The notes beneath the pieces were generated by a model. That model was not told where the DNA came from, searched no databases, and worked only from the letters and a program-made list of their open reading frames with translations. Positions 1 through 64,000 of a stretch of 64,000 nucleotides of DNA are shown one piece after another. Each line of letters starts with the position of its first letter. Positions within the stretch are counted from its first letter, which is position 1. This DNA is from Sinohyriopsis cumingii (lineage: Eukaryota; Mollusca; Bivalvia; Unionida; Unionidae): assembly GCA_028554795.2 (NCBI GenBank), contig CM068829.1, positions 129,472,016 through 129,536,015 of the forward strand. The letters run 5' to 3'. A program made the translations under genes and the position numbers.

Positions 1-8
1 ACAGTGAA

Positions 9-100
9 ATCATTACTGACTTGAAAAGGCCCTAATCTATAGTATTTTGGTGTGCCGAACACGAATATAACCGTGAAAAATTTGTATTGGCTCTCGTTTT
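9..100 (+). repeat. Left terminal inverted repeat of DNA transposon
   Basis: This stretch matches the reverse complement of 2242-2334 over about 90 bp with scattered differences. The best-conserved blocks are GAACACGAATAT and TTGGCTCT. The repeat may begin before the window, so the outer end and target duplication cannot be fixed. It delimits the transposon carrying the transposase-like gene at 486-2144. Confidence 0.7.
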
Positions 101-253
101 GAAGATATTCATATACCTCATTTTCTATGTTTCACTGTGTAAATTTCTCCAGTAGGACTGCAGCAACATCCGGAATAATGATGTAACATTGCATAATACC
201 ATCATGCTCACATCATCCACAGTTGATTGCATCATTTTCTGATGCAATGCAAT

Positions 254-372
254 ACTAATGCCATGCGGCTGCTGAAGTAAGTTGACGTCAGCAGTGTACT
301 ATACATGTGTAGGCCTATTATACTAATGCCAGGCGGCTGCTGAAGCTGACGTAAGCAGTGTACTATATAAAG
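254..372 (+). promoter_or_regulatory. Duplicated promoter block with CRE-like site and TATA box
   Basis: A block of about 45-50 bp (254-303) is repeated at 323-366. Both copies share ACTAATGCCA, CGGCTGCTGAAG and GCAGTGTACTATA. The first copy carries the palindrome TGACGTCA (283-290, identical to a CRE/ATF site); the second has the degraded form TGACGTAA. A TATATAAAG box at 364-372 lies about 115 bp before the first ATG of the transposase-like gene, a plausible RNA polymerase II core promoter. Function is inferred from motif and position only. Confidence 0.5.
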
Positions 373-485
373 CCCAATCAGATAGGTTCAGCATTTAAAA
401 TATTTTAGACGTTGTGCGAGACAGTTCAAGCTACTGTTACATAAAACTTATTATTTTATCCATTTACGTACAATAAAGAACAGTA

Positions 486-2144
486 ATGCCTCGAAAGTGT
501 GTTAATACCGCGGACAATTTTTGCTATATTTGTGGGGAAGTGACATTTGCCAACCAGAAGAAAAGTATCAATTCTCAAGTGAAGAAGGCATATCATCTTT
601 ACTTCGGATGCAAGGTTGGTGACCAAGACAAGCCTTGGGCTCCGCATATATGCTGTGCTACATGTACAACACAGCTTTCACAGTGGTTGAATTGCAAAAG
701 GTCATCAATGCCGTTTGCAGTCCCAATGGTGTGGAGAGAGCCAAGCAACCACCTAAATGACTGTTACTTCTGCTTGGTTCCTCCTCTTTCCGGCGGAATA
801 ACGAAGCGAAAGAAGTCGAGAATAGTCTATTCCGTCTGCATTGAGACCAGTTCCACATGGTGAGGGACTTCCTATTCCAGAACCTCCAGCAGAATATTCT
901 CTTGATTCATCTGACGAAGACAAAGGTGAGTCGACCTGTTCTTCTCCTGGTCCATCAGCATGCAGTGATCCAGATTTTCACTGTGGTGCATCATCAACCC
1001 CACACAGAATAACACAGGAAGAACTAAATGACCTGATTCGTGATTTGGACTTATCAAAGAACAAGGCAGAATTGCTAGGATCAAGACTCCAACAATGGAA
1101 TCTTCTAGAAGAAGATGTCACAATTACTGCATATCGAAAGCGCCACCAGCAATTGGAGCCTTTCTTCAGAAAGGAAAGTAATCTGATATTCTGTTCCGAT
1201 ATTGAGGGCCTCATGAATGCTTTAAAAATCACTCATGACCCACAAGAATGGAGACTATTTGTGGACTCTTCGAAACTGAGTCTCAAGGCTGTGCTTTTGC
1301 ACAATGGAAACATTCTTCCATCTATTCCAGTAGCGTATGCTGTCCACATGAAAGAGACATACGATAACTTAAGGCAGCTACTGAATTCCATTGAGTATAA
1401 CAAGTACAGCTGGCACCTCTGTGGTGATTTGAAGGTAGTTGCCCTTTTAATGGGACTGCAGCAAGGATATACAAAATACATGTGTTTCTTATGCGAGTGG
1501 GATAGCCGAGCAAGGGAAATGCACTACATGAGGAAGGAATGGACTCACAGGCAGAATGTAGCCATTGGAGAGAAGAATATCCAACACCCAGCTCTGGTTG
1601 AGGCTCAGAAAATCTTGCTACCACCCCTTCACATCAAAGTAGGTTTGATGAAGAACTTCGTGAAAGCCATTGACCGGACTTTGCCAGCATTCCGATACCT
1701 GCATGAAAAATTCCCTCGACTCAGCGAAGCAAAGATTAAAGAGGGAGTTTTTGTGGGTCCTCAGATTCGAGAGCTTTTCGAAGATGACCGGTTTAACAAC
1801 TTGCATGGAATGCTTTTCGCCTAGTTTCTACAAACTTCCTCGGAAATGTTAGGGCAGAAAACTATAAGGAACTAGTAGAAGACATGTTGATGAAGTATAA
1901 GAAACTTGGCTGCAATATGTCTCTAAAGATTCACTTCCTTCATTCCCATTTGGATTTCTTTCCTAGCAACTGTGCTATTGTTAGTGATGAACACGGCGAA
2001 CGTTTTCATCAAGATATCGCAACAATGGAACAAAGATACCAGGGAAAATGGTCCACTACAATGCTGGCTGACTACTGCTGGACACTCCTCAGAGATGCTC
2101 CCGAACAGCTGTACAAGAGACAGGCGAAGAAATCTAAGATGTAG
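486..2144 (+). pseudogene. Transposase-like protein of a TIR transposon, broken by two frameshifts
   Basis: Three consecutive reading-frame pieces (486-863, 841-1824 and about 1803-2144) line up as one protein of about 540 residues. A frameshift near 825 and a small deletion with frameshift near 1795-1803 separate them. The N-terminus has a cysteine-rich, probably zinc-binding module (CYICGE, later HICCATC). The middle holds LFVDSSK and CGDLKVV, and the C-terminus holds HFLHSHLDFF and SDEHGERFHQD. I read the acidic residues as a possible DDE triad, which is inference. Similar uncharacterised multi-copy proteins occur in arthropods and molluscs (recalled), and I cannot name the superfamily. 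The flanking inverted repeats at 9-100 and 2242-2334 support a transposon origin. Confidence 0.6.
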
Positions 2145-2241
2145 TCAATGACTTGATTTTTTATAGGTAGGCTATTACAGTTGACCTTTTACTATTGGAA
2201 TGCATTTCGTTATGTAAACATTAATTTCTTGCAGATTACAA

Positions 2242-2334
2242 AAAAACTAGAGCCAATTTTGCAATTTGACTGTCATATTCGTGTTCAGCACATAAAAATT
2301 GATAAGAATTGACTAATTTTATTTCAGTAACATG
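2242..2334 (-). repeat. Right terminal inverted repeat of DNA transposon
   Basis: This is the inverted partner of 9-100, carrying AGAGCCAA and ATATTCGTGTTC in reverse orientation. It lies about 100 bp after the stop of the transposase-like gene, so the element is compact (about 2.3 kb). Confidence 0.7.
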
Positions 2335-2407
2335 ACTTTTGTAAAAATTTGTTGTCCAGTGTAATATACACAGTAATAACTTGCTTTAATAATACTTTTG
2401 TAACCTA

Positions 2408-3050
2408 TGCTAGCAAAAAGACTGTTAATTTCCTCGCACTCAAGTGAACGTATTTTCAAATAATGATTTTCATGTGCGAGATAATGTCATATAGTTGATC
2501 TGGATATAATTCAATCATGGTTATTTTGCACCTAACACCATGTCATGTGTGAATGGCATTTGTCTTCAAGATATTGGTGGATTATTTTCCTCTCATTAGC
2601 GAAATCATCTGCTTCTCTTCTCGCCTTCACAAATTCATCAAATGATTTTAATTTCTCCAAACTTCTGGGTGACACTGTGTCATTGATGTCCATGCACGAA
2701 GCACTATATTGTGTCACTTTAAAATTTGTTCCATTGTTTCAATTTACTTTCACAATTCCCATTAATACTGTGAAAAGGAACCAAAGTTAGCTTCCATATC
2801 TTGGCCGTCTTTGTATATTCAAAAAATAAAAAATAAAAAAAAGTAACAATGCTAGCAAAAAGATTGTCACTTGCACTCATGTGAAAATGTTGTCAAATAA
2901 TGATATTTATTTGCGATATACTGTCTTATAGTTGACTTGGACATATTTCAATCTTCGTTAGTTTGCTCCTAACACTGTGTCATGCATGAATGAGTTGTCT
3001 TCAAAATTATGGTCAATTATTTCTCTCTCATTTGCAATTTTGTTTGATCT
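2408..3050 (-). repeat. Diverged direct duplication (about 200 bp), each copy open on the minus strand
   Basis: The segment 2408-2600 is repeated at 2852-3040, both starting CTAGCAAAAAG and sharing TCAAATAATGAT and CTAACAC. On the minus strand copy one encodes a 61-residue frame (2532-2717) with a charged, protein-like stretch (SPRSLEKLKSFDEFVKARRE). Copy two keeps the corresponding frame, with ANEREII matching ANERKII and its own stop. This suggests a duplicated exon or gene fragment rather than random DNA, but I do not recognise the protein. Confidence 0.35.
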
Positions 3051-3059
3051 AGTTTTCAG

Positions 3060-5100
3060 TCAGATAACATATTCAAACCTTTGAGCTAAACTGATTATGT
3101 TTTGTTTCTCAAAATTTATGCCAATGAACAATGTGTCATGTGTTATCAGACATAAGGAATACACGCTACAGTATGGAAGCCAACACTACATATACAAAAT
3201 TCATGGATATATTTTATTCTTTAATGCTCATGATGAAAAAAAAGGAATAAATAATAACAATACAAGGTTAGTTTCGTTCTTTTTAATATCAGATAATCAT
3301 TTTGTTTATCTATTTTATTGCAGTGTGCAGTGGGGGTGGGCACAAGCTCAATACATTTATTTCGTTTCTTAAGTCTTGGGACATTTGACAGAGGTGAAAA
3401 AAAGTTTCAAAGTAAGCTCTGGGACATGAAATAAACCAATTATTTTATTGTGTCCCAATATCTATGGTAAATACGGTAGGACAAGTCTGAGAGTAAAATG
3501 TGGCCAGGGTACCAATATCACAGTCCCCAAAAGCAACACAAAAAAATGTCAATTTTTACTCTTCTGCACATGCATGAGTGAAATAGCCAATCAAAAATGT
3601 CATTCATATACCTAGGCATCCAGCTAAACACAAATCACTTGGAACCAAATGTATTTGGATGTTTTCAGAGGTAACACCAAAAATGTGTTTCCTAACCCCA
3701 TCTCTGGCGAAAATAAAAAATCTGGTGTTTGCTACAGTAATGTAGCAGAATTGACTTGTCAAAAATCGCCAAGCCAATATTGGTCAACTAGGCAGGACAG
3801 TTTCCTGACATATACTTCATTAAAATTGTGTCTCCAGCAATAGTGTGGCTACCACAGCCTTACAGAAAAGCTACTTTTAGCTTATTCTTCATAATAGCTG
3901 CGCCAATTATAGAACATTTGTCATAAAGAAACTTCAGGTTCCTATCTTCAAACTCAAGGTCACGGCTCAATATTTTCATTTTTCTATCAGACTGTATTCT
4001 TCACTCTATAACACTAGAGCTGTTTGAGATTAAGTATTACTAAGCATATATGTATGTCATCATTAGCAGTTGTGTTCTGTACTACACTGGGATTCTATCT
4101 ACAAAGTCAGTGACATAGTGCTCTATGTTGAATTTGTCTATTAGATTTTCCTTTCCACTCTATTTAGAGTTGTTTGAGAGGAAGGGATGAAACTTGGAAT
4201 AACTATATATAATGATTATACAATGTGTTGTGTACAACATTGGGAGTCATTATCTTCTTGAAAAGCTAACTATATTTTCAGTTAGAAAGAAAAACGGCAA
4301 ATATGTCTTGAAATCTGAACAACTGCCAAGTGACCTTGGATTTGAAGAATGAATTGGGGGAAGGTGGCTTTTTATCAGCACTTTACTATATTGGCTACAT
4401 CATGCTCTGGAAACTGCCTGGATGGTACCAAACCTGCAACCCTTGCATCATGACCCTAATGAGGTACACAACACACTTTATATTAATTGTATGTAGCTAC
4501 AGACTGTTTCATCAAATGGATTTTGCTCAATCATGCTAATAAGGTTTCTATCAAAATGTCTAGCTCCACATGAATAAAATTTAAAAGTTACTGTAATGGT
4601 CTAACATTCATGTCATCAACTTATGAGCAGGTCAAATTTTCAAGACTGAGTATAATTTTTTTGTTGTTGCACTGAAATAGCTTTATACAGACATACACAA
4701 CTATGGATGTATGGACTTACGGATGTACATAAGTACAGACAGACAGAAACAAAACAATATACCCCATTCTGCCATCACAGTGGAGATAATAATCAGCCAA
4801 TACATTTGCATCAACAGATCCATGTTTTGCAAGCAATAAAGTAATAGTTTCCCCTCCATTAATCACTTTTTTAACAAAACTAATGATTAATACTGAACTG
4901 ACTCGAACTAAAGCTTATTCATCAGGGTCTTTACTTATATTGGTAAATAATGTTAGGTGAATAAATATTAAGGGACCATAAATTCTCCAACACCAGAAAT
5001 CCAACTCATGGAAACTCTCATCAATATAACATTGCACTCCCAAGTTAGTTTCAGTTCATCCATCCATGGGAAAGTAATGCTGTAGAAGCTAATGTCTGGA
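3060..5100. other. No gene recognised
   Basis: AT-rich DNA with only short chance frames. No splice-flanked conserved exon, repeat or RNA gene could be supported. Confidence 0.5.
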
Positions 5101-5112
5101 ATGGTTTTCAAA

Positions 5113-6317
5113 CAGGGGTTGTCTGGGCCTCCACTAGGCTTCAAACATGAAAGAATTCTAAAAGTGGCGCTAATTTTTACTGACTGGGGAAAGTTGCTGG
5201 TGATAAAGTTTTATAAAGTAAATTGGTAATATTTCAGTGATGCAAGCGACTCAGGCCACTTAATATGTTTTCACTATCTGCGGCAGTCAGTGGATCATGT
5301 TGGTAGATGATAAATAAGACATTAATCAAACATGACTGCAGCTAACTGCAAGCTGCCAGTCAGTTTTGAGAAGCAATTAAATGTGATTACTAGGAAATAA
5401 GGAATGACAGGGGGATATACTCTATTGTGGAACAGGTCAGCAAAAAGATATGGTGTCATTCGCACACGTTGCTAATTTATGTTTATTACACACTGCGTGA
5501 GATGCATTTGGAACTGCTTAGTGTTTTAGGGATTATGTACTTAGATAACATGTTTTAGTGTTCTGAACTTAGCTGAGTACCATAGGATGCTGCTACAAGG
5601 ATGTCATTCGTCAACTGTGAACTGCCCAAGTTGCTTATATTAATGAAAAATAAAAAACATTACTTTATAAAACAAGTCTGTATCAAGCACAAAGAATATG
5701 GCTAATCTAGCTCTGATAAAAAAACGATTTATATCCAGATGCATCTGAGGCAGCTACCAGGTTACTTGTTGCCCCTATTTATACTGCAGACTGCGAGAGG
5801 GGGTTCAGTTGCCAGAATCTGTCATCAAAACAAACTTACCAAATTTTATGGGTATATCTATTCTAAAAAATGTAATAATTTCTATTGATGGGCCCAGTGT
5901 AGAGAATTTTATATTCAGGAACACATTAAGAAATGGTCTAGGAAACAAATGAGGCTGATATTTATGAAGTGTCAATGGCATTGTTCATAAAGACTAAGCA
6001 TTATTTTGTTTATTAAGTTATAAAGATACATTATTATTCATTCTTGCTTTTCATATGCTATACATTGAACTTAACGTAAAGGTACTGTTATATTTATTAA
6101 TAATTATTCTTGTGCTTTAAAATGTAATATAAACATTTTAAAACTGTTTTATTATCATGTTTATATAAATTAAAAACAGTGCCAATATAATATTACACAT
6201 ATATTTAAGTCCCTGCGTCATGGTATAAAATGGCTCCTATGGCTGAAATATGGCTGCACATTTTTTAATTTGACGAATTGCATGGCGCAAAGAAAAATAT
6301 TTCCAAGGGAGGCCCTG
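5113..6317 (+). mobile_element. hAT-like DNA transposon remnant
   Basis: The left edge begins CAGGGGTTGTCTGGGCCTCC, and the right edge read in reverse begins CAGGGCCTCCCTTGG, an imperfect terminal inverted repeat of the CAGGG kind seen in hAT elements. Inside lies a fragment with hAT transposase C-terminal features (5735-5960). No clean 8-bp target duplication is visible, so the edges are tentative. Confidence 0.45.
5735..5960 (+). pseudogene. hAT transposase C-terminal (dimerisation) fragment
   Basis: The translated stretch contains YTADCERGFSCQNL followed by a region of the form ISIDGP...ENFIF. This matches the conserved hAT C-terminal pattern (acidic, Cys-Glu-Arg-Gly-Phe-Ser, then a hydrophobic LM-I-GP block). 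It is interrupted by stops and the N-terminal part is not readable. It lies inside the CAGGG-ended element at 5113-6317. Confidence 0.5.
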
Positions 6318-7099
6318 GGTTATAACTCTTTCAGATGATAATATGGAACATTCATTCAACCCTTCTAAAATATAAAGATGCATGCAAAATTTGGTTGCAA
6401 TACAAAATTCCCTGGTAAAATACTGTTGTGTTAAGTTAAATCATAAGGACAGACAATCAGGGAAACTGCCTTAACATACTGCAGAATGACAAAAATCAAA
6501 ATAAGTTATTATCAGTATAAAGGTTGAATTTGGCTGAAATCCACAAATTCTTACAAAAATTATGCTGCTGAAACCTAATATATGAGGATGCAAAATCTGG
6601 AATCAAAACACCTTTAAATCATGAATGTTGGAAATCAAAGTAATTTAAGGTCTCATCAATATCAAGCTACATGCAAATTTAGTTGAATCCAGCAATAATT
6701 ATTAAAGTTATGCTGGGAAAACCAAAATCTGCAGGATTGCAATCAATTAGGTATAATTCCTGTAAATGATGTTATATAATGCTCATTCTAGGTATGATCA
6801 ATTGAGTTGCTACATGATTTGTTTGAAATCCAATAACCCTTGGTAAAATTATACCATGGAAACCAAAATGTAGATGATGAGTAATTGGGGCCTAACTCTT
6901 TTAAGTGATCATGGGACACTGGAAACTCTTCTTTTTCTGGTGTCTGAACAATATGAAGCCATAAATCAAATCTGGTTGAAATAAAACAAACCTTGGAAAA
7001 GCATTTATGCAGAAGCTAAAGTCAGGAGGGCATTAAACCTGGGAAACAGTGTTTGCAAATGATGTTGTGAAACAATGGCAATCAAATTCATTCAAGGCA

Positions 7100-7240
7100 T
7101 CATCCAATTGGAGCAAGGTGCCCTTTCCAGGACACATTGAGGCAACTGACACGAGCTGTCCTGGGTGAGTACTGAACCTGTCACCACTGGAGGTTTTGTC
7201 TGACACTACCAACTAAGCCAACACAGCTTCCTTAAGGGCC
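7100..7240 (-). repeat. tRNA-derived SINE fragment
   Basis: On the minus strand GGCTTAGTTGGTAG (A box) is followed by AGGTTCAGTACTC (B box) at tRNA-like spacing. No acceptor stem can be formed, so this is a SINE head and not a functional tRNA gene. Confidence 0.35.
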
Positions 7241-7673
7241 ATTCACTCCTATAAATTCTGACACAGAAGGTTGGAAAGGAGATTTAATTGAGGTCTTGTA
7301 AATACAAAGTTACATATAAAATTGTATTTAAATGCAACAATTTTAATAATGTTATCTTGGTGAAGATGGACCAACAGGCAGATGGACAGACATATGGACA
7401 ATCTGATCATTAAAAGGCTGCTTGAACTTCATCAATCAGGGCTGTAAAAAGTAAAGAATAGAAGACCAAAATACAAAAATATCCACATGCTAAATTTATA
7501 CCTGTATCATCAAAGAGAGTGATCCCTCAAACTAACCCCATCCCACCCTCTTACACTTATGCAGCACAACTACACTTCAATGACAGTTCTACTTTGTATC
7601 TGACAGTGACCTTACTGAAATGGAAAATGACTAGTTTGAAGACTAAATCTGGTGTCCAACAATATTTACTTAC

Positions 7674-7814
7674 GTATGTCACACAGGTCTGCACCGGAGC
7701 CAGTCCAGCCTGCCTCACAACCATTACAGATTCCTGATAACTGGCCAAAAAAATTATACGATTTACAGTTGCAAGGAATATTACACAGCAGACCACAACT
7801 CTTTTCAGGACAAT
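7674..7814 (-). CDS. Host gene exon: EGF-like domain
   Basis: This 141-bp internal exon is bounded on the minus strand by an acceptor (TTCCAG) and a strong donor (GTAAGT). It encodes a cysteine-rich EGF/MEGF-like module with DCPEKSCGLLC, NCKSYNFFG and GCEAGWTGSG. Its first codon is completed by the phase-1 donor of the exon at 11426-11632, giving Asp, and it also ends in phase 1. The protein is inferred to be extracellular. Later exons must lie beyond the start of the window, because none is recognised below 7.6 kb. The family could be a molluscan fucolectin/EGF receptor-like protein. Confidence 0.65.
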
Positions 7815-8764
7815 CTGGAATAGTTTAAAAACAAAATTTAAAATGCATCAATTTCTAATAAAGATCTATGGTCATGTAAATGCAATTCATGAGCATGCAT
7901 ACTAATTCCATATCACCCACCCCCTATTCTCTAAATTTACATAAACTGCATTACCTTCTAAATCACTCAGTTTAAAGTTTACATAAACTACATAAACTTT
8001 GAATCACCTGAATACATCAGCAATATTTAATGGCAATATGACAAGAATCATGATCTCCAAAGTAACAGATCTGACAGGCACTGGTAATATATCATTTTCT
8101 ACTGACTTTAGAATTAACTGTTCACATATTTTTTGTAGCTATTTCAACTCAAATTGAGATTTTATGTTTATGTTGCTTAAGATACTTCTGATAATCTTGT
8201 GAGTTTGTAGAGGCAGTATTTTCTCCAGCTTAACAAGAAAGGGGATCCCTATTCTGGCTCAAATTTTCTGACCCTTCACTGCCACAGGGCAATGTCTATT
8301 ACTTCACAATTTACTATTACCTACCTGCTTCCTATGTCAACACAATTACGAGCATTTACTGCCAATTCCTTTAAATTATTGCAATAATTTCAGAATTGTA
8401 TTTCTCACTGATATTTCATTACTGCTAAATCAGTCATATGTTCCCATGTAATGCACAAATTTCTACAGATAAAGTGACTAATAAGTTGTGGAGATATTGT
8501 ATCCAAAATTAAAGGAATAAAAGTTTATTCTAATTTTGAAGAACTAAAGAGCTCCTGTGCAAAAAATTACTATTAACACTAAATATGTCAATCCAGCAAT
8601 CCAACAAAAAGAACTAAAATCTCTGTAAAATTTGGATATTTAAAAGTCAATTGGATTATATCAAATTTAAAACAAGATCAAGAAAAACTGCAGCAATAGC
8701 AAAAGCCAGAATTACACCAGTTTGAAAGATCATAAGAACAAATACATAACATTAATCCATTTTA

Positions 8765-8985
8765 TTCATGATTTCAAAAACGCTTGAAAAACATTCCTGA
8801 TCGTGTTATGAAGTATCTTACCAACTGCAAAATAACACATGAAAATCAGTCTGATTTTAGACAAAGTCATTCATTTGAAACACTTGTATCAATGGTTGAA
8901 AGCTGTGGTTAAAGTAAATTATTTTGGGTAGTAATAGCAGTTGATTTTATAAAAGCTACAAATCATGCTGTACCATTTTAAAATC
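8765..8985 (+). pseudogene. Degenerate LINE reverse transcriptase fragment
   Basis: The translation shows KTLEKH, then HENQSDFRQSHSFETLV, then VVIAVDFIKATNHAV. This is the usual LINE pattern: an entry motif, QSGFR-HS-T, then the first catalytic Asp block (D-F-KA-D-V-H). Stops interrupt it and neither end is visible. Short open stretches up to 9660 may be its continuation. Confidence 0.5.
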
Positions 8986-9896
8986 TTAAAGTCAACAAGT
9001 GCAGTAGCGTAAACCTGTGACTGCTGGCACCATATTTAACAAATTGGTTACAAAGAATCATAATTCAGTGGCATTTATCAGACGAAACAATGAAGCAATA
9101 GGTATAAAAATGTGCTTAAAAGGAGATTATACAATATCCTTAAGAGATTTGTACACTATTGACACTATACTGTGTTAGATGCAAAAATTCAAAGTAGAAC
9201 CTCAGATCAAAACTACAACCTTAATTAACTTGTTTGATGCCAGTAAAATGGATGAAGCTGTAATAAATATTACAACAATGTGATCAATCAGTGTTTCATA
9301 TACCTCTGTTATACTAGCAAGTATGTGAACTAGTTGTTGACAATTCAGGGAATTCATGGTTTTAATCCTGGTTTGATTAGTGTAAAAATGCAACTTGCAA
9401 TTGAATTCACCCCCCTAAACAGACTGCTTTTCTATAATACACAGTTTCAAGCTTATTTTCAAATATAGTATACCCAATCAATGTCATTCTTCAGTGGTCT
9501 ATATATACAGCGTAATATAAATAGTTTTTGGACATTATGTCTTATTTCCAGCCAAATTGTTTCCATACCAATGTCCTCAAGATCATTTCATCATTTGAAA
9601 GAAATATCATCCATAACGCAAACAAAATTTCCACCAACCTTTTGGGAAAGTCTGTTTTTTCTTTGAAAACTGTAGTTACAAATTTAAGTTCATCATCATA
9701 AAAAAGTTCATGTAAGAAAGTTTCACTGAATACAAAATATCAATTGCTAACTATTTCCTAAAAAAAGTAATTTGAATTCATATAGACTTGGAAAAAGATA
9801 ATGGCTGTTCTGATGACAAATTCTGAGACCTCTTTGCTTAAGTCACTGATTTTAAGAGATTTTTAAGTTTTAATGATTTTGAGATCAATGATATGA

Positions 9897-10147
9897 TGTT
9901 GATGTTGTTCTAGGGTTTAACGCCATTTTTCAGCACACAATAGGCTATACATGGTGGCCAGTATTAATGGTGGAGGAAGAACCCGGGAAAATCCCAGAAA
10001 GAACCACAGACCCACGAGAAGCTATGGGCAAGCTTTCTCACATACCCACATTGGCCAAATCGGAGACTCAAACCCAGACGGAGGTGAGATGGCAGTGATC
10101 CATAACTTAGAGCACTTTAGACCATTCTGCCACTTGGGGCCCCGATA
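9897..10147 (-). mobile_element. SINE family A, full-length copy
   Basis: In reverse orientation this begins GGGGCCCC, has a tRNA-like head, a GC-rich conserved central region (GGTTCTTTC... GGTTCTTCCTCCACCATTAA) and the tail GCGTTAAACCCTA followed by an interrupted CAA-type repeat. Flanks AATGATATGA (9887-9896) and AATGATACGA (10148-10157) are a 10-bp target duplication with one mismatch. Other copies lie at 14848, 25450, 47101 and 50416. The shared central part resembles the broad MetaSINE-type superfamilies (possible, not verified). Confidence 0.8.
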
Positions 10148-10159
10148 AATGATACGAAA

Positions 10160-11420
10160 TATCTGAATTAATATTTTCACTAACAATATATGAACCATGA
10201 TATTCCTCTAAATTTTCTTCTATTCAGTGTCCTAAATCATGAGAATGAACTTTTCTTCAGAAGATGTTTTTAACAAGTCTTGAAATATCAACACATTCAG
10301 CAGTTATCTCGGTAGCAGTTAACGCATTATGGTCATTTTTATTGATGGAGGCACTTATTGGGATTTCAGACATCATCACTCAGTGGGGTATCTGTAGTTT
10401 GTTTTCTGTCATCACAGGAAGAATCACACTTAAGAGATCTTACAGTATGTTTTTAAGTTTCTGAGAAAATATGTTTGATTTTTTAACTTATGGCCCCATC
10501 TCCATTGCCATATTCCTAATACTGCATATCTGAGTGAAACATTTCAGTGTTTTGCCATATGCACATATTGTACACAGTCATGACACTTGTGTGTCTGAAT
10601 GATTGAACATTATGCCCTTGTTCAAAACATAGAAATACTTGTTTTCTGATTATGGTTAAAACAGTCTGCATGGTCTCAATTATGTTTGTGATACATGTTT
10701 ATATTCCTTTCAGAGTAGTCATTGCTGTCTTTTAGATCCTGGAAATCTCATTTACCACATGGAGAAGTGGGATAAACCCTTCTTATTCAGACGATTTTGT
10801 CTTTTTGCCATCAAGCGTTCCAGAACAAATACAGACTTGGACTGAAGTAATCTGTTTTCACTCATTAGGACTGTCATGTCTTTTTCACTGCCTTTAATTG
10901 CTCCCTGCAGTTAGAAACTTTAGCTGAGTATCAGTCTTTGTGATGGCCTTGGGGAGCAATTACTGTTATTGCTTTCTCTAGCTAGCTCAGCTGAAATTTC
11001 CATCTCAATTTGACTTTCAGAAATCAGCATAAAACTGCCCTTAGCTTTGATATTCTCATCCTGTCTACATTTACAGATAATTTAGTCTAACTGTGTCTAC
11101 AGAGCACACATGCATATGGTAAGCATTGAGGTGTGAAACAGATAGAAAGTAAAGTTTTTCTAACATATAGTTATGGGTAGATCAACAAAGTAAATTTTGA
11201 ACAAAAATAGAAACTTAATAACTAAACAAGACAGATCATGATGCAATACATATTTCCGGGTTTGAGATACTCTGATACACATATAAAAAATGCATCCTTT
11301 TGGGGAGCTATGTCGTCAAAAAAACCTAGGATGTATTCCTGACAGTTGTACACCCAAATTAAAGGTGGTATTAACGTACACTCCAGAAAACTACATTTTG
11401 ACCTTTGCATTATTAGAGAC
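10160..11420. other. Intronic DNA, nothing recognised
   Basis: Low-complexity AT-rich sequence lying between the exons at 7674-7814 and 11426-11632. No conserved coding or RNA feature could be seen. Confidence 0.5.
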
Positions 11421-11425
11421 TTTAC

Positions 11426-11632
11426 CTGACAGCACTTGTACTTCACACAATGATAGAATCTGATTATCTCCAGGAATGCTGATCTTAATGTAATGAAAAT
11501 CTGTAACAGGCAGGCCCGATATGTAGGTAATATACTGTACAGGTTTTCCACCATTATCATATAGCAGTGTCATGTAGTACTGGCTACTTGATCTACTCGC
11601 ATTGACTTGAAAGTGAGCCATCCTGGTTCTGT
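11426..11632 (-). CDS. Host gene exon: second half of F5/8C (fucolectin-type) domain
   Basis: This 207-bp exon runs on the minus strand from an acceptor (TTTTCAG) to the donor GTAAAG. It encodes RTRMAHFQVNASRSSS and ends ILSLCEVQVLSG. The terminal Leu-Cys-Glu-Val-x-Val is the usual end of fucolectin/F5/8C lectin domains. Its first two bases complete the phase-1 codon left by the exon at 37011-37217, about 25 kb upstream on this strand. F5/8C fucolectin domains bind fucose-type glycans, but the specificity of this one is unknown. Confidence 0.7.
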
Positions 11633-11994
11633 CTGAAAATGTACCAAGTACAACATTAGCAATAATAATAATAATAATAATGATAACAGTGACTTTATTT
11701 AAAGAGGGTAATGTGATTAGTTACATGCAACTAAACCTCGTTGCGGTCCTCTATTATGTCCATATTTACAACATACATTGTAGCATACCCAATCAAGAAA
11801 GAAATATATAATTCTTAATTCTTTATTACACGAGTTAATACCAGAAAAACATCAAAAACCCAACATAAACCCATAATTAATAATAACCTAAATTTATTTT
11901 ACATGCATAATAAACAGAAAATTTTATAAGAACATACACCAACGAGATACAGTATATTTTGTATACAATACAATATTGTGTGTGTGTGAGATTT

Positions 11995-12275
11995 AGATTT
12001 TTAATGTAGTTTTAATAATTTTTTTGGTTATAACGCTATGATGTCTGCAGTGTGACAATTTATAGTGATGTCCAGTATTGGAGCATTATGCTGCAAACAT
12101 TAGCATCATGTCCCACCCAGTCATATTAAAATGAAACCAGGTTAATCAGTCATAACACTAACCTGAGCGAGGCAGCTGCTGGTACCATTTTTATAAGTCT
12201 TTGGTATGACTGAGCCAGGGTTTAAGCCCACAACCTCCCACATCCAAGGCAGACACTCTAACCACTAAAACAGAA
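11995..12275 (-). mobile_element. SINE family B copy
   Basis: On the minus strand a tRNA-like head (A box GTGGTTAGAG, degraded B box GGCTTAAACCC) leads into a body containing ACTGCAGACATCATAGCG-like sequence. The body is shared with 12555-12879 and the split copy at 62286-63280. It is decayed relative to the 12.6-kb copy, and no clear target duplication was found. Confidence 0.65.
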
Positions 12276-12554
12276 CAGTGGAAGGTTTGAAAATGTATGC
12301 TTGATGTTGTAATGTATTTATCACAGGCTCCACTTTGATCCAATAAATAAGATTATAATGAAATGCTCTTATATTTGCACTTTCTCTAATTTCTATGGGA
12401 TACTGTTCCAATTTAGTGGCCCAGAATAATGAGAACTTTTCTTAAAGAGTCCCTCACTTGGTTTTGGAATGGAAAAATAGTAAACTGAAAATGATCTTTA
12501 AATGGAAGTGTTGAATTATTGTCTTGCATGAATAATGCCATAAGATATAAAGGG

Positions 12555-12879
12555 TGTGATTATGTGTGATTAGGAATTTTAACGTAGCTTTTTTAACAAT
12601 TTTTCAGTCATATTACTATGATGTCTGCAGTGTGGCAGTTTATAGTGATGTCTAGCACTGGGGCATCATTTTGCAGACACATAGCATGATGTCCCACCCA
12701 GCCACATTATCCTGACACCAGGCTGACCAGTCCTAAAACTAACTTCTTAATGCTGAGCGCCAAGTGAGGTAGCTGTTAGTACCATTTTTGTAAGTCTCTG
12801 GTATGACTTGGCCGGGGTTCGAACCCATGACCTCCCGCTTCCAAGGCAGACGCTCTAACCACTAGGCCACCAGAGCAGT
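12555..12879 (-). mobile_element. SINE family B, best-preserved copy
   Basis: The minus strand starts GACTGCTCTGGTGGCCTAG and carries A box TAGTGGTTAGAGC and B box GGTTCGAACCC at tRNA spacing. About 240 bp of tRNA-unrelated body follows, ending near CTACGTTAAAATTCC. Flanks AAGATATAA plus GGG-type bases (about 12542-12554 and 12880-12892) look like a target duplication. The B box is consensus, so the internal polymerase III promoter is intact. Confidence 0.7.
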
Positions 12880-12892
12880 CAAGATATAATGG

Positions 12893-14838
12893 GGTTGTAT
12901 TGTTTGAAACATTGTGCACAAGTCTAGCATTTCTCAAAATTTTTTGTTCATTTACCATTAACATTATAATATCATTCATTGCATTTGTGATGTTCTTAGC
13001 ATTATCCAGTATAAGACTGCATGCTCTATTCTGCAAGCTGAATAATTTGAAAATATTCTGGTCAGAAGTATTTCCCAAATTGTTTTACAATACTCAGGCT
13101 ATGGCTGTATATAGCTTTTGTAATGTATTTACATATGTTTAGTTCATAGCTATGGCCTCATTGTGCTTAAAATAATTAAATTAAATATCTTCTTTTCTTC
13201 TTACACAAGATCAATAAGACACATACTGCATGGTTTATTTTCAAACAAAATGGATATTTTAACTGACTGCAAAACGAAAGAAAAAATTATTAATCAATAG
13301 TTAAAAAACATGTTTCTTAAATTTAACAAACACATTAGTCCAATGATAAAACAGTCATTATCTGCTTCAACCTTGGGCCAGCCATTAAAATTCACTTTAA
13401 ATTTGGAGTTCCCTGAACCATCACTCTAACAACTTCCTCGATTCAAATTCACTGATACAGAATTCAAGCATTTTCTTCTGATACTTTATATTAATAAAAC
13501 CTTAGAAATATCTGCATTGATGGAAGTTTGGCTGAAAGTAATTTTACTGCCAACTAAATTGTACATAAATGTGCAGATGTTATAGCTTCACTGAAAAGTA
13601 ACTGATGTACATCTGTATGGCTTATTTGTCTAAATCATATACCTATGGGGAAATCATCAGTATATGGTGACCTTTGTTTCTGACTTTGTTTTTATAAATC
13701 ATATCAGTATTTAGATTGAAATTTTAGAATGGCTTTTACATGTGCTTTCTGGTGACAAGTCCCTTACTGGTGGTCAGTCCCAAAGGATTAATTATGATAA
13801 ATTTACTTATGATACATGTACAGGTTTTAGATTTACTTATACATATGTACAAAGAATGGTAAAGAAAATAATTCCTACAATACAGATGAGTCTGCTTATT
13901 TTCCATCCACAAGTGCCAGGTGATGTAAATTAATGACTACCTACTGTAGTGACTGTAGTGACATTGAATTAAGATGATTCAACCGCTGTCTTGGAGTTGT
14001 TTTCAATGACACACACAGTAAGTTACTGTCAACAGCATACAGATGGAAGTTGAGCCTGAACTATATAATATAGCAAAATTGACCCCTCATCCTCATCACT
14101 GGCTGTGATGGATGAAGGACATTATTGGAATTAGACCAGAGGCCACACATGTAAAAGTAGCATGTTATTCCAGGTGCATTAATTTTATCTTAACCATTGC
14201 CTTTATCTAATTCTAAAAATAAATTGGATTATGTGACCAAGACTATACAAATTCTGCAACATATCAAAATTTTAAAGTATATATTGGCTCAAAAAAACAG
14301 AGTTGAACAATCATCAAGGATGGAGAAAAGGGAGGGGTAGAAAAACATCATTTGGTTTATCGCACTGAATAATATCAAGTGGGTACTTGTAAATGCTCTG
14401 CTTCTGGCCTAATTTTTGATAAACTTGATTCAATAACCTGTCTGAGCCCAGATTATACACATCGCCCATAGTGTACTTGATTCACAGAAAACAGAGACCC
14501 ATAGGCAACTATTTGTCACCCACGCTAAATACACCAGCCTATTTGGAACCAATATGGTGACCATAGAAGACAAACCTGTGCATATCCAAGTAACCAAATT
14601 TTCACCAAGAAATTATCTGACATAAAATTTCACAATATTGTATCTGGTCACTTTTCAATAAACATAAGAAAAAGAAAAGTTTATAAAAATGTGGTTTTAA
14701 GGGCTTCACAGAATGTAATGTCAACCATAGTGTCATTGCTGATATTTAATTGTATTTTCATTCCAGGGTAGTTTTTGGGGAAGAATGCTCAAGCTAGCAT
14801 GAAATGTCTTTCTCCTCCGCACATTTTACCAGGATTTT
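12893..14838. other. Intronic DNA, nothing recognised
   Basis: No conserved frame, repeat unit or RNA fold could be supported. The 63-codon frame at 13742-13933 has no recognisable motif and I do not call it a gene. Confidence 0.5.
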
Positions 14839-14847
14839 TCAACTTGA

Positions 14848-14977
14848 GTCTTCTCGTGGGTCGGTGGTTCTTTCCGGGGTTTTTCCGGGTTCTTCCTCCA
14901 CCATTAATACTGGCCGCCATGTATAGCCTATCTTGTGCTGAAAAATGGCATTAAACCCTACAACAACAACAACAACA
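14848..14977 (+). mobile_element. SINE family A, 5'-truncated copy with target duplication
   Basis: Only the central domain and tail of family A are present, from TTCTCGTGGG to the CAA repeat. TCAACTTGA flanks both sides (14839-14847 and 14978-14986). Truncation at the 5' side with intact flanking duplication is the signature of LINE-driven target-primed reverse transcription. Confidence 0.8.
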
Positions 14978-15689
14978 TCAACTTGAATCACGCCATTTTG
15001 ACACAAACAAGGTTTCTCAAGAACACATTATACATATATATCACTGGGTTTACTGCATACTATTCCTTATTAAATGGGTAATTGAAGTAACTGATGCTAA
15101 CCAGCTTTTTTCCTGTTACATTCTGGGGAGAGAAATAGAAGTTTCAAGAGAATTGTAATGGTACTGTTCTGCTACCCAGTGATTGTGATCTTCCTCATGT
15201 ACAAGGGCACTACTAATGGGTATATTCCATCATCAATCAACACCTCTGAATAAACAGCTCATTAATTATAATATCCATTGTCCTTGAAGAACTACATTTT
15301 TATGTTGTTCATTTCTAGAATTCTCTCTAGGAATTTTCTAACCTTACTGGATATGAAATACACACTGGCAAATAAGACAAAGAACTGATCTACAGAGTTT
15401 CATCTCATTACTTATGTAATGGGACAAATATGCTTACAGTACTTGAAATTATGTTGAAGATGGTATTATATCTGTAACAGGGCAAGGGTACACACAGTGG
15501 AGGGATCTGATATTATTTTCAAAAGGATTACCATGTCCCTATTTAAAAGCATCATATGTAACATCAGTATGCAAGAAGAAAATGAATCCAAGGACCCACC
15601 CCCACCCCCATGCAGGTTGAATCATCAGGCATGCCCTTGTCATTTAAATCAGAAGAAACCCCATATTGTGCACAGCATATTTTCTGATA

Positions 15690-17623
15690 TATAGGGGTCA
15701 TAAACACATTACAGAAACAAATCCAGCATTTAACTGTCCAGGTTAACAAACTAGTTGAAGAGGCAGCCCAGGTAAAAGCCTATTCCTCTGCTGTTAGTAG
15801 GAAACCAGCATATCACAAGTCTCCAAGGCAACAAGCCCAAGATGTGTCTTATGCACACTTGTTAAAAATGGCAAGCATGGAACTAAAGTGAAAACCTCAA
15901 CCCCCACTAACACAAACTGGAAAAATTCCAATAAAGAAAAAAAAAAACAGAAAATTATTAAACAAGTTCCCCCAGCCTAAAAGTGATTTCAGCAAAATAA
16001 ACTGCTCACATTAAGGCTCATCAATGCTGTCAATGGTCGATCCAATTGTTAGGGGGTCAAAAGCCTAGACATGCAATTACTGGAGCCAAGAATCAACACT
16101 CTGTGTCCAAACATCAATATGTATTATGTTCACCACTTATTAACAGCCATCATCTGCATTGCAGGAAGTGATGCTTTGGAAAAAAAAACAAGTTAGGGAG
16201 TATTTTGAAGAAAACAACAATCAACTAACTGTGCATCTGAGATATTTTAAAAAATAATGTGAAACTTTTTTCAGCAAACATTTCCCTTGTTGTGACACTG
16301 ACATGAGCAACAAAAGAATGATCACTGAAATGTTGGCCAAAGACTGATACAGTGGATCTATAGTTCTATTTTTTCCACAGGCAAGATCGATTTCCAACTA
16401 TATGGTACTACTGTGAGAGGATTCTATCCATCTGTTTGCACCAGGCACCAAGTGTCTCCTGGGAAAAATGAACAGAGACCGTGAAATATTTGAAAATTGG
16501 TATGAAGTAGCTTTCACCAGTGGAAGGGGACAGCAGAAGTTTCATAGTAGTGGAGGCAGTTATCAGCAGGCCATGCATACACAACAAATGGCAAGGAACA
16601 ACATAATTCCATACCCTCAAAAAGTGTTCAAATTACAATGAATAAAACTATAACACAAATTAATGCAGGCATTAAGGCCCTCTACAATAATGGGCATGTG
16701 GGCTTATGGATGACAAGGCATCTGCCTAGTGGATGAAATAGGGAGAAGGCAATGAATCCATAAAATCATCCCAATGTGACCCTAACTGAACCATAAAACA
16801 TGAAAATTTAAAATCTCCATGTCATGGGTGTCAATAGCTTTTTTGTATATGTAAAAATAATGACAATAGGAATATTTCTAATGAATGTAATACTTATTTT
16901 AATGTACTCCCTTGTGGCCTATGATATCACACATAGCTGATAAGTGCAAGAACATAGTAGGATCAAAGTGATTTAAGTGCAAATTCTTCAGCTGGTGTTG
17001 GTATGAGTGGGAATGGACTTCATATAGGTGATATTAATATACAAGGACTTGGAAATAAAACTAATGAAATGACATGAAGAATTCAACATAATGAAAGAAA
17101 AATTAATGTTTTATACAGTGACTGTAATGCTAATTGTAACAATGACCAATTGTGAACATAGTCATAATACTGTTAATGTTTCTTTGAGTGCCTCTAATAT
17201 TAACAGTGATGTAAATCTCATGAATATAGGAGTCTCTGGCAAGGATTTACACACAGGCATTTAAAAATTCAAGGTATCTGAGATAAGATGGATCAAGTAA
17301 AATTACTGTTAACCTCACCATGTAACAATGTACATTTATTTTGACTCTCAGAAACAATACTGACAAACAGAAATTCAGACTGAACATTTCTTGTACATCA
17401 ATGGTTATGACAAACCTTTACATACTGATAGGAATGCAGTAGGAGGTGGGTCCCTCACTTATGTTAAAACTGGTACTACTAGCAAGATCTAGAAATGCAG
17501 GAAATAGAATCCATTTGGCTACAGAATACTCCAGAAAAAGTTAAACCATGCAATAGTTGATTTTTTTCTGTGTTTAGACCCCCATCATTAAGTACTAATT
17601 GGTGTGAATCATTGGAACTTCAA

Positions 17624-17700
<77 letters not shown>

Positions 17701-19218
17701 ATTTCAAGTGAAGAAAAGGACATCTATACTGTAGGTGACATAAACAGAGACCTTCTCAATGATCAAATTAAAAGACTGATGAATTGTATTGCTTCTTTAG
17801 GCATGGAGCAGCTAGTAAATGAGCCCACTAGAGTAATATCTACCTCTAAAACACTTATATACTATATTTATACCTATACAAATGAAAATGTTCTGGAAGT
17901 AAGGGTTCCTAGGATTGGCTTAAAAGGCCACTTTTCAATTTTCTTTACATGTAACATCAATAACAAATAAAAGATCTTTTCAAACTTTGATACTACTCTA
18001 TTACTGAAAGATCTGAAACAAATTCCATGTAATACAGTCAAATCTTTGAAGATATAGATACTTGGAGGGATTTTTCATGGATACTATAACAATACATGCC
18101 CCTTCAAAAATGCACAGGATAAAAAACAAGAAAACCATAAAGGTTGGAACACCTGAAAAATTTATGGTGCAATAATGATAACGGATCATCTAAAATCTGT
18201 TGGAAATCAAGCTGAATATAAAATCTGGATGAATAATTATTAATATAATTTTAAGTTAATCCAAAAGAGCTGATTACAAAAAAGGCTGGATGAAAACAGA
18301 AATAACACTAATGCTATCTGGAGGGGTTTTACTCAGTTTGGTGCTGGGAACCGCAAAAGTAAAATTGAAATTTTCTCCCTTGATCATGTGGTTATTTATC
18401 CTGATAATCCTAATATTATTAACAAATTTTTTGGTTCAAATTTCTGAAAAATTTCAAAAACCTAAAATTTAACTAATCATCTAGAACTCAAAGAATTTTG
18501 TTCTGAAAAACTCCCTAATGACAAAGTTGAAATTCCAAAAACGAGTCCTTCATTTGTGGTGAAATTTATTGCAAAAAATGTTTCATTGTAAAGCCATAGG
18601 ATTTTTTATATGATAAAAACATGGCTACTTAAAGGCAGCGGCAACTGCTACAATTGAGAATATAACTTTTACTTGCAGTCACAGTATTAGGTCTAATAAA
18701 TTTCTTGGTGTATCGGTGGATAACAGCTTAACCTGGCCTACTCACTTTGAACATGTCTCAAAAAGGGCTAATTCTTATCTATGACTACTGAAGAAAACCA
18801 GAATATTCATCCCTTTTTAGTACAGGGTCATCTTTTGTAAAGGTTATATTGAGCTACATTTGGAATTAGAGTAAGGCCTCCAATTTAAACATTACAAAAC
18901 TTATAAAACTCCAAATGAGAATATGCCATTCAATTCTAGATTAATGTCTAGACAATTTTCAGAATGAAATGAATTATATAAATAAATTCTACCAATGTAT
19001 GAAAGATTATTCTTTAGAAATGCCAAATTTATACACGAAATATCCAGGAAGGTCATTCCTGTCTTCCTATGCATTATCTTTCACCTAAAAGATGCTGATG
19101 ATACTCCAAATGTAAGGACTGATAGAAGTAAAAATTAATTATACCAAAGTCAAAGAAGGAATTGTTTAAAAAGAACTTTCAATATAGTGGTCCACTGGCA
19201 TGGAACACCATTTTCAGT
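15690..19218 (+). mobile_element. Old CR1/L2-like LINE, 5' portion, split by the viral element
   Basis: Stop-ridden but readable domains occur in LINE order. An ORF1-like stretch near 15720-15900 reads LQKQIQHLTVQVNKLVEEA. Endonuclease pieces follow between 17.3 and 17.95 kb (AVGGGSLTYV, then GDINRDLL, then LVNEPTRV). The inter-domain region lies at 18.2-18.6 kb, and the ORF2 C-terminus at about 18.68-19.21 kb has FLGVSVDNSLTWPTHFEHV and a WN motif. The reverse transcriptase core is deleted near 18.64 kb. The ORF2 tail breaks at 19218 and resumes at 36476 in a compatible frame, showing that the 17-kb element inserted here. Confidence 0.65.
17630..17697. repeat. (AT)n microsatellite
   Basis: Nearly uninterrupted AT dinucleotides inside the endonuclease part of the old LINE. 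Confidence 0.95.
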
Positions 19219-19482
19219 AGTAGCAGGAGGGTGAACCAACCACTTGCTGGAAGATCCATTTATGAAAAATAAAGCTTCATACGAAAAAAAAGAACAAATA
19301 CAAGGTCAATAATGCCAAACTGAAGCCTCTAACCAAAACAGAGTTTCTCTAATTGGGTTAGTTTATACTGTTACTTTATCTTTGTCATTGGTGTTTTTCT
19401 AAATTTGTGTGTGTTTTGTTTACCCACCGTGACACTCCCTGCTTCTGTGTGGGTGTGGTGTAATTAAATCATTATTATATCA
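19219..19482 (+). repeat. Left terminal inverted repeat of the viral element
   Basis: It matches the reverse complement of 36186-36475 over nearly its whole length. Shared blocks include CTTGCTGGA, CCATTTATGAAAAATAAAG, AATTGGGTTAGTTTAT and AATTAAATCATTATTATA. It starts AGTAGCAGG, compatible with the AG starts of Polinton termini, and ends four bases before the first viral ATG at 19486. Confidence 0.85.
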
Positions 19483-19485
19483 ATA

Positions 19486-20424
19486 ATGGAATCTCATACA
19501 GCTAAATTAGCTTGAGAGCAATCAGAGGCAATTAAAAAGCATATCCCCGTCCGTGATTCTGTCAAGCAACAACTGCAAGCGCATCATGAGTCTCAGGTGG
19601 AATTTACAGAAGGTGCAGAACAATTATTTAAACCTGTTACAAAGGCTACCAAAGGAATTACAAAGGCTAACAAAGGTCTTCTTCCCACATTGGAACAAAC
19701 CGCTAAAGCAACTGAAAAAATAGCAGAAAGAACTATAATGAAAAAAAATTCTACAAGAACTTCCAGGTAAAAAAGCTGCTCTTCAACCACAATTACAAGA
19801 AGTAATACAAGTACTTGAAACAGTTGATAAAGTTCATGAGGTCAGTGATGCAAGGGATCTTGTTACACCAAAACCAAAACAACCAAAAACACCAGTGCAG
19901 TTTACCAAGGAAGGTTGTAGACAACTTTGAAAAAATGCTGTAGCAGCTGCTGCAACAGGATATCCACATGATAGATTATTAGATCAAAATACAGCCAGTG
20001 TTTCAACAACAAAAAATTGGGTTCCTTTTGTATTTCGAAAGTCTCATGGTATACCTAAAATCACCGCTGAATATAAGCATAAATTTGCAGAATTTGAGAA
20101 ACAAGTCAATGAAGCAAGAAGAGCATCCTTACCTTGAGTTTTGCCATTCAGCCCACCTCATAATGAGGAGGAAGAAGCAACTGGAAGTGTTATTGGTTCA
20201 GGTACCTGGGGGAGTGGTCATATAACTCCATGTCCTGATAATGTCCTTGCCAATGTTAAACGATTAGAAATTCTAATTGGCAGAAAATGAGCTGGTAATA
20301 ATTCCCCACAAATCATTAATGAAGCAGCTGATATTTCTCAATGATTATTTACAGGCGGTACCATGGACATTAATGTTTATCGATCTCTCATTGATGAAAT
20401 CATTGATGAGTATCACAATGTTTG
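19486..20424 (+). pseudogene. Viral protein 1: helical, coiled-coil-like, function unknown
   Basis: The ATG lies just inside the left TIR. The frame, broken by TGA/TAA codons and shifts near 19745 and 20137, gives about 310 residues. The N-terminal half is helical and charged (VEFTEGAEQLFKPVTKATKG). A mid Lys/Pro stretch (TPKPKQPKTP) follows, then a conserved-looking C-terminus (TPCPDNVLANVKRLEILIG, then TGGTMDINVYRSLIDEI). Similar uncharacterised proteins accompany capsid genes in related invertebrate elements (recalled). The position at the head of the capsid block suggests a structural or scaffolding role (inference). Confidence 0.5.
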
Positions 20425-20472
20425 AGGGTATGTAATTAGATCAGTCACAATAAAAATAAATAATAAAAATAA

Positions 20473-20880
20473 AATGATCATTGATAATGCTCAACGTAGA
20501 CCTGTAATGGTCAGTGATAAATGCATGATTACCAACACAGAAGGTTACCTATGGAAATGGACTCGGTGATGTTGTTCAGGGTCTATTCAGAAGGATAGCC
20601 CCAAAATCAATACCCATTCCAAAGCAACTGGGAATGAAAGCTATTGACATTGTTCGTGATAAAGGTATTGGTGCTGCTGGTGATGTTGCTAGTAAAGCAT
20701 TCTCAGCAATCAAGGATAGACTAGCATGATTAATACGACGAAAACCGCAATCAGTAAAATTACCCAGTACAGAAGTTATGCCTTCAAATGTCAGTTAAAT
20801 AATTGATCAAGCTGCAAATAAAAAATTAGTAGAGTTGGCTGGTGTACTCGTCAGAAAAAGGAAAAAATGTAACTGCTAGT
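20473..20880 (+). pseudogene. Small basic capsid-associated protein candidate
   Basis: A frame of about 130 residues, with a shift near 20562 and stops at about 20729 and 20800, contains GLGDVVQGLFRRIAPKSIPI. A Gly/Ala/Lys-rich amphipathic stretch follows (GIGAAGDVASKAFSAIKDRL), then a basic tail. A small basic protein with an N-terminal amphipathic helix next to the major capsid gene is reminiscent of adenovirus-type cement or core proteins, but no homology is proven. It ends a few bases before the capsid gene. Confidence 0.4.
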
Positions 20881-20902
20881 CTGATAGAAGGAAGTGGTCT
20901 TC

Positions 20903-22258
20903 ATGTTAGATGATAACAAATTTAATAAAATGTTTAACCATGTATCTGATCCAGCATTTGATATGGACACAGAAGTTCTCAAAGATGAGTCTGTGTGTGA
21001 TTATCAGTATTATTCTTATGATGCATGTGTACCTAATGCACATGGAAGAATCAATATACTACTTCAAGATACAAGTAGATATTTTTTACCCATAGAACCA
21101 TTTATTGATGGTATACTTTTACGAGCAGATGATACAGCATATGGAATTGGAGATTAAGTTGGTTTTGTTAATAATGGTGTCATGGCGTTATTTAACAGAG
21201 CCATATACATGATTGATGGAAAAAATATTGAATTTTGTCTTGAACATGTTCAAGTTGCCACAACAATACTTGGCCATGCAAGATACAGTGATGATTACTC
21301 GAGATCAGCTGGTCCATCAAGGATGTTTGCAAAGGATACAACTGATCATCCAGAAAGCAGAAATGTAGCACTAAATGCAGCTGCAACTTAAGTTGCATCA
21401 ATGAATGAAAACTTCAACTTGGGATTCACATCATGCTGAATGATGTTGAACAGCGATGAAGTGATCTCATGTGTGATTCCACTACTGCATATATTTGGAT
21501 TCTGTACAAATGTTAGAAAGGTTATATTTGGTGCTAAACACATCATGGTACAGAAAAGCCACCGATAATGATGCAATATGGCGTGATGATGCCATTGGTG
21601 CTGGTAAAGTAATACTAACAAAACTGTCATTGTGGATGCCAGCAATGACTCCACTGATCAACAAAGAACAATGGTTACTTTCTTTTATGAGTCAAGGTGA
21701 TAAAACAATATTATCACGGTTGATGATGACCACAAACAGTATTCAAGGTAATGCTGCTGGTTTATTCACATGGCAGACAGTATCACAGCAGGGGCTGTCC
21801 GCACCATGACATATATTCATCATGTTTCAGGAAAATGCCAGAGTAGATTCGCAGAACAAAATCCACTGGTGTTTGACACACTTGGAGTTTCTGAGGTTTC
21901 TCTGAGGATAAATAGACATCAAGAACCTCCTGAAGAAGTGTTGCTGAATTCTGAGAATAACCATGTTGCACATGTATATCAACAGTTGATGACATTTATG
22001 GGGCGTGATCAGAATGTTGATTCTGGTTTACAAATATCACATCTAGATTTCACAAGATTATATCAGATTTAATTCTTTTCACTGGAACACCTGGATTTAA
22101 TTAGACAATTTGTCATTGATATACACTTCTGGGCTCATGTAGCTTGACTACCCGCTGGTGGTTACAAAGCAATAACTGTTATACTCTGCAATAAAACAAT
22201 GCACTTGAAGGTGTTGGTGGATGAATGAGAGTCATTGATGCCCCAGTAGAAAACATGT
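20903..22258 (+). pseudogene. Major capsid protein, double-jelly-roll type (decayed)
   Basis: The ATG at 20903 (MLDDNKFNKMF) opens a reading path of about 450 residues. It has stops at about 21155, 21390 and 21436 and shifts near 21490-21560 and 22070. Recognisable pieces are GFVNNGVMALFNRAIYMIDG, VATTILGHARYSDDYSRSAG, CVIPLLHIFGF, VILTKLSLWMPAMTP and a C-terminal GGYKAITVILC. The pattern resembles capsid proteins of Polinton-like elements in cnidarians and molluscs (recalled). Such proteins form the icosahedral hexon-like lattice. The central position among structural genes and the downstream protease fit. Assignment to the double-jelly-roll fold is by family resemblance, so a structure prediction on fragments would be the test. 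Confidence 0.65.
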
Positions 22259-22281
22259 AATTAAATCATTCATATTATAAT

Positions 22282-22750
22282 GCCATATCATCATGTTAGT
22301 GTCAATCTGACTCCTGATCAGATTAAAAAATCTTCAATCAAAATCAGCTAAAAACTGTGGAATAAAAATATCACTAAAAAATGATCAGATCACAGGTGGT
22401 CAAAATAAACTATCATTGTCAGAATGTCAACTCAGGCACTTCAATGATGCCAAACAATCAAAAACTGGTGTTAGACTTAAGCTTTCTGCTGGTGCCATTA
22501 AAGACACAATGAAAACGGGTGGTATATTTTCACTTCTTGCAGCTATACCAGCACTAATAGCTGCTGCAGCTCCAGCTGTTGCAAAAACAGCTGCACTTGT
22601 TGCTGTTGGAACTGATGCTGGAATGGCATTAAAGAAAGCAACAGGAAAAGGAATAAAATATTATTTTAAAAAAGGCAAAGGGTCTAAGACTACAAGGAAC
22701 CCAACACTGGTATGGAAAAGGTCTGAGACTTTCAGGAACACTTTGCTGAT
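22282..22750 (+). pseudogene. Hydrophobic/basic minor capsid or core protein (pX-like candidate)
   Basis: It starts MPYHHVSVNLTPDQIKK, shifts frame near 22345, and continues with repeated short motifs of the form GVRLKLSAGAIKDTMKTGG. A strongly hydrophobic Ala/Leu helix follows (GIFSLLAAIPALIAAAAPAV), then a Gly/Lys-rich C-terminus (GKGIKYYFKKGKG). The layout resembles small adenovirus-like pX/pVI minor proteins that bind DNA or perturb membranes; this is an analogy. It lies between the major capsid and protease genes, and its 3' end overlaps the protease start. Confidence 0.5.
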
Positions 22751-22757
22751 TCTTCCT

Positions 22758-23152
22758 ATGTCCCATTTTGATTTACTTGGTACTTCTAAAAAATTAAATA
22801 TAAAAAATTTCAGAGGTGTTTTAATCGTGATCAATTACCAAAACAACCAAACAATATTGAAACTGGTATTATTAATCTCAATAAAAGTTCTGGTCCAGGT
22901 ACTCAATAGGTTGCATATGCAACTGATCCAAGTGGAATTGTTTATTTTGATTGATATGGATTGGCACCACCAAAAGAATTTTTAAAATATGTCGGCAGCA
23001 ATAAAATCACTGTGCAACACACTTCAGTCTGGTATTCAACATTACCAATACAGACAATAACAGATCTGACAATTTGTGGCCATGAAGTAATTGCTGTACT
23101 CGATGTTGTGTCATCATCAACAATACCACCTCATAAAGTCGTGCACGAATAG
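22758..23152 (+). pseudogene. Adenain-like cysteine protease (maturation protease), inactive
   Basis: From ATG at 22758 the protein begins MSHFDLLGTSKKLNIKNFRG, with a frameshift near 22822. It continues to SSGPGTQ, a stop, VAYATDPSG, IVYFD, a stop, YGLAPPKEF, and later TICGHEVI. In the adenain/Ulp1-like fold the catalytic His sits in a G-T-H-W context, the Asp in YFD and the Cys before Gly-His. Here the His codon reads Gln (CAA 22904-22906) and the Trp codon is TAG, while the Cys (23075-23077) survives. Such proteases process capsid precursors. The copy is certainly dead. Confidence 0.65.
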
Positions 23153-23204
23153 ACAAGTAGACAGTATAACTGTCCACCGTCATTTTAAACAGATCTTAAA
23201 TTAT

Positions 23205-24550
23205 AATGGATGATATTTATGGAAGATCTTCTATCAAAGACAAGAAGAAAAAAAGATGATCCTGATTTGTCAAATTACGCTACCAGAGATGATCTTGCTG
23301 ATTTTATGAATCTATTCTGGATTTGAACAGGATGAAGTTGTCATTTTTCAGGATAAATACAGTGTTTTAAAGACAAGTAAAATTAAAAGGGTCAACATAA
23401 TTCGTAGAGTTCTCAGTGCTACCAGGGATAATATTTAAGTAATTACTGACGGTGGTAGAATCAGAGATTCAAATATATCAATCACAACTATCAGAAATGA
23501 AATTATAAAAGTGTTGCTAATCGTTTACGATCCACTGGTGATACAATGACAGGTGAACTCAACATTGGTGGCAATTCTATTACAGCGTTAAGAGGACCAA
23601 CATCCTATGAAGATGCCATAACCAAAAAATATAGACAAATAACTATACTAGAGTAGATACCAAATTAACCATGCTATGGTCTGAGTATGATGCTCACATA
23701 AACATGTTTTGAAATCTTCATAGAAATTTTAAAGACTCAATAAAACCGCATGATTTCTTTGGAAGTCAATTGTTTGTTGACATAAAACTCTGAAATTAAC
23801 AAAAATCTAGGTGATATTGAAACAACTGTCAGACACTGAAATGATTAATAAACAATTAGGTATTATCAGAGATCCTCAATCATTTTCAGAGTTATCACAA
23901 TAGCAGAGAGTAATATCGATATTTGAAAAAAAACTACATGTTATCTATATACCTATCCAACCTCACCCTGGTGTACACACCAGCAAGATACTTACGCTCC
24001 TCTTCTGACAATCATATACTCATTATTCCCACTATGAAAACAAAGACATATGGACCGTTCTTTTGCATACCAGAGCCCAGCAATGTGGAATGAATTGCCC
24101 AATGAACTTAGACACAAAGACACAGTGATCACATTAAAGAGTGCTCTCAAAACTCACTTATTTCGACCGGAAGAACAAACTTAAAGACCTAATAATGTTT
24201 CCTACCTTAAATATTCTCAAAATGTTGTTTTATTTTCTAATTTCATGGTGTTTGTTTTTGTAATCATTATATGTTTTTTTTCATCTTATATTTGTTGTCT
24301 AATGTTGTAAAGCGCTTAGAGCTTCTAAAGATTAGGTGCTATACAAAGTCCTAATCATTATTATTATTATTATCAGCGGAATTCCTGATATTGTTAAAAG
24401 ATTTAATCCAATTAAAATTCTTCACAAGCAGATCGTCAACATGGTATACACAGTGTCATCAGGATCATCAACATGGTCACAGCATGATAACACAATCAAA
24501 CATAACGTGGAACAGATAATTTTTCCGGAACCATGTCTATTGTGTTAAAT
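23205..24550 (+). pseudogene. Fibre-like attachment protein, interrupted by a LINE fragment
   Basis: The ATG at 23205 (MDDIYGRSSIKDKK) is followed by a frameshifted path containing NYATRDDLADFM. At about 23545-23640 it contains GDTMTGELNIGGNSIT and PTSYEDAITKKY. The form G-D-T-M-T-G-x-L-x-(M/I)-G-G...P...DA..K-Y is the repeat typical of phage tail-fibre/collar proteins and viral fibres. The frame decays beyond 23.7 kb and is split at about 23950-24375 by a LINE 3' end, and short coding-like pieces resume at 24376. A role in receptor attachment is inferred. Precise limits are uncertain. Confidence 0.5.
23950..24375 (+). mobile_element. LINE (CR1/L2-like) 3'-end insertion
   Basis: This 5'-truncated element encodes the usual ORF2 C-terminus: YLRSSSDN, then AMWNELPNELRHKDTV and LKTHLF. 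An AT-rich 3' UTR follows, with GTAAAGCGCTTAGAGC and GGTGCTATACAAAGTC, ending in a (TTA)n tail at about 24356-24374. It interrupts the viral fibre-like gene and so post-dates the virus. Confidence 0.75.
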
Positions 24551-24599
24551 AAAGGGGATGAAGAAACATTTATGTGGAACCATCTGATAAAATATTAAC

Positions 24600-25066
24600 C
24601 GCAGCATCTTACTGGTGGTGTCTGGAAATGTTGTTAAAAAACATTTTTGATACAATTAATCATGTCAGTGGCAAACTAAAAAATATCGTTGACAAGTATG
24701 CAGTAAAAGTAAAAATATATCACACACATGTAGTTGTTGTTAACATAATTGTGTATTTGGCATCTGCTGTTATCACTAGAAACAATGTATTGTTATCAAC
24801 AATAACATCACCAGCAATTATAACAATTTGTATTTTAGTTGCAACAACAATTCCTGGTGTTCTTCATACCATCACACAAAAATAACTACATGTACAAATA
24901 CAAAATTGCATGAGTATATAATAAAATTACACGCATCGACGCTAGCATACTCCAAATTATCTTCGTTGATATCATCAAGCCTCAGTGATGGAAAAATATC
25001 AGATACTGAGTTCACGGAGTTTATTAAAATTCACAGAGGTAATGACTGTGACAGAATCTATGCCTG
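24600..25066 (+). pseudogene. Viral membrane-associated protein candidate
   Basis: A mostly open path reads VSGKLKNIVDKYAVKVKIY. Two hydrophobic segments follow (VVVVNIIVYLASAVI and ITICILVATTIPGVL). After a shift near 24880 comes a charged helical C-terminus (LASS-like spacing; SSSLSDGKISDTEFTEFIK). Proteins with this order (helical region, hydrophobic hairpin, SDGKIS-D-EF tail) recur in related invertebrate elements (recalled). Function is unknown; an internal membrane or minor capsid role is possible. Confidence 0.45.
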
Positions 25067-25097
25067 AGTTAAATAATAATAATAAAGTAAATGCTGA

Positions 25098-25855
25098 ATG
25101 AATTACTACAACAGTTTTTCATTAATACAATTCCATCAATAACAACAATGATATCAGCAAGCTCAACCAATCCTGAGTTTAGCATCAATTTTCCAACTGA
25201 GATTCCAGAAAAGAAATAGCACTAGCATAGCTAAGAGTACATCACAGCTGGCCAAATAATAGATCAAAAACATTTGGTGGACTACCAGCAAATAATTTGT
25301 TGGTATTCTCGAATAAAAATAAACAAGATGGTACTTCCTATTGGCACTTTGTTGGCATTTCCACATGCAGTTATCAACTTGAACAAATCAACAATGAATT
25401 TCAGCGTAGCATTAAATCAAAGACTGGAAGAGAATCCAAAATAGCTATTGGGGCCCCGAGTGGCCGAGTGGTCTAAAGCGCTCTTCGTTACGGATCACTG
25501 CCATCTCACCTCTGTCTGCGGCGGTTCGAGTCTAAGATTCAGCCAATGTGGGCATGTGAGAAAGCTTGCCAGTAGCTTCTCGTGGGTCGGTGGTTCTTTC
25601 CGGGGTTTTCCGGGTTCTTCCTCCACCATTAATACTGGCCGCCATGTATAGCCTATCGTGCTGAAAAATGGCGTTAAACCCCACAACAACAACAACAACC
25701 AAAATAGCTATTACTGTTCATAAGCCAACATTATCAGCTGCAATAGAAATAAACTCATTAGATTACGCTGTAGATATATATTCTTCAACAATCCAAAATG
25801 TATTAGGATGACCAGAAATTCCGGCATTTTATCAGGGACCACCTGAACCAAAATA
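25098..25855 (+). pseudogene. Penton-like/minor capsid candidate split by a SINE
   Basis: It starts MLNELLQQFFINTIPS and is broken by stops near 25226-25240. The main block contains NLLVFSNKN, SYWHFVGISTCSYQLEQINN and FQRSIKSKTGRESKIAI. After the SINE (25450-25698) the frame resumes with ITVHKPTLSAAIEINSLDY and ends GPPEPK. The alternating hydrophobic pattern fits a beta-rich single jelly-roll, and the position in the capsid block fits a penton-type protein. Both are inference. The stop abuts the next ATG (25856). Confidence 0.4.
25450..25698 (+). mobile_element. SINE family A, full-length, 14-bp target duplication
   Basis: It starts GGGGCCCCGAGTGGCCGAG, has a Leu/Ser-type tRNA-like head, B box GGTTCGAGTC, the conserved central region, and a CAA-repeat tail. 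CCAAAATAGCTATT flanks it exactly (25436-25449 and 25699-25712). It interrupts the penton-like viral frame, which continues across it, so the insertion is later than the virus. Confidence 0.92.
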
Positions 25856-26630
25856 ATGATTTCTCCACAGAAAAGAAAATATTTATAATAACTCCTGAAT
25901 ATAAAAAAAAAAATCCATGGGTGAATGATATGAATGATTATATTGCGCTTGATGGTATAAAACTTCCTAAGATAGATTTAGGTTTATATACTCTTGATTA
26001 TTTGGGTAGAGATTAGATTGTCAATGAAGAAGAGATTTAAAAATATTCCGACCAGATCAAATCAGATCATAAAGAATCAATTAACAAACTGCGAGATATA
26101 TTTTCTAGTATTACACTTTTTAACAACAATGATCCATGCTGGCACATTATTGAGCCAATACAACATCTGAACCAGCTTGTATCACAACTCGATTATTTTA
26201 ATAAAATTATCGTTAAAGGTGTTGCCCACCATAATCGAGTTTTTACCTGAAAAAATATCAAATAAACAAATATTCCTCAGGCACTGTAAAATAACTGAGG
26301 CAGATCTATTAAAATTTTTAATACCAAAATTTAACAGTGAAGAACTAACAAAATCAGTTAATAATCTTATCGATGAATATTTTCCCAAAATACTTGAAGC
26401 ATGGAGAAAAATAACCCCTCTTCCAAGTATTCTCAAGTATAATACTGATCCATACAGTGGCGGTCATCATATTTCACCAGGAATTGTAAATATAACATAT
26501 ACAATTGCAATCAATCCTGCATGTGATGCAATGATGGCAGTTATCAAGTTGATCTTGAAAAATCTAGGTAGGCTCAACAAGGATATATTTTACATACATT
26601 TATGCCTTAAGTACCTCCTGGATATTTGAC
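25856..26630 (+). pseudogene. Viral protein of unknown function
   Basis: The ATG at 25856 follows directly on the stop of the preceding gene. The reading path, with stops and shifts, gives about 250 residues: NPWVNDMNDYIALDGIKLP, IDLGLYTLDYLGRD, SDHKESINKLRDIFSS, then 26177-26600 with FNSEELTKSVNNLIDEYFP and AWRKITPLPSILKYNTD. Its C-terminus includes SGGHHISPGIVNITYTIA. I do not recognise a family. It is the last gene of the plus-strand structural block. Confidence 0.45.
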
Positions 26631-26907
26631 CGTACAAGAACCCATTAATCCAGTTCATCTGTGATGTCATAATCGCTATTATCAAGGAAACATTTCAAAC
26701 TTACTGACCAAGCCTGACACTTTCTTGATTTGAGATATGAAGTTTTGAATATAAATCTGTATGTAAGATTATAGATCATCATGTTCATGATTGATTTTCA
26801 ATCCAGATTCATAATCGGGGGAAATAAAATATAATATAACAGAATTTATTTTTTACTGATTCTTCTCCAGGTCTCAGGTTAATGATAATCAAAATAATGA
26901 AAATTAG

Positions 26908-27520
26908 ATTTTATAATTTGATGGGTGAATGGTACTTGAAATTGTGAAAATTCTACTGAAAACAGAAAATTACATAATAAATATTATAATGTGAATCCGA
27001 ATATATCTGAATCTGAATAAATATTATTATCAGAATAAATATTATCTGAATAAATATTATCTTATTCTACAATGATTCTCAAATTTGATGGGTTATATGG
27101 TACTATAAATTGTTAAAATCAGATTTTATAATTTGATGGGGTAAATGGTACTTAAAGCAATAATTATAGGACTGATTTTATAATTTGATGGGGAATATGG
27201 TACTCGGAGTTATGAAAATCATTCAGATTTTATAATTTGATGGGGTATATGATACTCAAAAAAATGTTAAAATCCTACTGAAAATAATAGTTATAGGACT
27301 GATTTCATAATTAGTTCAGGCAAATATACTGAAAATTATAATTATAGGACTGAATCAGAATAAATATTATTATCAGAAATAAATCTGAATCAGAATAAAT
27401 ATTATAATCTGAATAAAAAGAATTCTGAATCAGAATAAATATTACAATCTGAATAAAAATAAATCTGAATCAGAATAAATATTAGAATCTGAATACAAAT
27501 AAATCCGAATCAGATTAAAT
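26908..27520. repeat. Two interleaved short-repeat arrays inside the viral element
   Basis: Unit (a) has the core AATTTGATGGGG plus ATGGTACT. It starts at 26915, 27082, 27130, 27182 and 27234, so the last four copies are spaced 48-52 bp. Unit (b) is GAATCAGAATAAATATTA, repeated about five times between 27355 and 27520 with shorter forms at 27000-27060. The arrays occupy the point where the plus-strand structural genes and the minus-strand genes converge. No open frame crosses them. Confidence 0.8.
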
Positions 27521-27521
27521 G

Positions 27522-29350
27522 TTATATTATATTAACACTTTTACAATCACTATTAACTTTGTCATTGTTTTCATTTTCACAATCCATTACACCAAAGTTA
27601 AAACACTCGCTGCCATAACTTTCACTTTCAAAATCACAATAATCACTGTAACTTCTTTCATTTTCACGATCATTTTCACGATCAGACATAATCTTTCTCA
27701 ACTGCCTCATATGTGTTAATAATCTTTTCTTGTTTTGTATTTGTGAGCTAATTCTCATCTCATTTTTTCAATAGTGCATAAGAGAGAAACAAATTTTTCA
27801 ACTTCTGTATCTTTCACTATCGCCAAGGATTGGAACACAGATTGTTGAATCAGCTTAATGAACCCATATTCCACTGGTAGTGTATATCTATCTTCAAATT
27901 TTCGACTTTGCAATGATTCAAAATCACAAATAATTTTTTCAGGATTCAGTTCATCAAATTTTTTTATATAGTCCTACCCATTTATATCGACATCCTCGGG
28001 CACGAGAAAATATTGTCGACATAGGCGGATGTCGAGATAAGTGTTCGGGTGGTTCTGAAAAAAAAGATAAAAGTTAAATTCATCATTAAGCGGTGACCTG
28101 TCATCAGTGAGTAGCATTTACACTTTGAGAAAACAAACAATGGAAATTTTGAGTACATGAAGACAAAACCTGTGTGAAATACACTTGTGTATTGACAAAT
28201 TACATTTTGGTTACCTTTGTGTAATAAAGTCCACAATAAAATACTGCATTGGTCACATCCTGATATGAAAAACATTTACTATGATATTCTATGTCGGCAT
28301 TAGCACATGGTTGCATAGTTGTTATTTACATGCTTCAAGTACATGTACTTAAATTGGCCTAGATTTTGGTAAGTCTGTTCTCATCTTATTGAGCCTACCA
28401 AGGGAATACGGCTATTCACAGGGAAATGAAAACCTCTCAACAAGTCGGTTTAAGCAGTACATGTATTTAATTACAGAAGTCATTGTGAAAAGTACATAAA
28501 AGTGAACATGAGATATGCAGCTGATATGATTTATGAAGGCATAATATTGTATACACTGACACATGCTAATGAGGTATTAAAAGAAAATGATTCTTACAAT
28601 ACAATATTGTAACAATGTCTGCTCAAGTAGCATATATTTAAAATATGTCCTGGAGATAACAAATTATGAATTCTCTCAAAATACAAATCCATGTAAGCAG
28701 TAAAAGATTTTAATGACAAATACATTTCCATGTAATTGAGATTATTATCTATAGCATAATCAATGCATCAAACTACAATAATATTTAATTTAATTTAAAT
28801 TTAAATTAATTAAAATTAAATGTTGTTAGCACAACAAGTGAGCATGGGAGATAACAAGAGTACATGCATTTCTGAACTTCATGCAAGCTTCTTCTGTTTG
28901 AGCCTTGATAGTTGTTCCCTCTGGAGAAGACGCTGCAACTTTTCCAAGTGACCACGTGCTTCTTCCACTTACCGACATAAATGATTAGGCAGGAAAATTA
29001 AAGCCTGGTGGCAAGAACAACTAATTGTTGAACAAAGTATGGGTCGGAACCGAGAGCTTGTCAACATAAATTATTAGAAAACAAACGATTTGTTCAAGCA
29101 GGGATCAAGGGCTTCTGTCGACATGTACGTTTATTTTTATCTCGATGTCAACATAAGCATGACAATTTTGGTAGTAATAGCAGACCAAGGGACCAGGACT
29201 TTGCTTTTTGGACAAAATAGGCAGCTTGTCAACATAAGAGATGTCGATATAAGTTGATAGGACTGTACCATCATGTTTTAATTTTTTGATTGCAGAAATC
29301 AGAGCATTAATATTTTCATAGTCAATTATATAAATTGTATTCCTCAACCA
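27522..29350 (-). pseudogene. Viral minus-strand gene of unknown function, split by a pogo-like MITE
   Basis: On the minus strand the 5' part (about 29266-29350) reads IYIIDYENINALISAIKKLK. It resumes exactly across the inserted element at 27968 with KKFDELNPEKIICDFES and YTLPVEYGFIKLIQQS. A frameshift near 27750 leads to a charged Asp/Glu/Ser/Asn-rich C-terminus (27522-27758, MSDRENDRENERSY). The family is not recognised. Orientation opposite to the capsid block suggests an early or regulatory class (inference). Confidence 0.5.
27969..29265 (+). mobile_element. Nonautonomous pogo/Tigger-like element (about 1.3 kb)
   Basis: The left end reads TAGTCCTACCCATTTATATC; the right end in reverse reads CAGTCCTATCAACTTATATC. 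GTCGACAT-type motifs recur just inside each end. TA dinucleotides at 27967-27968 and 29266-29267 give the target duplication expected of Tc1/mariner/pogo elements. No transposase frame is present. Removing it restores the reading of the interrupted viral gene, confirming the borders. Confidence 0.85.
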
Positions 29351-29488
29351 AGATGATATACAATTGTGTAGTATAGTGCAAACACAACCCCTAGATTACT
29401 AAATGTTTTAATTACCTGTTCACTCCCACAAATACACTTCCAGACTGACTGGAAGAAAAATTCTGGTGCCTTTTATAATCATGGTAAC

Positions 29489-29582
29489 GCCTATGCAGAA
29501 TGTTCCAGAATAACTGAGTTCCAGAATAAATGAGTTCCAGAATACCTCAATCACATGATTTTCTAGGACATTCTGCATAGGC
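29489..29582. repeat. Foldback hairpin with 17-bp arms
   Basis: GCCTATGCAGAATGTTCC (29489-29506) pairs with GGACATTCTGCATAGGC (29566-29582). The roughly 60-base loop contains repeats of AGTTCCAGAATA. It lies between the minus-strand viral genes. It could be a tiny foldback element, a terminator-like structure or a viral cis signal; the sequence does not decide. Confidence 0.6.
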
Positions 29583-29856
29583 ATTAATTAATCATATAAA
29601 TATTACACAGTAACAAGTGGGTAATTACTCTACTGGAGAGATCTTTGCTTGACACAGTTATCTCCGTTCACAAAATGAAATGTTATTTTTTGACATTTTT
29701 TTGAAAATACCAATCTGATTATATTATTTGCGACATATTGTACCAAATGCAGGTCAATATCAAAATATTTGCCAGCTGAATTTATTGAGGAAAAATATTA
29801 TTTCTTTGCCAATACCTACATTCAGAGATTTAACAACTTTTGCAATTTTTGAGTGC

Positions 29857-30118
29857 TTACCAGTACCACCATGTGCAGAATTCTGACTGTGTAATAAACT
29901 GTAAATTAATCAAATAATTATTTAGGGGATTTAAATCAATATGATCAATAAGAAGACCATCTTCAATTACCCTGTGAAAATACTCGTACATTAACCTATG
30001 AGAGTAATACTTTTTCTTTCCATCAACACCAAACATTAGATAACCATTATTAGTGACAAAGCCAACTGTTTTTTTAGTCAACAATTCCTGATGACACCAT
30101 CTCGAGATGCCTCATAAT
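29857..30118 (-). pseudogene. HNH endonuclease-like protein
   Basis: The minus-strand frame reads KKTVGFVTNNGYLMFGVDGK, then YYSHRLMYEYFH and LLIDHIDLNPLNNYLINLQF. The order N-G-Y, H-R-L, then I-D-H-I-D-x-N-P-x-N-N...NL matches the compact HNH nuclease fold found in homing-type endonucleases and many large DNA viruses. The length (about 75-85 residues) is typical of the bare domain. The N-terminus is disturbed by a frameshift near 30080. A role in DNA cleavage or self-propagation is inferred. Confidence 0.65.
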
Positions 30119-30247
30119 TTTTTTAAATGGGATATTTTACAAACCCATTTTTATCCATTTTGTATAATAATATTTGTCTAAATAATTATTTTGAAAATCT
30201 GGCAAGAGTCATCATTGTTTCTTATGACCATGTCATTATTGTCAGTG

Positions 30248-30405
30248 TTATCTTTTTTCATCATAATATTTTTTCAGCTCTCTGTACTTTTTACCACCAC
30301 ATTGCACACACAACTGCATTTCCCCACTAACCCCAACACCACACTTCAAACACGGTTCTGGTACTAAACTCCCTCTTTGAACACTTTGTAAGTGAAGTCC
30401 ACAGA
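30248..30405 (-). CDS. Small zinc-ribbon protein fragment
   Basis: The minus-strand frame reads SLVPEPCLKCGVGVSGEMQL, then CVQCGGKKYRELKKYYDEKR and a stop. Two Cys-x2-Cys pairs separated by ten residues form a zinc-ribbon pattern. The frame is open for about 50 residues with an in-frame stop just upstream, so it may be an exon-like remnant of a longer protein. It lies just before the divergent start of the polymerase gene. Confidence 0.45.
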
Positions 30406-30482
30406 ATTAGCCTACACAGGCTTTGTTATATGGAGCAGTAGAATCTATCATTAACCAACTACAGTTATTCTTTGTTTGAATC

Positions 30483-30560
<78 letters not shown>
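30483..30560. repeat. (TA)n microsatellite at the divergent point of viral genes
   Basis: About 78 bp of uninterrupted TA/AT dinucleotide separates the minus-strand zinc-ribbon frame from the plus-strand polymerase gene. It may have expanded from an AT-rich promoter region; that is inference. Confidence 0.9.
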
Positions 30561-30561
<1 letters not shown>

Positions 30562-30589
30562 CAATTTAAATATCTTTTTGTCTTTATTA

Positions 30590-33500
30590 TAATCTGGAAG
30601 AGTTTGAGAGATTATCTGCAACTGAACCTTCTAAATCTAGATTCGATCTTGAGAGAAGAACCCCTGACTTGCGGAGGCAAGCTCTGGCTGATCCGATGGA
30701 AACTCTGATTAAAAGTATTTGTGATGCCAAGAAAGAATTTCGCAACAATGGTGCATGTCATGTGTGGTCGATGTTCAGAATCATGCACAACACCAAAAGT
30801 GTTATCGATGCTACAATGAATGATGATAGAGCAGCAACAATTATTAATTATCTCAATAATCAAAGATATTTTTTTTTAAAGTTCATTGTAGAGTTAGTTG
30901 ACACTTGGATTATCTGTGATAAACATGAGCATGTCCATCTTCATAATGGAAATATTGTTACATTAAATACAAATTCCAAACCAGGAATGTTCACTGGTAT
31001 TGACAAACCATATTATAAAAGAGCGTATCCTGTGACCGCAGTTCTTTATGCAATATATCTGCTGAATGATAAACACAGTGTTCATGTATCTCAAACCAAC
31101 AAAATTTTCAAAAATAAATTGTGTAGCCAAACGAGTAATAGAACATTTTACAAACACGATATGTGGAAATAAACTAACAGATCTACAACATGAAAAAATA
31201 AACAAATGGGCTGAATCAGTCAAGGATAAAGGAGCTTTTATAAATGATTTTGCTGAATTAGGAAAGAAATTAAAATTTCAAATAATAGTAAAAACAATCA
31301 CAGGAGAAATTTTGTATCAATATAAATCAAAATATAAATCAAAAGGAGCTTTGATTGAAATTGTTGATCATAATGCACATGCATGGACATCTGCAGTAAC
31401 AATATTTCCATGAGATCAAACTGTTAAATTTTATAACAATGAAATGGATATGTTTGATGTTATAGGAGATACCACTAAAAACGATCCTGTCTCTGTATGG
31501 TTGTTTCAAAGCACCGAAAAGGGACCTTATGATCAATTTGTACAACCTAATGGAGATATTTATCGTATAGAATATATCCACATAAATATGAAAAAACATG
31601 TGCAGAGATATACCAATGATGATACTGAACAATTAATGACTACTTGTTTACAGTTCCATCAGTTACTGCTCATTTTGCTCAGAAGAAAAATTCGTGGAGA
31701 CCAACATGATCAGAATTTCTTGAAGATATCCAACTCAGCTGTGTCGAATATGGACATGGTGGAGTAAGGAATACTAAATACAATTTTAATAAGGGTAATA
31801 TTATTGCAGTTGATATAGCTGCGTGTTATCCCAAAGTTTTCTTGGAATTGGAGAATGTTCTAAATATTTTGACAGATTTGGACATCCAACAAACAATATA
31901 ACAAGAGTTGCGATAAATGGACCATTACCAAAGTTTGATTTAACTGGATTCGCTCATATCGAGTCATTTAATTTTGCTGAAAATCTTCATCCAGTTTGTT
32001 ATGCCTGGTTTGGTAAACATTTTTCAGAAAAAAATGTGGGCACCAATAGTTTTATTATGATATATTATTATGATATATGCTTGATGTAAAAGTATTATTA
32101 GTGGTGGTTGTGAATGAAGCAATTATATCATATAGTCCGCAGCAACAAGTATGGTTACCACCGCAAAAGAAATATTCTGATGATGAACAACCTGATAAAA
32201 CTGATTTTGAGAATAAAGAAACAAATGAAATTGGCAGAAGAATAATTGGTAAATTTACCCAAGGAGGATCATATCATCATAAACGACACTGTGAAAAATT
32301 AGAGATGATATGAGTTAGATTTCATAATTGCCGATACAGCAGAAAAAATATATTTATAGATCGAGAAACCGTTTTCTTGCAAGATAGAACTAAATTAGGT
32401 ACAATTGTGAGTTATACTGATGGTGAGTCACCACAGTTCACTCATTTAAGATCTTCAATACTAGCATATGTTTCAATAAATTTGTTATCAATGGTAAACA
32501 GATTTCATAATATCGCATTTACAGTCACCACAGATTCATTTCATATCAGTATAAAACATGCAAAAATTGTTAGAACTATTCAATATAGGCCGTTATGCAT
32601 CATGGGGTGAATAGAGAATAAAACAAGAAAAGATACATGATTATTCTCCATCTGCAGACGTTGAAATAAAATATATCTATCACAAAAATAGTCAAATATA
32701 TCAAAATCATCATCTGCATCATCTGTATATGATCCTGTGGCTAGACATAAAACAGTTTTAAATTAATGGACCGAGAGGTTCTGGTAAAACAACACGTGTG
32801 ATCGAATTATTTCATGGACTTGTGTTAACCCCTACACATAGACTTGCCAGAGAAACGAACAAACAAGGAGTTAAATCTCATACTTATCACAGCTTCTTTC
32901 GATGGAATGGAGAAACATAGACTCCTGATTGAATGGGTGAGAAACATACTCCAAAGATTATTATCAGGGATGAAATATGTACAGTTCGCTGGAGACATTA
33001 AAAATATTTCTTGATTGGTTATTAAATGATACTGCTTTAAAAATGTGCAGTGATCATAGTCAACCGCCACCTTTTGTTGGATTGTCTCCATATAAATGAC
33101 TAAAACAGTTTGTAGATTATTATGAAGAAATAAGTGATAATCATAGAGCACTTGATCCAGAATTAAGAGAGTTTAAGAAATTAATCAGACCACAAGCAAA
33201 TAAAATTCAGTGTGAAATAATGCATGAGATAATTTCAGAAACACATAAACAATTTTTGGAATTTATGGAGAGCACATGATTTCATAGTTGCAAGTAGAAA
33301 AATAGTTCGTGATAAACTTCAACAACAATTATTAATGTTACAAAAAGAAAAATGTTCAAATCTACCTGTACCATTGTGTTATCGACCAGCAGATACGCGA
33401 CGACAAAATATTGAAGATGATATACCAGGATCATCAGAGAAACAAAATCTTGTGTGAAATGATAGTTTTAGTTCCTGTCGGTGTTGTTGAGAGCATGTTA

Positions 33501-33904
33501 ATGATGGACAAAACTCCGTGGACTCTAGGATATGCTAGAATGATTCAATCCTCACAAGGATTAATTATTTCTGATACTAATATTTGTATTGTTGATGATT
33601 GTATCAAATGGTCAAATTTAGTTTATCTTGCAGTGTCTCGAATCAGAAGAATGCAGAGGGTTATCATAGACTTCAAGAAAATAATAATCAAACTGCAACT
33701 GACAATAGCAATGATGTTACTGATAATGATGTAGTAAGAAAAAAATTGGTTAGATATCATCAGTGTGACCAAACAAATAAACATGACTTTAATCTCGATG
33801 TTGAATTTATCATGATGCCGAAACAACAGCAAAATAATCATTGTGTGAGATGTAACACAGTAATGGTGTGGCAGTATTCAAATAATAATCCAAGACAATT
33901 GTAG
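30590..33904 (+). pseudogene. Family B DNA polymerase fused to SF1 helicase (decayed)
   Basis: A chain of frames spans about 3.3 kb. The N-terminal region (EEFERLSATEPSKSRF to about 31.4 kb) is unassigned, and no exonuclease motif is readable. Polymerase motif A is VDIAACYPK (Asp codon 31812-31814), followed by NITRVAINGPLPK, IIGKFTQGG near 32250, and a motif-C-like VTTDSFHI (Asp 32533-32535). After about 75 residues comes a Walker A, GPRGSGKTT (32768-32794), with LTPTHRLARE. Near 33.52-33.66 kb helicase motifs V/VI follow (MIQSSQGLII, IVDD, LAVSR), and the C-terminus has a CVRCNTV zinc-like piece. It has several frameshifts and TGA/TAG codons, some at Trp/Arg-like positions. It would replicate the viral genome. 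Fusion rests on the lack of a start or gap between the parts. Confidence 0.7.
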
Positions 33905-33929
33905 ACAGAATTAATAGTAGTCTTGGTCA

Positions 33930-34970
33930 CACACGAAAATGTGATGCTGACCTGTCTTGAATGTAATCGACATCAAGGCAATAGTTCACAAAAGTGAATG
34001 TGGTGGTAATTGTGTGTCTTCAGGAATTACTTGTAATTGTTCATGTATAAATCCACGTTGAGGAGCAGTTGAATCTAACCTGTAGATTGCGGGTCTACCT
34101 GTGGATCTTACCACGCTGGAAATGTTATGTGTCGTAATACTACAAATAGGATCAGTCGCTCTTTTTTTACCACCTTCAAGTTAGCCAGGTTCATATAAAT
34201 ATCTTACAGCCACATTATCTAGCACTGGTTGTGTTGAAAAGTCATGTTGTTGTATTGGTATATGTTTTTTGTGATCACATTGATGGGTTTCATAAAAATT
34301 GCACAAGTAATTTAATTATTTAATGCAGTTATCACACTTGGTAGTCTTGCAACCCATTCATGAGATTTCGTCTTTCTGAATTATTTTCTTCACATATTGA
34401 TACCCAAATAACCGATCAATAAGTGTTCAATTAAATTGTTCAACAATTGCCTGATCGTGATGAATTGTAGTATATCCTCATCTAATTATGACATTAAGTT
34501 GTTTCATCAGAGATGATACTGTACCAAGAAATTCCTTGCCAGGATCAACCTATAGCAACTGTGGCCATCACGAGGGTCCTCGATGATAAACTTGTTCAAA
34601 AGCAGATACAATTTCAGCTGCTGTTTAAGTTGATATTGATTCTGCTTCTTTATATCTATTTGCAACATCAATGACAGTCAAGGCATATTTACGTATGTAC
34701 GTGATTAATGTCTACCAATTTTAATAGTATTATGTGGTAAAAACAAAATATCTGCTTGATGAACTTCATTGGGAGTGATGACATCGAAATGTGCATACTG
34801 AATTTGTTTAGGAGGTGGTAGATAAATCTGCAATATTGCCTGTCATGCTAACCAATTCGCAGCAACAAAACTGGTGACATTTGCTGCATCAGCAAAGTTA
34901 CTAATTGCTGCTCTACCCCTCCAATATCCTCTTGGGCTATAATAAATCAATTCCATTATTTTAATAATTG
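33930..34970 (-). pseudogene. rve-type (retroviral-like) integrase of Polinton kind
   Basis: The minus-strand path, with many stops and shifts, starts near MELIYYSPRGYWRGRAA. The catalytic core shows HQADILFL (first Asp, 34750-34752), ALTVIDVANRYKEAE, VDPGKEFLG (second Asp, 34544-34546) and AIVEQFN (Glu, 34439-34441). The spacing from the second Asp to the Glu is about 35 residues: the DD35E triad of integrases. A C-terminal region with EWVARLPS-like spacing and a tail ending near 33.93 kb follows. It would insert the element and generate 5-6-bp duplications, matching the 6-bp candidate here. It converges on the polymerase-helicase gene. Confidence 0.7.
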
Positions 34971-35129
34971 GTGGGTTAATTAGCAGCACCTAATACTAGT
35001 TTACCTTTCATTTCAGACCTTACTAGGAAGCTAGCAAGTTTTTCTCTGAGAGATTTATTTTTGATGGAATATAACAAGTGAATCAACTTCACATCTGCAA
35101 TATGTCATTGTAAATCCTTATTTTTATTT

Positions 35130-35415
35130 ATTTATTTTTATAATCTACATCATGAACATGACATGCTTGATCAATCACATTTACTGGATACTCTCCAGGA
35201 CTTGATTGATCTTGCTCATCAAGACGGATATCAAGTCGAGTTCCAGGACCACAATAATTATATCCAGGAAGATGTTTTTATCCTGGGTATTTAGCCCATG
35301 GAACTCCTGGTAATTTTCCCAATGAAGCAGTGTTATCACCACCAGACACTTTGTGTCCAGAGATAAATTTATATTTTTTGTACCACATTTTACACATTTA
35401 CCTGTAAGTGCATGC
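35130..35415 (-). pseudogene. Zinc-ribbon plus viral phospholipase A2-like protein
   Basis: On the minus strand ALTGKCVKCGTKNINL (zinc-ribbon half, DUF5679-like) leads, after a shift, to LPGYNYCGPGTRLDIRL and VIDQACHVHDVDY. Y-x-C-G-P-G is the calcium-binding loop of secreted-type and parvovirus-type phospholipase A2, and D-x2-C-x2-H-D-x2-Y is the catalytic helix with its His-Asp pair. In parvoviruses this enzyme breaches the endosomal membrane during entry; a similar role here is inference. The gene runs opposite to, and just ahead of, the ATPase gene. At least one TAA interrupts it. Confidence 0.7.
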
Positions 35416-35515
35416 TTTTTATTTTTTGTTATTATTGTTGTTAATCCACTTGTGGGGGTGGATGCTCTATATCAAACACAATGTAAATCCATATTATTTA
35501 TCATATTTGTACAAC

Positions 35516-36182
35516 ATGTATGTAATTGATTTCTCAGCGACACGAAAGCAAGAGCCAGTAAAACATCATCCAGCACTACCAAATTTTATCAGAGCAATTA
35601 TCATAGGTCCATCTGGGTCTGGTAAGACACAATTATTACTTAATCTTTAAATGAGATGGCTCAAAAGGGATAAGTTATATTTAGTGACACCATCTGTAGA
35701 TGATCAATGATGCTACAATGTGCTTAAAGTTTTCATGAAATTGCAAAATTGTTGGACAAGGACGCCAATGATATTATTGATTTTATCAATGATATTGATG
35801 AAGCCCCATCTGTAGATGACCTCGATGGATTTCTTAATAATCTTGTAGTATATGATGAAGTTATGCTGGACAAACAATCAAATCCAGCTCAGATATTTTC
35901 CAGAGGCAGACATAAAAACACAAATGTGAGTTATGTTACTCAGCGATATACACAAATACCTAAAGTGATCAGAGATAATTGTAATATTTTAGTTGTGTTT
36001 AATGAGTTGATATACACACTCTACAAAATATTCACCAGACTTGGTGTTCAGGAGATATGGACATGATTAGATTTAGAAATTTCTTTTCAAAAGCACAATC
36101 TATTCCACATGGATTTATCACGATAAATTTAAATGAACCTCAGTCACGATATTATATAGGTCTTGATAAAATCTTTGGTTGA
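35516..36182 (+). pseudogene. Genome-packaging ATPase (A32/FtsK-like)
   Basis: The ATG at 35516 gives MYVIDFSATRKQEPVKHHPA, then Walker A GPSGSGKT (35606-35629). A stop at about 35650 and a shift near 35740 follow. The second frame (35749 on) has Walker B LVVYDEVM (Asp-Glu 35854-35859), then FSRGRHKNTNVSYVTQRYTQ (sensor-type Gln) and RDNCNILVVF. After another shift near 36035 it ends NLNEPQSRYYIGLDKIF. About 220 residues is normal for A32-type ATPases, which pump DNA into DJR capsids. The stop lies four bases before the right TIR. Confidence 0.8.
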
Positions 36183-36185
36183 GAG

Positions 36186-36475
36186 ACTGATATAATAATG
36201 ATTTAATTACACCACACCCACAGAGCAGCAGGGACGGTGTGACCACAAATGAGTAAACAAAACACACACAAATTTAGAAAAACACAAACACACACAAATT
36301 TAGAAAAACACGAACAACAAAGATAAAGTAATGAAATAAACTAACCCAATTAAAAAAACTCAGTTTTGGTTAGAGGCTTTCGTTTGGTGTTATTGACCTT
36401 ATAGTTTTCTTTTTTTTTTGTATGAAGCTTTATTTTTCATAAATGGACCTCCAGCAAGTTCACCCGCCCTGCTGC
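36186..36475 (-). repeat. Right terminal inverted repeat of the viral element
   Basis: The inverted partner of 19219-19482. It is longer by about 25 bp because of a local direct duplication of ACACAAATTTAGAAAAACAC near 36265-36310. The sharp inner edge (36186) coincides with the end of ATPase coding. Confidence 0.85.
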
Positions 36476-36823
36476 TCCAGTGACATAAGGGAAACTCCTA
36501 GCATTTCTTCTTTGATAATCTTAAGACAACTGAACAAGTCTAAGTAATATAAATAAAAGCTCATACATCTTTCTTACACATGAAATTTTCAATACAATAT
36601 GATATTTTATTCATTTTGATGTGTTCACTGATACTTGTGTATTGCAAGCTTGAAACTTTGATTTTCAGAATAACTCAATTCTTTTTTGTTAAGCCAAATT
36701 GTTGTCACATTTTGTGATCAATACTGTATATATTGTATGTTACAGAAGGCCACAAGGCAGATTAGTTCCTGTAAATAATTGAGTTACCTTCTCTAAATAA
36801 AAGTGTTATTATTATTATTATTA
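36476..36823 (+). mobile_element. Old CR1/L2-like LINE, 3' portion beyond the viral insertion
   Basis: It begins SSDIRETPSISSLIILRQLN and a stop at about 36548, the natural end of a LINE ORF2 after the W-N motif left at 19.2 kb. The 3' UTR contains GAAGGCCACAAGGCAGATTA and CTCTAAATAAA, and it ends in a (TTA)n tail (36806-36823) as in CR1/L2 LINEs. It rejoins 15690-19218. Confidence 0.7.
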
Positions 36824-37010
36824 GGTAAATTTTTAAATATAAATAAATTTCTTAAGTTTGTAACTTTTTTTGCTTTTAAAGTATAGCACAAATTTTGTAG
36901 TGTATATACTGTTATTGGTTTATCTTTTTGGAAACAAACAGTACAAATCTTCCCTTTATTTGACAATAAAGAAAAACAAGCTTAATACATACAGGGTGAG
37001 CCATCTGCAC

Positions 37011-37217
37011 CTGGGCTGTAAACTAACACATTTTTCAGTCGCCATGTTGTCTGCAGATCCACATACCACCAGGGATTACTAGTTCCTGCAGTAGAAGTTT
37101 GAGAGCAGCTCAGCTGGTTTGCTGCACCTTCAACATCCCCATCAACAGCGTTGAAAGCACGACCCAAATCCTGTTCCGATGACTGATAAACTGATCTTCC
37201 AAAGGCCACATTTCTCC
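37011..37217 (-). CDS. Host gene exon: first half of F5/8C (fucolectin-type) domain
   Basis: This 207-bp exon runs on the minus strand from acceptor TACCAG to donor CAG/GTGCAG. It encodes RNVAFGRSVYQSSEQDLG, AFNAVDGDVEG, SCSQTSTAG and NPWWYVDLQTTWRLKNVLVY. N-V-A-x-G-x-x-x-Q-S-S, A-V-D-G and W-W-x-V-D-L are hallmark positions of fucolectin/F5/8C lectins. Its phase-1 ends join the exons at 46089-46310 (giving Gly) and 11426-11632 (giving Asp). The domain pairs with 11426-11632. Confidence 0.75.
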
Positions 37218-37219
37218 CT

Positions 37220-38985
37220 GGTACACATGCAAAATAGTACAAAGGAAATTACAAATGATGACATTTGATTCCTTAGTCTCTCTCTCTCTCTCTCAACTCA
37301 AACTAACATAGTACAAGTTACACAGCATTTTATTTGTTGTTCTCCTAAAATGAAAAAACCTTTGGGTTCACTTTAAAAAAAAAGTGTAATTAACCAGAAT
37401 GTTTTACCCTGACACACTCTTCATATGAATAAGTTTGTTGTGTTCAAAATTAAATCCTTTACTGTATCTCAAAGCATTTAATGGCACCTCAGTACATAGG
37501 GACGATCTCACCAACAGCAAATTAAGAACTAATATAACACAATGACCATTTAAACATTTGTAAATAATTACATGTGCAGACCAGACATATAACTTCATAA
37601 AATAATGACAGACAAATTATAGTGTTACAAATAGTGTGTTCGATGTTCAATTCACATGTTTTTTAATTAATCTTGTGAATGTCAGTGGGATAAAAGAATT
37701 ACACATACAAAAGGTAGTCATAGCTTTAATATATGCATGGTTATAGCATATAAAACAGTCACTTATAAGTAAATCATTAAAAATAATTGGGGTATATGCC
37801 TAAATCACCAACTACAAGTTACTGTTTGTCTGTGCCAGCATAACCCTAGTGAAAATGTGACTTTCAGTAAAATTCACTGAATGTCCTTTCTTGACCAAAT
37901 TATGGTATTCCACCAAATTTTGGTGAAATTTTACTGAAATTACACCAAGACTTTGCCAAAATTTCAGAAAATATCAGTGAGATTCTGTGATCAGAATTTC
38001 TGAAAATAGTGAGCTTTTGTGATGGTAGTATCATTGAAATTTCAGTGAAAACAATATCAATAAAGATAAAGTACTTTACTCATATAAAAATGAACCTTTA
38101 TTCCATTTTAATATAATTTATTTGTTGTTTCTTGTACATTTTCAATCATTTTCAGCGAAACTTATGTTTCCTGTTTCTGATAGCTCTAATTTTCTTGTTC
38201 ATCTTTCCCTATTATTTTTCCTTTTTTTTTGGTTTAACTTGAATTGGATTTAACTGCTCTCAGACAACAAGATTGTTTTCATTTTAAAGCAGAATATCAC
38301 TTTTCTCCTGACCTGAATTAAATTTTCCTTGATATGGACAGTATTTTTATGTTGTTTCTGAAACAATTTTCAAAAAAAGGGCTGTCTGGTCCCATTCTGC
38401 AATGATCCTTATAACAGTAATTATTCCATGTATTAGTTAGCAGATAGTCATTGTAAAGAGCTTGCTGACTGGTCCAAAGTTTGTGCTTGCCCAATGAATC
38501 TCCATGTAACGGAAACTGATGGCAATAATCATGCTTGCCAAAATGGAGTTTCAAATTTTAAAGCAGGAAATGGACAAAAAACTTTTGAATAACGGTTTGA
38601 AAATGTGCAGAAATGTAATTGGTCAATCTGTAAAAATATGAACTACTACTGACAACTCTACAGTAGTGGCTAACATGTTAAATGAGAAGGAATTGGACCA
38701 GAATGATTTCAAAGTTATATAACTTTTTCACTTCCAGAATTTAAGGAAGGTGAAGGTACAGATCACTGATGGGGGAAGAAATGATATTGTTGCCAGATAC
38801 CCATGTCTATCAAAGATGGTCATATCTTTCTTTGCAGAGTAGTTTTCATCTCCCAAAAGGAGAATCATTCAATGTCATGAGTGATAGTATTGCTTATATT
38901 AGCAAAATAGTCTAGTTGTGTTAGAATTCTGAGTAAAATCAGTGTAATTAAATGTTTATAACAGCTGCTATTTATGATGACAGCC
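37220..38985. other. Intronic DNA, nothing recognised except (CT)n
   Basis: A short CT repeat lies near 37279-37295. Between 37.8 and 38.1 kb there is repetitive wording around TTTCAGTGAAAT/TTCACTGA, but no unit could be defined. No gene is supported. Confidence 0.5.
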
Positions 38986-38989
38986 ACTT

Positions 38990-39177
38990 CTCCAACATCA
39001 TTATCAGTATTTCTTGAAAAGCTGCTGTAAGTTTATAAGACTAACACTACTGACTTTTAAATGGGTCTCCTGAAAAGCAGACCAATCATGATCATGTTCT
39101 TTAAATAGAAGATTATATTCATCAAAGGTTTTCTTTAAACGTTGGCAATTCCACTGTAATATGGTGTCACACATTTA
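38990..39177 (-). pseudogene. Jockey-like LINE endonuclease N-terminus
   Basis: The minus strand reads MCDTILQWNCQRLKKTFDEY and then WSAFQETHLK. The Asn and Glu in LQWNC and QETHLK are metal-site residues of the APE-like (EEP) endonuclease. The fragment ends exactly where the (ATA)n tail of the CR1 element begins, so the CR1 inserted into it. Confidence 0.55.
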
Positions 39178-39350
39178 TAATAATAATAATAATAATAATA
39201 ATAATGCTTTATTTATCGAGGGTGACTCATTAGTCAAGGACTATTCTCCCTTGAGGCCCTCTTAAGGAGAGTATAACAATGCACATTATATGAAGATGGC
39301 AATAATTACTGTTTATTTTAACATGTTTAGTGTTAAAATACTAAATTCCA

Positions 39351-42300
39351 TTATCTGTTAGAAACACATACATGCTCATGATATCTTTTCTTAAATACTC
39401 TAATATTTTCAGCAGATTTTACATGTAGTGGAAGCTTATTCCACAGAACTGTACCAGAGTATTGAAAACTCTTTTTAAATTGCTCTGTTCTTGGTTTTGG
39501 TATTAGAAGGTTTCCATGTGATATTGATCTCAACTGGTATTGTGCTGAAAAAGGCCTGAATAAGTCTTGAAGATACTCTGGTGCAGTTCCATGTAGACAT
39601 TTATATAAAAGAACTGCCTTGTGAAAATCTATCCTGTCATATATTGTGAACCATTTGAGTTCTGTAAATAATGCTTTTGAGGGATGATCAACAGATGCAT
39701 CTAAAATTACACGTGCTGCTCATTTCTGAAGTTTATAAATCCTGTCAAGCTCAGATTTGGCACAGCTTCCCCATACATTAGAACAATAATCCATTGTTGG
39801 AAGAATATATGACTTGTAGTATAGACTGCGAGTTTCCATAGGTAAATATTTCTTGATTCTGCTGAGAAGGGCAATTTTGGATGACAGTGTTTTACAAAGC
39901 TTATCAATATGGTCATTCCATAATAAATTATTATCTACAGACACACCTACAAGCCTTTGATGTTTGACATTTTCTAATGGATGATTATTTATTGCAAGAG
40001 ACAGTTTTGGGTTCCCTGATTTGTGTAGCTTTTGTGATGTCCCCAAAATCATACATTTTGTTTTACCTTCATTAATTACCATCCTATTTTGTTGTGCCCA
40101 GTTTTGGACTCTGATAAGGTCTGAGTTTAATTTCATTTGGATAACTTCAGTATCAGAACTAGATGTATACAAAGTTGCATCATCTGCAAACAAATCTGTG
40201 TTTGTGGATTCATTATTTAATGGTAGATCATTGATATAGATAAGGAAGAGGAGAGGGCCCAAAACTGAGCCTTGAGGGACTCCTGAATGAATAGTGCGAG
40301 TTTGAGAGCTAATATTACCAATGCTTACTTGTTGAGACCTTTGGTTTAGGTATGATCTAAACCAGTTTAAAGAAGGATTGTCAAATCTGTAACAGTTCAA
40401 CTTTTGCAGCAGAATTTCATGATCAACAAGATCAAAGGCTTTCTTGAAGTCAAGGAAAACAATCCCAGTCATATGTCCATTATCCATTTCCTTCAGCCAA
40501 AGATCAATTAATTTGGTAAGTTCTGTTTGGCACGAGTGGTACTTTCTAAATCCTGATTGAGCTTTATGAAATAGAGAGTATGTTTCGAAAAATTTATATA
40601 CCTGAATGGCTACATGCTTTTCAAATAGTTTTGACAATACAGGTAGAATTGATATTGGTCTGTAATTTCCTGGATCCTCCTTTTCTCCTTTCTTAAAGAT
40701 AGGTGTAACCTTTGCACATTTCAGTGTTTCTGGAAAATTTCCACTCATTATACTTAAATTTATGATATGCGTTAGTGACTTTGTTATTACTGGTGCGGCA
40801 ATTTTAAGAATTCGTGGACCAATACCATCCAATCCAGAGGATTTATTAATATTAACCTTAATTAGCATATCAAAAACATCAGCTTCACTAACATTAGCTA
40901 CTGAAAAATAATTATCATCAGGAATTTTAGCTTTTATAAATAATAGAAGAGCATCAAGTTCAATTGGGATATTAGTCTGGTTCTGAATACTCTTACTGGA
41001 GATGCTTATGAAGAAATTGTTGAACATTTCCACAATGTCTTGTACAGATGTTGCTATATCATCATTTTGCTTAAGTCTAGGGGGAAGACAACTGTTCTTG
41101 CATGGGTTCAGCTCTTTTAGATGCTTCCACAATGTTTTGGTACTCTTACTTTCATTAATAGCCTGTTTATAGTAGTTCTCTTTTGCCTTATCTATCAGGT
41201 GCTTAGTTTTATTTCTCCACTTTCTATAGCTTTTGATGTCTTTTTTCTTGTGGAAATTATCTCTTAGGTGCCTAGCCTCATTGATCTCAGGGGTGATCCA
41301 CTTGGGTGTAATTTGGTGTTTAACCCTTTTTGTTTTAATTGGGGCATGCTTGTCTAAGGCTGCATTGAACATCTGATACCATTTGTCCAAGGCAGTGTTG
41401 ACATCAGCTATAGTGCAGACTGATTGGAAAGGTTTGCAAACTAAATCATTTAAGAACATTTCCTCATCAAACTGTTTGAAGTCCCTGTATTGAATTTCAA
41501 TGTGTTGGCCATTTTTAGATGATTTCGGAACATGTCTAGTTATACAGACTGGGTAGTGGTCACTCAGTGCATACACTGGTACCTTAATTTCACTTACGTT
41601 TTCAGGTTTATTAGTATAGATATGATCAATGATAGTAGCACTTTTATCCGTTACTCTAGTTGGGGTGTTAATTAATTGAGTAAAGTTGTAAGTTTCAAAG
41701 CTACTTATCCATGTTAATGGTGGAGTTTTCATATAGTCAATGTTAAAATCACCTAATATGATAATTTCTAAATCTTCCTTAAGTAATGCTTTTTGAATTT
41801 GAACCTCTAATCTATCAATCCAATCAGCTGTGGAACTAGGTGGCCTGTAAACCGAACATAAGAGTATTGGCTTTGATTGGGCAAGGGTTACTTCGATCCA
41901 GATACTCTCTACCCCAATAGTCTCTAGATCAACACGTCTGTTATAACTAATGGAACTGTCTACATAGAGAAGAATACCCCCACCCCCCATGGATTCCCTA
42001 TCTTTTCTTTCAAAGTTGAACCCCTGTATTTGGAGAGCCAAATCATCAGTATCGCCGGAAAGAAAGGTTTCACATAGACCTAGAATATTGACTGATCTAG
42101 TTTGCTGTAATATTAACTTTATCTCATTCAGTTTAGGAATGATGTGTTGAATATTTAGGTTGATTACTTGCAGACCTCTTTTGAGGAGGCCAAATACATG
42201 ACAATTTTGATCAGAGGATTGATCTTCAGACAAGGCAGTATGCAATGTATTGTTTTTAGACTTGACAGATTTCTTTACATTGCCTTGATTATTTACATAA

Positions 42301-42566
42301 ACATATGAAGAAGATACCAGACAAGATCCATCTGTTGTACCATGACCACATGTAGTGGATATTTGAGAATGTTCAATATGAGACTGATTTACATACATAC
42401 AAGAAGACATTGACATATTAGACACTTGGGGGGCCTCAGAGGGAGAAGTAACTTGAACAGTATCACACAGTTGTTTACATGTTAACAAGTTGCACTTTGT
42501 ACACAAATCAGATAGTGCCTGAAACCTGTTTATAGAATTATAATTATTGCATTGAAAAGTATACAC
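39351..42566 (-). pseudogene. CR1-like ORF2: EEP endonuclease and reverse transcriptase, one nonsense codon
   Basis: About 1070 codons, open except for one TGA at 39720-39722. Endonuclease residues 115-345 show INLNIQHI, LCETFLS, GDFNIDY, IIDHIYTN and ALSDHYPV. The reverse transcriptase shows NKSSGLDGIG, YRPISILPVLSKLFEK, QSGFRKYHSCQTEL, FLDFKKAFDLVDH, GVPQGSVLGPLLF and FADDATLY. Past the TGA the frame continues with IDFHKAVLLYKCLHG and SFQYSGTVLWNKLPLH to its natural end. The TGA lies where Arg is expected, so CGA to TGA decay is likely (inference). The initiator is uncertain: the open stretch begins with GTG, and the first ATG is internal. Confidence 0.85.
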
Positions 42567-42629
42567 ATATTCTAATGTATTTTGTTGCTGGATATGTGTT
42601 GCACAGGCCTGTACATCATAGCCTTCTAC

Positions 42630-44504
42630 CTATTGGTATGTGCACAACTTTTGCTTATGTCCTAGTTCGTTACAAAGATGGCAGCGAATCTGTTTTCCAT
42701 GCAGACACCACTGTGTTACATGACCGTGCTCTCCACAATACAAGCAGTTGTCTGACTCATGCCTAACCTCTTTTATAAGTCTTATGTACTGGTCTATATT
42801 CCTAAGGAGCATGGCAGTACCTCTGTTGGACAAGTGGATTTGGTCTCGCTGGTACAATTGTTGGTTCACTCGATTGTCTTTGAAGAAGGTCCAGTATTGC
42901 GGAACAAAGACTATTTGGAAATTTTCACACAACATACTTAGGGTGTCATTTAGTTGAGTCATAAGTGCATCCCTTCTTGGCGGTAGACCTGAGATGATTA
43001 TTTTACACTCTGCGTTTTTGGACCTGATGGCATACAACAAACTTTCATAATCATCCTCAATGCCCTTCAAAGATTGGCCATTACTGTAATTATTGCCACC
43101 AATGAGAAGAATTACAGTATGATATGGTGACATATCCATTTCCAATATTTTTTCTGTAATAGTGTTAATAGTAGCACCTCTATGAGTTTTTACCTCAGTT
43201 TTATATAACCCTCTTGTTCTTACTCCTTTGATTATTGATGATCCTATGAGAAGAGATCTGTCTTTAACTATGTTGTTGATTTTGACCAGTGGGGGGTTCA
43301 GATGCATTGTTTGAACTTCTTGATTTCCATGACTAGACTGACTGAGAGTTTGGTGACTGCTGTATTTAGTATTTGTATTTAATTTAGCTCCTTGTTGTGG
43401 GTAATTGGAGGTTGTCTTTAGAATAATTTCTTCAGTACCTGGACTTGATGTCGAATGAGACACATGATGGTCAGTGTTTACAGCATGTGCTTTAGCTAAC
43501 TTTTGGCTCTGCCCATCTAATACCTGTAGAAGAGACTCATCTTGTTTAATTGGTGTGGTTGTATCTGTTTGTGTGCATAAAGATTTTTTTCTAATAGCTG
43601 GTTTTGGTATGGTCTGAGTGCCCTGACATGCTTTCTGGTCCTTTGACATGTTTGTGTATTGTGTTGTCTGGGTTTTCTGGCACACTTTTTTGGCACCTGG
43701 TTTATCCATTTGAACACTGTGTAGACTCTTTGACTTTAGTGCAGAGAGTTCCTGTTCTAACCTTTCTACTTGGGCCTGGAGAATACCTATCACTACTAAG
43801 CACTGTGTGGAGGTACAAGGCTGGTTATGGGTTCCATGGAACTCAAAGGAATTTGTTGCACCTATCATAAACTGGGGTCCTGGAGTTTCCTCCACATTGA
43901 TAGCAATCTGGCTTATTTCATGTAAAGCTGTGTTACTGTTGACTGGATTTGGAAATCTGTGGGCTTCAGGGATGGGTGTTGAAGTCCTTGGCTGAGAGGT
44001 AATTGATTTCAATCTGGTGTTGTCTACCATTTGCTGACAAGTGTTGATAAAATAATTTACCCATTCTGTGTAGCCTGGCCCTTGTACACGAATTTTACCA
44101 GTTGTTATGTATAGAGTTACTGTGGCAGAATCTGTATTCATGGATTTATAGATCAGTCCATTGTGTGAGTGTCCCTGCTGGAAGTGTAGATTCTCATCCA
44201 AGAATTTCTTGATTGTTGGAATTTTGTTGGAGTCAGCTGTGATTGTTATACTCTGCATATTATGTTGGATTTTAAGAAAGCTTGGAACTGAAGAGGAGTC
44301 AGAGGAGTCAGCCATGTTGGATTTTGGTGTTACACAATCTTGGTAGGTTGAATCTATTTCAAGTGAATATTTCTCTGCAGTATTGAGTGTGTCTATATCC
44401 TTTGTATCATTTAAGAGATCATCTTGGGTAAATCCTGAAAATGAATCTGATGAATCTGATTTGAAATATGAGTAGATCCACTGAGACAGTGAAGAAGTGG
44501 CCAT
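42630..44504 (-). CDS. CR1-like ORF1: SGNH/esterase-type domain and two CCHC knuckles
   Basis: From ATG at 44504 (MATSSLSQWIYSYF, in an AATATGGCC context) about 624 residues are uninterrupted. The N-terminal third is Ser/Asp-rich with a small folded-looking block (ATVTLYITTGKIRVQGPGY). The Gln/Thr-rich middle is low complexity. The C-terminal third is an SGNH-hydrolase fold: RSLLIGSSII (nucleophile Ser), LLIGGNNYS (Asn), and RDQIHLSNRG (Asp/His). The end has CLYCGEHGHVTQWC and CHLCNELGHKQKLC, two CX2CX4HX4C zinc knuckles for RNA binding. Esterase ORF1 proteins are known in CR1-group LINEs. ORF2 follows after about 60 bases. Confidence 0.85.
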   Translation of the reverse strand: MATSSLSQWIYSYFKSDSSDSFSGFTQDDLLNDTKDIDTLNTAEKYSLEIDSTYQDCVTPKSNMADSSDSSSVPSFLKIQHNMQSITITADSNKIPTIKKFLDENLHFQQGHSHNGLIYKSMNTDSATVTLYITTGKIRVQGPGYTEWVNYFINTCQQMVDNTRLKSITSQPRTSTPIPEAHRFPNPVNSNTALHEISQIAINVEETPGPQFMIGATNSFEFHGTHNQPCTSTQCLVVIGILQAQVERLEQELSALKSKSLHSVQMDKPGAKKVCQKTQTTQYTNMSKDQKACQGTQTIPKPAIRKKSLCTQTDTTTPIKQDESLLQVLDGQSQKLAKAHAVNTDHHVSHSTSSPGTEEIILKTTSNYPQQGAKLNTNTKYSSHQTLSQSSHGNQEVQTMHLNPPLVKINNIVKDRSLLIGSSIIKGVRTRGLYKTEVKTHRGATINTITEKILEMDMSPYHTVILLIGGNNYSNGQSLKGIEDDYESLLYAIRSKNAECKIIISGLPPRRDALMTQLNDTLSMLCENFQIVFVPQYWTFFKDNRVNQQLYQRDQIHLSNRGTAMLLRNIDQYIRLIKEVRHESDNCLYCGEHGHVTQWCLHGKQIRCHLCNELGHKQKLCTYQ

Positions 44505-45189
44505 ATTTGTTTTACTGTTCTTTTGTCTGAATATGCAAAAATGCAAATCTGTACTTATATCCACAGACTGAGTGTACTAAGTTACCCTGACACTTTTTGC
44601 ACTGCCTAGATTAGTTGCTGGTAACACTTATAACTAGTATATTTTCTTCTGTACAGCTGTATTTCCGAATGTTTCAGGAGCTGGTTAAGAGTCTCATACC
44701 ATGGCAGCCATTTTTCATTAGAAGAATGTGGTGGAAGTAAGACACTTAAGGGTGCTTTGCTGATGCAATATCAGGGACTTTCCAGTGTCCACATTCTCTT
44801 GAACCCAAACTCATGAGAGAACTTATTAGGTTTCAAGATCCTTTCATGAGTTTAAAAGATTCTTTAATTCTCTCTTTGTTTGTTTAAAGCCTGCATTTCT
44901 ACCATTGCCAGTGGTTTGCTGATCTTTTGATGGGCAGGCTCTAATTGGTTTCTCAGTAGCAGAGTTGGGAGTACTATATATCACATTGATTCTATGTCCA
45001 ATGGAGTGAGTTATTTCCAGCTCTTTTCATGGGCTGTATTTTGGTGGTTTTTCATTAGGTTTCCTAACTGATACACAATCACCCTGATTATGTGTGTCAG
45101 TTTTAGTGGCTGCAAGCATTGGTTTTGGTGGCATCAAAACCATGAATTTGCTTTCACCTTCCAGCCATGTCATAGCTGGTTACAGATTT

Positions 45190-45365
45190 GTGTCAAGTTA
45201 CTTCCCCACTTTAGCTTCATTAACTTAAATTTTCCAGCTGTTTTAAGTGAAGCTGCAGCTTCAATAAATTTCCTAGCCTCAGGAAAGCTCAAATCTTTAT
45301 CGTATTTTACACTTTGGATCTCCTCCACGAGTTTGCTCTTGAGGCAATCTTTACAGTAAGAGAAG
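45190..45365 (-). pseudogene. Jockey-like LINE ORF1 (gag-like) C-terminal fragment
   Basis: The minus-strand reading gives CKDCLKSKLVEEIQSVKYD then LSFPEARKFIEAA. The Lys-rich, S-F-P-E-A-R-K block is typical of the end of gag-like ORF1 in Jockey-group LINEs. It lies upstream of the CR1 5' end, and the matching ORF2 start is at 38990-39177 on the other side. This supports one older LINE split by the CR1. Confidence 0.45.
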
Positions 45366-45774
45366 TTCTACCTCGCAATTCTCAGGAGATTGCCTCAAAA
45401 TTAAAAAAGTAGTTTTCCTTCTTTGTATTTGTCAATATTATTATCAGAAAATGACAACTATCAATGCATGTAATTATCCTGGTGTTTTACTTGTTTTCTT
45501 ACAGATCAACAACATGATACATTTTCTTAATGCAATAAAAACAATTATACTGCCTAGATTTTTTCAGATTTTTTTAAAAGTATATATTAACATTGTACCT
45601 TTGTGGAAGTCACCAGTAAAAAAAACAATTTTTTGAAGCTCTGACCTAATGACATACTGCAACAGAAAGTTCCGGTTCCAGTGTTTTAACATTGATACCT
45701 TTGTTTGACGATTTAAGGACACTGATGTTTTTAATCATGGTTAGAATGTTGCCAATATTAATATAAGTGTACTG

Positions 45775-45850
45775 TCTCTGTGTTAGCTTGGTAAAGCATC
45801 AGACTCATAATTAAAGAGTCTGAGGTTCAATACCAACCAGGCCAGCCCAG
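45775..45850 (+). repeat. tRNA-derived SINE head (third type)
   Basis: GTTAGCTTGGTAAAGCATC (A box region), an anticodon-like ACTCATAAT, and GAGGTTCAATACC (B box) follow a tRNA-Met-like layout. The acceptor stem does not close and non-tRNA sequence follows, so it is a SINE or pseudogene, not a working tRNA. Confidence 0.45.
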
Positions 45851-46088
45851 GTAGATTTATTGTGTCCTTCACAATAACACAATGACTATTTCCTATGTAT
45901 AATATTGCCAATGAGGTGTTAAAGTGCTATTAAAACCAAAAATAACAATGAAATAGATGAATTGGTTCCACTAATTTGTGGCCAGTAAAATTCAATCTGA
46001 GACAATAAAACAACCATCACATGCTAATCAAATTTTCTTAATAAATATTCAAACTGAAAATCTGATAAGTTTCAACATTTTAACTCAC

Positions 46089-46310
46089 CTATAGGTATAT
46101 CAATCTCACACAGGGGAAATTCCACATTGCTTCCATTATTAAATATTTCTATGTAGTCTCCGATCATGGGTTGAGAGCACTGTATTGATTCAACCTTGAC
46201 AATAAATTCTGAGGTGTTGCTATATGTGGTATTAATCTTTTCATAGCAAAGCTTTGCAGGAGCTGATCCTTTTTTAATATATAGTTTATATGGAGAAAAT
46301 AATTTGCTTG
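46089..46310 (-). CDS. Host gene exon: second half of first F5/8C domain
   Basis: A 222-bp exon, acceptor TTTTTCAG and donor GTGAGT on the minus strand. It encodes SKLFSPYKLYIKKGSAPAKL, CYEKINTTYSNTSEFIVKVE, CSQPMIGDYIEIFNNGSN and FPLCEIDIP. The terminal P-L-C-E-I-D matches the F5/8C lectin end, as does LCEVQV at 11.4 kb. Phase 1 on both sides. The junction codon with 49568-49750 reads Ala, and with 37011-37217 Gly. Confidence 0.75.
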
Positions 46311-46319
46311 CTGAAAAAG

Positions 46320-47085
46320 AAAACAATTAAAAAGTAACATTTTTATAAACATCCATGACTGATAAGCACAAGATATTTCTGGTACCAGGACTTTTTATCA
46401 CCAGACAATATATCTGTGGATAATTCTTTATTTTTCCTTAATTATTTTACTGAATGACAATGGGTTGGAGAGTCATTCCATGGCAACCTTAAAAAATGCA
46501 TGAATCATATTAATACAAAACATATGTAATATAACCAATATAAACCAATATTAGATTAATCATTTTATAATAGTATATATAGGTCTATCACAAAACATTT
46601 AATTAATTCCATTTAAGTACAGTGCAACTTCCTTGAACAGTAAAATCTCCTAAATAATCACATCATCCCTTAGTCATTCCTTCTATCTGCCCACACCTTT
46701 AACATTTTTTCTTTATGTTTAACCTCCCTTAAACAGATAACCCTCTGCCCATGCCAACCCTCTTACCTAGTCAATGGTCACTCGAACTTACCCTTAAAAG
46801 TCCAAACGCTTCTAATAAATGTTCACAGAGAACACAATTTTAGCCCAATTCATTCATCATAAAAGTAAAAGCCTGTCAAATTCCATTTGTAACTGGAAAA
46901 ATCTGAATCTTACCACTTTTCTAGATAAAGATCCTAATATTCTGAGGAAATAAAAACTGACACTTCACTCAATGTTAATTAGTTAATCAGATGGGTGATA
47001 ATAATGTCTCAGAATTTACCAGTAAGGATAAATTTAAAAGTTTGGCTCTTCATGGACATTTCACTTAACAAATCTAGATGGCAAG
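46320..47085. other. Intronic DNA, nothing recognised
   Basis: No conserved frame or repeat family could be supported. Confidence 0.5.
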
Positions 47086-47100
47086 TTACAAATATGATTG

Positions 47101-47342
47101 GGGGCCCCTAGTGGCCAAGTAGTCTAAAGCGCTCTCCATTATGGATCACTGCCTTCTCACTTCTGTCTGCATGGGTTCGAGTCTCGGATTCGGCCAATGT
47201 GGGTATGTGAGAAAGCTTGCCAGTAGCTTCTCATGGGTTGGTGGTTCTTTCCGGGGTTTTCCCAGGTTCTTCCTCCACCATTAATACTGGTTGCCATGTA
47301 TAGCCTATCGTGTGCTGAAAATAGGCGTTAAACCCTACAACA
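47101..47342 (+). mobile_element. SINE family A, full-length, 13-bp target duplication
   Basis: It starts GGGGCCCCTAGTGGCC, has B box GGTTCGAGTC, the conserved central domain and a short CAA tail. ACAAATATGATTG flanks both ends exactly (47088-47100 and 47343-47355). Confidence 0.92.
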
Positions 47343-48174
47343 ACAAATATGATTGATTAAAAAGCAATCAAAATGACTTTAGCACCTTCCCTAAACAATC
47401 AAAACAGCCATTACAACAAAAGTTTAAGAATACATTATTTGAAAAGATCAGCACACTGATGCAAACAAAGAGTCGTGAAGTTAGGAGCAATTATTAGGAT
47501 CAGAACAGGAAATTATGATGAAAAGTGTTCATGTTCAATTTGCTGAATCATTTGCAAGGTATGACAAGGAGTCATGATCAAAACCAAGCATGAGAGGATA
47601 TAGCACCAGGCAGTGATATTTATTCATCAGTTGTGATTAGCTAAGCTTGTAAGAAATTGATTTAAGTTGTGACCAAATAAAAAGATTTTCATGTGAAGAA
47701 AACAAAAAAGGTTTCATTTCAGTTTAGCTTCCTTGTCTTTTTCTTGCACCCCTTTTTCTCTGATTTGGCACAAGGTGCAAAGTGCAATGCTCACACACAG
47801 CTTGCACTGTCCCTGGTTCTACATTATATAAAGCCACCGGCCCCTCCATGTTATATCACATTATTTTAATTTCAATCATTTTAAGAAACCCAGACTTGAT
47901 GACTTAAATTCATTATACCTTACCTATATTTCTAATATTCACCCCTTTTTTTCAAACTGACAGAAGTTACCCAAATTTCAAGGTCTAAAATCAACCCAGT
48001 CTTGTACTAAATTTGTGTACAGGCTATATTATGGCTGTTCGCATTGCCAGTACAGAAAAATCTCACCAAATCACACAAGTCGCTCATAAGCTGCACATGA
48101 GAACCTTGTTAGAAATGTATGCAAATTGGGTAGATTTTGCAGGCTCATGTGTGCAGTTTGTTAAATCTTGTGAG

Positions 48175-48430
48175 CCAAGGAAAAACTAACCTGATTCTCA
48201 CATGTGCAGATTTTGCTCACGTGAGAATCTAAATTTTCACATGAGAAAGTAGAACTTAGAAAACATTCTTTTCCATTACATACAACCATGTTTGAAAATA
48301 AGGCAGAGTTCTAATTTCTCACGTGAGTTATCACATGAGAAACTTTGACTTTGATTCTGATTAAACACTTATTTCAAATTTATTCAAAGTTGGATTTTCT
48401 CATGTGAGTTATCACATGAGCAATTTGGAC
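48175..48430. repeat. Cluster of palindromic CACATGAG/CTCACGTGAG motifs
   Basis: TCTCACGTGAGTTATCACAT at about 48320 recurs as TCTCATGTGAGTTATCACAT at about 48397. Related CTCACATGTGCAG and CTCACGTGAGAATC lie upstream. Each unit is built of near-palindromic E-box-like cores (CACGTG or CATGTG). No function can be assigned. Confidence 0.6.
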
Positions 48431-48584
48431 TTAAATATTTTGTGTAAATGATGAATGTCAAGCATCCCCATTATTGTCAAATAGACATTATTACTATTTT
48501 GCACTTGCTGTTGCTTTGTTGTATTTTTTAAATTTTAAAACATCTGTTGACTTATTTTTCAAAGTGAGTTTTAATCTTATTTTG

Positions 48585-49300
48585 ATTATAATGGCAATAT
48601 TACAGATATTTGCTATATTATGCATGTTTATATTGACTATATCATAGATATTTGTACTGGCTATATTACAGATATTTGTACTGGCTATATTATAAATCAA
48701 TGTATTGGCCATATTACAGGTGTTTGTACTGGCTATATTACAGATGTTTGTATTAACTTTATTATTGATGTCTGTATTCGCAATATTAAAGATGTTTTTG
48801 TTTTGGCTTTATTAGTGATTTTCGTATCAGATGTATTATAGATGTTTGCATTGACTACAAGGCTGGTACAAGCTATCTGCTGTACAGTATGCTTGTACAT
48901 TTAGCTGTTTTCTGGAAACACCAAATTAAAGAAAAGGGGTGCAAAATTCAGACAAGGGAACTAAAATGATACCCTTTTTTTCTTCATCAAATGCAAATCT
49001 TTTGATTTTGGGCATGATGTAGATCATTTCTTAAAAGCTTTCTTATCACTAAATATTTTAATGATGTTGGGGTGAAATGTGCGTTTTGCACAGGGCACCA
49101 TATTGCCTCATGGCAGCCCTGATTGGCTTTATTATAGCCATTTGCATTGGCTAAATTATATATGTTAGTATAGACTATAATATAGATCTTGTATAGGGTT
49201 TAGTATTTATGTTATTATTAACTGCATTATAGAAGTTAATATTGTCTATATTATAAATGTTTGTGTTGGCTTTATTACAGTCATTTGCTGTATTAAAGAT
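48585..49300. repeat. Degenerate 24-bp minisatellite with an internal unrelated block
   Basis: Units of the form GGCTATATTACAGATGTTTGTACT repeat imperfectly at 48585-48860 and again at 49125-49300. The intervening 260 bp (about 48860-49120) is unrelated and looks like an insertion into the array. Confidence 0.7.
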
Positions 49301-49567
49301 CGATTAGTCGTATTATTAGTCCCCTTGAAAGTGACTAAAATGTTTAAAATATTCAAACACAACATCCTTTTATCTTATTAACTTTTTAGACATTCATTTC
49401 ATTCAATTATTCGACTTTTCAAATGTTTTTTTATTTCCTCATGCTATTTCCTTGATATAAAAGGAAGGAAAGGTGTTGAAAGAAACTTCATTGTTATCTC
49501 ACTTTGAAAACCATTTCTTGCAAACTCTCAGTCCAACATTAGTTCTTTCCTCAGCAACATAACTTAC

Positions 49568-49750
49568 CATCATAATAAATTTGAATAATACTGATTTCCA
49601 CAGGTCCTGAGAAAGTAAAAGAGATGGATGGACTACCTAGAGCACTGTAAATATTGCACTTCAGTTTGTCTCCATCCTGCAGCAAATCCATAGGTGTTAG
49701 TATTGATGGATCGGTTTTCATTACCACATATGCGCCATAGGCTATATCAA
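49568..49750 (-). CDS. Host gene exon: first half of first F5/8C domain
   Basis: A 183-bp exon, acceptor TTTTGTAG and donor GTAAGT on the minus strand. It encodes DIAYGAYVVMKTDPSILTPM, LLQDGDKLKCNIYSALGSP and ISFTFSGPVEISIIQIYYD. The D-G-D...C-N...G-S-P-x-I-x-F-x-F pattern fits the N-terminal half of an F5/8C-type galactose-binding fold, completed by 46089-46310. The usual W-W-x-V-D-L is not conserved, so sugar binding may be lost or altered (inference). Both ends are phase 1. Confidence 0.65.
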
Positions 49751-50415
49751 CTACAAAAGAGATGCATCTAAAATTAAAATCAAAGTTAGTTAACCAGTTA
49801 ATCTTGCTCTGAATTTTTAAAAAAAACATAAATTCAACAGGAAATTAAAGAAAATACATGTACTAAAATATGATTAAATGGTACCATTACAATGAAATAC
49901 AGTGAATTACTTTTCCTAGTAATACTACTCTAAAATTAACACATATTATTTCATGCCTGTACAAACAAGTCTCAGAGAAACTGCACTAAACACTTAACAT
50001 AATCAGTAAACCACAAAAGGTTACTGTGACCTACTTTTGCAAAAACTAATTGCAAGTGCTGTGGCCAAAATTTGTCATACAAACCCATTTATACCACAGT
50101 GAGTAGTACTCTTGAAAATGAACGCACCCATCAAAAGTTCATGATTCGACATTGTATTCAATCCAAACATTAAAAAAGTGGACCCCAATGGCCCCTACCA
50201 GGTCAGAAGGTGGGGTATTTAGGAAAAGAAAACAAAATCTTATTTGTTTCTTGTTTCTCAAAAATTTCAAACATATATCACAGGCACATCTGACATGGAT
50301 TTATTAAATTTTGCAATATAATCTTTGTATTAGTTGTTATAGAGCATGGTAGACAGTAGCTTATGTCCACTCAAATAACCATGTCCACTGTCAGGACATG
50401 ATTGTTTAAGTGGAC

Positions 50416-50556
50416 TGGGCCCCAGGTGGCTGAATGGTCTGAGGTGCTCACTTTTACAGGTCACTCACTCACATCTCACCTCACATCCAAAATAACTGGC
50501 CAAGATGTAGGCTATCATGTGCTGTAAAATGGCATTAAACCACAAAACCTAACCAA
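50416..50556 (+). mobile_element. SINE family A, decayed and internally deleted copy
   Basis: It has the head GGGCCCCAGGTGGCTGAATG and the tail CTATCATGTGCTGTAAAATG followed by GGCATTAAACCACAAAACC. The conserved central domain is missing. Read against the other copies this is an internal deletion. Confidence 0.6.
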
Positions 50557-50559
50557 AAT

Positions 50560-51600
50560 TTATTTTAAGGAACAAAGAAATTCTAGTAAAATGTTCTACA
50601 GCCTGACTCTACAAATGATTATTATATAATGCACATAATGTGAATATTGTATAAATGAATAAACCCATGACCTAAATGCATCCCTTGCTATGAGCCTTCT
50701 ATATGGTTTGAGTTCTTAATGCCCAAGCAACCATTCTCCTTGAAAATTTATTTTGGACATTCAAGTCAACATTACTTCCTCCCTGTACACTACCCCAAAT
50801 GCAGCTGTGTTTTTGCTTTAAATTCCATCTTATTTGCCTAATATTTTCTATTGATAAACATTTTCCATGTGCTCTTAATTGGTGCCCAAGCTAATAAAGA
50901 TCAATAAGACATTTCTGTCAGCCACTGAAATTGGTCATCTTATGCTTCTTTGAAAATGAGTGCTCTCTTTTCAATAATCTTGGGATGTGCTCAGTTCAGA
51001 CAGTCTCACTCACATGTAACAGTATTTTAACTTCTATTTGGGGGGTCCATTTTAAGTGCCCTATAGGTGCCACAGAGGGAGTGTCTTGCACCAAATATAA
51101 AAAATAAAACTAAATGGCACGAGGACACAGCATAAAATGAAACTTCAAAAGCACCAGATGTACTGAGCAAAACCTTAAAGTTGACTTGTTCACTCATCTG
51201 ATGACAACAACTATTACAATTCTATCATAAAAGTGACACCTATGACTCATGATGAGATAGAACTATTGGGGCAAGGGGTTAAAATGAAGTTTGGTGGAGG
51301 ATAAAACTACTTTTAATGAATACATACCTTTACAGAAAGTAGTGACACTGTTTAGCTTAGACTTTCTGCAATAGAAAAAACTTGTCTATTCCAGATGCAC
51401 CATCCTCATGTTGAAGAAATTCATAGAATATGTGCACTGACCCAGTCTGGCTTGCTGTCATCAGCCATTGTGCAATAATACATCCTCATTCTGTTCTTGG
51501 AATTTGACTAATGAAAGACACTGGAGAGGGGTAGGAGGAAGGCATCTAACAGTAACAGATAAGTATTACATAATTACCCCTTCCCTCAAAATACCACATT
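50560..51600. other. Intronic DNA, nothing recognised
   Basis: No coding or repeat signature could be supported. Confidence 0.5.
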
Positions 51601-51639
51601 TTACCACTGCTTAGCTGAATTTGTCAGAAAGGTGGAAGG

Positions 51640-53160
51640 CTAATGGACAACTGTAAGCAAGTAAAAAATTAATACATTACACTGCAGCTCAGCCATTCTA
51701 CTGCAGTAAATTAAGCAGCAGTCTGAGCTGCTGTTTGAGCAGCAACAATTGGACCTGAAGAAAAAGAAATCCTTCATAAACTCCAAAGATGAATGACTGA
51801 GACAGGCCCATGAAGTAGCAATATCTCTAATGTCATGGTATTTTATTCTCATGAATGAGAGGTCCCTCAGAGGGAAACTGATAAGCTCTCTTGATGGTTT
51901 AAGAAAATTCCATCTAGGTGATGGATGCTGAAATATCAGCTGAGCCCCATATGGGGAGCAAAAACTGTTTCCTACCTTTCCTGACAGAAGCTGTTTCTTT
52001 GCAACACATGAGATAAACAGAATCATTATTCTAATTAACCCATAACATCAAATAGGAGAAGATGGTTTTAAGCACAATATTTTAAAATGATGTCTCACTC
52101 CAAGGTTGACAATTGTTTTTGTAAAAGCCCATGAAACACATGACAGATTAAATCTTGGCAACAACAATCAAGACAACAGTCTGTGAAGTTCAAAATATCT
52201 AATGAGATTTGCCAAAGGAAGATCTCAGCTGATGGACTGGCCTTTGAAAAATTAAAGAATGTTTCTCCTATTGCCTGTAAATGTGGTGACCAAAAACAAT
52301 TTGTCCTCAAAAAAGGAAGCATAGAAAATCTGCTACAGCATCTTGGGGAAGGGGGAAGGGGCTAGTAATTTTCCACTGTGCAACATAGACCTTTGATGCA
52401 GAATGTCTCAGGGCCTGGGCAATGCAGTCATTAAACTTTCATCAAAAACATTACCTGGATTATAGATCACTTGAGACGAGTTAAGGGTGAATGTGAAGAA
52501 TCTGATTGGAATGAAAATTTCTTCAGTGGAAGTAACACCCTGGGTTGGGTTCACTGAAAGGTCAAGATCACTAAACAAAAACCTTGAAGACCACAGAGCT
52601 GATATCAGATTAATCTGAGATGTGGATGTCCAGACCTTGTAAAATCAACCTGAAGGGTGGGAATTAGCAAAAAGTCAATCCCACCTCAAGCTGAAGGAGT
52701 CCACTGCCAAAACATTTTGCTCTGGGACTTGAAAACAGAAAGTTGTTGTTGAGTTTTGTTGCAAACAAGTCCACTAGATGTTTATTCCATAGGATGAACC
52801 AAGATGAATCAATTATCCTGATATGGAGACCAATTCCTTCGGACTACTTTGTCTGTTCTGGACAAACTGTCCACAAGGACATTTCTTCCTAGAATGTGAT
52901 GAACTAGATGTTTAATTTCTTCTACCTCCACCTAATCCAAAAGCTTCCATACTTCCATGAAGAGGGAAGAAGCATGAATATATATTTTTCAGCAGAGGTA
53001 TGCAACCACTGATGTGTTGTGTGAGAAGTCCATGATGCAATGCACCATAACAAGATGTATACACCCTTACAATGCTAGAGAAGAACTTGTCCTGACTCGG
53101 AGTCTCTCTCCATGAATCTGCTGCACCAGTGCACAGATAGAAGTGGGGTTTGGAGGCATG
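51640..53160 (-). mobile_element. DIRS-like retrotransposon remnant (RNase H and tyrosine recombinase)
   Basis: The minus-strand reading, with stops and shifts, gives FSHNTSVVAYLC and HHILGRNVLVDSLSRTDKVV at about 52.83-53.06 kb. These fit the RNase H tail with H-I-x-G-x-x-N-x-x-(A/V)-D-x-L-S-R. DAVADFLCFLFEDK at about 52.3 kb fits a recombinase N-terminal domain, and ILFISCVAKKQLLSGKVGNS at about 52.0 kb fits the region around the first catalytic Arg. This combination without an rve integrase is typical of DIRS elements. No terminal repeats were found. Confidence 0.55.
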
Positions 53161-53169
53161 CAGAGAAAC

Positions 53170-54520
53170 GCACTTAAGAATTCTGTTTTGACTATACCAC
53201 CGCTTGAGATGGTACTGAAAAGTTTAGTCTAAAGTATTACATGGCAAGAAAATATTATTCTGGCAACAACAAAAATTGGTGCTTTTAAACAAGTGTCTGA
53301 AGACAGAGAAAAAATTGCAGTAAGTATTGGAATTATTGAGACAAAGCACCATTTTTACAGAGATGCTGCCAGGATTTTATTTAAAGGGAAGTCCCCACCT
53401 TGCCATCAAAATAAGGGGGTTGTAGTCAAAAAACAGTGGGATGAGGAAACAGCCATAGTTCAGTATTTACCTAAAACTTCAATACCCATCTCTCTTTCTT
53501 CATGTTCCACTCTGTTAGAGCTCTACTGAAATCTAATCTATTTGTATAAGCATTAATATGTTGATTGTTTCTGAACTTAATCTGTTCCTTATCTGTGTAT
53601 GAATATTGCTCTGTGCCACAAAACCCACACCCACCCACCTTTCACAATCTGCTTTCTACAAGGGCATATACAATGCAAGGTAGCCAGCTTGGACAAGTTG
53701 GGAAACTGTACTTTATGGTTGTTATCATCTTCACTAGCCAAAGTTCTGATATGTTAACCTATTTACGCCTTAGTGGATTGATATGATATCTCAGTGCTTT
53801 GGGTCTGCAAATGTCATTGGATGTCGTGTCAAGCTACCACATCCTATCAAAATGAAATTGTTCAAATCTGAACACTGTTTCCACATGACCAAGACAAGGG
53901 GAGCAAGCAAGTGGAATGAACTTGTAAATAAGCAATTTTCCACTGCCAGTCTGTGCTTGCAGAGAGAGATACTATTCCTCAAATACACCTGTAGTGGCAT
54001 CTTTCTGTTATGTAGTCAGACTTTCAATGTTAAACTTATAAAGCATACTTTTTGAAGTCAATTGTCTCCTTCATTTTCAGCCATTGTACAAAGCACCACA
54101 GTGAAATGCAGTTGGTTAGTTGGCACTATGCACTAAGGAAGGCTATTCAATAAATGTTGCTAGTACAAATCACTGAAATATCTGATTGATCTACCAAGTA
54201 GTAGACAGGTTAAAATATTGGAACCTTGTCCAACAAAGATGGGTTGTTGTGAAGTTCTCCAGAGATCACAGTTATTATCTTTTGGATATTTCTGCACCAA
54301 AATTAAATTTTTTCACTAGTAACAGCTCTGCAAAAATTGGTATTCTGTTGTTTTTTTTTCATTTAAAAATACCACTGATAGATGGATCAACTGGCATGCT
54401 GTCTATTTTTGTCCATCATGCATAATGTCAGACTCATATTTAAAACCATTTGGGCTCAAAATCACTCCCTAGTATCTCCATTAACACTTTCCCAGCTCCA
54501 ATATTCTGATATACTTCATA
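53170..54520. other. No gene recognised
   Basis: The frames at 53293-53529 and 53783-54055 carry no recognisable motif. The second has GASKWNELVN, faintly like a LINE ORF2 end, too weak to call. Confidence 0.4.
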
Positions 54521-54525
54521 ACTTT

Positions 54526-54668
54526 AAAAATCATTGTCATCATTATTATCATCAGCCAGAACTTGACAAATAAAATCATTGTCATCATCATTATCATCAG
54601 CCAGAACTTGACAAATAAAATCATTGTCATCATCATTATCATCAGCGAGTATTTGACAAACAAAATCA
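54526..54668. repeat. 45-bp tandem minisatellite, three units
   Basis: The unit starts AAAATCATTGTCATCATCAT and ends CAGAACTTGACAAAT, repeated three times with few changes. The length is a multiple of three, so one minus-strand frame shows a 15-residue repeat (NDFICQVLADDNDDD). Confidence 0.9.
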
Positions 54669-54719
54669 TCATCTAAAGATACACACACATTTGTAAAACT
54701 TCCTTGATGCAAGGTTCAA

Positions 54720-55280
54720 GCTACAACACAACACTTATTCCATGACTTATGTGCCCATTAAATTTAGTTTAACAACCACTGATGTCAAGCTGCAGAAGCC
54801 TGATGTGTAGTGCTGTGATACTTCTACTAACATGACTTATGTTATGACAAACAATTTAAGGGTGAATGGTTAAACAAAAGGTTGTACTCTGCATATAATA
54901 CATTTAAATATGCATGATTTTAAACTAATTTGTGAGAGTTCTTGTGCATAACTGCACTCCAAGTGTACAAATTTGTACAACTTTGTGCAATATGCACAAT
55001 AGTGCACCCTAGTAGCACCTCTATTTATATGAAATGTTAAATAAAGACCATAAACTGTGCTGCAGCAACCATTATCAAGCTGGTGACATACCATCATCCA
55101 AGAGGTACCTACTTTAGTCTTAACAGATGTATCAATATGAGACTGTAAGAGCCCAGAATGGATCCATGGGTATGATTGGGAGAGTTCAAGTGCATTGTGA
55201 ATGCAACTACCATCTGTTTCTCAAAGTGAATACAAAGGTAATCATTAAGAGTTTTTCCAAGAAGGGGGTGGCATTCAATG
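54720..55280. other. Intronic DNA, nothing recognised
   Basis: Sequence between the minisatellite and the EGF exon. No feature supported. Confidence 0.5.
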
Positions 55281-55286
55281 ACTCAC

Positions 55287-55439
55287 CATACTGGCAACCG
55301 GGTCCTGTCCAACCTGGGTTACATCCCACGATGCACTCTCCCGTAGAATCATCACACTGGCTGTTATTAATACAGTGGCACATGTACTCACATTCAGGTC
55401 CAAACAGCTTATAACCATTTGAACTTGGGTCACACCCAG
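55287..55439 (-). CDS. Host gene exon: EGF-like domain
   Basis: A 153-bp exon, acceptor GTGTTTAG and donor GTGAGT on the minus strand. It encodes GCDPSSNGYKLFGPECEYMC, HCINNSQCDDSTGECIVGC and NPGWTGPGCQYG. Eight cysteines in the C-x-G-Y-x-G-x-x-C-x3-C-x-C...C..G.C..G-C-x-P-G-W-x-G-x-x-C pattern define the MEGF/laminin-type EGF module. Phase 1 at both ends. The junction codon with 49568-49750 reads Val. It is the most upstream exon placed with confidence. Confidence 0.75.
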
Positions 55440-55953
55440 CTAAACACATAAAGTAAACAATTGCATGTATAGTATAATGGGTTCTGTTATGATTATGTGA
55501 AATAGTGATCAAGAGGACAAACAATTTGAGTGAAGTATACATTCTATTTTAAATGTCACTCTCATCCTATGGTTTTCTGCTCTGGTCCACAAGTTTTTAT
55601 AATTTTATGGCTAGTAAGCAGATGATTTTGAGATTCTATTTCCAAGATAACTGCAAATAGCTTGATAATAATGTCAAGTAACATTGTTCAGTGTTACAGC
55701 ACTGTCTGCATACCTCACAAACTCCCCAAACACAATTTTCAGTAATCTTAGCAAAATGAGAGAGAGAAAGAGCAACAGAGAGAGATTTCTTGTACAACAA
55801 AATATATGCTTGTAATCTAAAATAAGAATAAACAATAAACAATCCTGCTTAGAGTTTATATACAGCTATCCTCAGGGGAATTTATATAGACCTTTTCCAC
55901 ATAGAGCATATACGTGACAAAGCGCAGCACACTATAAATAGAGCATCTGTTAC

Positions 55954-56056
55954 CTAGTCGACTCAGTACGCATAGGCCTGCCTGTGAACTGTTAAGCAAT
56001 GCAGTGTATGTTACATTTAACAGCAATTTTAACCATTTTACATTTTTGGTAGACAT
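55954..56056 (-). CDS. Candidate first coding exon with signal-peptide-like start
   Basis: On the minus strand an ATG at 56056 opens MSTKNVKWLKLLLNVTYTAL, a short basic head followed by a hydrophobic run. A possible donor (CTAG/GTAACA) at 55954 is in phase 1 and would join the EGF exon at 55439 with an Ala codon. DNA on its 5' side (56.1-56.7 kb) is richer in CpG than most of the window, as promoters often are. The evidence is circumstantial; other upstream exons may exist beyond the window. Confidence 0.25.
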
Positions 56057-56577
56057 CTATTATATATGGGAAAATTTAAGAGTAACATCCGATTGTTATA
56101 GCTGTGTAATTATTTTTCACAGAAGAATTTTTATGTGCTTTAAAATCTTGAGAGAACTCGTTCACAGTCATGTCAGTGAGGCCATGTGACCAACCGTAGC
56201 TGCCATTTCACATACTCGAAATTTACAAGTTTTTCGTCTGCGTCTACATCACTAAGTCATCTGAATTTGATAATTTATAAAATCTAATTGCTGCCTACAT
56301 CAAAATCAGAGCCTTTACCTAAGTTATTGAATCTTTCATAGTTGTGATTGTAATCGTGAAAACTTCGTAAGTACTGAATGAAATCTGCGACCACCATTTT
56401 GGAGAGTGGAGATTACGACCAAGTTACTTTAAATAGCAGATAACAACCAGTGCATAAACTGTGACCACGTCATCTGACGTAATTGTCATTCGCAGAAATG
56501 AATGTAGTATCTAATAGGGGGTTTTTCCCCAAAGGTGGCGCATTGAAAACCAGCTCAAAATGGCTGATGTTTACAGC

Positions 56578-56690
56578 AGGTGTCAAAAGGCGCTTCCATG
56601 CGAATGGAGCAAAGGCGTCAAAGGGCACTTCCATGTGAATGGAGTAGAGACGTCCAAAGACGCTTGCATGAGGCAAAGGGGTAGCTAACT
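56578..56690. repeat. About 36-bp imperfect tandem repeat
   Basis: GTCAAAAGGCGCTTCCATGC, GTCAAAGGGCACTTCCATGT and GTCCAAAGACGCTTGCATGA follow each other at about 36-bp spacing in the CpG-richer stretch. Confidence 0.65.
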
Positions 56691-56699
56691 GTCATAATA

Positions 56700-57850
56700 G
56701 CAATTAAAAAGAAAGGCAGTCAGAGATAAACAACCACCATTTCAGTTAACTTACTCAATGACAGTAGCAAGGGTGATGTCATGTCCTTTAAGTACAGCAG
56801 CAAGAGAGGTCATTAGGCTAATTTGCATCAATAAAGTACAATATATGTATAAACGCAGCTGAGATTCCCTAAAGAATGAGCCATCTAAATTTCATAAGTC
56901 CTGGTTTAGGAAGTTTAACTTTATTAAGTTTGACAACAAGGAAGAGCATCTTATTCTTTGCATATACTGTAAGCACCATGTCAACATTACTCATTCAGAA
57001 GTGTAAAACATCTGTTAATATAGCAGCTTCATCATAAAACACTGATAAAATGCATGATTACAAAGTTTAATGCTCAAATTAACTTACATGTTTAAACAAT
57101 CATCAGACAATGTCACTAGAGTGAGTATCATAAATAATGCAACTGATGCATACAAACAATTTAACCAAACCATGCCAAAATAACACATTCTCAATCCTGA
57201 TGAATTTAATAATAAGAGAGGTGACAAGACCGTCAGTATTTTGATCTGATGTAACATCATTTTGTGAAGAAAGTGCAGGGTGACAATTCATGTTTGACAC
57301 TCCCTCACATTAATACAGATGCAGCATGATGATCTTCTATGCTGAAAAAATTCAGCAAGATCTGGAAAGTTTCGAACAGCACTAGAATCTAGTCAGTGCC
57401 AAGATAAACACGACTGACACTTAAATTGCATTCAAACCTCCTACTGATATAAACAAAGTGTATTTTTATTTAATGTCTGTGTGGGTGGGATTAAATCAGT
57501 GTAGGCAGAGACGATATCTGACAGTGCTAAGTCTACCAACTAGTTTTTGTTTGGAAGTGTACTAAATGCTTTAAAAACATGCTTAAAAAATTTCTATCCA
57601 ATTTCTACAGGGCTGGCTTATATGAAAAGAAAGCTTATTCCAAACTGGACAACATGAGATTTCTTCACATGCACTGATCCCCCACCTCAAAACACAATCT
57701 CTGAGCCTCCAGAAAAAAAAAAACATTCAGGGAATACGGCTGATATACATCTGACATACTAAATGCTTGATAATAAAACTACATAAAATTGTTAATTGTT
57801 TTATCACTGCCTGCTATACTAAAATCTTCACAATAATGTAATGTTATATC
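56700..57850. other. No gene recognised
   Basis: No motif-bearing frame or repeat family found. Confidence 0.5.
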
Positions 57851-57854
57851 ACTT

Positions 57855-57905
57855 GGGTAGACTAAAATATGCTGATGATACTATAATAATTTATAAGAAG
57901 TCTAG
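57855..57905 (+). pseudogene. Tiny LINE reverse transcriptase fragment
   Basis: The translation KYADDTIIIYKKSS contains the Tyr/Phe-Ala-Asp-Asp catalytic box of reverse transcriptases in its usual setting. Flanks are too decayed to confirm. Confidence 0.3.
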
Positions 57906-58672
57906 TTGATAACCCTGTTTTCACTTGACAGCTATAATAGAACAGAAAATAATCTGAAATTAGTTCCTGTAAATAGTACATTTTACATATACTGCAAATC
58001 AGAATACTTTATCATGACATTTTAGCAGATCTGTAATTTCAGAAATGACAGCATTTAATTTAAACTCCCACATTAGGCCCTGTAATCAAAAACAAAATGA
58101 GGATATGCTTATTCTATCACAATGATTTATCAAACAGAAGAAACAAATTGGTGCCATCAGTAAAGTGTGTTCAAATAAAATAAGCCACAATATATCAGTC
58201 ACAGTATTTCTTTACATCAATGTTTACAAATCATTTGTTCAGTGTTTACATGCTAGTTTAATATGCACCTTACAAGACATTTTAGCATTGGGTTATTGGC
58301 AAAGGTCCATGGACACTACAGTTGGTTCTATAGGACCCTTAAACAGGAAACTGTGTTGGGAAGTCAAAGAAAAAGATGGGCATTCATGGACTATGAATCC
58401 TCTATTTGAGATCATGTGGAATTCTTAAAATCCAAATGTATTAAGGTTTCATAAATACAAGCAACATCCCATGTTATGACATAAAGTTTATCAAATTGAG
58501 AACTCTTTCCAAATAGAAGCAAACATGACAAAACTTATCAAACGCACATGTAGGCCTTGAAAACAATGTTCACATTCAACTGAATCAGAATATGTTCAAT
58601 ACACAAAAATTTAGGAAGCTAAACCTTTTCAAATTTTTCTTATATTTGTACAAGGTAAAATATAAAACACAA

Positions 58673-58675
<3 letters not shown>

Positions 58676-58743
<68 letters not shown>
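58676..58743. repeat. (AT)n microsatellite
   Basis: Uninterrupted AT dinucleotides. Confidence 0.95.
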
Positions 58744-58746
<3 letters not shown>

Positions 58747-58789
58747 GCATTACATAAAATCCTTAAAAACATGACACAAATTTGTTGTA

Positions 58790-59460
58790 TAAACTGTATT
58801 CTCTTAAAAATTCTAAGATTTTGTTGGGTGTTAAGTCCTCTGACAGTTTCTCCAAGCAGTTAATATCAAAATACTTCTGGTTCCCACAAGGTGGAAATCA
58901 ACACACTCAGAAAGAATGTGCTCCACTGTCACAATACACATATTGGTCAAAGTTTACCCTTCAGGAGGATACACGAGATGCATCCAATATCCAATCAGCA
59001 CAATACAACTTCATCTCCCTGATTTGTTCTATATAAAGGATTTAACTGACCAAAAGTAGGTTTGATGTTCTTAAGTTGTGGAGTTTTCATCCAGATATTG
59101 TGCCAAGTATGATGAAGATGATGATCTATACAATATTTGAAGTCAATATACTGATGCTTCCACTCAGAAACAAGTGACTGTAAGGTAACTTTATTACCCT
59201 TTATGCCAGTGTGACCAGGCAGCCAAGAATACAGAATAATTTTTCAACACTGTGTGAGAACATCATGTTTCCATAATATCATGGATACTAACAGGTTGTT
59301 AGATTTAAGATTCTGCACTGCTTTCAATGTGGAAAGGGAATCCCAAATGATGATGTAACAATTTGTTTCGATGTTTCATTGTTGTTTAAAGTTTGTAGTA
59401 AGGCTGTAAATTTGCAAGTTGAATGCATAGGTGCAAGACGCATACAAATGAACCTTACAA
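58790..59460 (-). pseudogene. Jockey/R1-like LINE RNase H domain and C-terminus
   Basis: The minus strand reads IIWDSLSTLKAVQNLKSNNL (second RNase H Asp region), then YSWLPGHTGIKGN (W-x-P-G-H-x-G-I-x-G-N), a charged helix, and HHTWHNIWMKTPQLKNIKPT. A decayed zinc-binding end follows. The RNase H core plus W...W...L-x-x-I-P layout is usual for Jockey/I-group LINEs. Several stops interrupt it, and no reverse transcriptase is visible upstream of 59.5 kb. Confidence 0.6.
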
Positions 59461-59489
59461 AGCACAATATTTTCACAAAAGTGCAGATA

Positions 59490-62280
59490 TATAAGCAATA
59501 TCTTTTATAATTTACCTTTAGTTAGATCCCATAGCAAAGCTTCAAAAAAAATTAGAAAAAAAGGACACCACCAACACAGCATCTAAGTAAACTGGATGTG
59601 TAAGACCAACTGGATACCAACAACTTTCTGAAAAAGAGAGCATAATTATTTTCATTAATAAATGCATTAAGACTGTGGTTAAAAACAAACTTTCCATTTT
59701 ATCTTGCAGGAAACTACAGATTTACAGAATCATATGGAACTCTGTGTAAAATATTTTATCATTCACTGGGCAGAAGGCACATATTATATCTTGAATTCTT
59801 GTCCAATCGCAGCTCTACCAAAATCTGAATTTTAAAAGGTTAAATTTGCAGTCTTTTACCATCTTATACTAAAATACTAAGAACTTATACATATAGACAA
59901 ATTAGGTTTAGTTTTATTCAGCCTGAGGGTCTTCGGGTGGTAGGAATAAGGAAAAAATGTTCTTAGATGAAAAGTTTTTCAACATTCAAAAGGGTATGAG
60001 ATTTGTACCCAGCATAGGCTTAAATTGATTACTAATGAAAGACAGTAACATCCAGTCCCTCTGTAATCAATTCATAAGCTGAAGCAGTGGGTCCTGTGAC
60101 TGAATCCTATACTACTAGTAAAAATCTCCTGGAGGCTAAGCATATAGTGGCAGGTCAAATGTGAGTACACATCAGAGTAAGATGAACTAACATCATGTGG
60201 CAAAATATGATTTCAGGTAGAGTACACTGTATATGTAAAAATACCTCTGCAACCTTAGTTTCATATATGTGCGCACCAATGAACATCTTGCCTTAAGTCT
60301 GAAATTGTATCAGATTTTTTAAAACTTCCCTGCTAATATAAATAAATAAAACATAGCACCTCATGGCAAGGAATAAACAGACATCAGCATCAAAACAGGG
60401 AATAATTAATTAGTTTGTACTAGGGACTATAAGTCCCAGAAAAGGACAGCAATGCAACAGTAGCAGGTTCCATAAAAATAAAACTGAAATTTTTATGTAA
60501 CATAATAACAGGTACTTTTACATAATGACAACAAGCATAACAAGACGTAAGTTATGACCCTATCAATGCTAATATCCCTTGTGTATGTTTACTTACTGTA
60601 GATTATGATGACCAAAATATTATCATGAAAAAACCATGCATGATGTTTTTCTTTTTTTTTATTCGATTTTACTTTAATTTTAGGAGATATGTTCCATTTC
60701 AAGTAGCACATATCAATTAATATTTTCTTAATGCTCCTGTTAATCCATATTAGCAAATCCAATGTAAAATGTAGTTTTTTGGGAGGTAAAACTAATATTA
60801 ATTATGCAATACTTATCTGTTGCTATTGTTTAGGTACAAGTTCTCAATTATTACATTCACAAGGTTAAATATGAAAAGTAAATGTGCTTGCCTTTACTCT
60901 AAATCAGCCTATAAACCTTCAAAGAATAATTTATTCTTGATTAGGCTACAAATGCATGGATTACACTCACTTCTTCAAGCTGCATGTGTGAGTTTTCAAC
61001 AGGAATCTTGTAAACTGAAACATAAAATTTGCAAACATAAATAATCATTAAATTAACACAACAGCTGCACAAATGCACAATAACACTATGCTTATTTACA
61101 CTGCTCTTTGAACTAAAAAATGACTCAAGAGCTGATAATGCAACCAGACAAAAGTATTTCAATGACAAAATATGGGCAGTCTTGGAGACATCAACTTGAG
61201 AAAAGTTAAATAATCTACACTTTCTCTGTGAATCCTGGTGAAACAACAGGCACTGGGGCAACTATTTTATCTTAGTTACCCCCTTGCATCATCCATCATC
61301 CTGATAATGCAGAGCAAAAAATATTGGTGGTAAAAGTGGTAAAGTTTAAAAAATAACTAAAATCTTTGTAAGTTAGATCCTCATGATTACTTTTCAAACT
61401 ATCTACAGTAATAATCACTGCATCTACAAAACAACTATATTTTAGATGTACTGGAAAAAATTCTTATAAAAATCATCATGTTGGGGTGGAGCTGAAAAAG
61501 TATTTTTTGTGTCAAAAACAAGGCTATAGCAGATGTGATTATCTAATACCAAATTAATTAAACTGGTTTTAATTTTTTTTAAATCAGCAAATACTGAATT
61601 GAACAAATATGTCCATTCTATTCTGCGATCCAGGTGATGACTGAAATGTCCATTAATGGGACCATACAATGATACATAGAATACTTATGATTATTCTGAA
61701 GACGGAAAGTAGTAGGCAGACTGAGATGTGTGAAATCTGTGCACAAAGTGTATAAAACACACCACACTGGGAAAGGGTGTTGGAGGGGCATCCACTCCCA
61801 CGTGGACCTGGGAGAGTGCCCACTGAAAAATGCTGTATGACATGGTTTAAAAGGCCACCCAAAGCACTAAAAATTTAGTCTTAACAGGATGCAAGGTTGA
61901 TAAACTGGCTAAATATCAAATGGTAACACAGCCTATTGTTCATTAATCTAATGGAAGCATCAACTTATTAAATGTTGAAATCATTGTTTTGCTGTTGTTT
62001 TGTTTTATTTGGGTTTTTTTTGGCAGTGGGGCAAAGGGGACAGTATAAAGTTTACAAAAGCTGCATGATGTAATGACCCGAAAATCTGTAACCAACCAAA
62101 TGTATCTGCAACAATTGCTATACATGTTTAAAGTAAAACTCATACAAGTCATGTATGCATATTTAAACATCTTAAAATATAAATTGCTGTTTTAAAAATT
62201 TAATAATAATTTTATTTAGCCAAAGTCTATTATTGATTGCTATGAACTTTTACAATGGTTTTTGTTTATGTTTTGAGGGA
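59490..62280. other. No gene recognised
   Basis: AT-rich DNA. None of the short frames at 60820-61862 carries a motif I can name. Confidence 0.5.
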
Positions 62281-62285
62281 TTATT

Positions 62286-62354
62286 AATGTAGCATTAACA
62301 ATTTTAATCACATCACTATGATGTCTGCAGTGTGGCTATTTATATTGATGTCTA
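62286..62354 (-). mobile_element. SINE family B, distal piece of split copy
   Basis: ATGATGTCTGCAGTGTGG and flanks match the body of the 12.6-kb copy up to GATGTCTA, where the MITE at 62355 begins. The copy resumes at 63065. Confidence 0.75.
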
Positions 62355-63062
62355 CAGTAAGAATATACCTCCCCATCTGTTTGTACCCCCCATCAATTTA
62401 AAAAACCAAAAGCACAAATGAGATAAACGATGCACAGAGCTTAGTTCATTCACTGATTTATTATTTTCAAACCTGATTATGACCAAGGGGCCCTAACACT
62501 GTTATCATCTGCACAGTTCATAACAAACAGAAATTTTCAGTGCAAAAGACGACCCTTCTTTCCAGTTTCTTGACAAGTTCATTTTCAGTGAAGGGGTGGA
62601 TGCAACACTACAAATAAATGTACACAGAAGGAAAATACTATATTTTCTGCTTCAAATAACTCAAGCAAAGGAAGAGAATGACAACTACAAATTTGCCTTT
62701 CATGTGGATTTAACAGGCAGTGTAATTTTAATGCACATGTGCAGAGGGATAGAACTCTCAACTCTCAAACTGATGGAATTATCTGTCAGTTACCAAACAG
62801 AATGAACTACATCACTCTGTTGTCAAAGGAAAATAGACTCGCCAACAGTGCAAGCAACATGGTACCGTGTTAGTATGAAAATTCCATTTAGCATGAAACA
62901 CAGAGATGATGCCAGCATTAGGGTCATTCTGGTCATAGGTTAGAATTATAAATTAATCAATGAAATGACTAAGTTCTATGCATTTTTTATCACATTTTTA
63001 AAGATTTTCATTACTAAAATCGGTAGGGGGTTACAAACAAATGGACAGTGATGTAAAAACTA
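62355..63062. mobile_element. 708-bp MITE with CAGT-type ends and TA duplication
   Basis: The left end is CAGTAAGAATATACCTCCCC and continues ATCTGTTTGTACCCCCCATC. The right end in reverse carries CCATTTGTTTGTAACCCCCT at the matching place and terminates TAGT. TA at 62353-62354 and 63063-63064 is the target duplication. The interrupted SINE reads GATGTCTA then GCAC, as in the uninterrupted copy. No transposase is encoded. A Tc1/mariner/pogo-driven element is likely. Confidence 0.85.
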
Positions 63063-63064
63063 TA

Positions 63065-63280
63065 GCACAACAGCATCAGATGCATAGCATCATGTCCCAC
63101 CCAGTCACATTATCCTGTCACCAGGTCGACCAGTCCTACACTAACCTCTTAATGCTGAGCACCAAGTGAGGTAGCTGCTACTACCATTTTTTAGGTCTTT
63201 GGTATAACTCAAGTTTCGAACTCACAATTTAATTCATTCGAAATGGACGCTGTAACCACTTAGACCACAGAAGTGGTCAC
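63065..63280 (-). mobile_element. SINE family B, tRNA-head piece of split copy
   Basis: GCATCATGTCCCACCCAGTC, GAGGTAGCTGCT and a degraded tRNA-like head (TAACCACTTAGACCAC in plus orientation) match the 12.6-kb copy. It is the continuation of 62286-62354. Confidence 0.75.
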
Positions 63281-63289
63281 TTTTACAAT

Positions 63290-64000
63290 GGTGACAAGTT
63301 ATTAATCTGGGTCAAGAAAAGATCATCTCAAGTGTTATGTATATTTAATTGTTTATTTGTTAGTTTTTCTTTCTAAAAATTTCAATTTCATTACAAGCTA
63401 TTGTAATGTAACATTGTATGCTGGACTGACCTTCTCCAAAAGTTCATTTCTGCTTTACCTGATTAACTTTTTTCTATTTCATTTTACGTAAACAACTAAT
63501 ATATAGCTAAATTATTCTCTATGTGTATGGGCTTAATATCAGGATCATTATTAACAGAAGCAAATATGTTTTTTTGGATCAGGATTTTGGACTTTCCTAA
63601 GTGAATTTTACAGGTTATGGTTTTGATTTTGTAAACATCAGGATCATTCGTGAAGGTTATTTTCCATTAGGTCATGTTTTTTTTAGAAAATGCTAATTGT
63701 GACCCGAGGTCAAGTAAAGAACTAAATAATCTTGTAAATGTGAGCACTCAGTCATTCATGCTTTAACATCTAGCACTTTCAAGTTGTATATCTTGTGACC
63801 AGTAGTTTTGGGCAAGAATCTTTTGTTTAAATTACTGAATTCAAATGATTATTTTATCTGGAAATACAAAAGTGCTCTGGTAACATTCTTGGATAGAGAG
63901 ATTTCACTGGAATTAGCAGAATATTCAAACCTGGAATTATATTTCTGTGATTCAAAAAAAGACTGTTGACACATTAACACCTTATTAGCTACCAAAGACA
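63290..64000. other. No gene recognised
   Basis: No conserved frame, repeat or RNA gene supported up to the window end. Confidence 0.5.

What the first reader, a model, noticed from the sequence alone, without database searches (positions are those of the whole stretch)
19219..36475. A near-complete fossil Polinton/adintovirus-like genome in a host intron
Seen: long inverted repeats enclosing integrase, PolB, SF1 helicase, A32-type ATPase, adenain-like protease and a jelly-roll-type capsid, plus minor capsid, fibre and PLA2 genes. Known: integrase, protein-primed PolB, ATPase, protease and DJR capsid define Polintons/Mavericks and adintoviruses. Inference: this is an integrated virus of an uncharacterised lineage, with a gene set that differs by the polymerase-helicase fusion, PLA2, HNH and phage-like fibre.
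Basis: partly seen in the sequence, partly recalled or inferred. Interest (0 to 1): 0.88.

Follow-up and report, generated by a model that had tools for sequence, protein, structure and literature searches.

The report
Fossil Polinton-like virus in host intron
A 17-kilobase stretch of this animal genome is the decayed remains of an integrated DNA virus, and the same genome still carries many younger copies of its relatives with unbroken genes, so the virus family can be described from complete parts instead of guesswork.

Summary
Inverted repeats at 19219-19482 and 36188-36476 enclose broken genes for a double-jelly-roll capsid, adenain-type protease, fibre, polymerase-helicase fusion, rve integrase, PLA2, A32 ATPase and HNH nuclease. 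From the window pieces alone only PLA2 and HNH were seen to pass Pfam cut-offs. The host assembly (G000, 2.9 Gb) holds copies with unbroken genes; their proteins cover the fossil nearly end to end in the same order: capsid 456 of 458 residues, polymerase-helicase 955 of 976, integrase 316 of 316, ATPase 223 of 224. The polymerase is not a canonical Polinton/adintovirus one: no PF03175 match, motif C lacks the first Asp, and it runs into a Pif1-type SF1 helicase, the plan described for Tlr1-type polinton-like viruses. The family thus joins a Tlr1-type replicase to Polinton-type integrase, protease, ATPase and capsid plus PLA2, in an animal. This copy is old (repeat arms K2P 0.126; sister copies 81-86% identical over 345 nt). 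A related subfamily is young: 47 of 47 scored polymerase-helicase frames are unbroken, two of six sampled repeat pairs show no mismatch, and all six have 6-7 bp target duplications. New variant of a known kind; no clade tree was possible.

The parts
19219..19482 (+). left terminal inverted repeat
   Evidence: outer end agrees within one base with L040
36188..36476 (-). right terminal inverted repeat
19516..19767 (+). first gene of the element, fragment
   Evidence: tblastn to L012 48%, 3.5e-18; function not known
20210..20407 (+). fragment of the 265-aa ORF upstream of the capsid
   Evidence: 65 of 265 aa, 1.4e-18; function not known
20514..20840 (+). small core/minor-capsid-like protein (165-aa ORF in L010)
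   Evidence: 108 of 165 aa; no Pfam match; role inferred
20888..22257 (+). [quoted passage not shown]
   Evidence: 456 of 458 aa, 4 HSPs in 3 frames, 7 stops, window 20930-22257; relative has PF21738 1.2e-24
22280..22676 (+). pX-like small hydrophobic/basic protein
   Evidence: 30 relatives E<=0.01 of 1132 candidates, best 1.3e-40; name by eye
22790..23170 (+). adenain/Ulp1-type cysteine protease, broken
   Evidence: relative has GTHW, FDSYG, Q..CG and an ASFV S273R match at 3.4e-4; catalytic His position is substituted here
23310..23653 (+). fibre-like gene, fragment
   Evidence: PHROGs virion structural 0.0018 and tail fibre 0.014; 62-73% over 15-40 aa to L002; no match to the 473-aa ORF of L010
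24676..25173 (+). membrane-type small protein (by eye), weakly conserved
   Evidence: 157 of 176 aa at 27%, 7.9e-14
25106..26768 (+). 516-aa ORF of unknown function, broken
   Evidence: 346 of 516 aa; no protease residues in the relative, no Pfam or PDB match
25446..25699 (+). repeat (SINE, by eye) nested in the element
   Evidence: 87-96% to three other places in the window
27725..27973 (-). conserved small ORF (124 aa in L010)
   Evidence: 86 of 124 aa, 9e-17
29875..30134 (-). HNH endonuclease
   Evidence: HNH_3 1.3e-8, PHROGs 3e-17, relatives HNH_3 2e-15 with NUMOD4 below cut-off
30254..30463 (-). zinc-ribbon-like protein
   Evidence: DZR 0.0016 (below cut-off); 70 of 115 aa to L013
30690..33659 (+). 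fused PolB palm - SF1 (Pif1-type) helicase with vOTU-like N-terminal part, broken
   Evidence: 955 of 976 aa, 9 HSPs in 3 frames, 13 stops; one open frame in relatives
33989..34956 (-). rve (retrovirus-type) integrase, broken
   Evidence: 316 of 316 aa, 17 stops; relative PF00665 2e-8, D69 D132 E167
34979..35313 (-). parvovirus-type PLA2
   Evidence: PF08398 2e-10 in window, 4.8e-13 in L013; 108 of 111 aa
35483..36176 (+). A32/FtsK-type packaging ATPase, broken
   Evidence: 223 of 224 aa, 3 stops
36982..37245 (-). host exon, F5/8-type C, flanking
   Evidence: PF22633 3.8e-7

Best explanation
The stretch 19219-36476 is an old germline insertion of a linear double-stranded DNA virus of the Polinton supergroup. 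Shown: terminal inverted repeats, the gene set and order, unbroken relatives in the same genome, 6-7 bp target duplications around six sampled relatives, decay of this copy and of the sampled copies of its own subfamily. Inferred: an rve integrase joined the repeat ends to host DNA; replication was protein-primed by the fused PolB palm, helped by its own Pif1-type helicase in place of an exonuclease domain; a vOTU-like part cut the priming protein free; A32 ATPase packaged DNA into double-jelly-roll capsids matured by the adenain-type protease; the fibre bound cells and PLA2 opened the endosome. The replicase is of the Tlr1 type, the rest of the gene set is of the Polinton type. The HNH gene is probably a passenger homing nuclease.
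For: The same genes in the same order in other copies, and repeats with coincident ends. 47 of 47 scored genomic copies of the fusion are open over all 976 residues at 97-100% identity (35,172 first-look candidates, only the best 47 scored). 126 of 126 scored capsid matches pass the cut-off, 122 of 126 without internal stops (15,190 candidates, only the best scored). Motif C reads VATDSF in 10 of 10 fetched copies and VTTDSF in the window, the missing-first-Asp sign given for Tlr1-type proteins (PMC11071308 passages). The C-terminus matches 10 PDB sequences at E<=0.1, best 0.0078: six are named Pif1, three (5ftb, 5fhd, 5ftf) I recall as Pif1 but are named otherwise, one is named AAA ATPase. 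Repeat arms differ by K2P 0-0.033 in six sampled copies and 0.126 here.
Against: No clean target duplication flanks this copy (TTTCAGT against CCAGTGA). The vOTU and palm are called on motifs only; no Pfam OTU or PolB match at E<=0.1, and both AlphaFold models were too poor to use. Absence of an exonuclease is inferred from the domain spacing. No penton gene was identified. The helicase matches in PDB are weak and short. No virion, expression or mobility evidence. High identity and lack of stops among the listed copies are partly a ranking effect; in one sampled copy (L011) the fusion is split into 173- and 750-aa frames.
Confidence: 0.82

Rival explanations
1. A canonical Polinton/Maverick or adintovirus whose polymerase has merely decayed beyond recognition.
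For: Integrase, protease, ATPase and DJR capsid are all Polinton-type; an OTU-like part before the palm also occurs in adintovirus PolB (PMC11071296 Results).
Against: The unbroken relatives, not only the fossil, lack a PF03175 match and carry an SF1 helicase in the same open frame; no chromodomain in two integrases at E<=0.1.
Confidence: 0.12
2. A lineage that now spreads only as a self-synthesising transposon inside the germline, its capsid genes being relics.
For: Many copies in one genome, young insertions with fresh target duplications, head-to-tail copies.
Against: Capsid frames are unbroken in 122 of 126 scored matches (ranked by score, so biased); the fibre gene differs between subfamilies; 29 of 30 outside relatives of the small protein sit on short contigs of 510-5,783 bp whose origin is not stated, which free virus or host DNA in samples could both explain.
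Confidence: 0.3
3. A chance patchwork of unrelated element fragments between two unrelated repeats.
For: Nested repeat and microsatellite inside; most window pieces give no family match alone.
Against: Ordered, nearly full-length coverage by proteins of relatives from the same genome and coincident ends.
Confidence: 0.01

Closest known systems
Tlr1 element and Tlr1-type polinton-like viruses (pPolB-S1H), including transpoviron helicases
   Same: PolB palm with no room for an exonuclease, fused to a C-terminal Pif1-type SF1 helicase, first Asp of motif C missing, vOTU-like Cys and His before the palm; rve integrase as in Tlr1 (PMC11071308, PMC4642659, PMC4028283 passages)
   Different: Has an adenain-type protease, stated to be absent in Tlr (PMC4028283 passage), and a PLA2, and lives in an animal genome; HNH is a separate gene here, not a C-terminal domain
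Polinton/Maverick
   Same: rve integrase, A32-type ATPase, adenain-type protease, DJR capsid, terminal inverted repeats; PLA2 reported in some (PMC4642659 passage)
   Different: No PF03175 polymerase match; helicase fused to the polymerase; target duplication 7 bp in five of six sampled relatives (the 6-bp rule is recalled)
Adintovirus (Alpha/Beta)
   Same: Animal host, integrase, DJR capsid, OTU-like part of the polymerase
   Different: No chromodomain match in the integrase, no PF03175 match; capsid comparison by BLASTP to adintovirus hexon could not be run
OmPLV of Oxyrrhis marina (helicase-polymerase fusion)
   Same: SF1 helicase fused to a protein-primed PolB
   Different: There the helicase is N-terminal, the exonuclease is kept and no rve integrase was detected (PMC12721341 passages); here the helicase is C-terminal

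Membership tests
Polinton supergroup virus | rve integrase | tested here: met
   PF00665 2e-8 over cut-off in two unbroken relatives, 316 of 316 aa aligned to window 33989-34956; window pieces alone gave no match
Polinton supergroup virus | A32/FtsK packaging ATPase | tested here: met
   Pox_A32 1.2e-11 in relative, 9e-4 in window piece, below cut-off
Polinton supergroup virus | double-jelly-roll capsid | tested here: met
   PF21738 1.2e-24 in relative, 456 of 458 aa aligned
Polinton supergroup virus | adenain-type protease | tested here: met
   H-W, D, Q..C order and ASFV S273R 3.4e-4; Pfam Peptidase_C5 only 0.026-0.049, below cut-off
Polinton supergroup virus | penton (single jelly roll) | tested here: inconclusive
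   no penton-type Pfam match at E<=0.1 in the 20 ORFs scanned
Polinton/Maverick proper | canonical protein-primed PolB (PF03175) | tested here: not met
   no match at E<=0.1 in the 976-residue ORF
Polinton/Maverick proper | 6-bp target duplication | tested here: inconclusive
   relatives 7 bp in five and 6 bp in one of six; none clean at the window copy
Adintovirus | chromodomain at integrase C-terminus | tested here: not met
   only rve matched in two integrases at E<=0.1
Adintovirus | hexon and PolB recognisable by BLASTP to adintovirus references | not testable with these tools
   no reference sequences at hand
Tlr1-type pPolB-S1H | PolB palm and C-terminal SF1 helicase in one open frame | tested here: met
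   helicase by Pfam and PDB; palm by motifs A, B, C only; 47 of 47 scored copies open
Tlr1-type pPolB-S1H | motif C without the first Asp | tested here: met
   ATDS in 10 of 10 copies, TTDS in window
Tlr1-type pPolB-S1H | exonuclease domain absent | tested here: inconclusive
   inferred from spacing (vOTU-like part ends at aa 244, motif A Asp at aa 380); not modelled
Tlr1-type pPolB-S1H | vOTU before the palm | tested here: inconclusive
   Cys and His motifs kept in 10 of 10 copies and window; no Pfam OTU match; fold model poor
Tlr1-type pPolB-S1H | placement in a palm/helicase tree | not testable with these tools
   no reference sequences could be fetched; IMG/VR scan found none

The most novel reading that the evidence does not exclude
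An animal-infecting virus lineage that joins a Tlr1-type polymerase-helicase, described in what I read from polinton-like viruses and transpovirons, to a full Polinton set plus PLA2, that has invaded one bivalve-like genome in repeated bursts and is still, or was until very recently, active, while its fibre gene is swapped between subfamilies.
Probability: 0.45. Interest if true: 0.8.

Novelty: new variant of a known kind. Interest (0 to 1): 0.62.

Why it matters
In the passages I read, pPolB-S1H replicases are described from polinton-like viruses and transpovirons, and in one network analysis animal capsid proteins, Cnidaria apart, fall in the Maverick-Polinton cluster (PMC10120064 passages). 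A Tlr1-type replicase with a Polinton-type body in an animal would bridge the two groups and bear on the order in which the exonuclease was lost and the helicase gained. One genome holding both an old burst and a young burst also lets the rate of decay, fibre exchange and host control be measured, and shows that such genes can be missed when only broken copies are scanned.

Tried and rejected
L001 is a chance hit: the match lies in a 931-aa ORF that I read as a phage PolA-like gene. The piece 25231-25473, which I first took for the protease, is not one: the relative has no catalytic residues there; the protease is at 22790-23170. I first suspected a MULE transposase at 27758-27973; it is a conserved ORF of the element. 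I first held the integrase absent, because no piece matched rve; the relatives showed it. at first seemed to fix the element's ends, but its target was trimmed to those ends; one search repeated it on the whole window. AlphaFold models of one polymerase piece and of P0033 had mean pLDDT 57.7 and 35.7 and were not used; no fold search was run. Six IMG/VR scans gave no true relative; tblastn of one polymerase piece against phage records gave none. PDB sequence searches with P0033, one helicase piece and the 516-aa ORF gave none. The protein search with polymerase piece 30570-31169 gave 0 of 51 candidates. A first version of the motif script had a faulty Walker A pattern and was replaced. The genome-wide PF03175 contrast could not be run: the machine was busy each time.
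Full report
What was claimed.

Ends. The repeat arms pair over 165 nt without gaps at 87% and over 253 aligned columns with 29 mismatches, K2P 0.126. The outer ends read AGTAGCAGG on the left and AGCAGCAGG on the right. A related copy, L040, compared with the whole window, begins to match at 19218 and, inverted, at 36476. The flanks show no clean target duplication. On the left the element abuts a stretch like the C-terminal part of a LINE reading frame (26 aa, 58%, 7e-7).

What the window alone shows. I scanned 286 of the 291 stop-to-stop pieces of 30 aa or more against Pfam (the five left out are translations of a TA microsatellite). PLA2 (2e-10) and HNH_3 (1.3e-8) pass the curated cut-off. 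Pox_A32 (9e-4), DUF5679 (9.7e-4) and DZR (0.0016) are below theirs. Among pieces not picked by eye the best were 0.0037 of 102 and 0.013 of 97 (cut-offs not printed there). No integrase, capsid, protease or PolB match appeared. PHROGs gave HNH 3e-17, weak virion/fibre matches (0.0018, 0.014) and a terminase-type match for the ATPase piece (3.8e-5). A motif chain for polymerase and helicase, chosen after seeing the sequence, is present once and in 0 of 1000 shuffles. So the window alone supports part of the list; the rest needed relatives.

Relatives outside. The small protein piece 22311-22982 has 30 relatives with E<=0.01 among 1132 candidates, best 1.3e-40, 52-83% identical over 18-72% of the query; 29 sit on contigs of 510-5,783 bp whose origin is not stated, and one (P0026) on a 190-Mb contig of the freshwater mussel Sinanodonta woodiana. 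The capsid piece 21477-21806 has three relatives among seven candidates, two with the DJR-like domain over its cut-off. With the F5/8-type host exon this suggests, but does not prove, a freshwater-mussel host.

Relatives in the same genome. The window lies in an assembly of 2.9 Gb. A search with PF21738 gave 126 scored matches of 15,190 first-look candidates, 126 of 126 over the cut-off, 122 of 126 without internal stops, and none in 14 control genomes. A search with the polymerase-helicase frame gave 47 scored of 35,172 candidates, 47 of 47 over all 976 residues, none with stops, 97-100% identical. Candidates are not copies, and only the best are scored, so these are lower bounds biased to good copies.

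Gene order. tblastn of the window pieces against sampled stretches of other copies (L010-L013) reproduces the order: small structural genes, capsid, pX, protease, further ORFs, then (other strand) small ORF, HNH and zinc ribbon, then the polymerase-helicase, then (other strand) integrase and PLA2, then ATPase. The left part was read from one copy (C1) and the right part from two others (C15, C3); in those two the capsid match and the fusion lie about 6 kb apart on the same strand. L012 is a rearranged stretch. In reverse, the relatives' proteins cover the window as follows: capsid 456 of 458 residues (51% identity, 7 stops), polymerase-helicase 955 of 976 (51%, nine segments, 13 stops), integrase 316 of 316 (45%, 17 stops), PLA2 108 of 111 (62%, 3 stops), ATPase 223 of 224 (64%, 3 stops), the 112-residue C-terminal part of the protease 110 of 112 (57%, 3 stops). 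Less complete: pX 130 of 173, 516-residue ORF 346, small membrane-type protein 157 of 176 at 27%, 165-residue ORF 108, 124-residue ORF 86, HNH 91 of 190, zinc ribbon 70 of 115, 265-residue ORF 65. The 473-residue fibre-type ORF of L010 finds nothing in the window; the window's fibre pieces match another copy, L002, at 62-73% over short stretches. I read this as fibre exchange between subfamilies.

Identity of the genes. Capsid: PF21738 1.2e-24. Integrase: PF00665 1.8e-8 and 2.2e-8, cut-off passed, with D69, D132, E167 in both copies. ATPase: Pox_A32 1.2e-11. Protease: GTHW, FDSYG, then Q and C, ASFV S273R at 3.4e-4 and adenain at 0.61 among PDB sequences; ribosomal L16 entries also appear at 0.27-0.93, and Pfam Peptidase_C5 only at 0.026-0.049. 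In the window the catalytic His position is substituted. Its reading frame lacks an ATG for the first 65 of 177 codons in L010. PLA2: PF08398 in the window and in L013; YCGPG and HDxxY are kept in the window and in two copies. HNH_3 in two relatives, with NUMOD4 below cut-off.

The replicase. In the unbroken relatives one open frame of 976-993 residues joins a polymerase palm (motif A SVDMSACYP; motif C VATDSF, VTTDSF in the window) to a helicase matched by AAA_19 and AAA_30 over their cut-offs (5.5e-9, 2.2e-8) and, in its last 55 residues, weakly by ten PDB sequences, six of them named Pif1 (best 0.0078). In the sampled copy L011 the frame is split in two. Before the palm lies a stretch with INCVA and VDHNSHAW, which I read as the Cys and His of a vOTU. 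PF03175 and Pfam OTU do not match at E<=0.1. Yutin and co-authors describe Tlr1-type proteins as TP-vOTU-palm-S1H without exonuclease and with the first Asp of motif C replaced (PMC11071308, passages). The plan here agrees in domain order and in motif C. It differs from OmPLV, where the helicase is N-terminal (PMC12721341, passages).

Age and activity. The window copy has K2P 0.126 between its arms. A 345-nt piece of it finds 39 other places at 81-86% (40 scored of 4783 candidates including itself), and the five fetched are all decayed (longest open frame 139-202 aa in about 3.3 kb); three of them on C17 share the same breakpoints. That fits an old burst. Six sampled copies of the related subfamily have arms differing by K2P 0, 0, 0.0045, 0.028, 0.028 and 0.033 (gaps not counted), and all six are flanked by target duplications of 7 bp (five) or 6 bp (one); for a seventh copy no repeat pair was found. 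That fits a recent burst. Capsid proteins of seven fetched copies are 86-100% identical to each other. No absolute date is given, because no substitution rate was tested.

How it most likely worked. See Best explanation; the enzymes and their order are shown, the life cycle is inferred from the known roles of these families.

Literature. I saw passages of PMC11071308, PMC12721341, PMC4642659, PMC10120064, PMC3671162, PMC4028283 and PMC10294476, and the outline, Results parts 1-2 and passages of PMC11071296. The Adintovirus paper (PMC8502044) and Krupovic 2016 (PMC5499653) are not held. Searches listed, by title and start of abstract, no paper on a Tlr1-type polymerase-helicase in a mollusc genome; several listings were capped at 10-20 of more papers, and subscription papers and Repbase are not covered. 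Mavericks in general are reported in all mollusc genomes analysed there (PMC10294476 passage).

On going through the calls again I withdrew as evidence for the ends and replaced it, and qualified the Pfam cut-off statement, the Pif1 names, NUMOD4, the second host exon and the origin of the outside contigs.

Noticed in passing
L012 4699-5073 (G000:C14): The last gene of one copy and the first gene of another lie about 370 bp apart on the same strand, i.e. head-to-tail copies, followed by an inverted HNH/zinc-ribbon block; possibly a concatemer or tandem insertion.
   Followed up: no
L008 and L009 (G000:C15): Two capsid genes on the same strand 19.15 kb apart, each in an unbroken frame, 100% identical at protein level.
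   Followed up: no
L013 846-1571 minus: A second, different A32-type ATPase ORF (Pox_A32 1.4e-7) about 1.7 kb beyond the ATPase gene of that copy, probably another element lineage next door.
   Followed up: no
window 34979-35313 and L011, L013: The PLA2 frame runs up to the start of the integrase frame in another reading frame; a fused product by frameshift or splicing is possible.
   Followed up: no
window 35184-35471 minus: A CVKCG-type stretch with a DUF5679 match below cut-off (9.7e-4) beside the PLA2 gene.
   Followed up: partly
L010 3385-3580: The first 65 codons of the protease frame have no ATG and overlap the end of the pX gene; a frameshifted pX-protease product is possible.
   Followed up: no
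L040 480-984 onward: A copy in which the left end joins directly to the polymerase region (window 19705 to 30553): an internal-deletion derivative.
   Followed up: no
window 39354-44576 minus: A nearly unbroken LINE: 969-aa ORF with endonuclease and reverse transcriptase, 648-aa ORF with a GDSL-lipase domain.
   Followed up: partly
window 26959-27524: Cluster of 40-50 bp direct repeats inside the element.
   Followed up: no
window 477-2144 plus: Three long ORF fragments, the first holding MPRKCVN; no Pfam match for the two scanned; looks like a mobile-element gene (by eye).
   Followed up: no
window 12804-12876 minus: tRNA match in Rfam, probably the head of a SINE.
   Followed up: no
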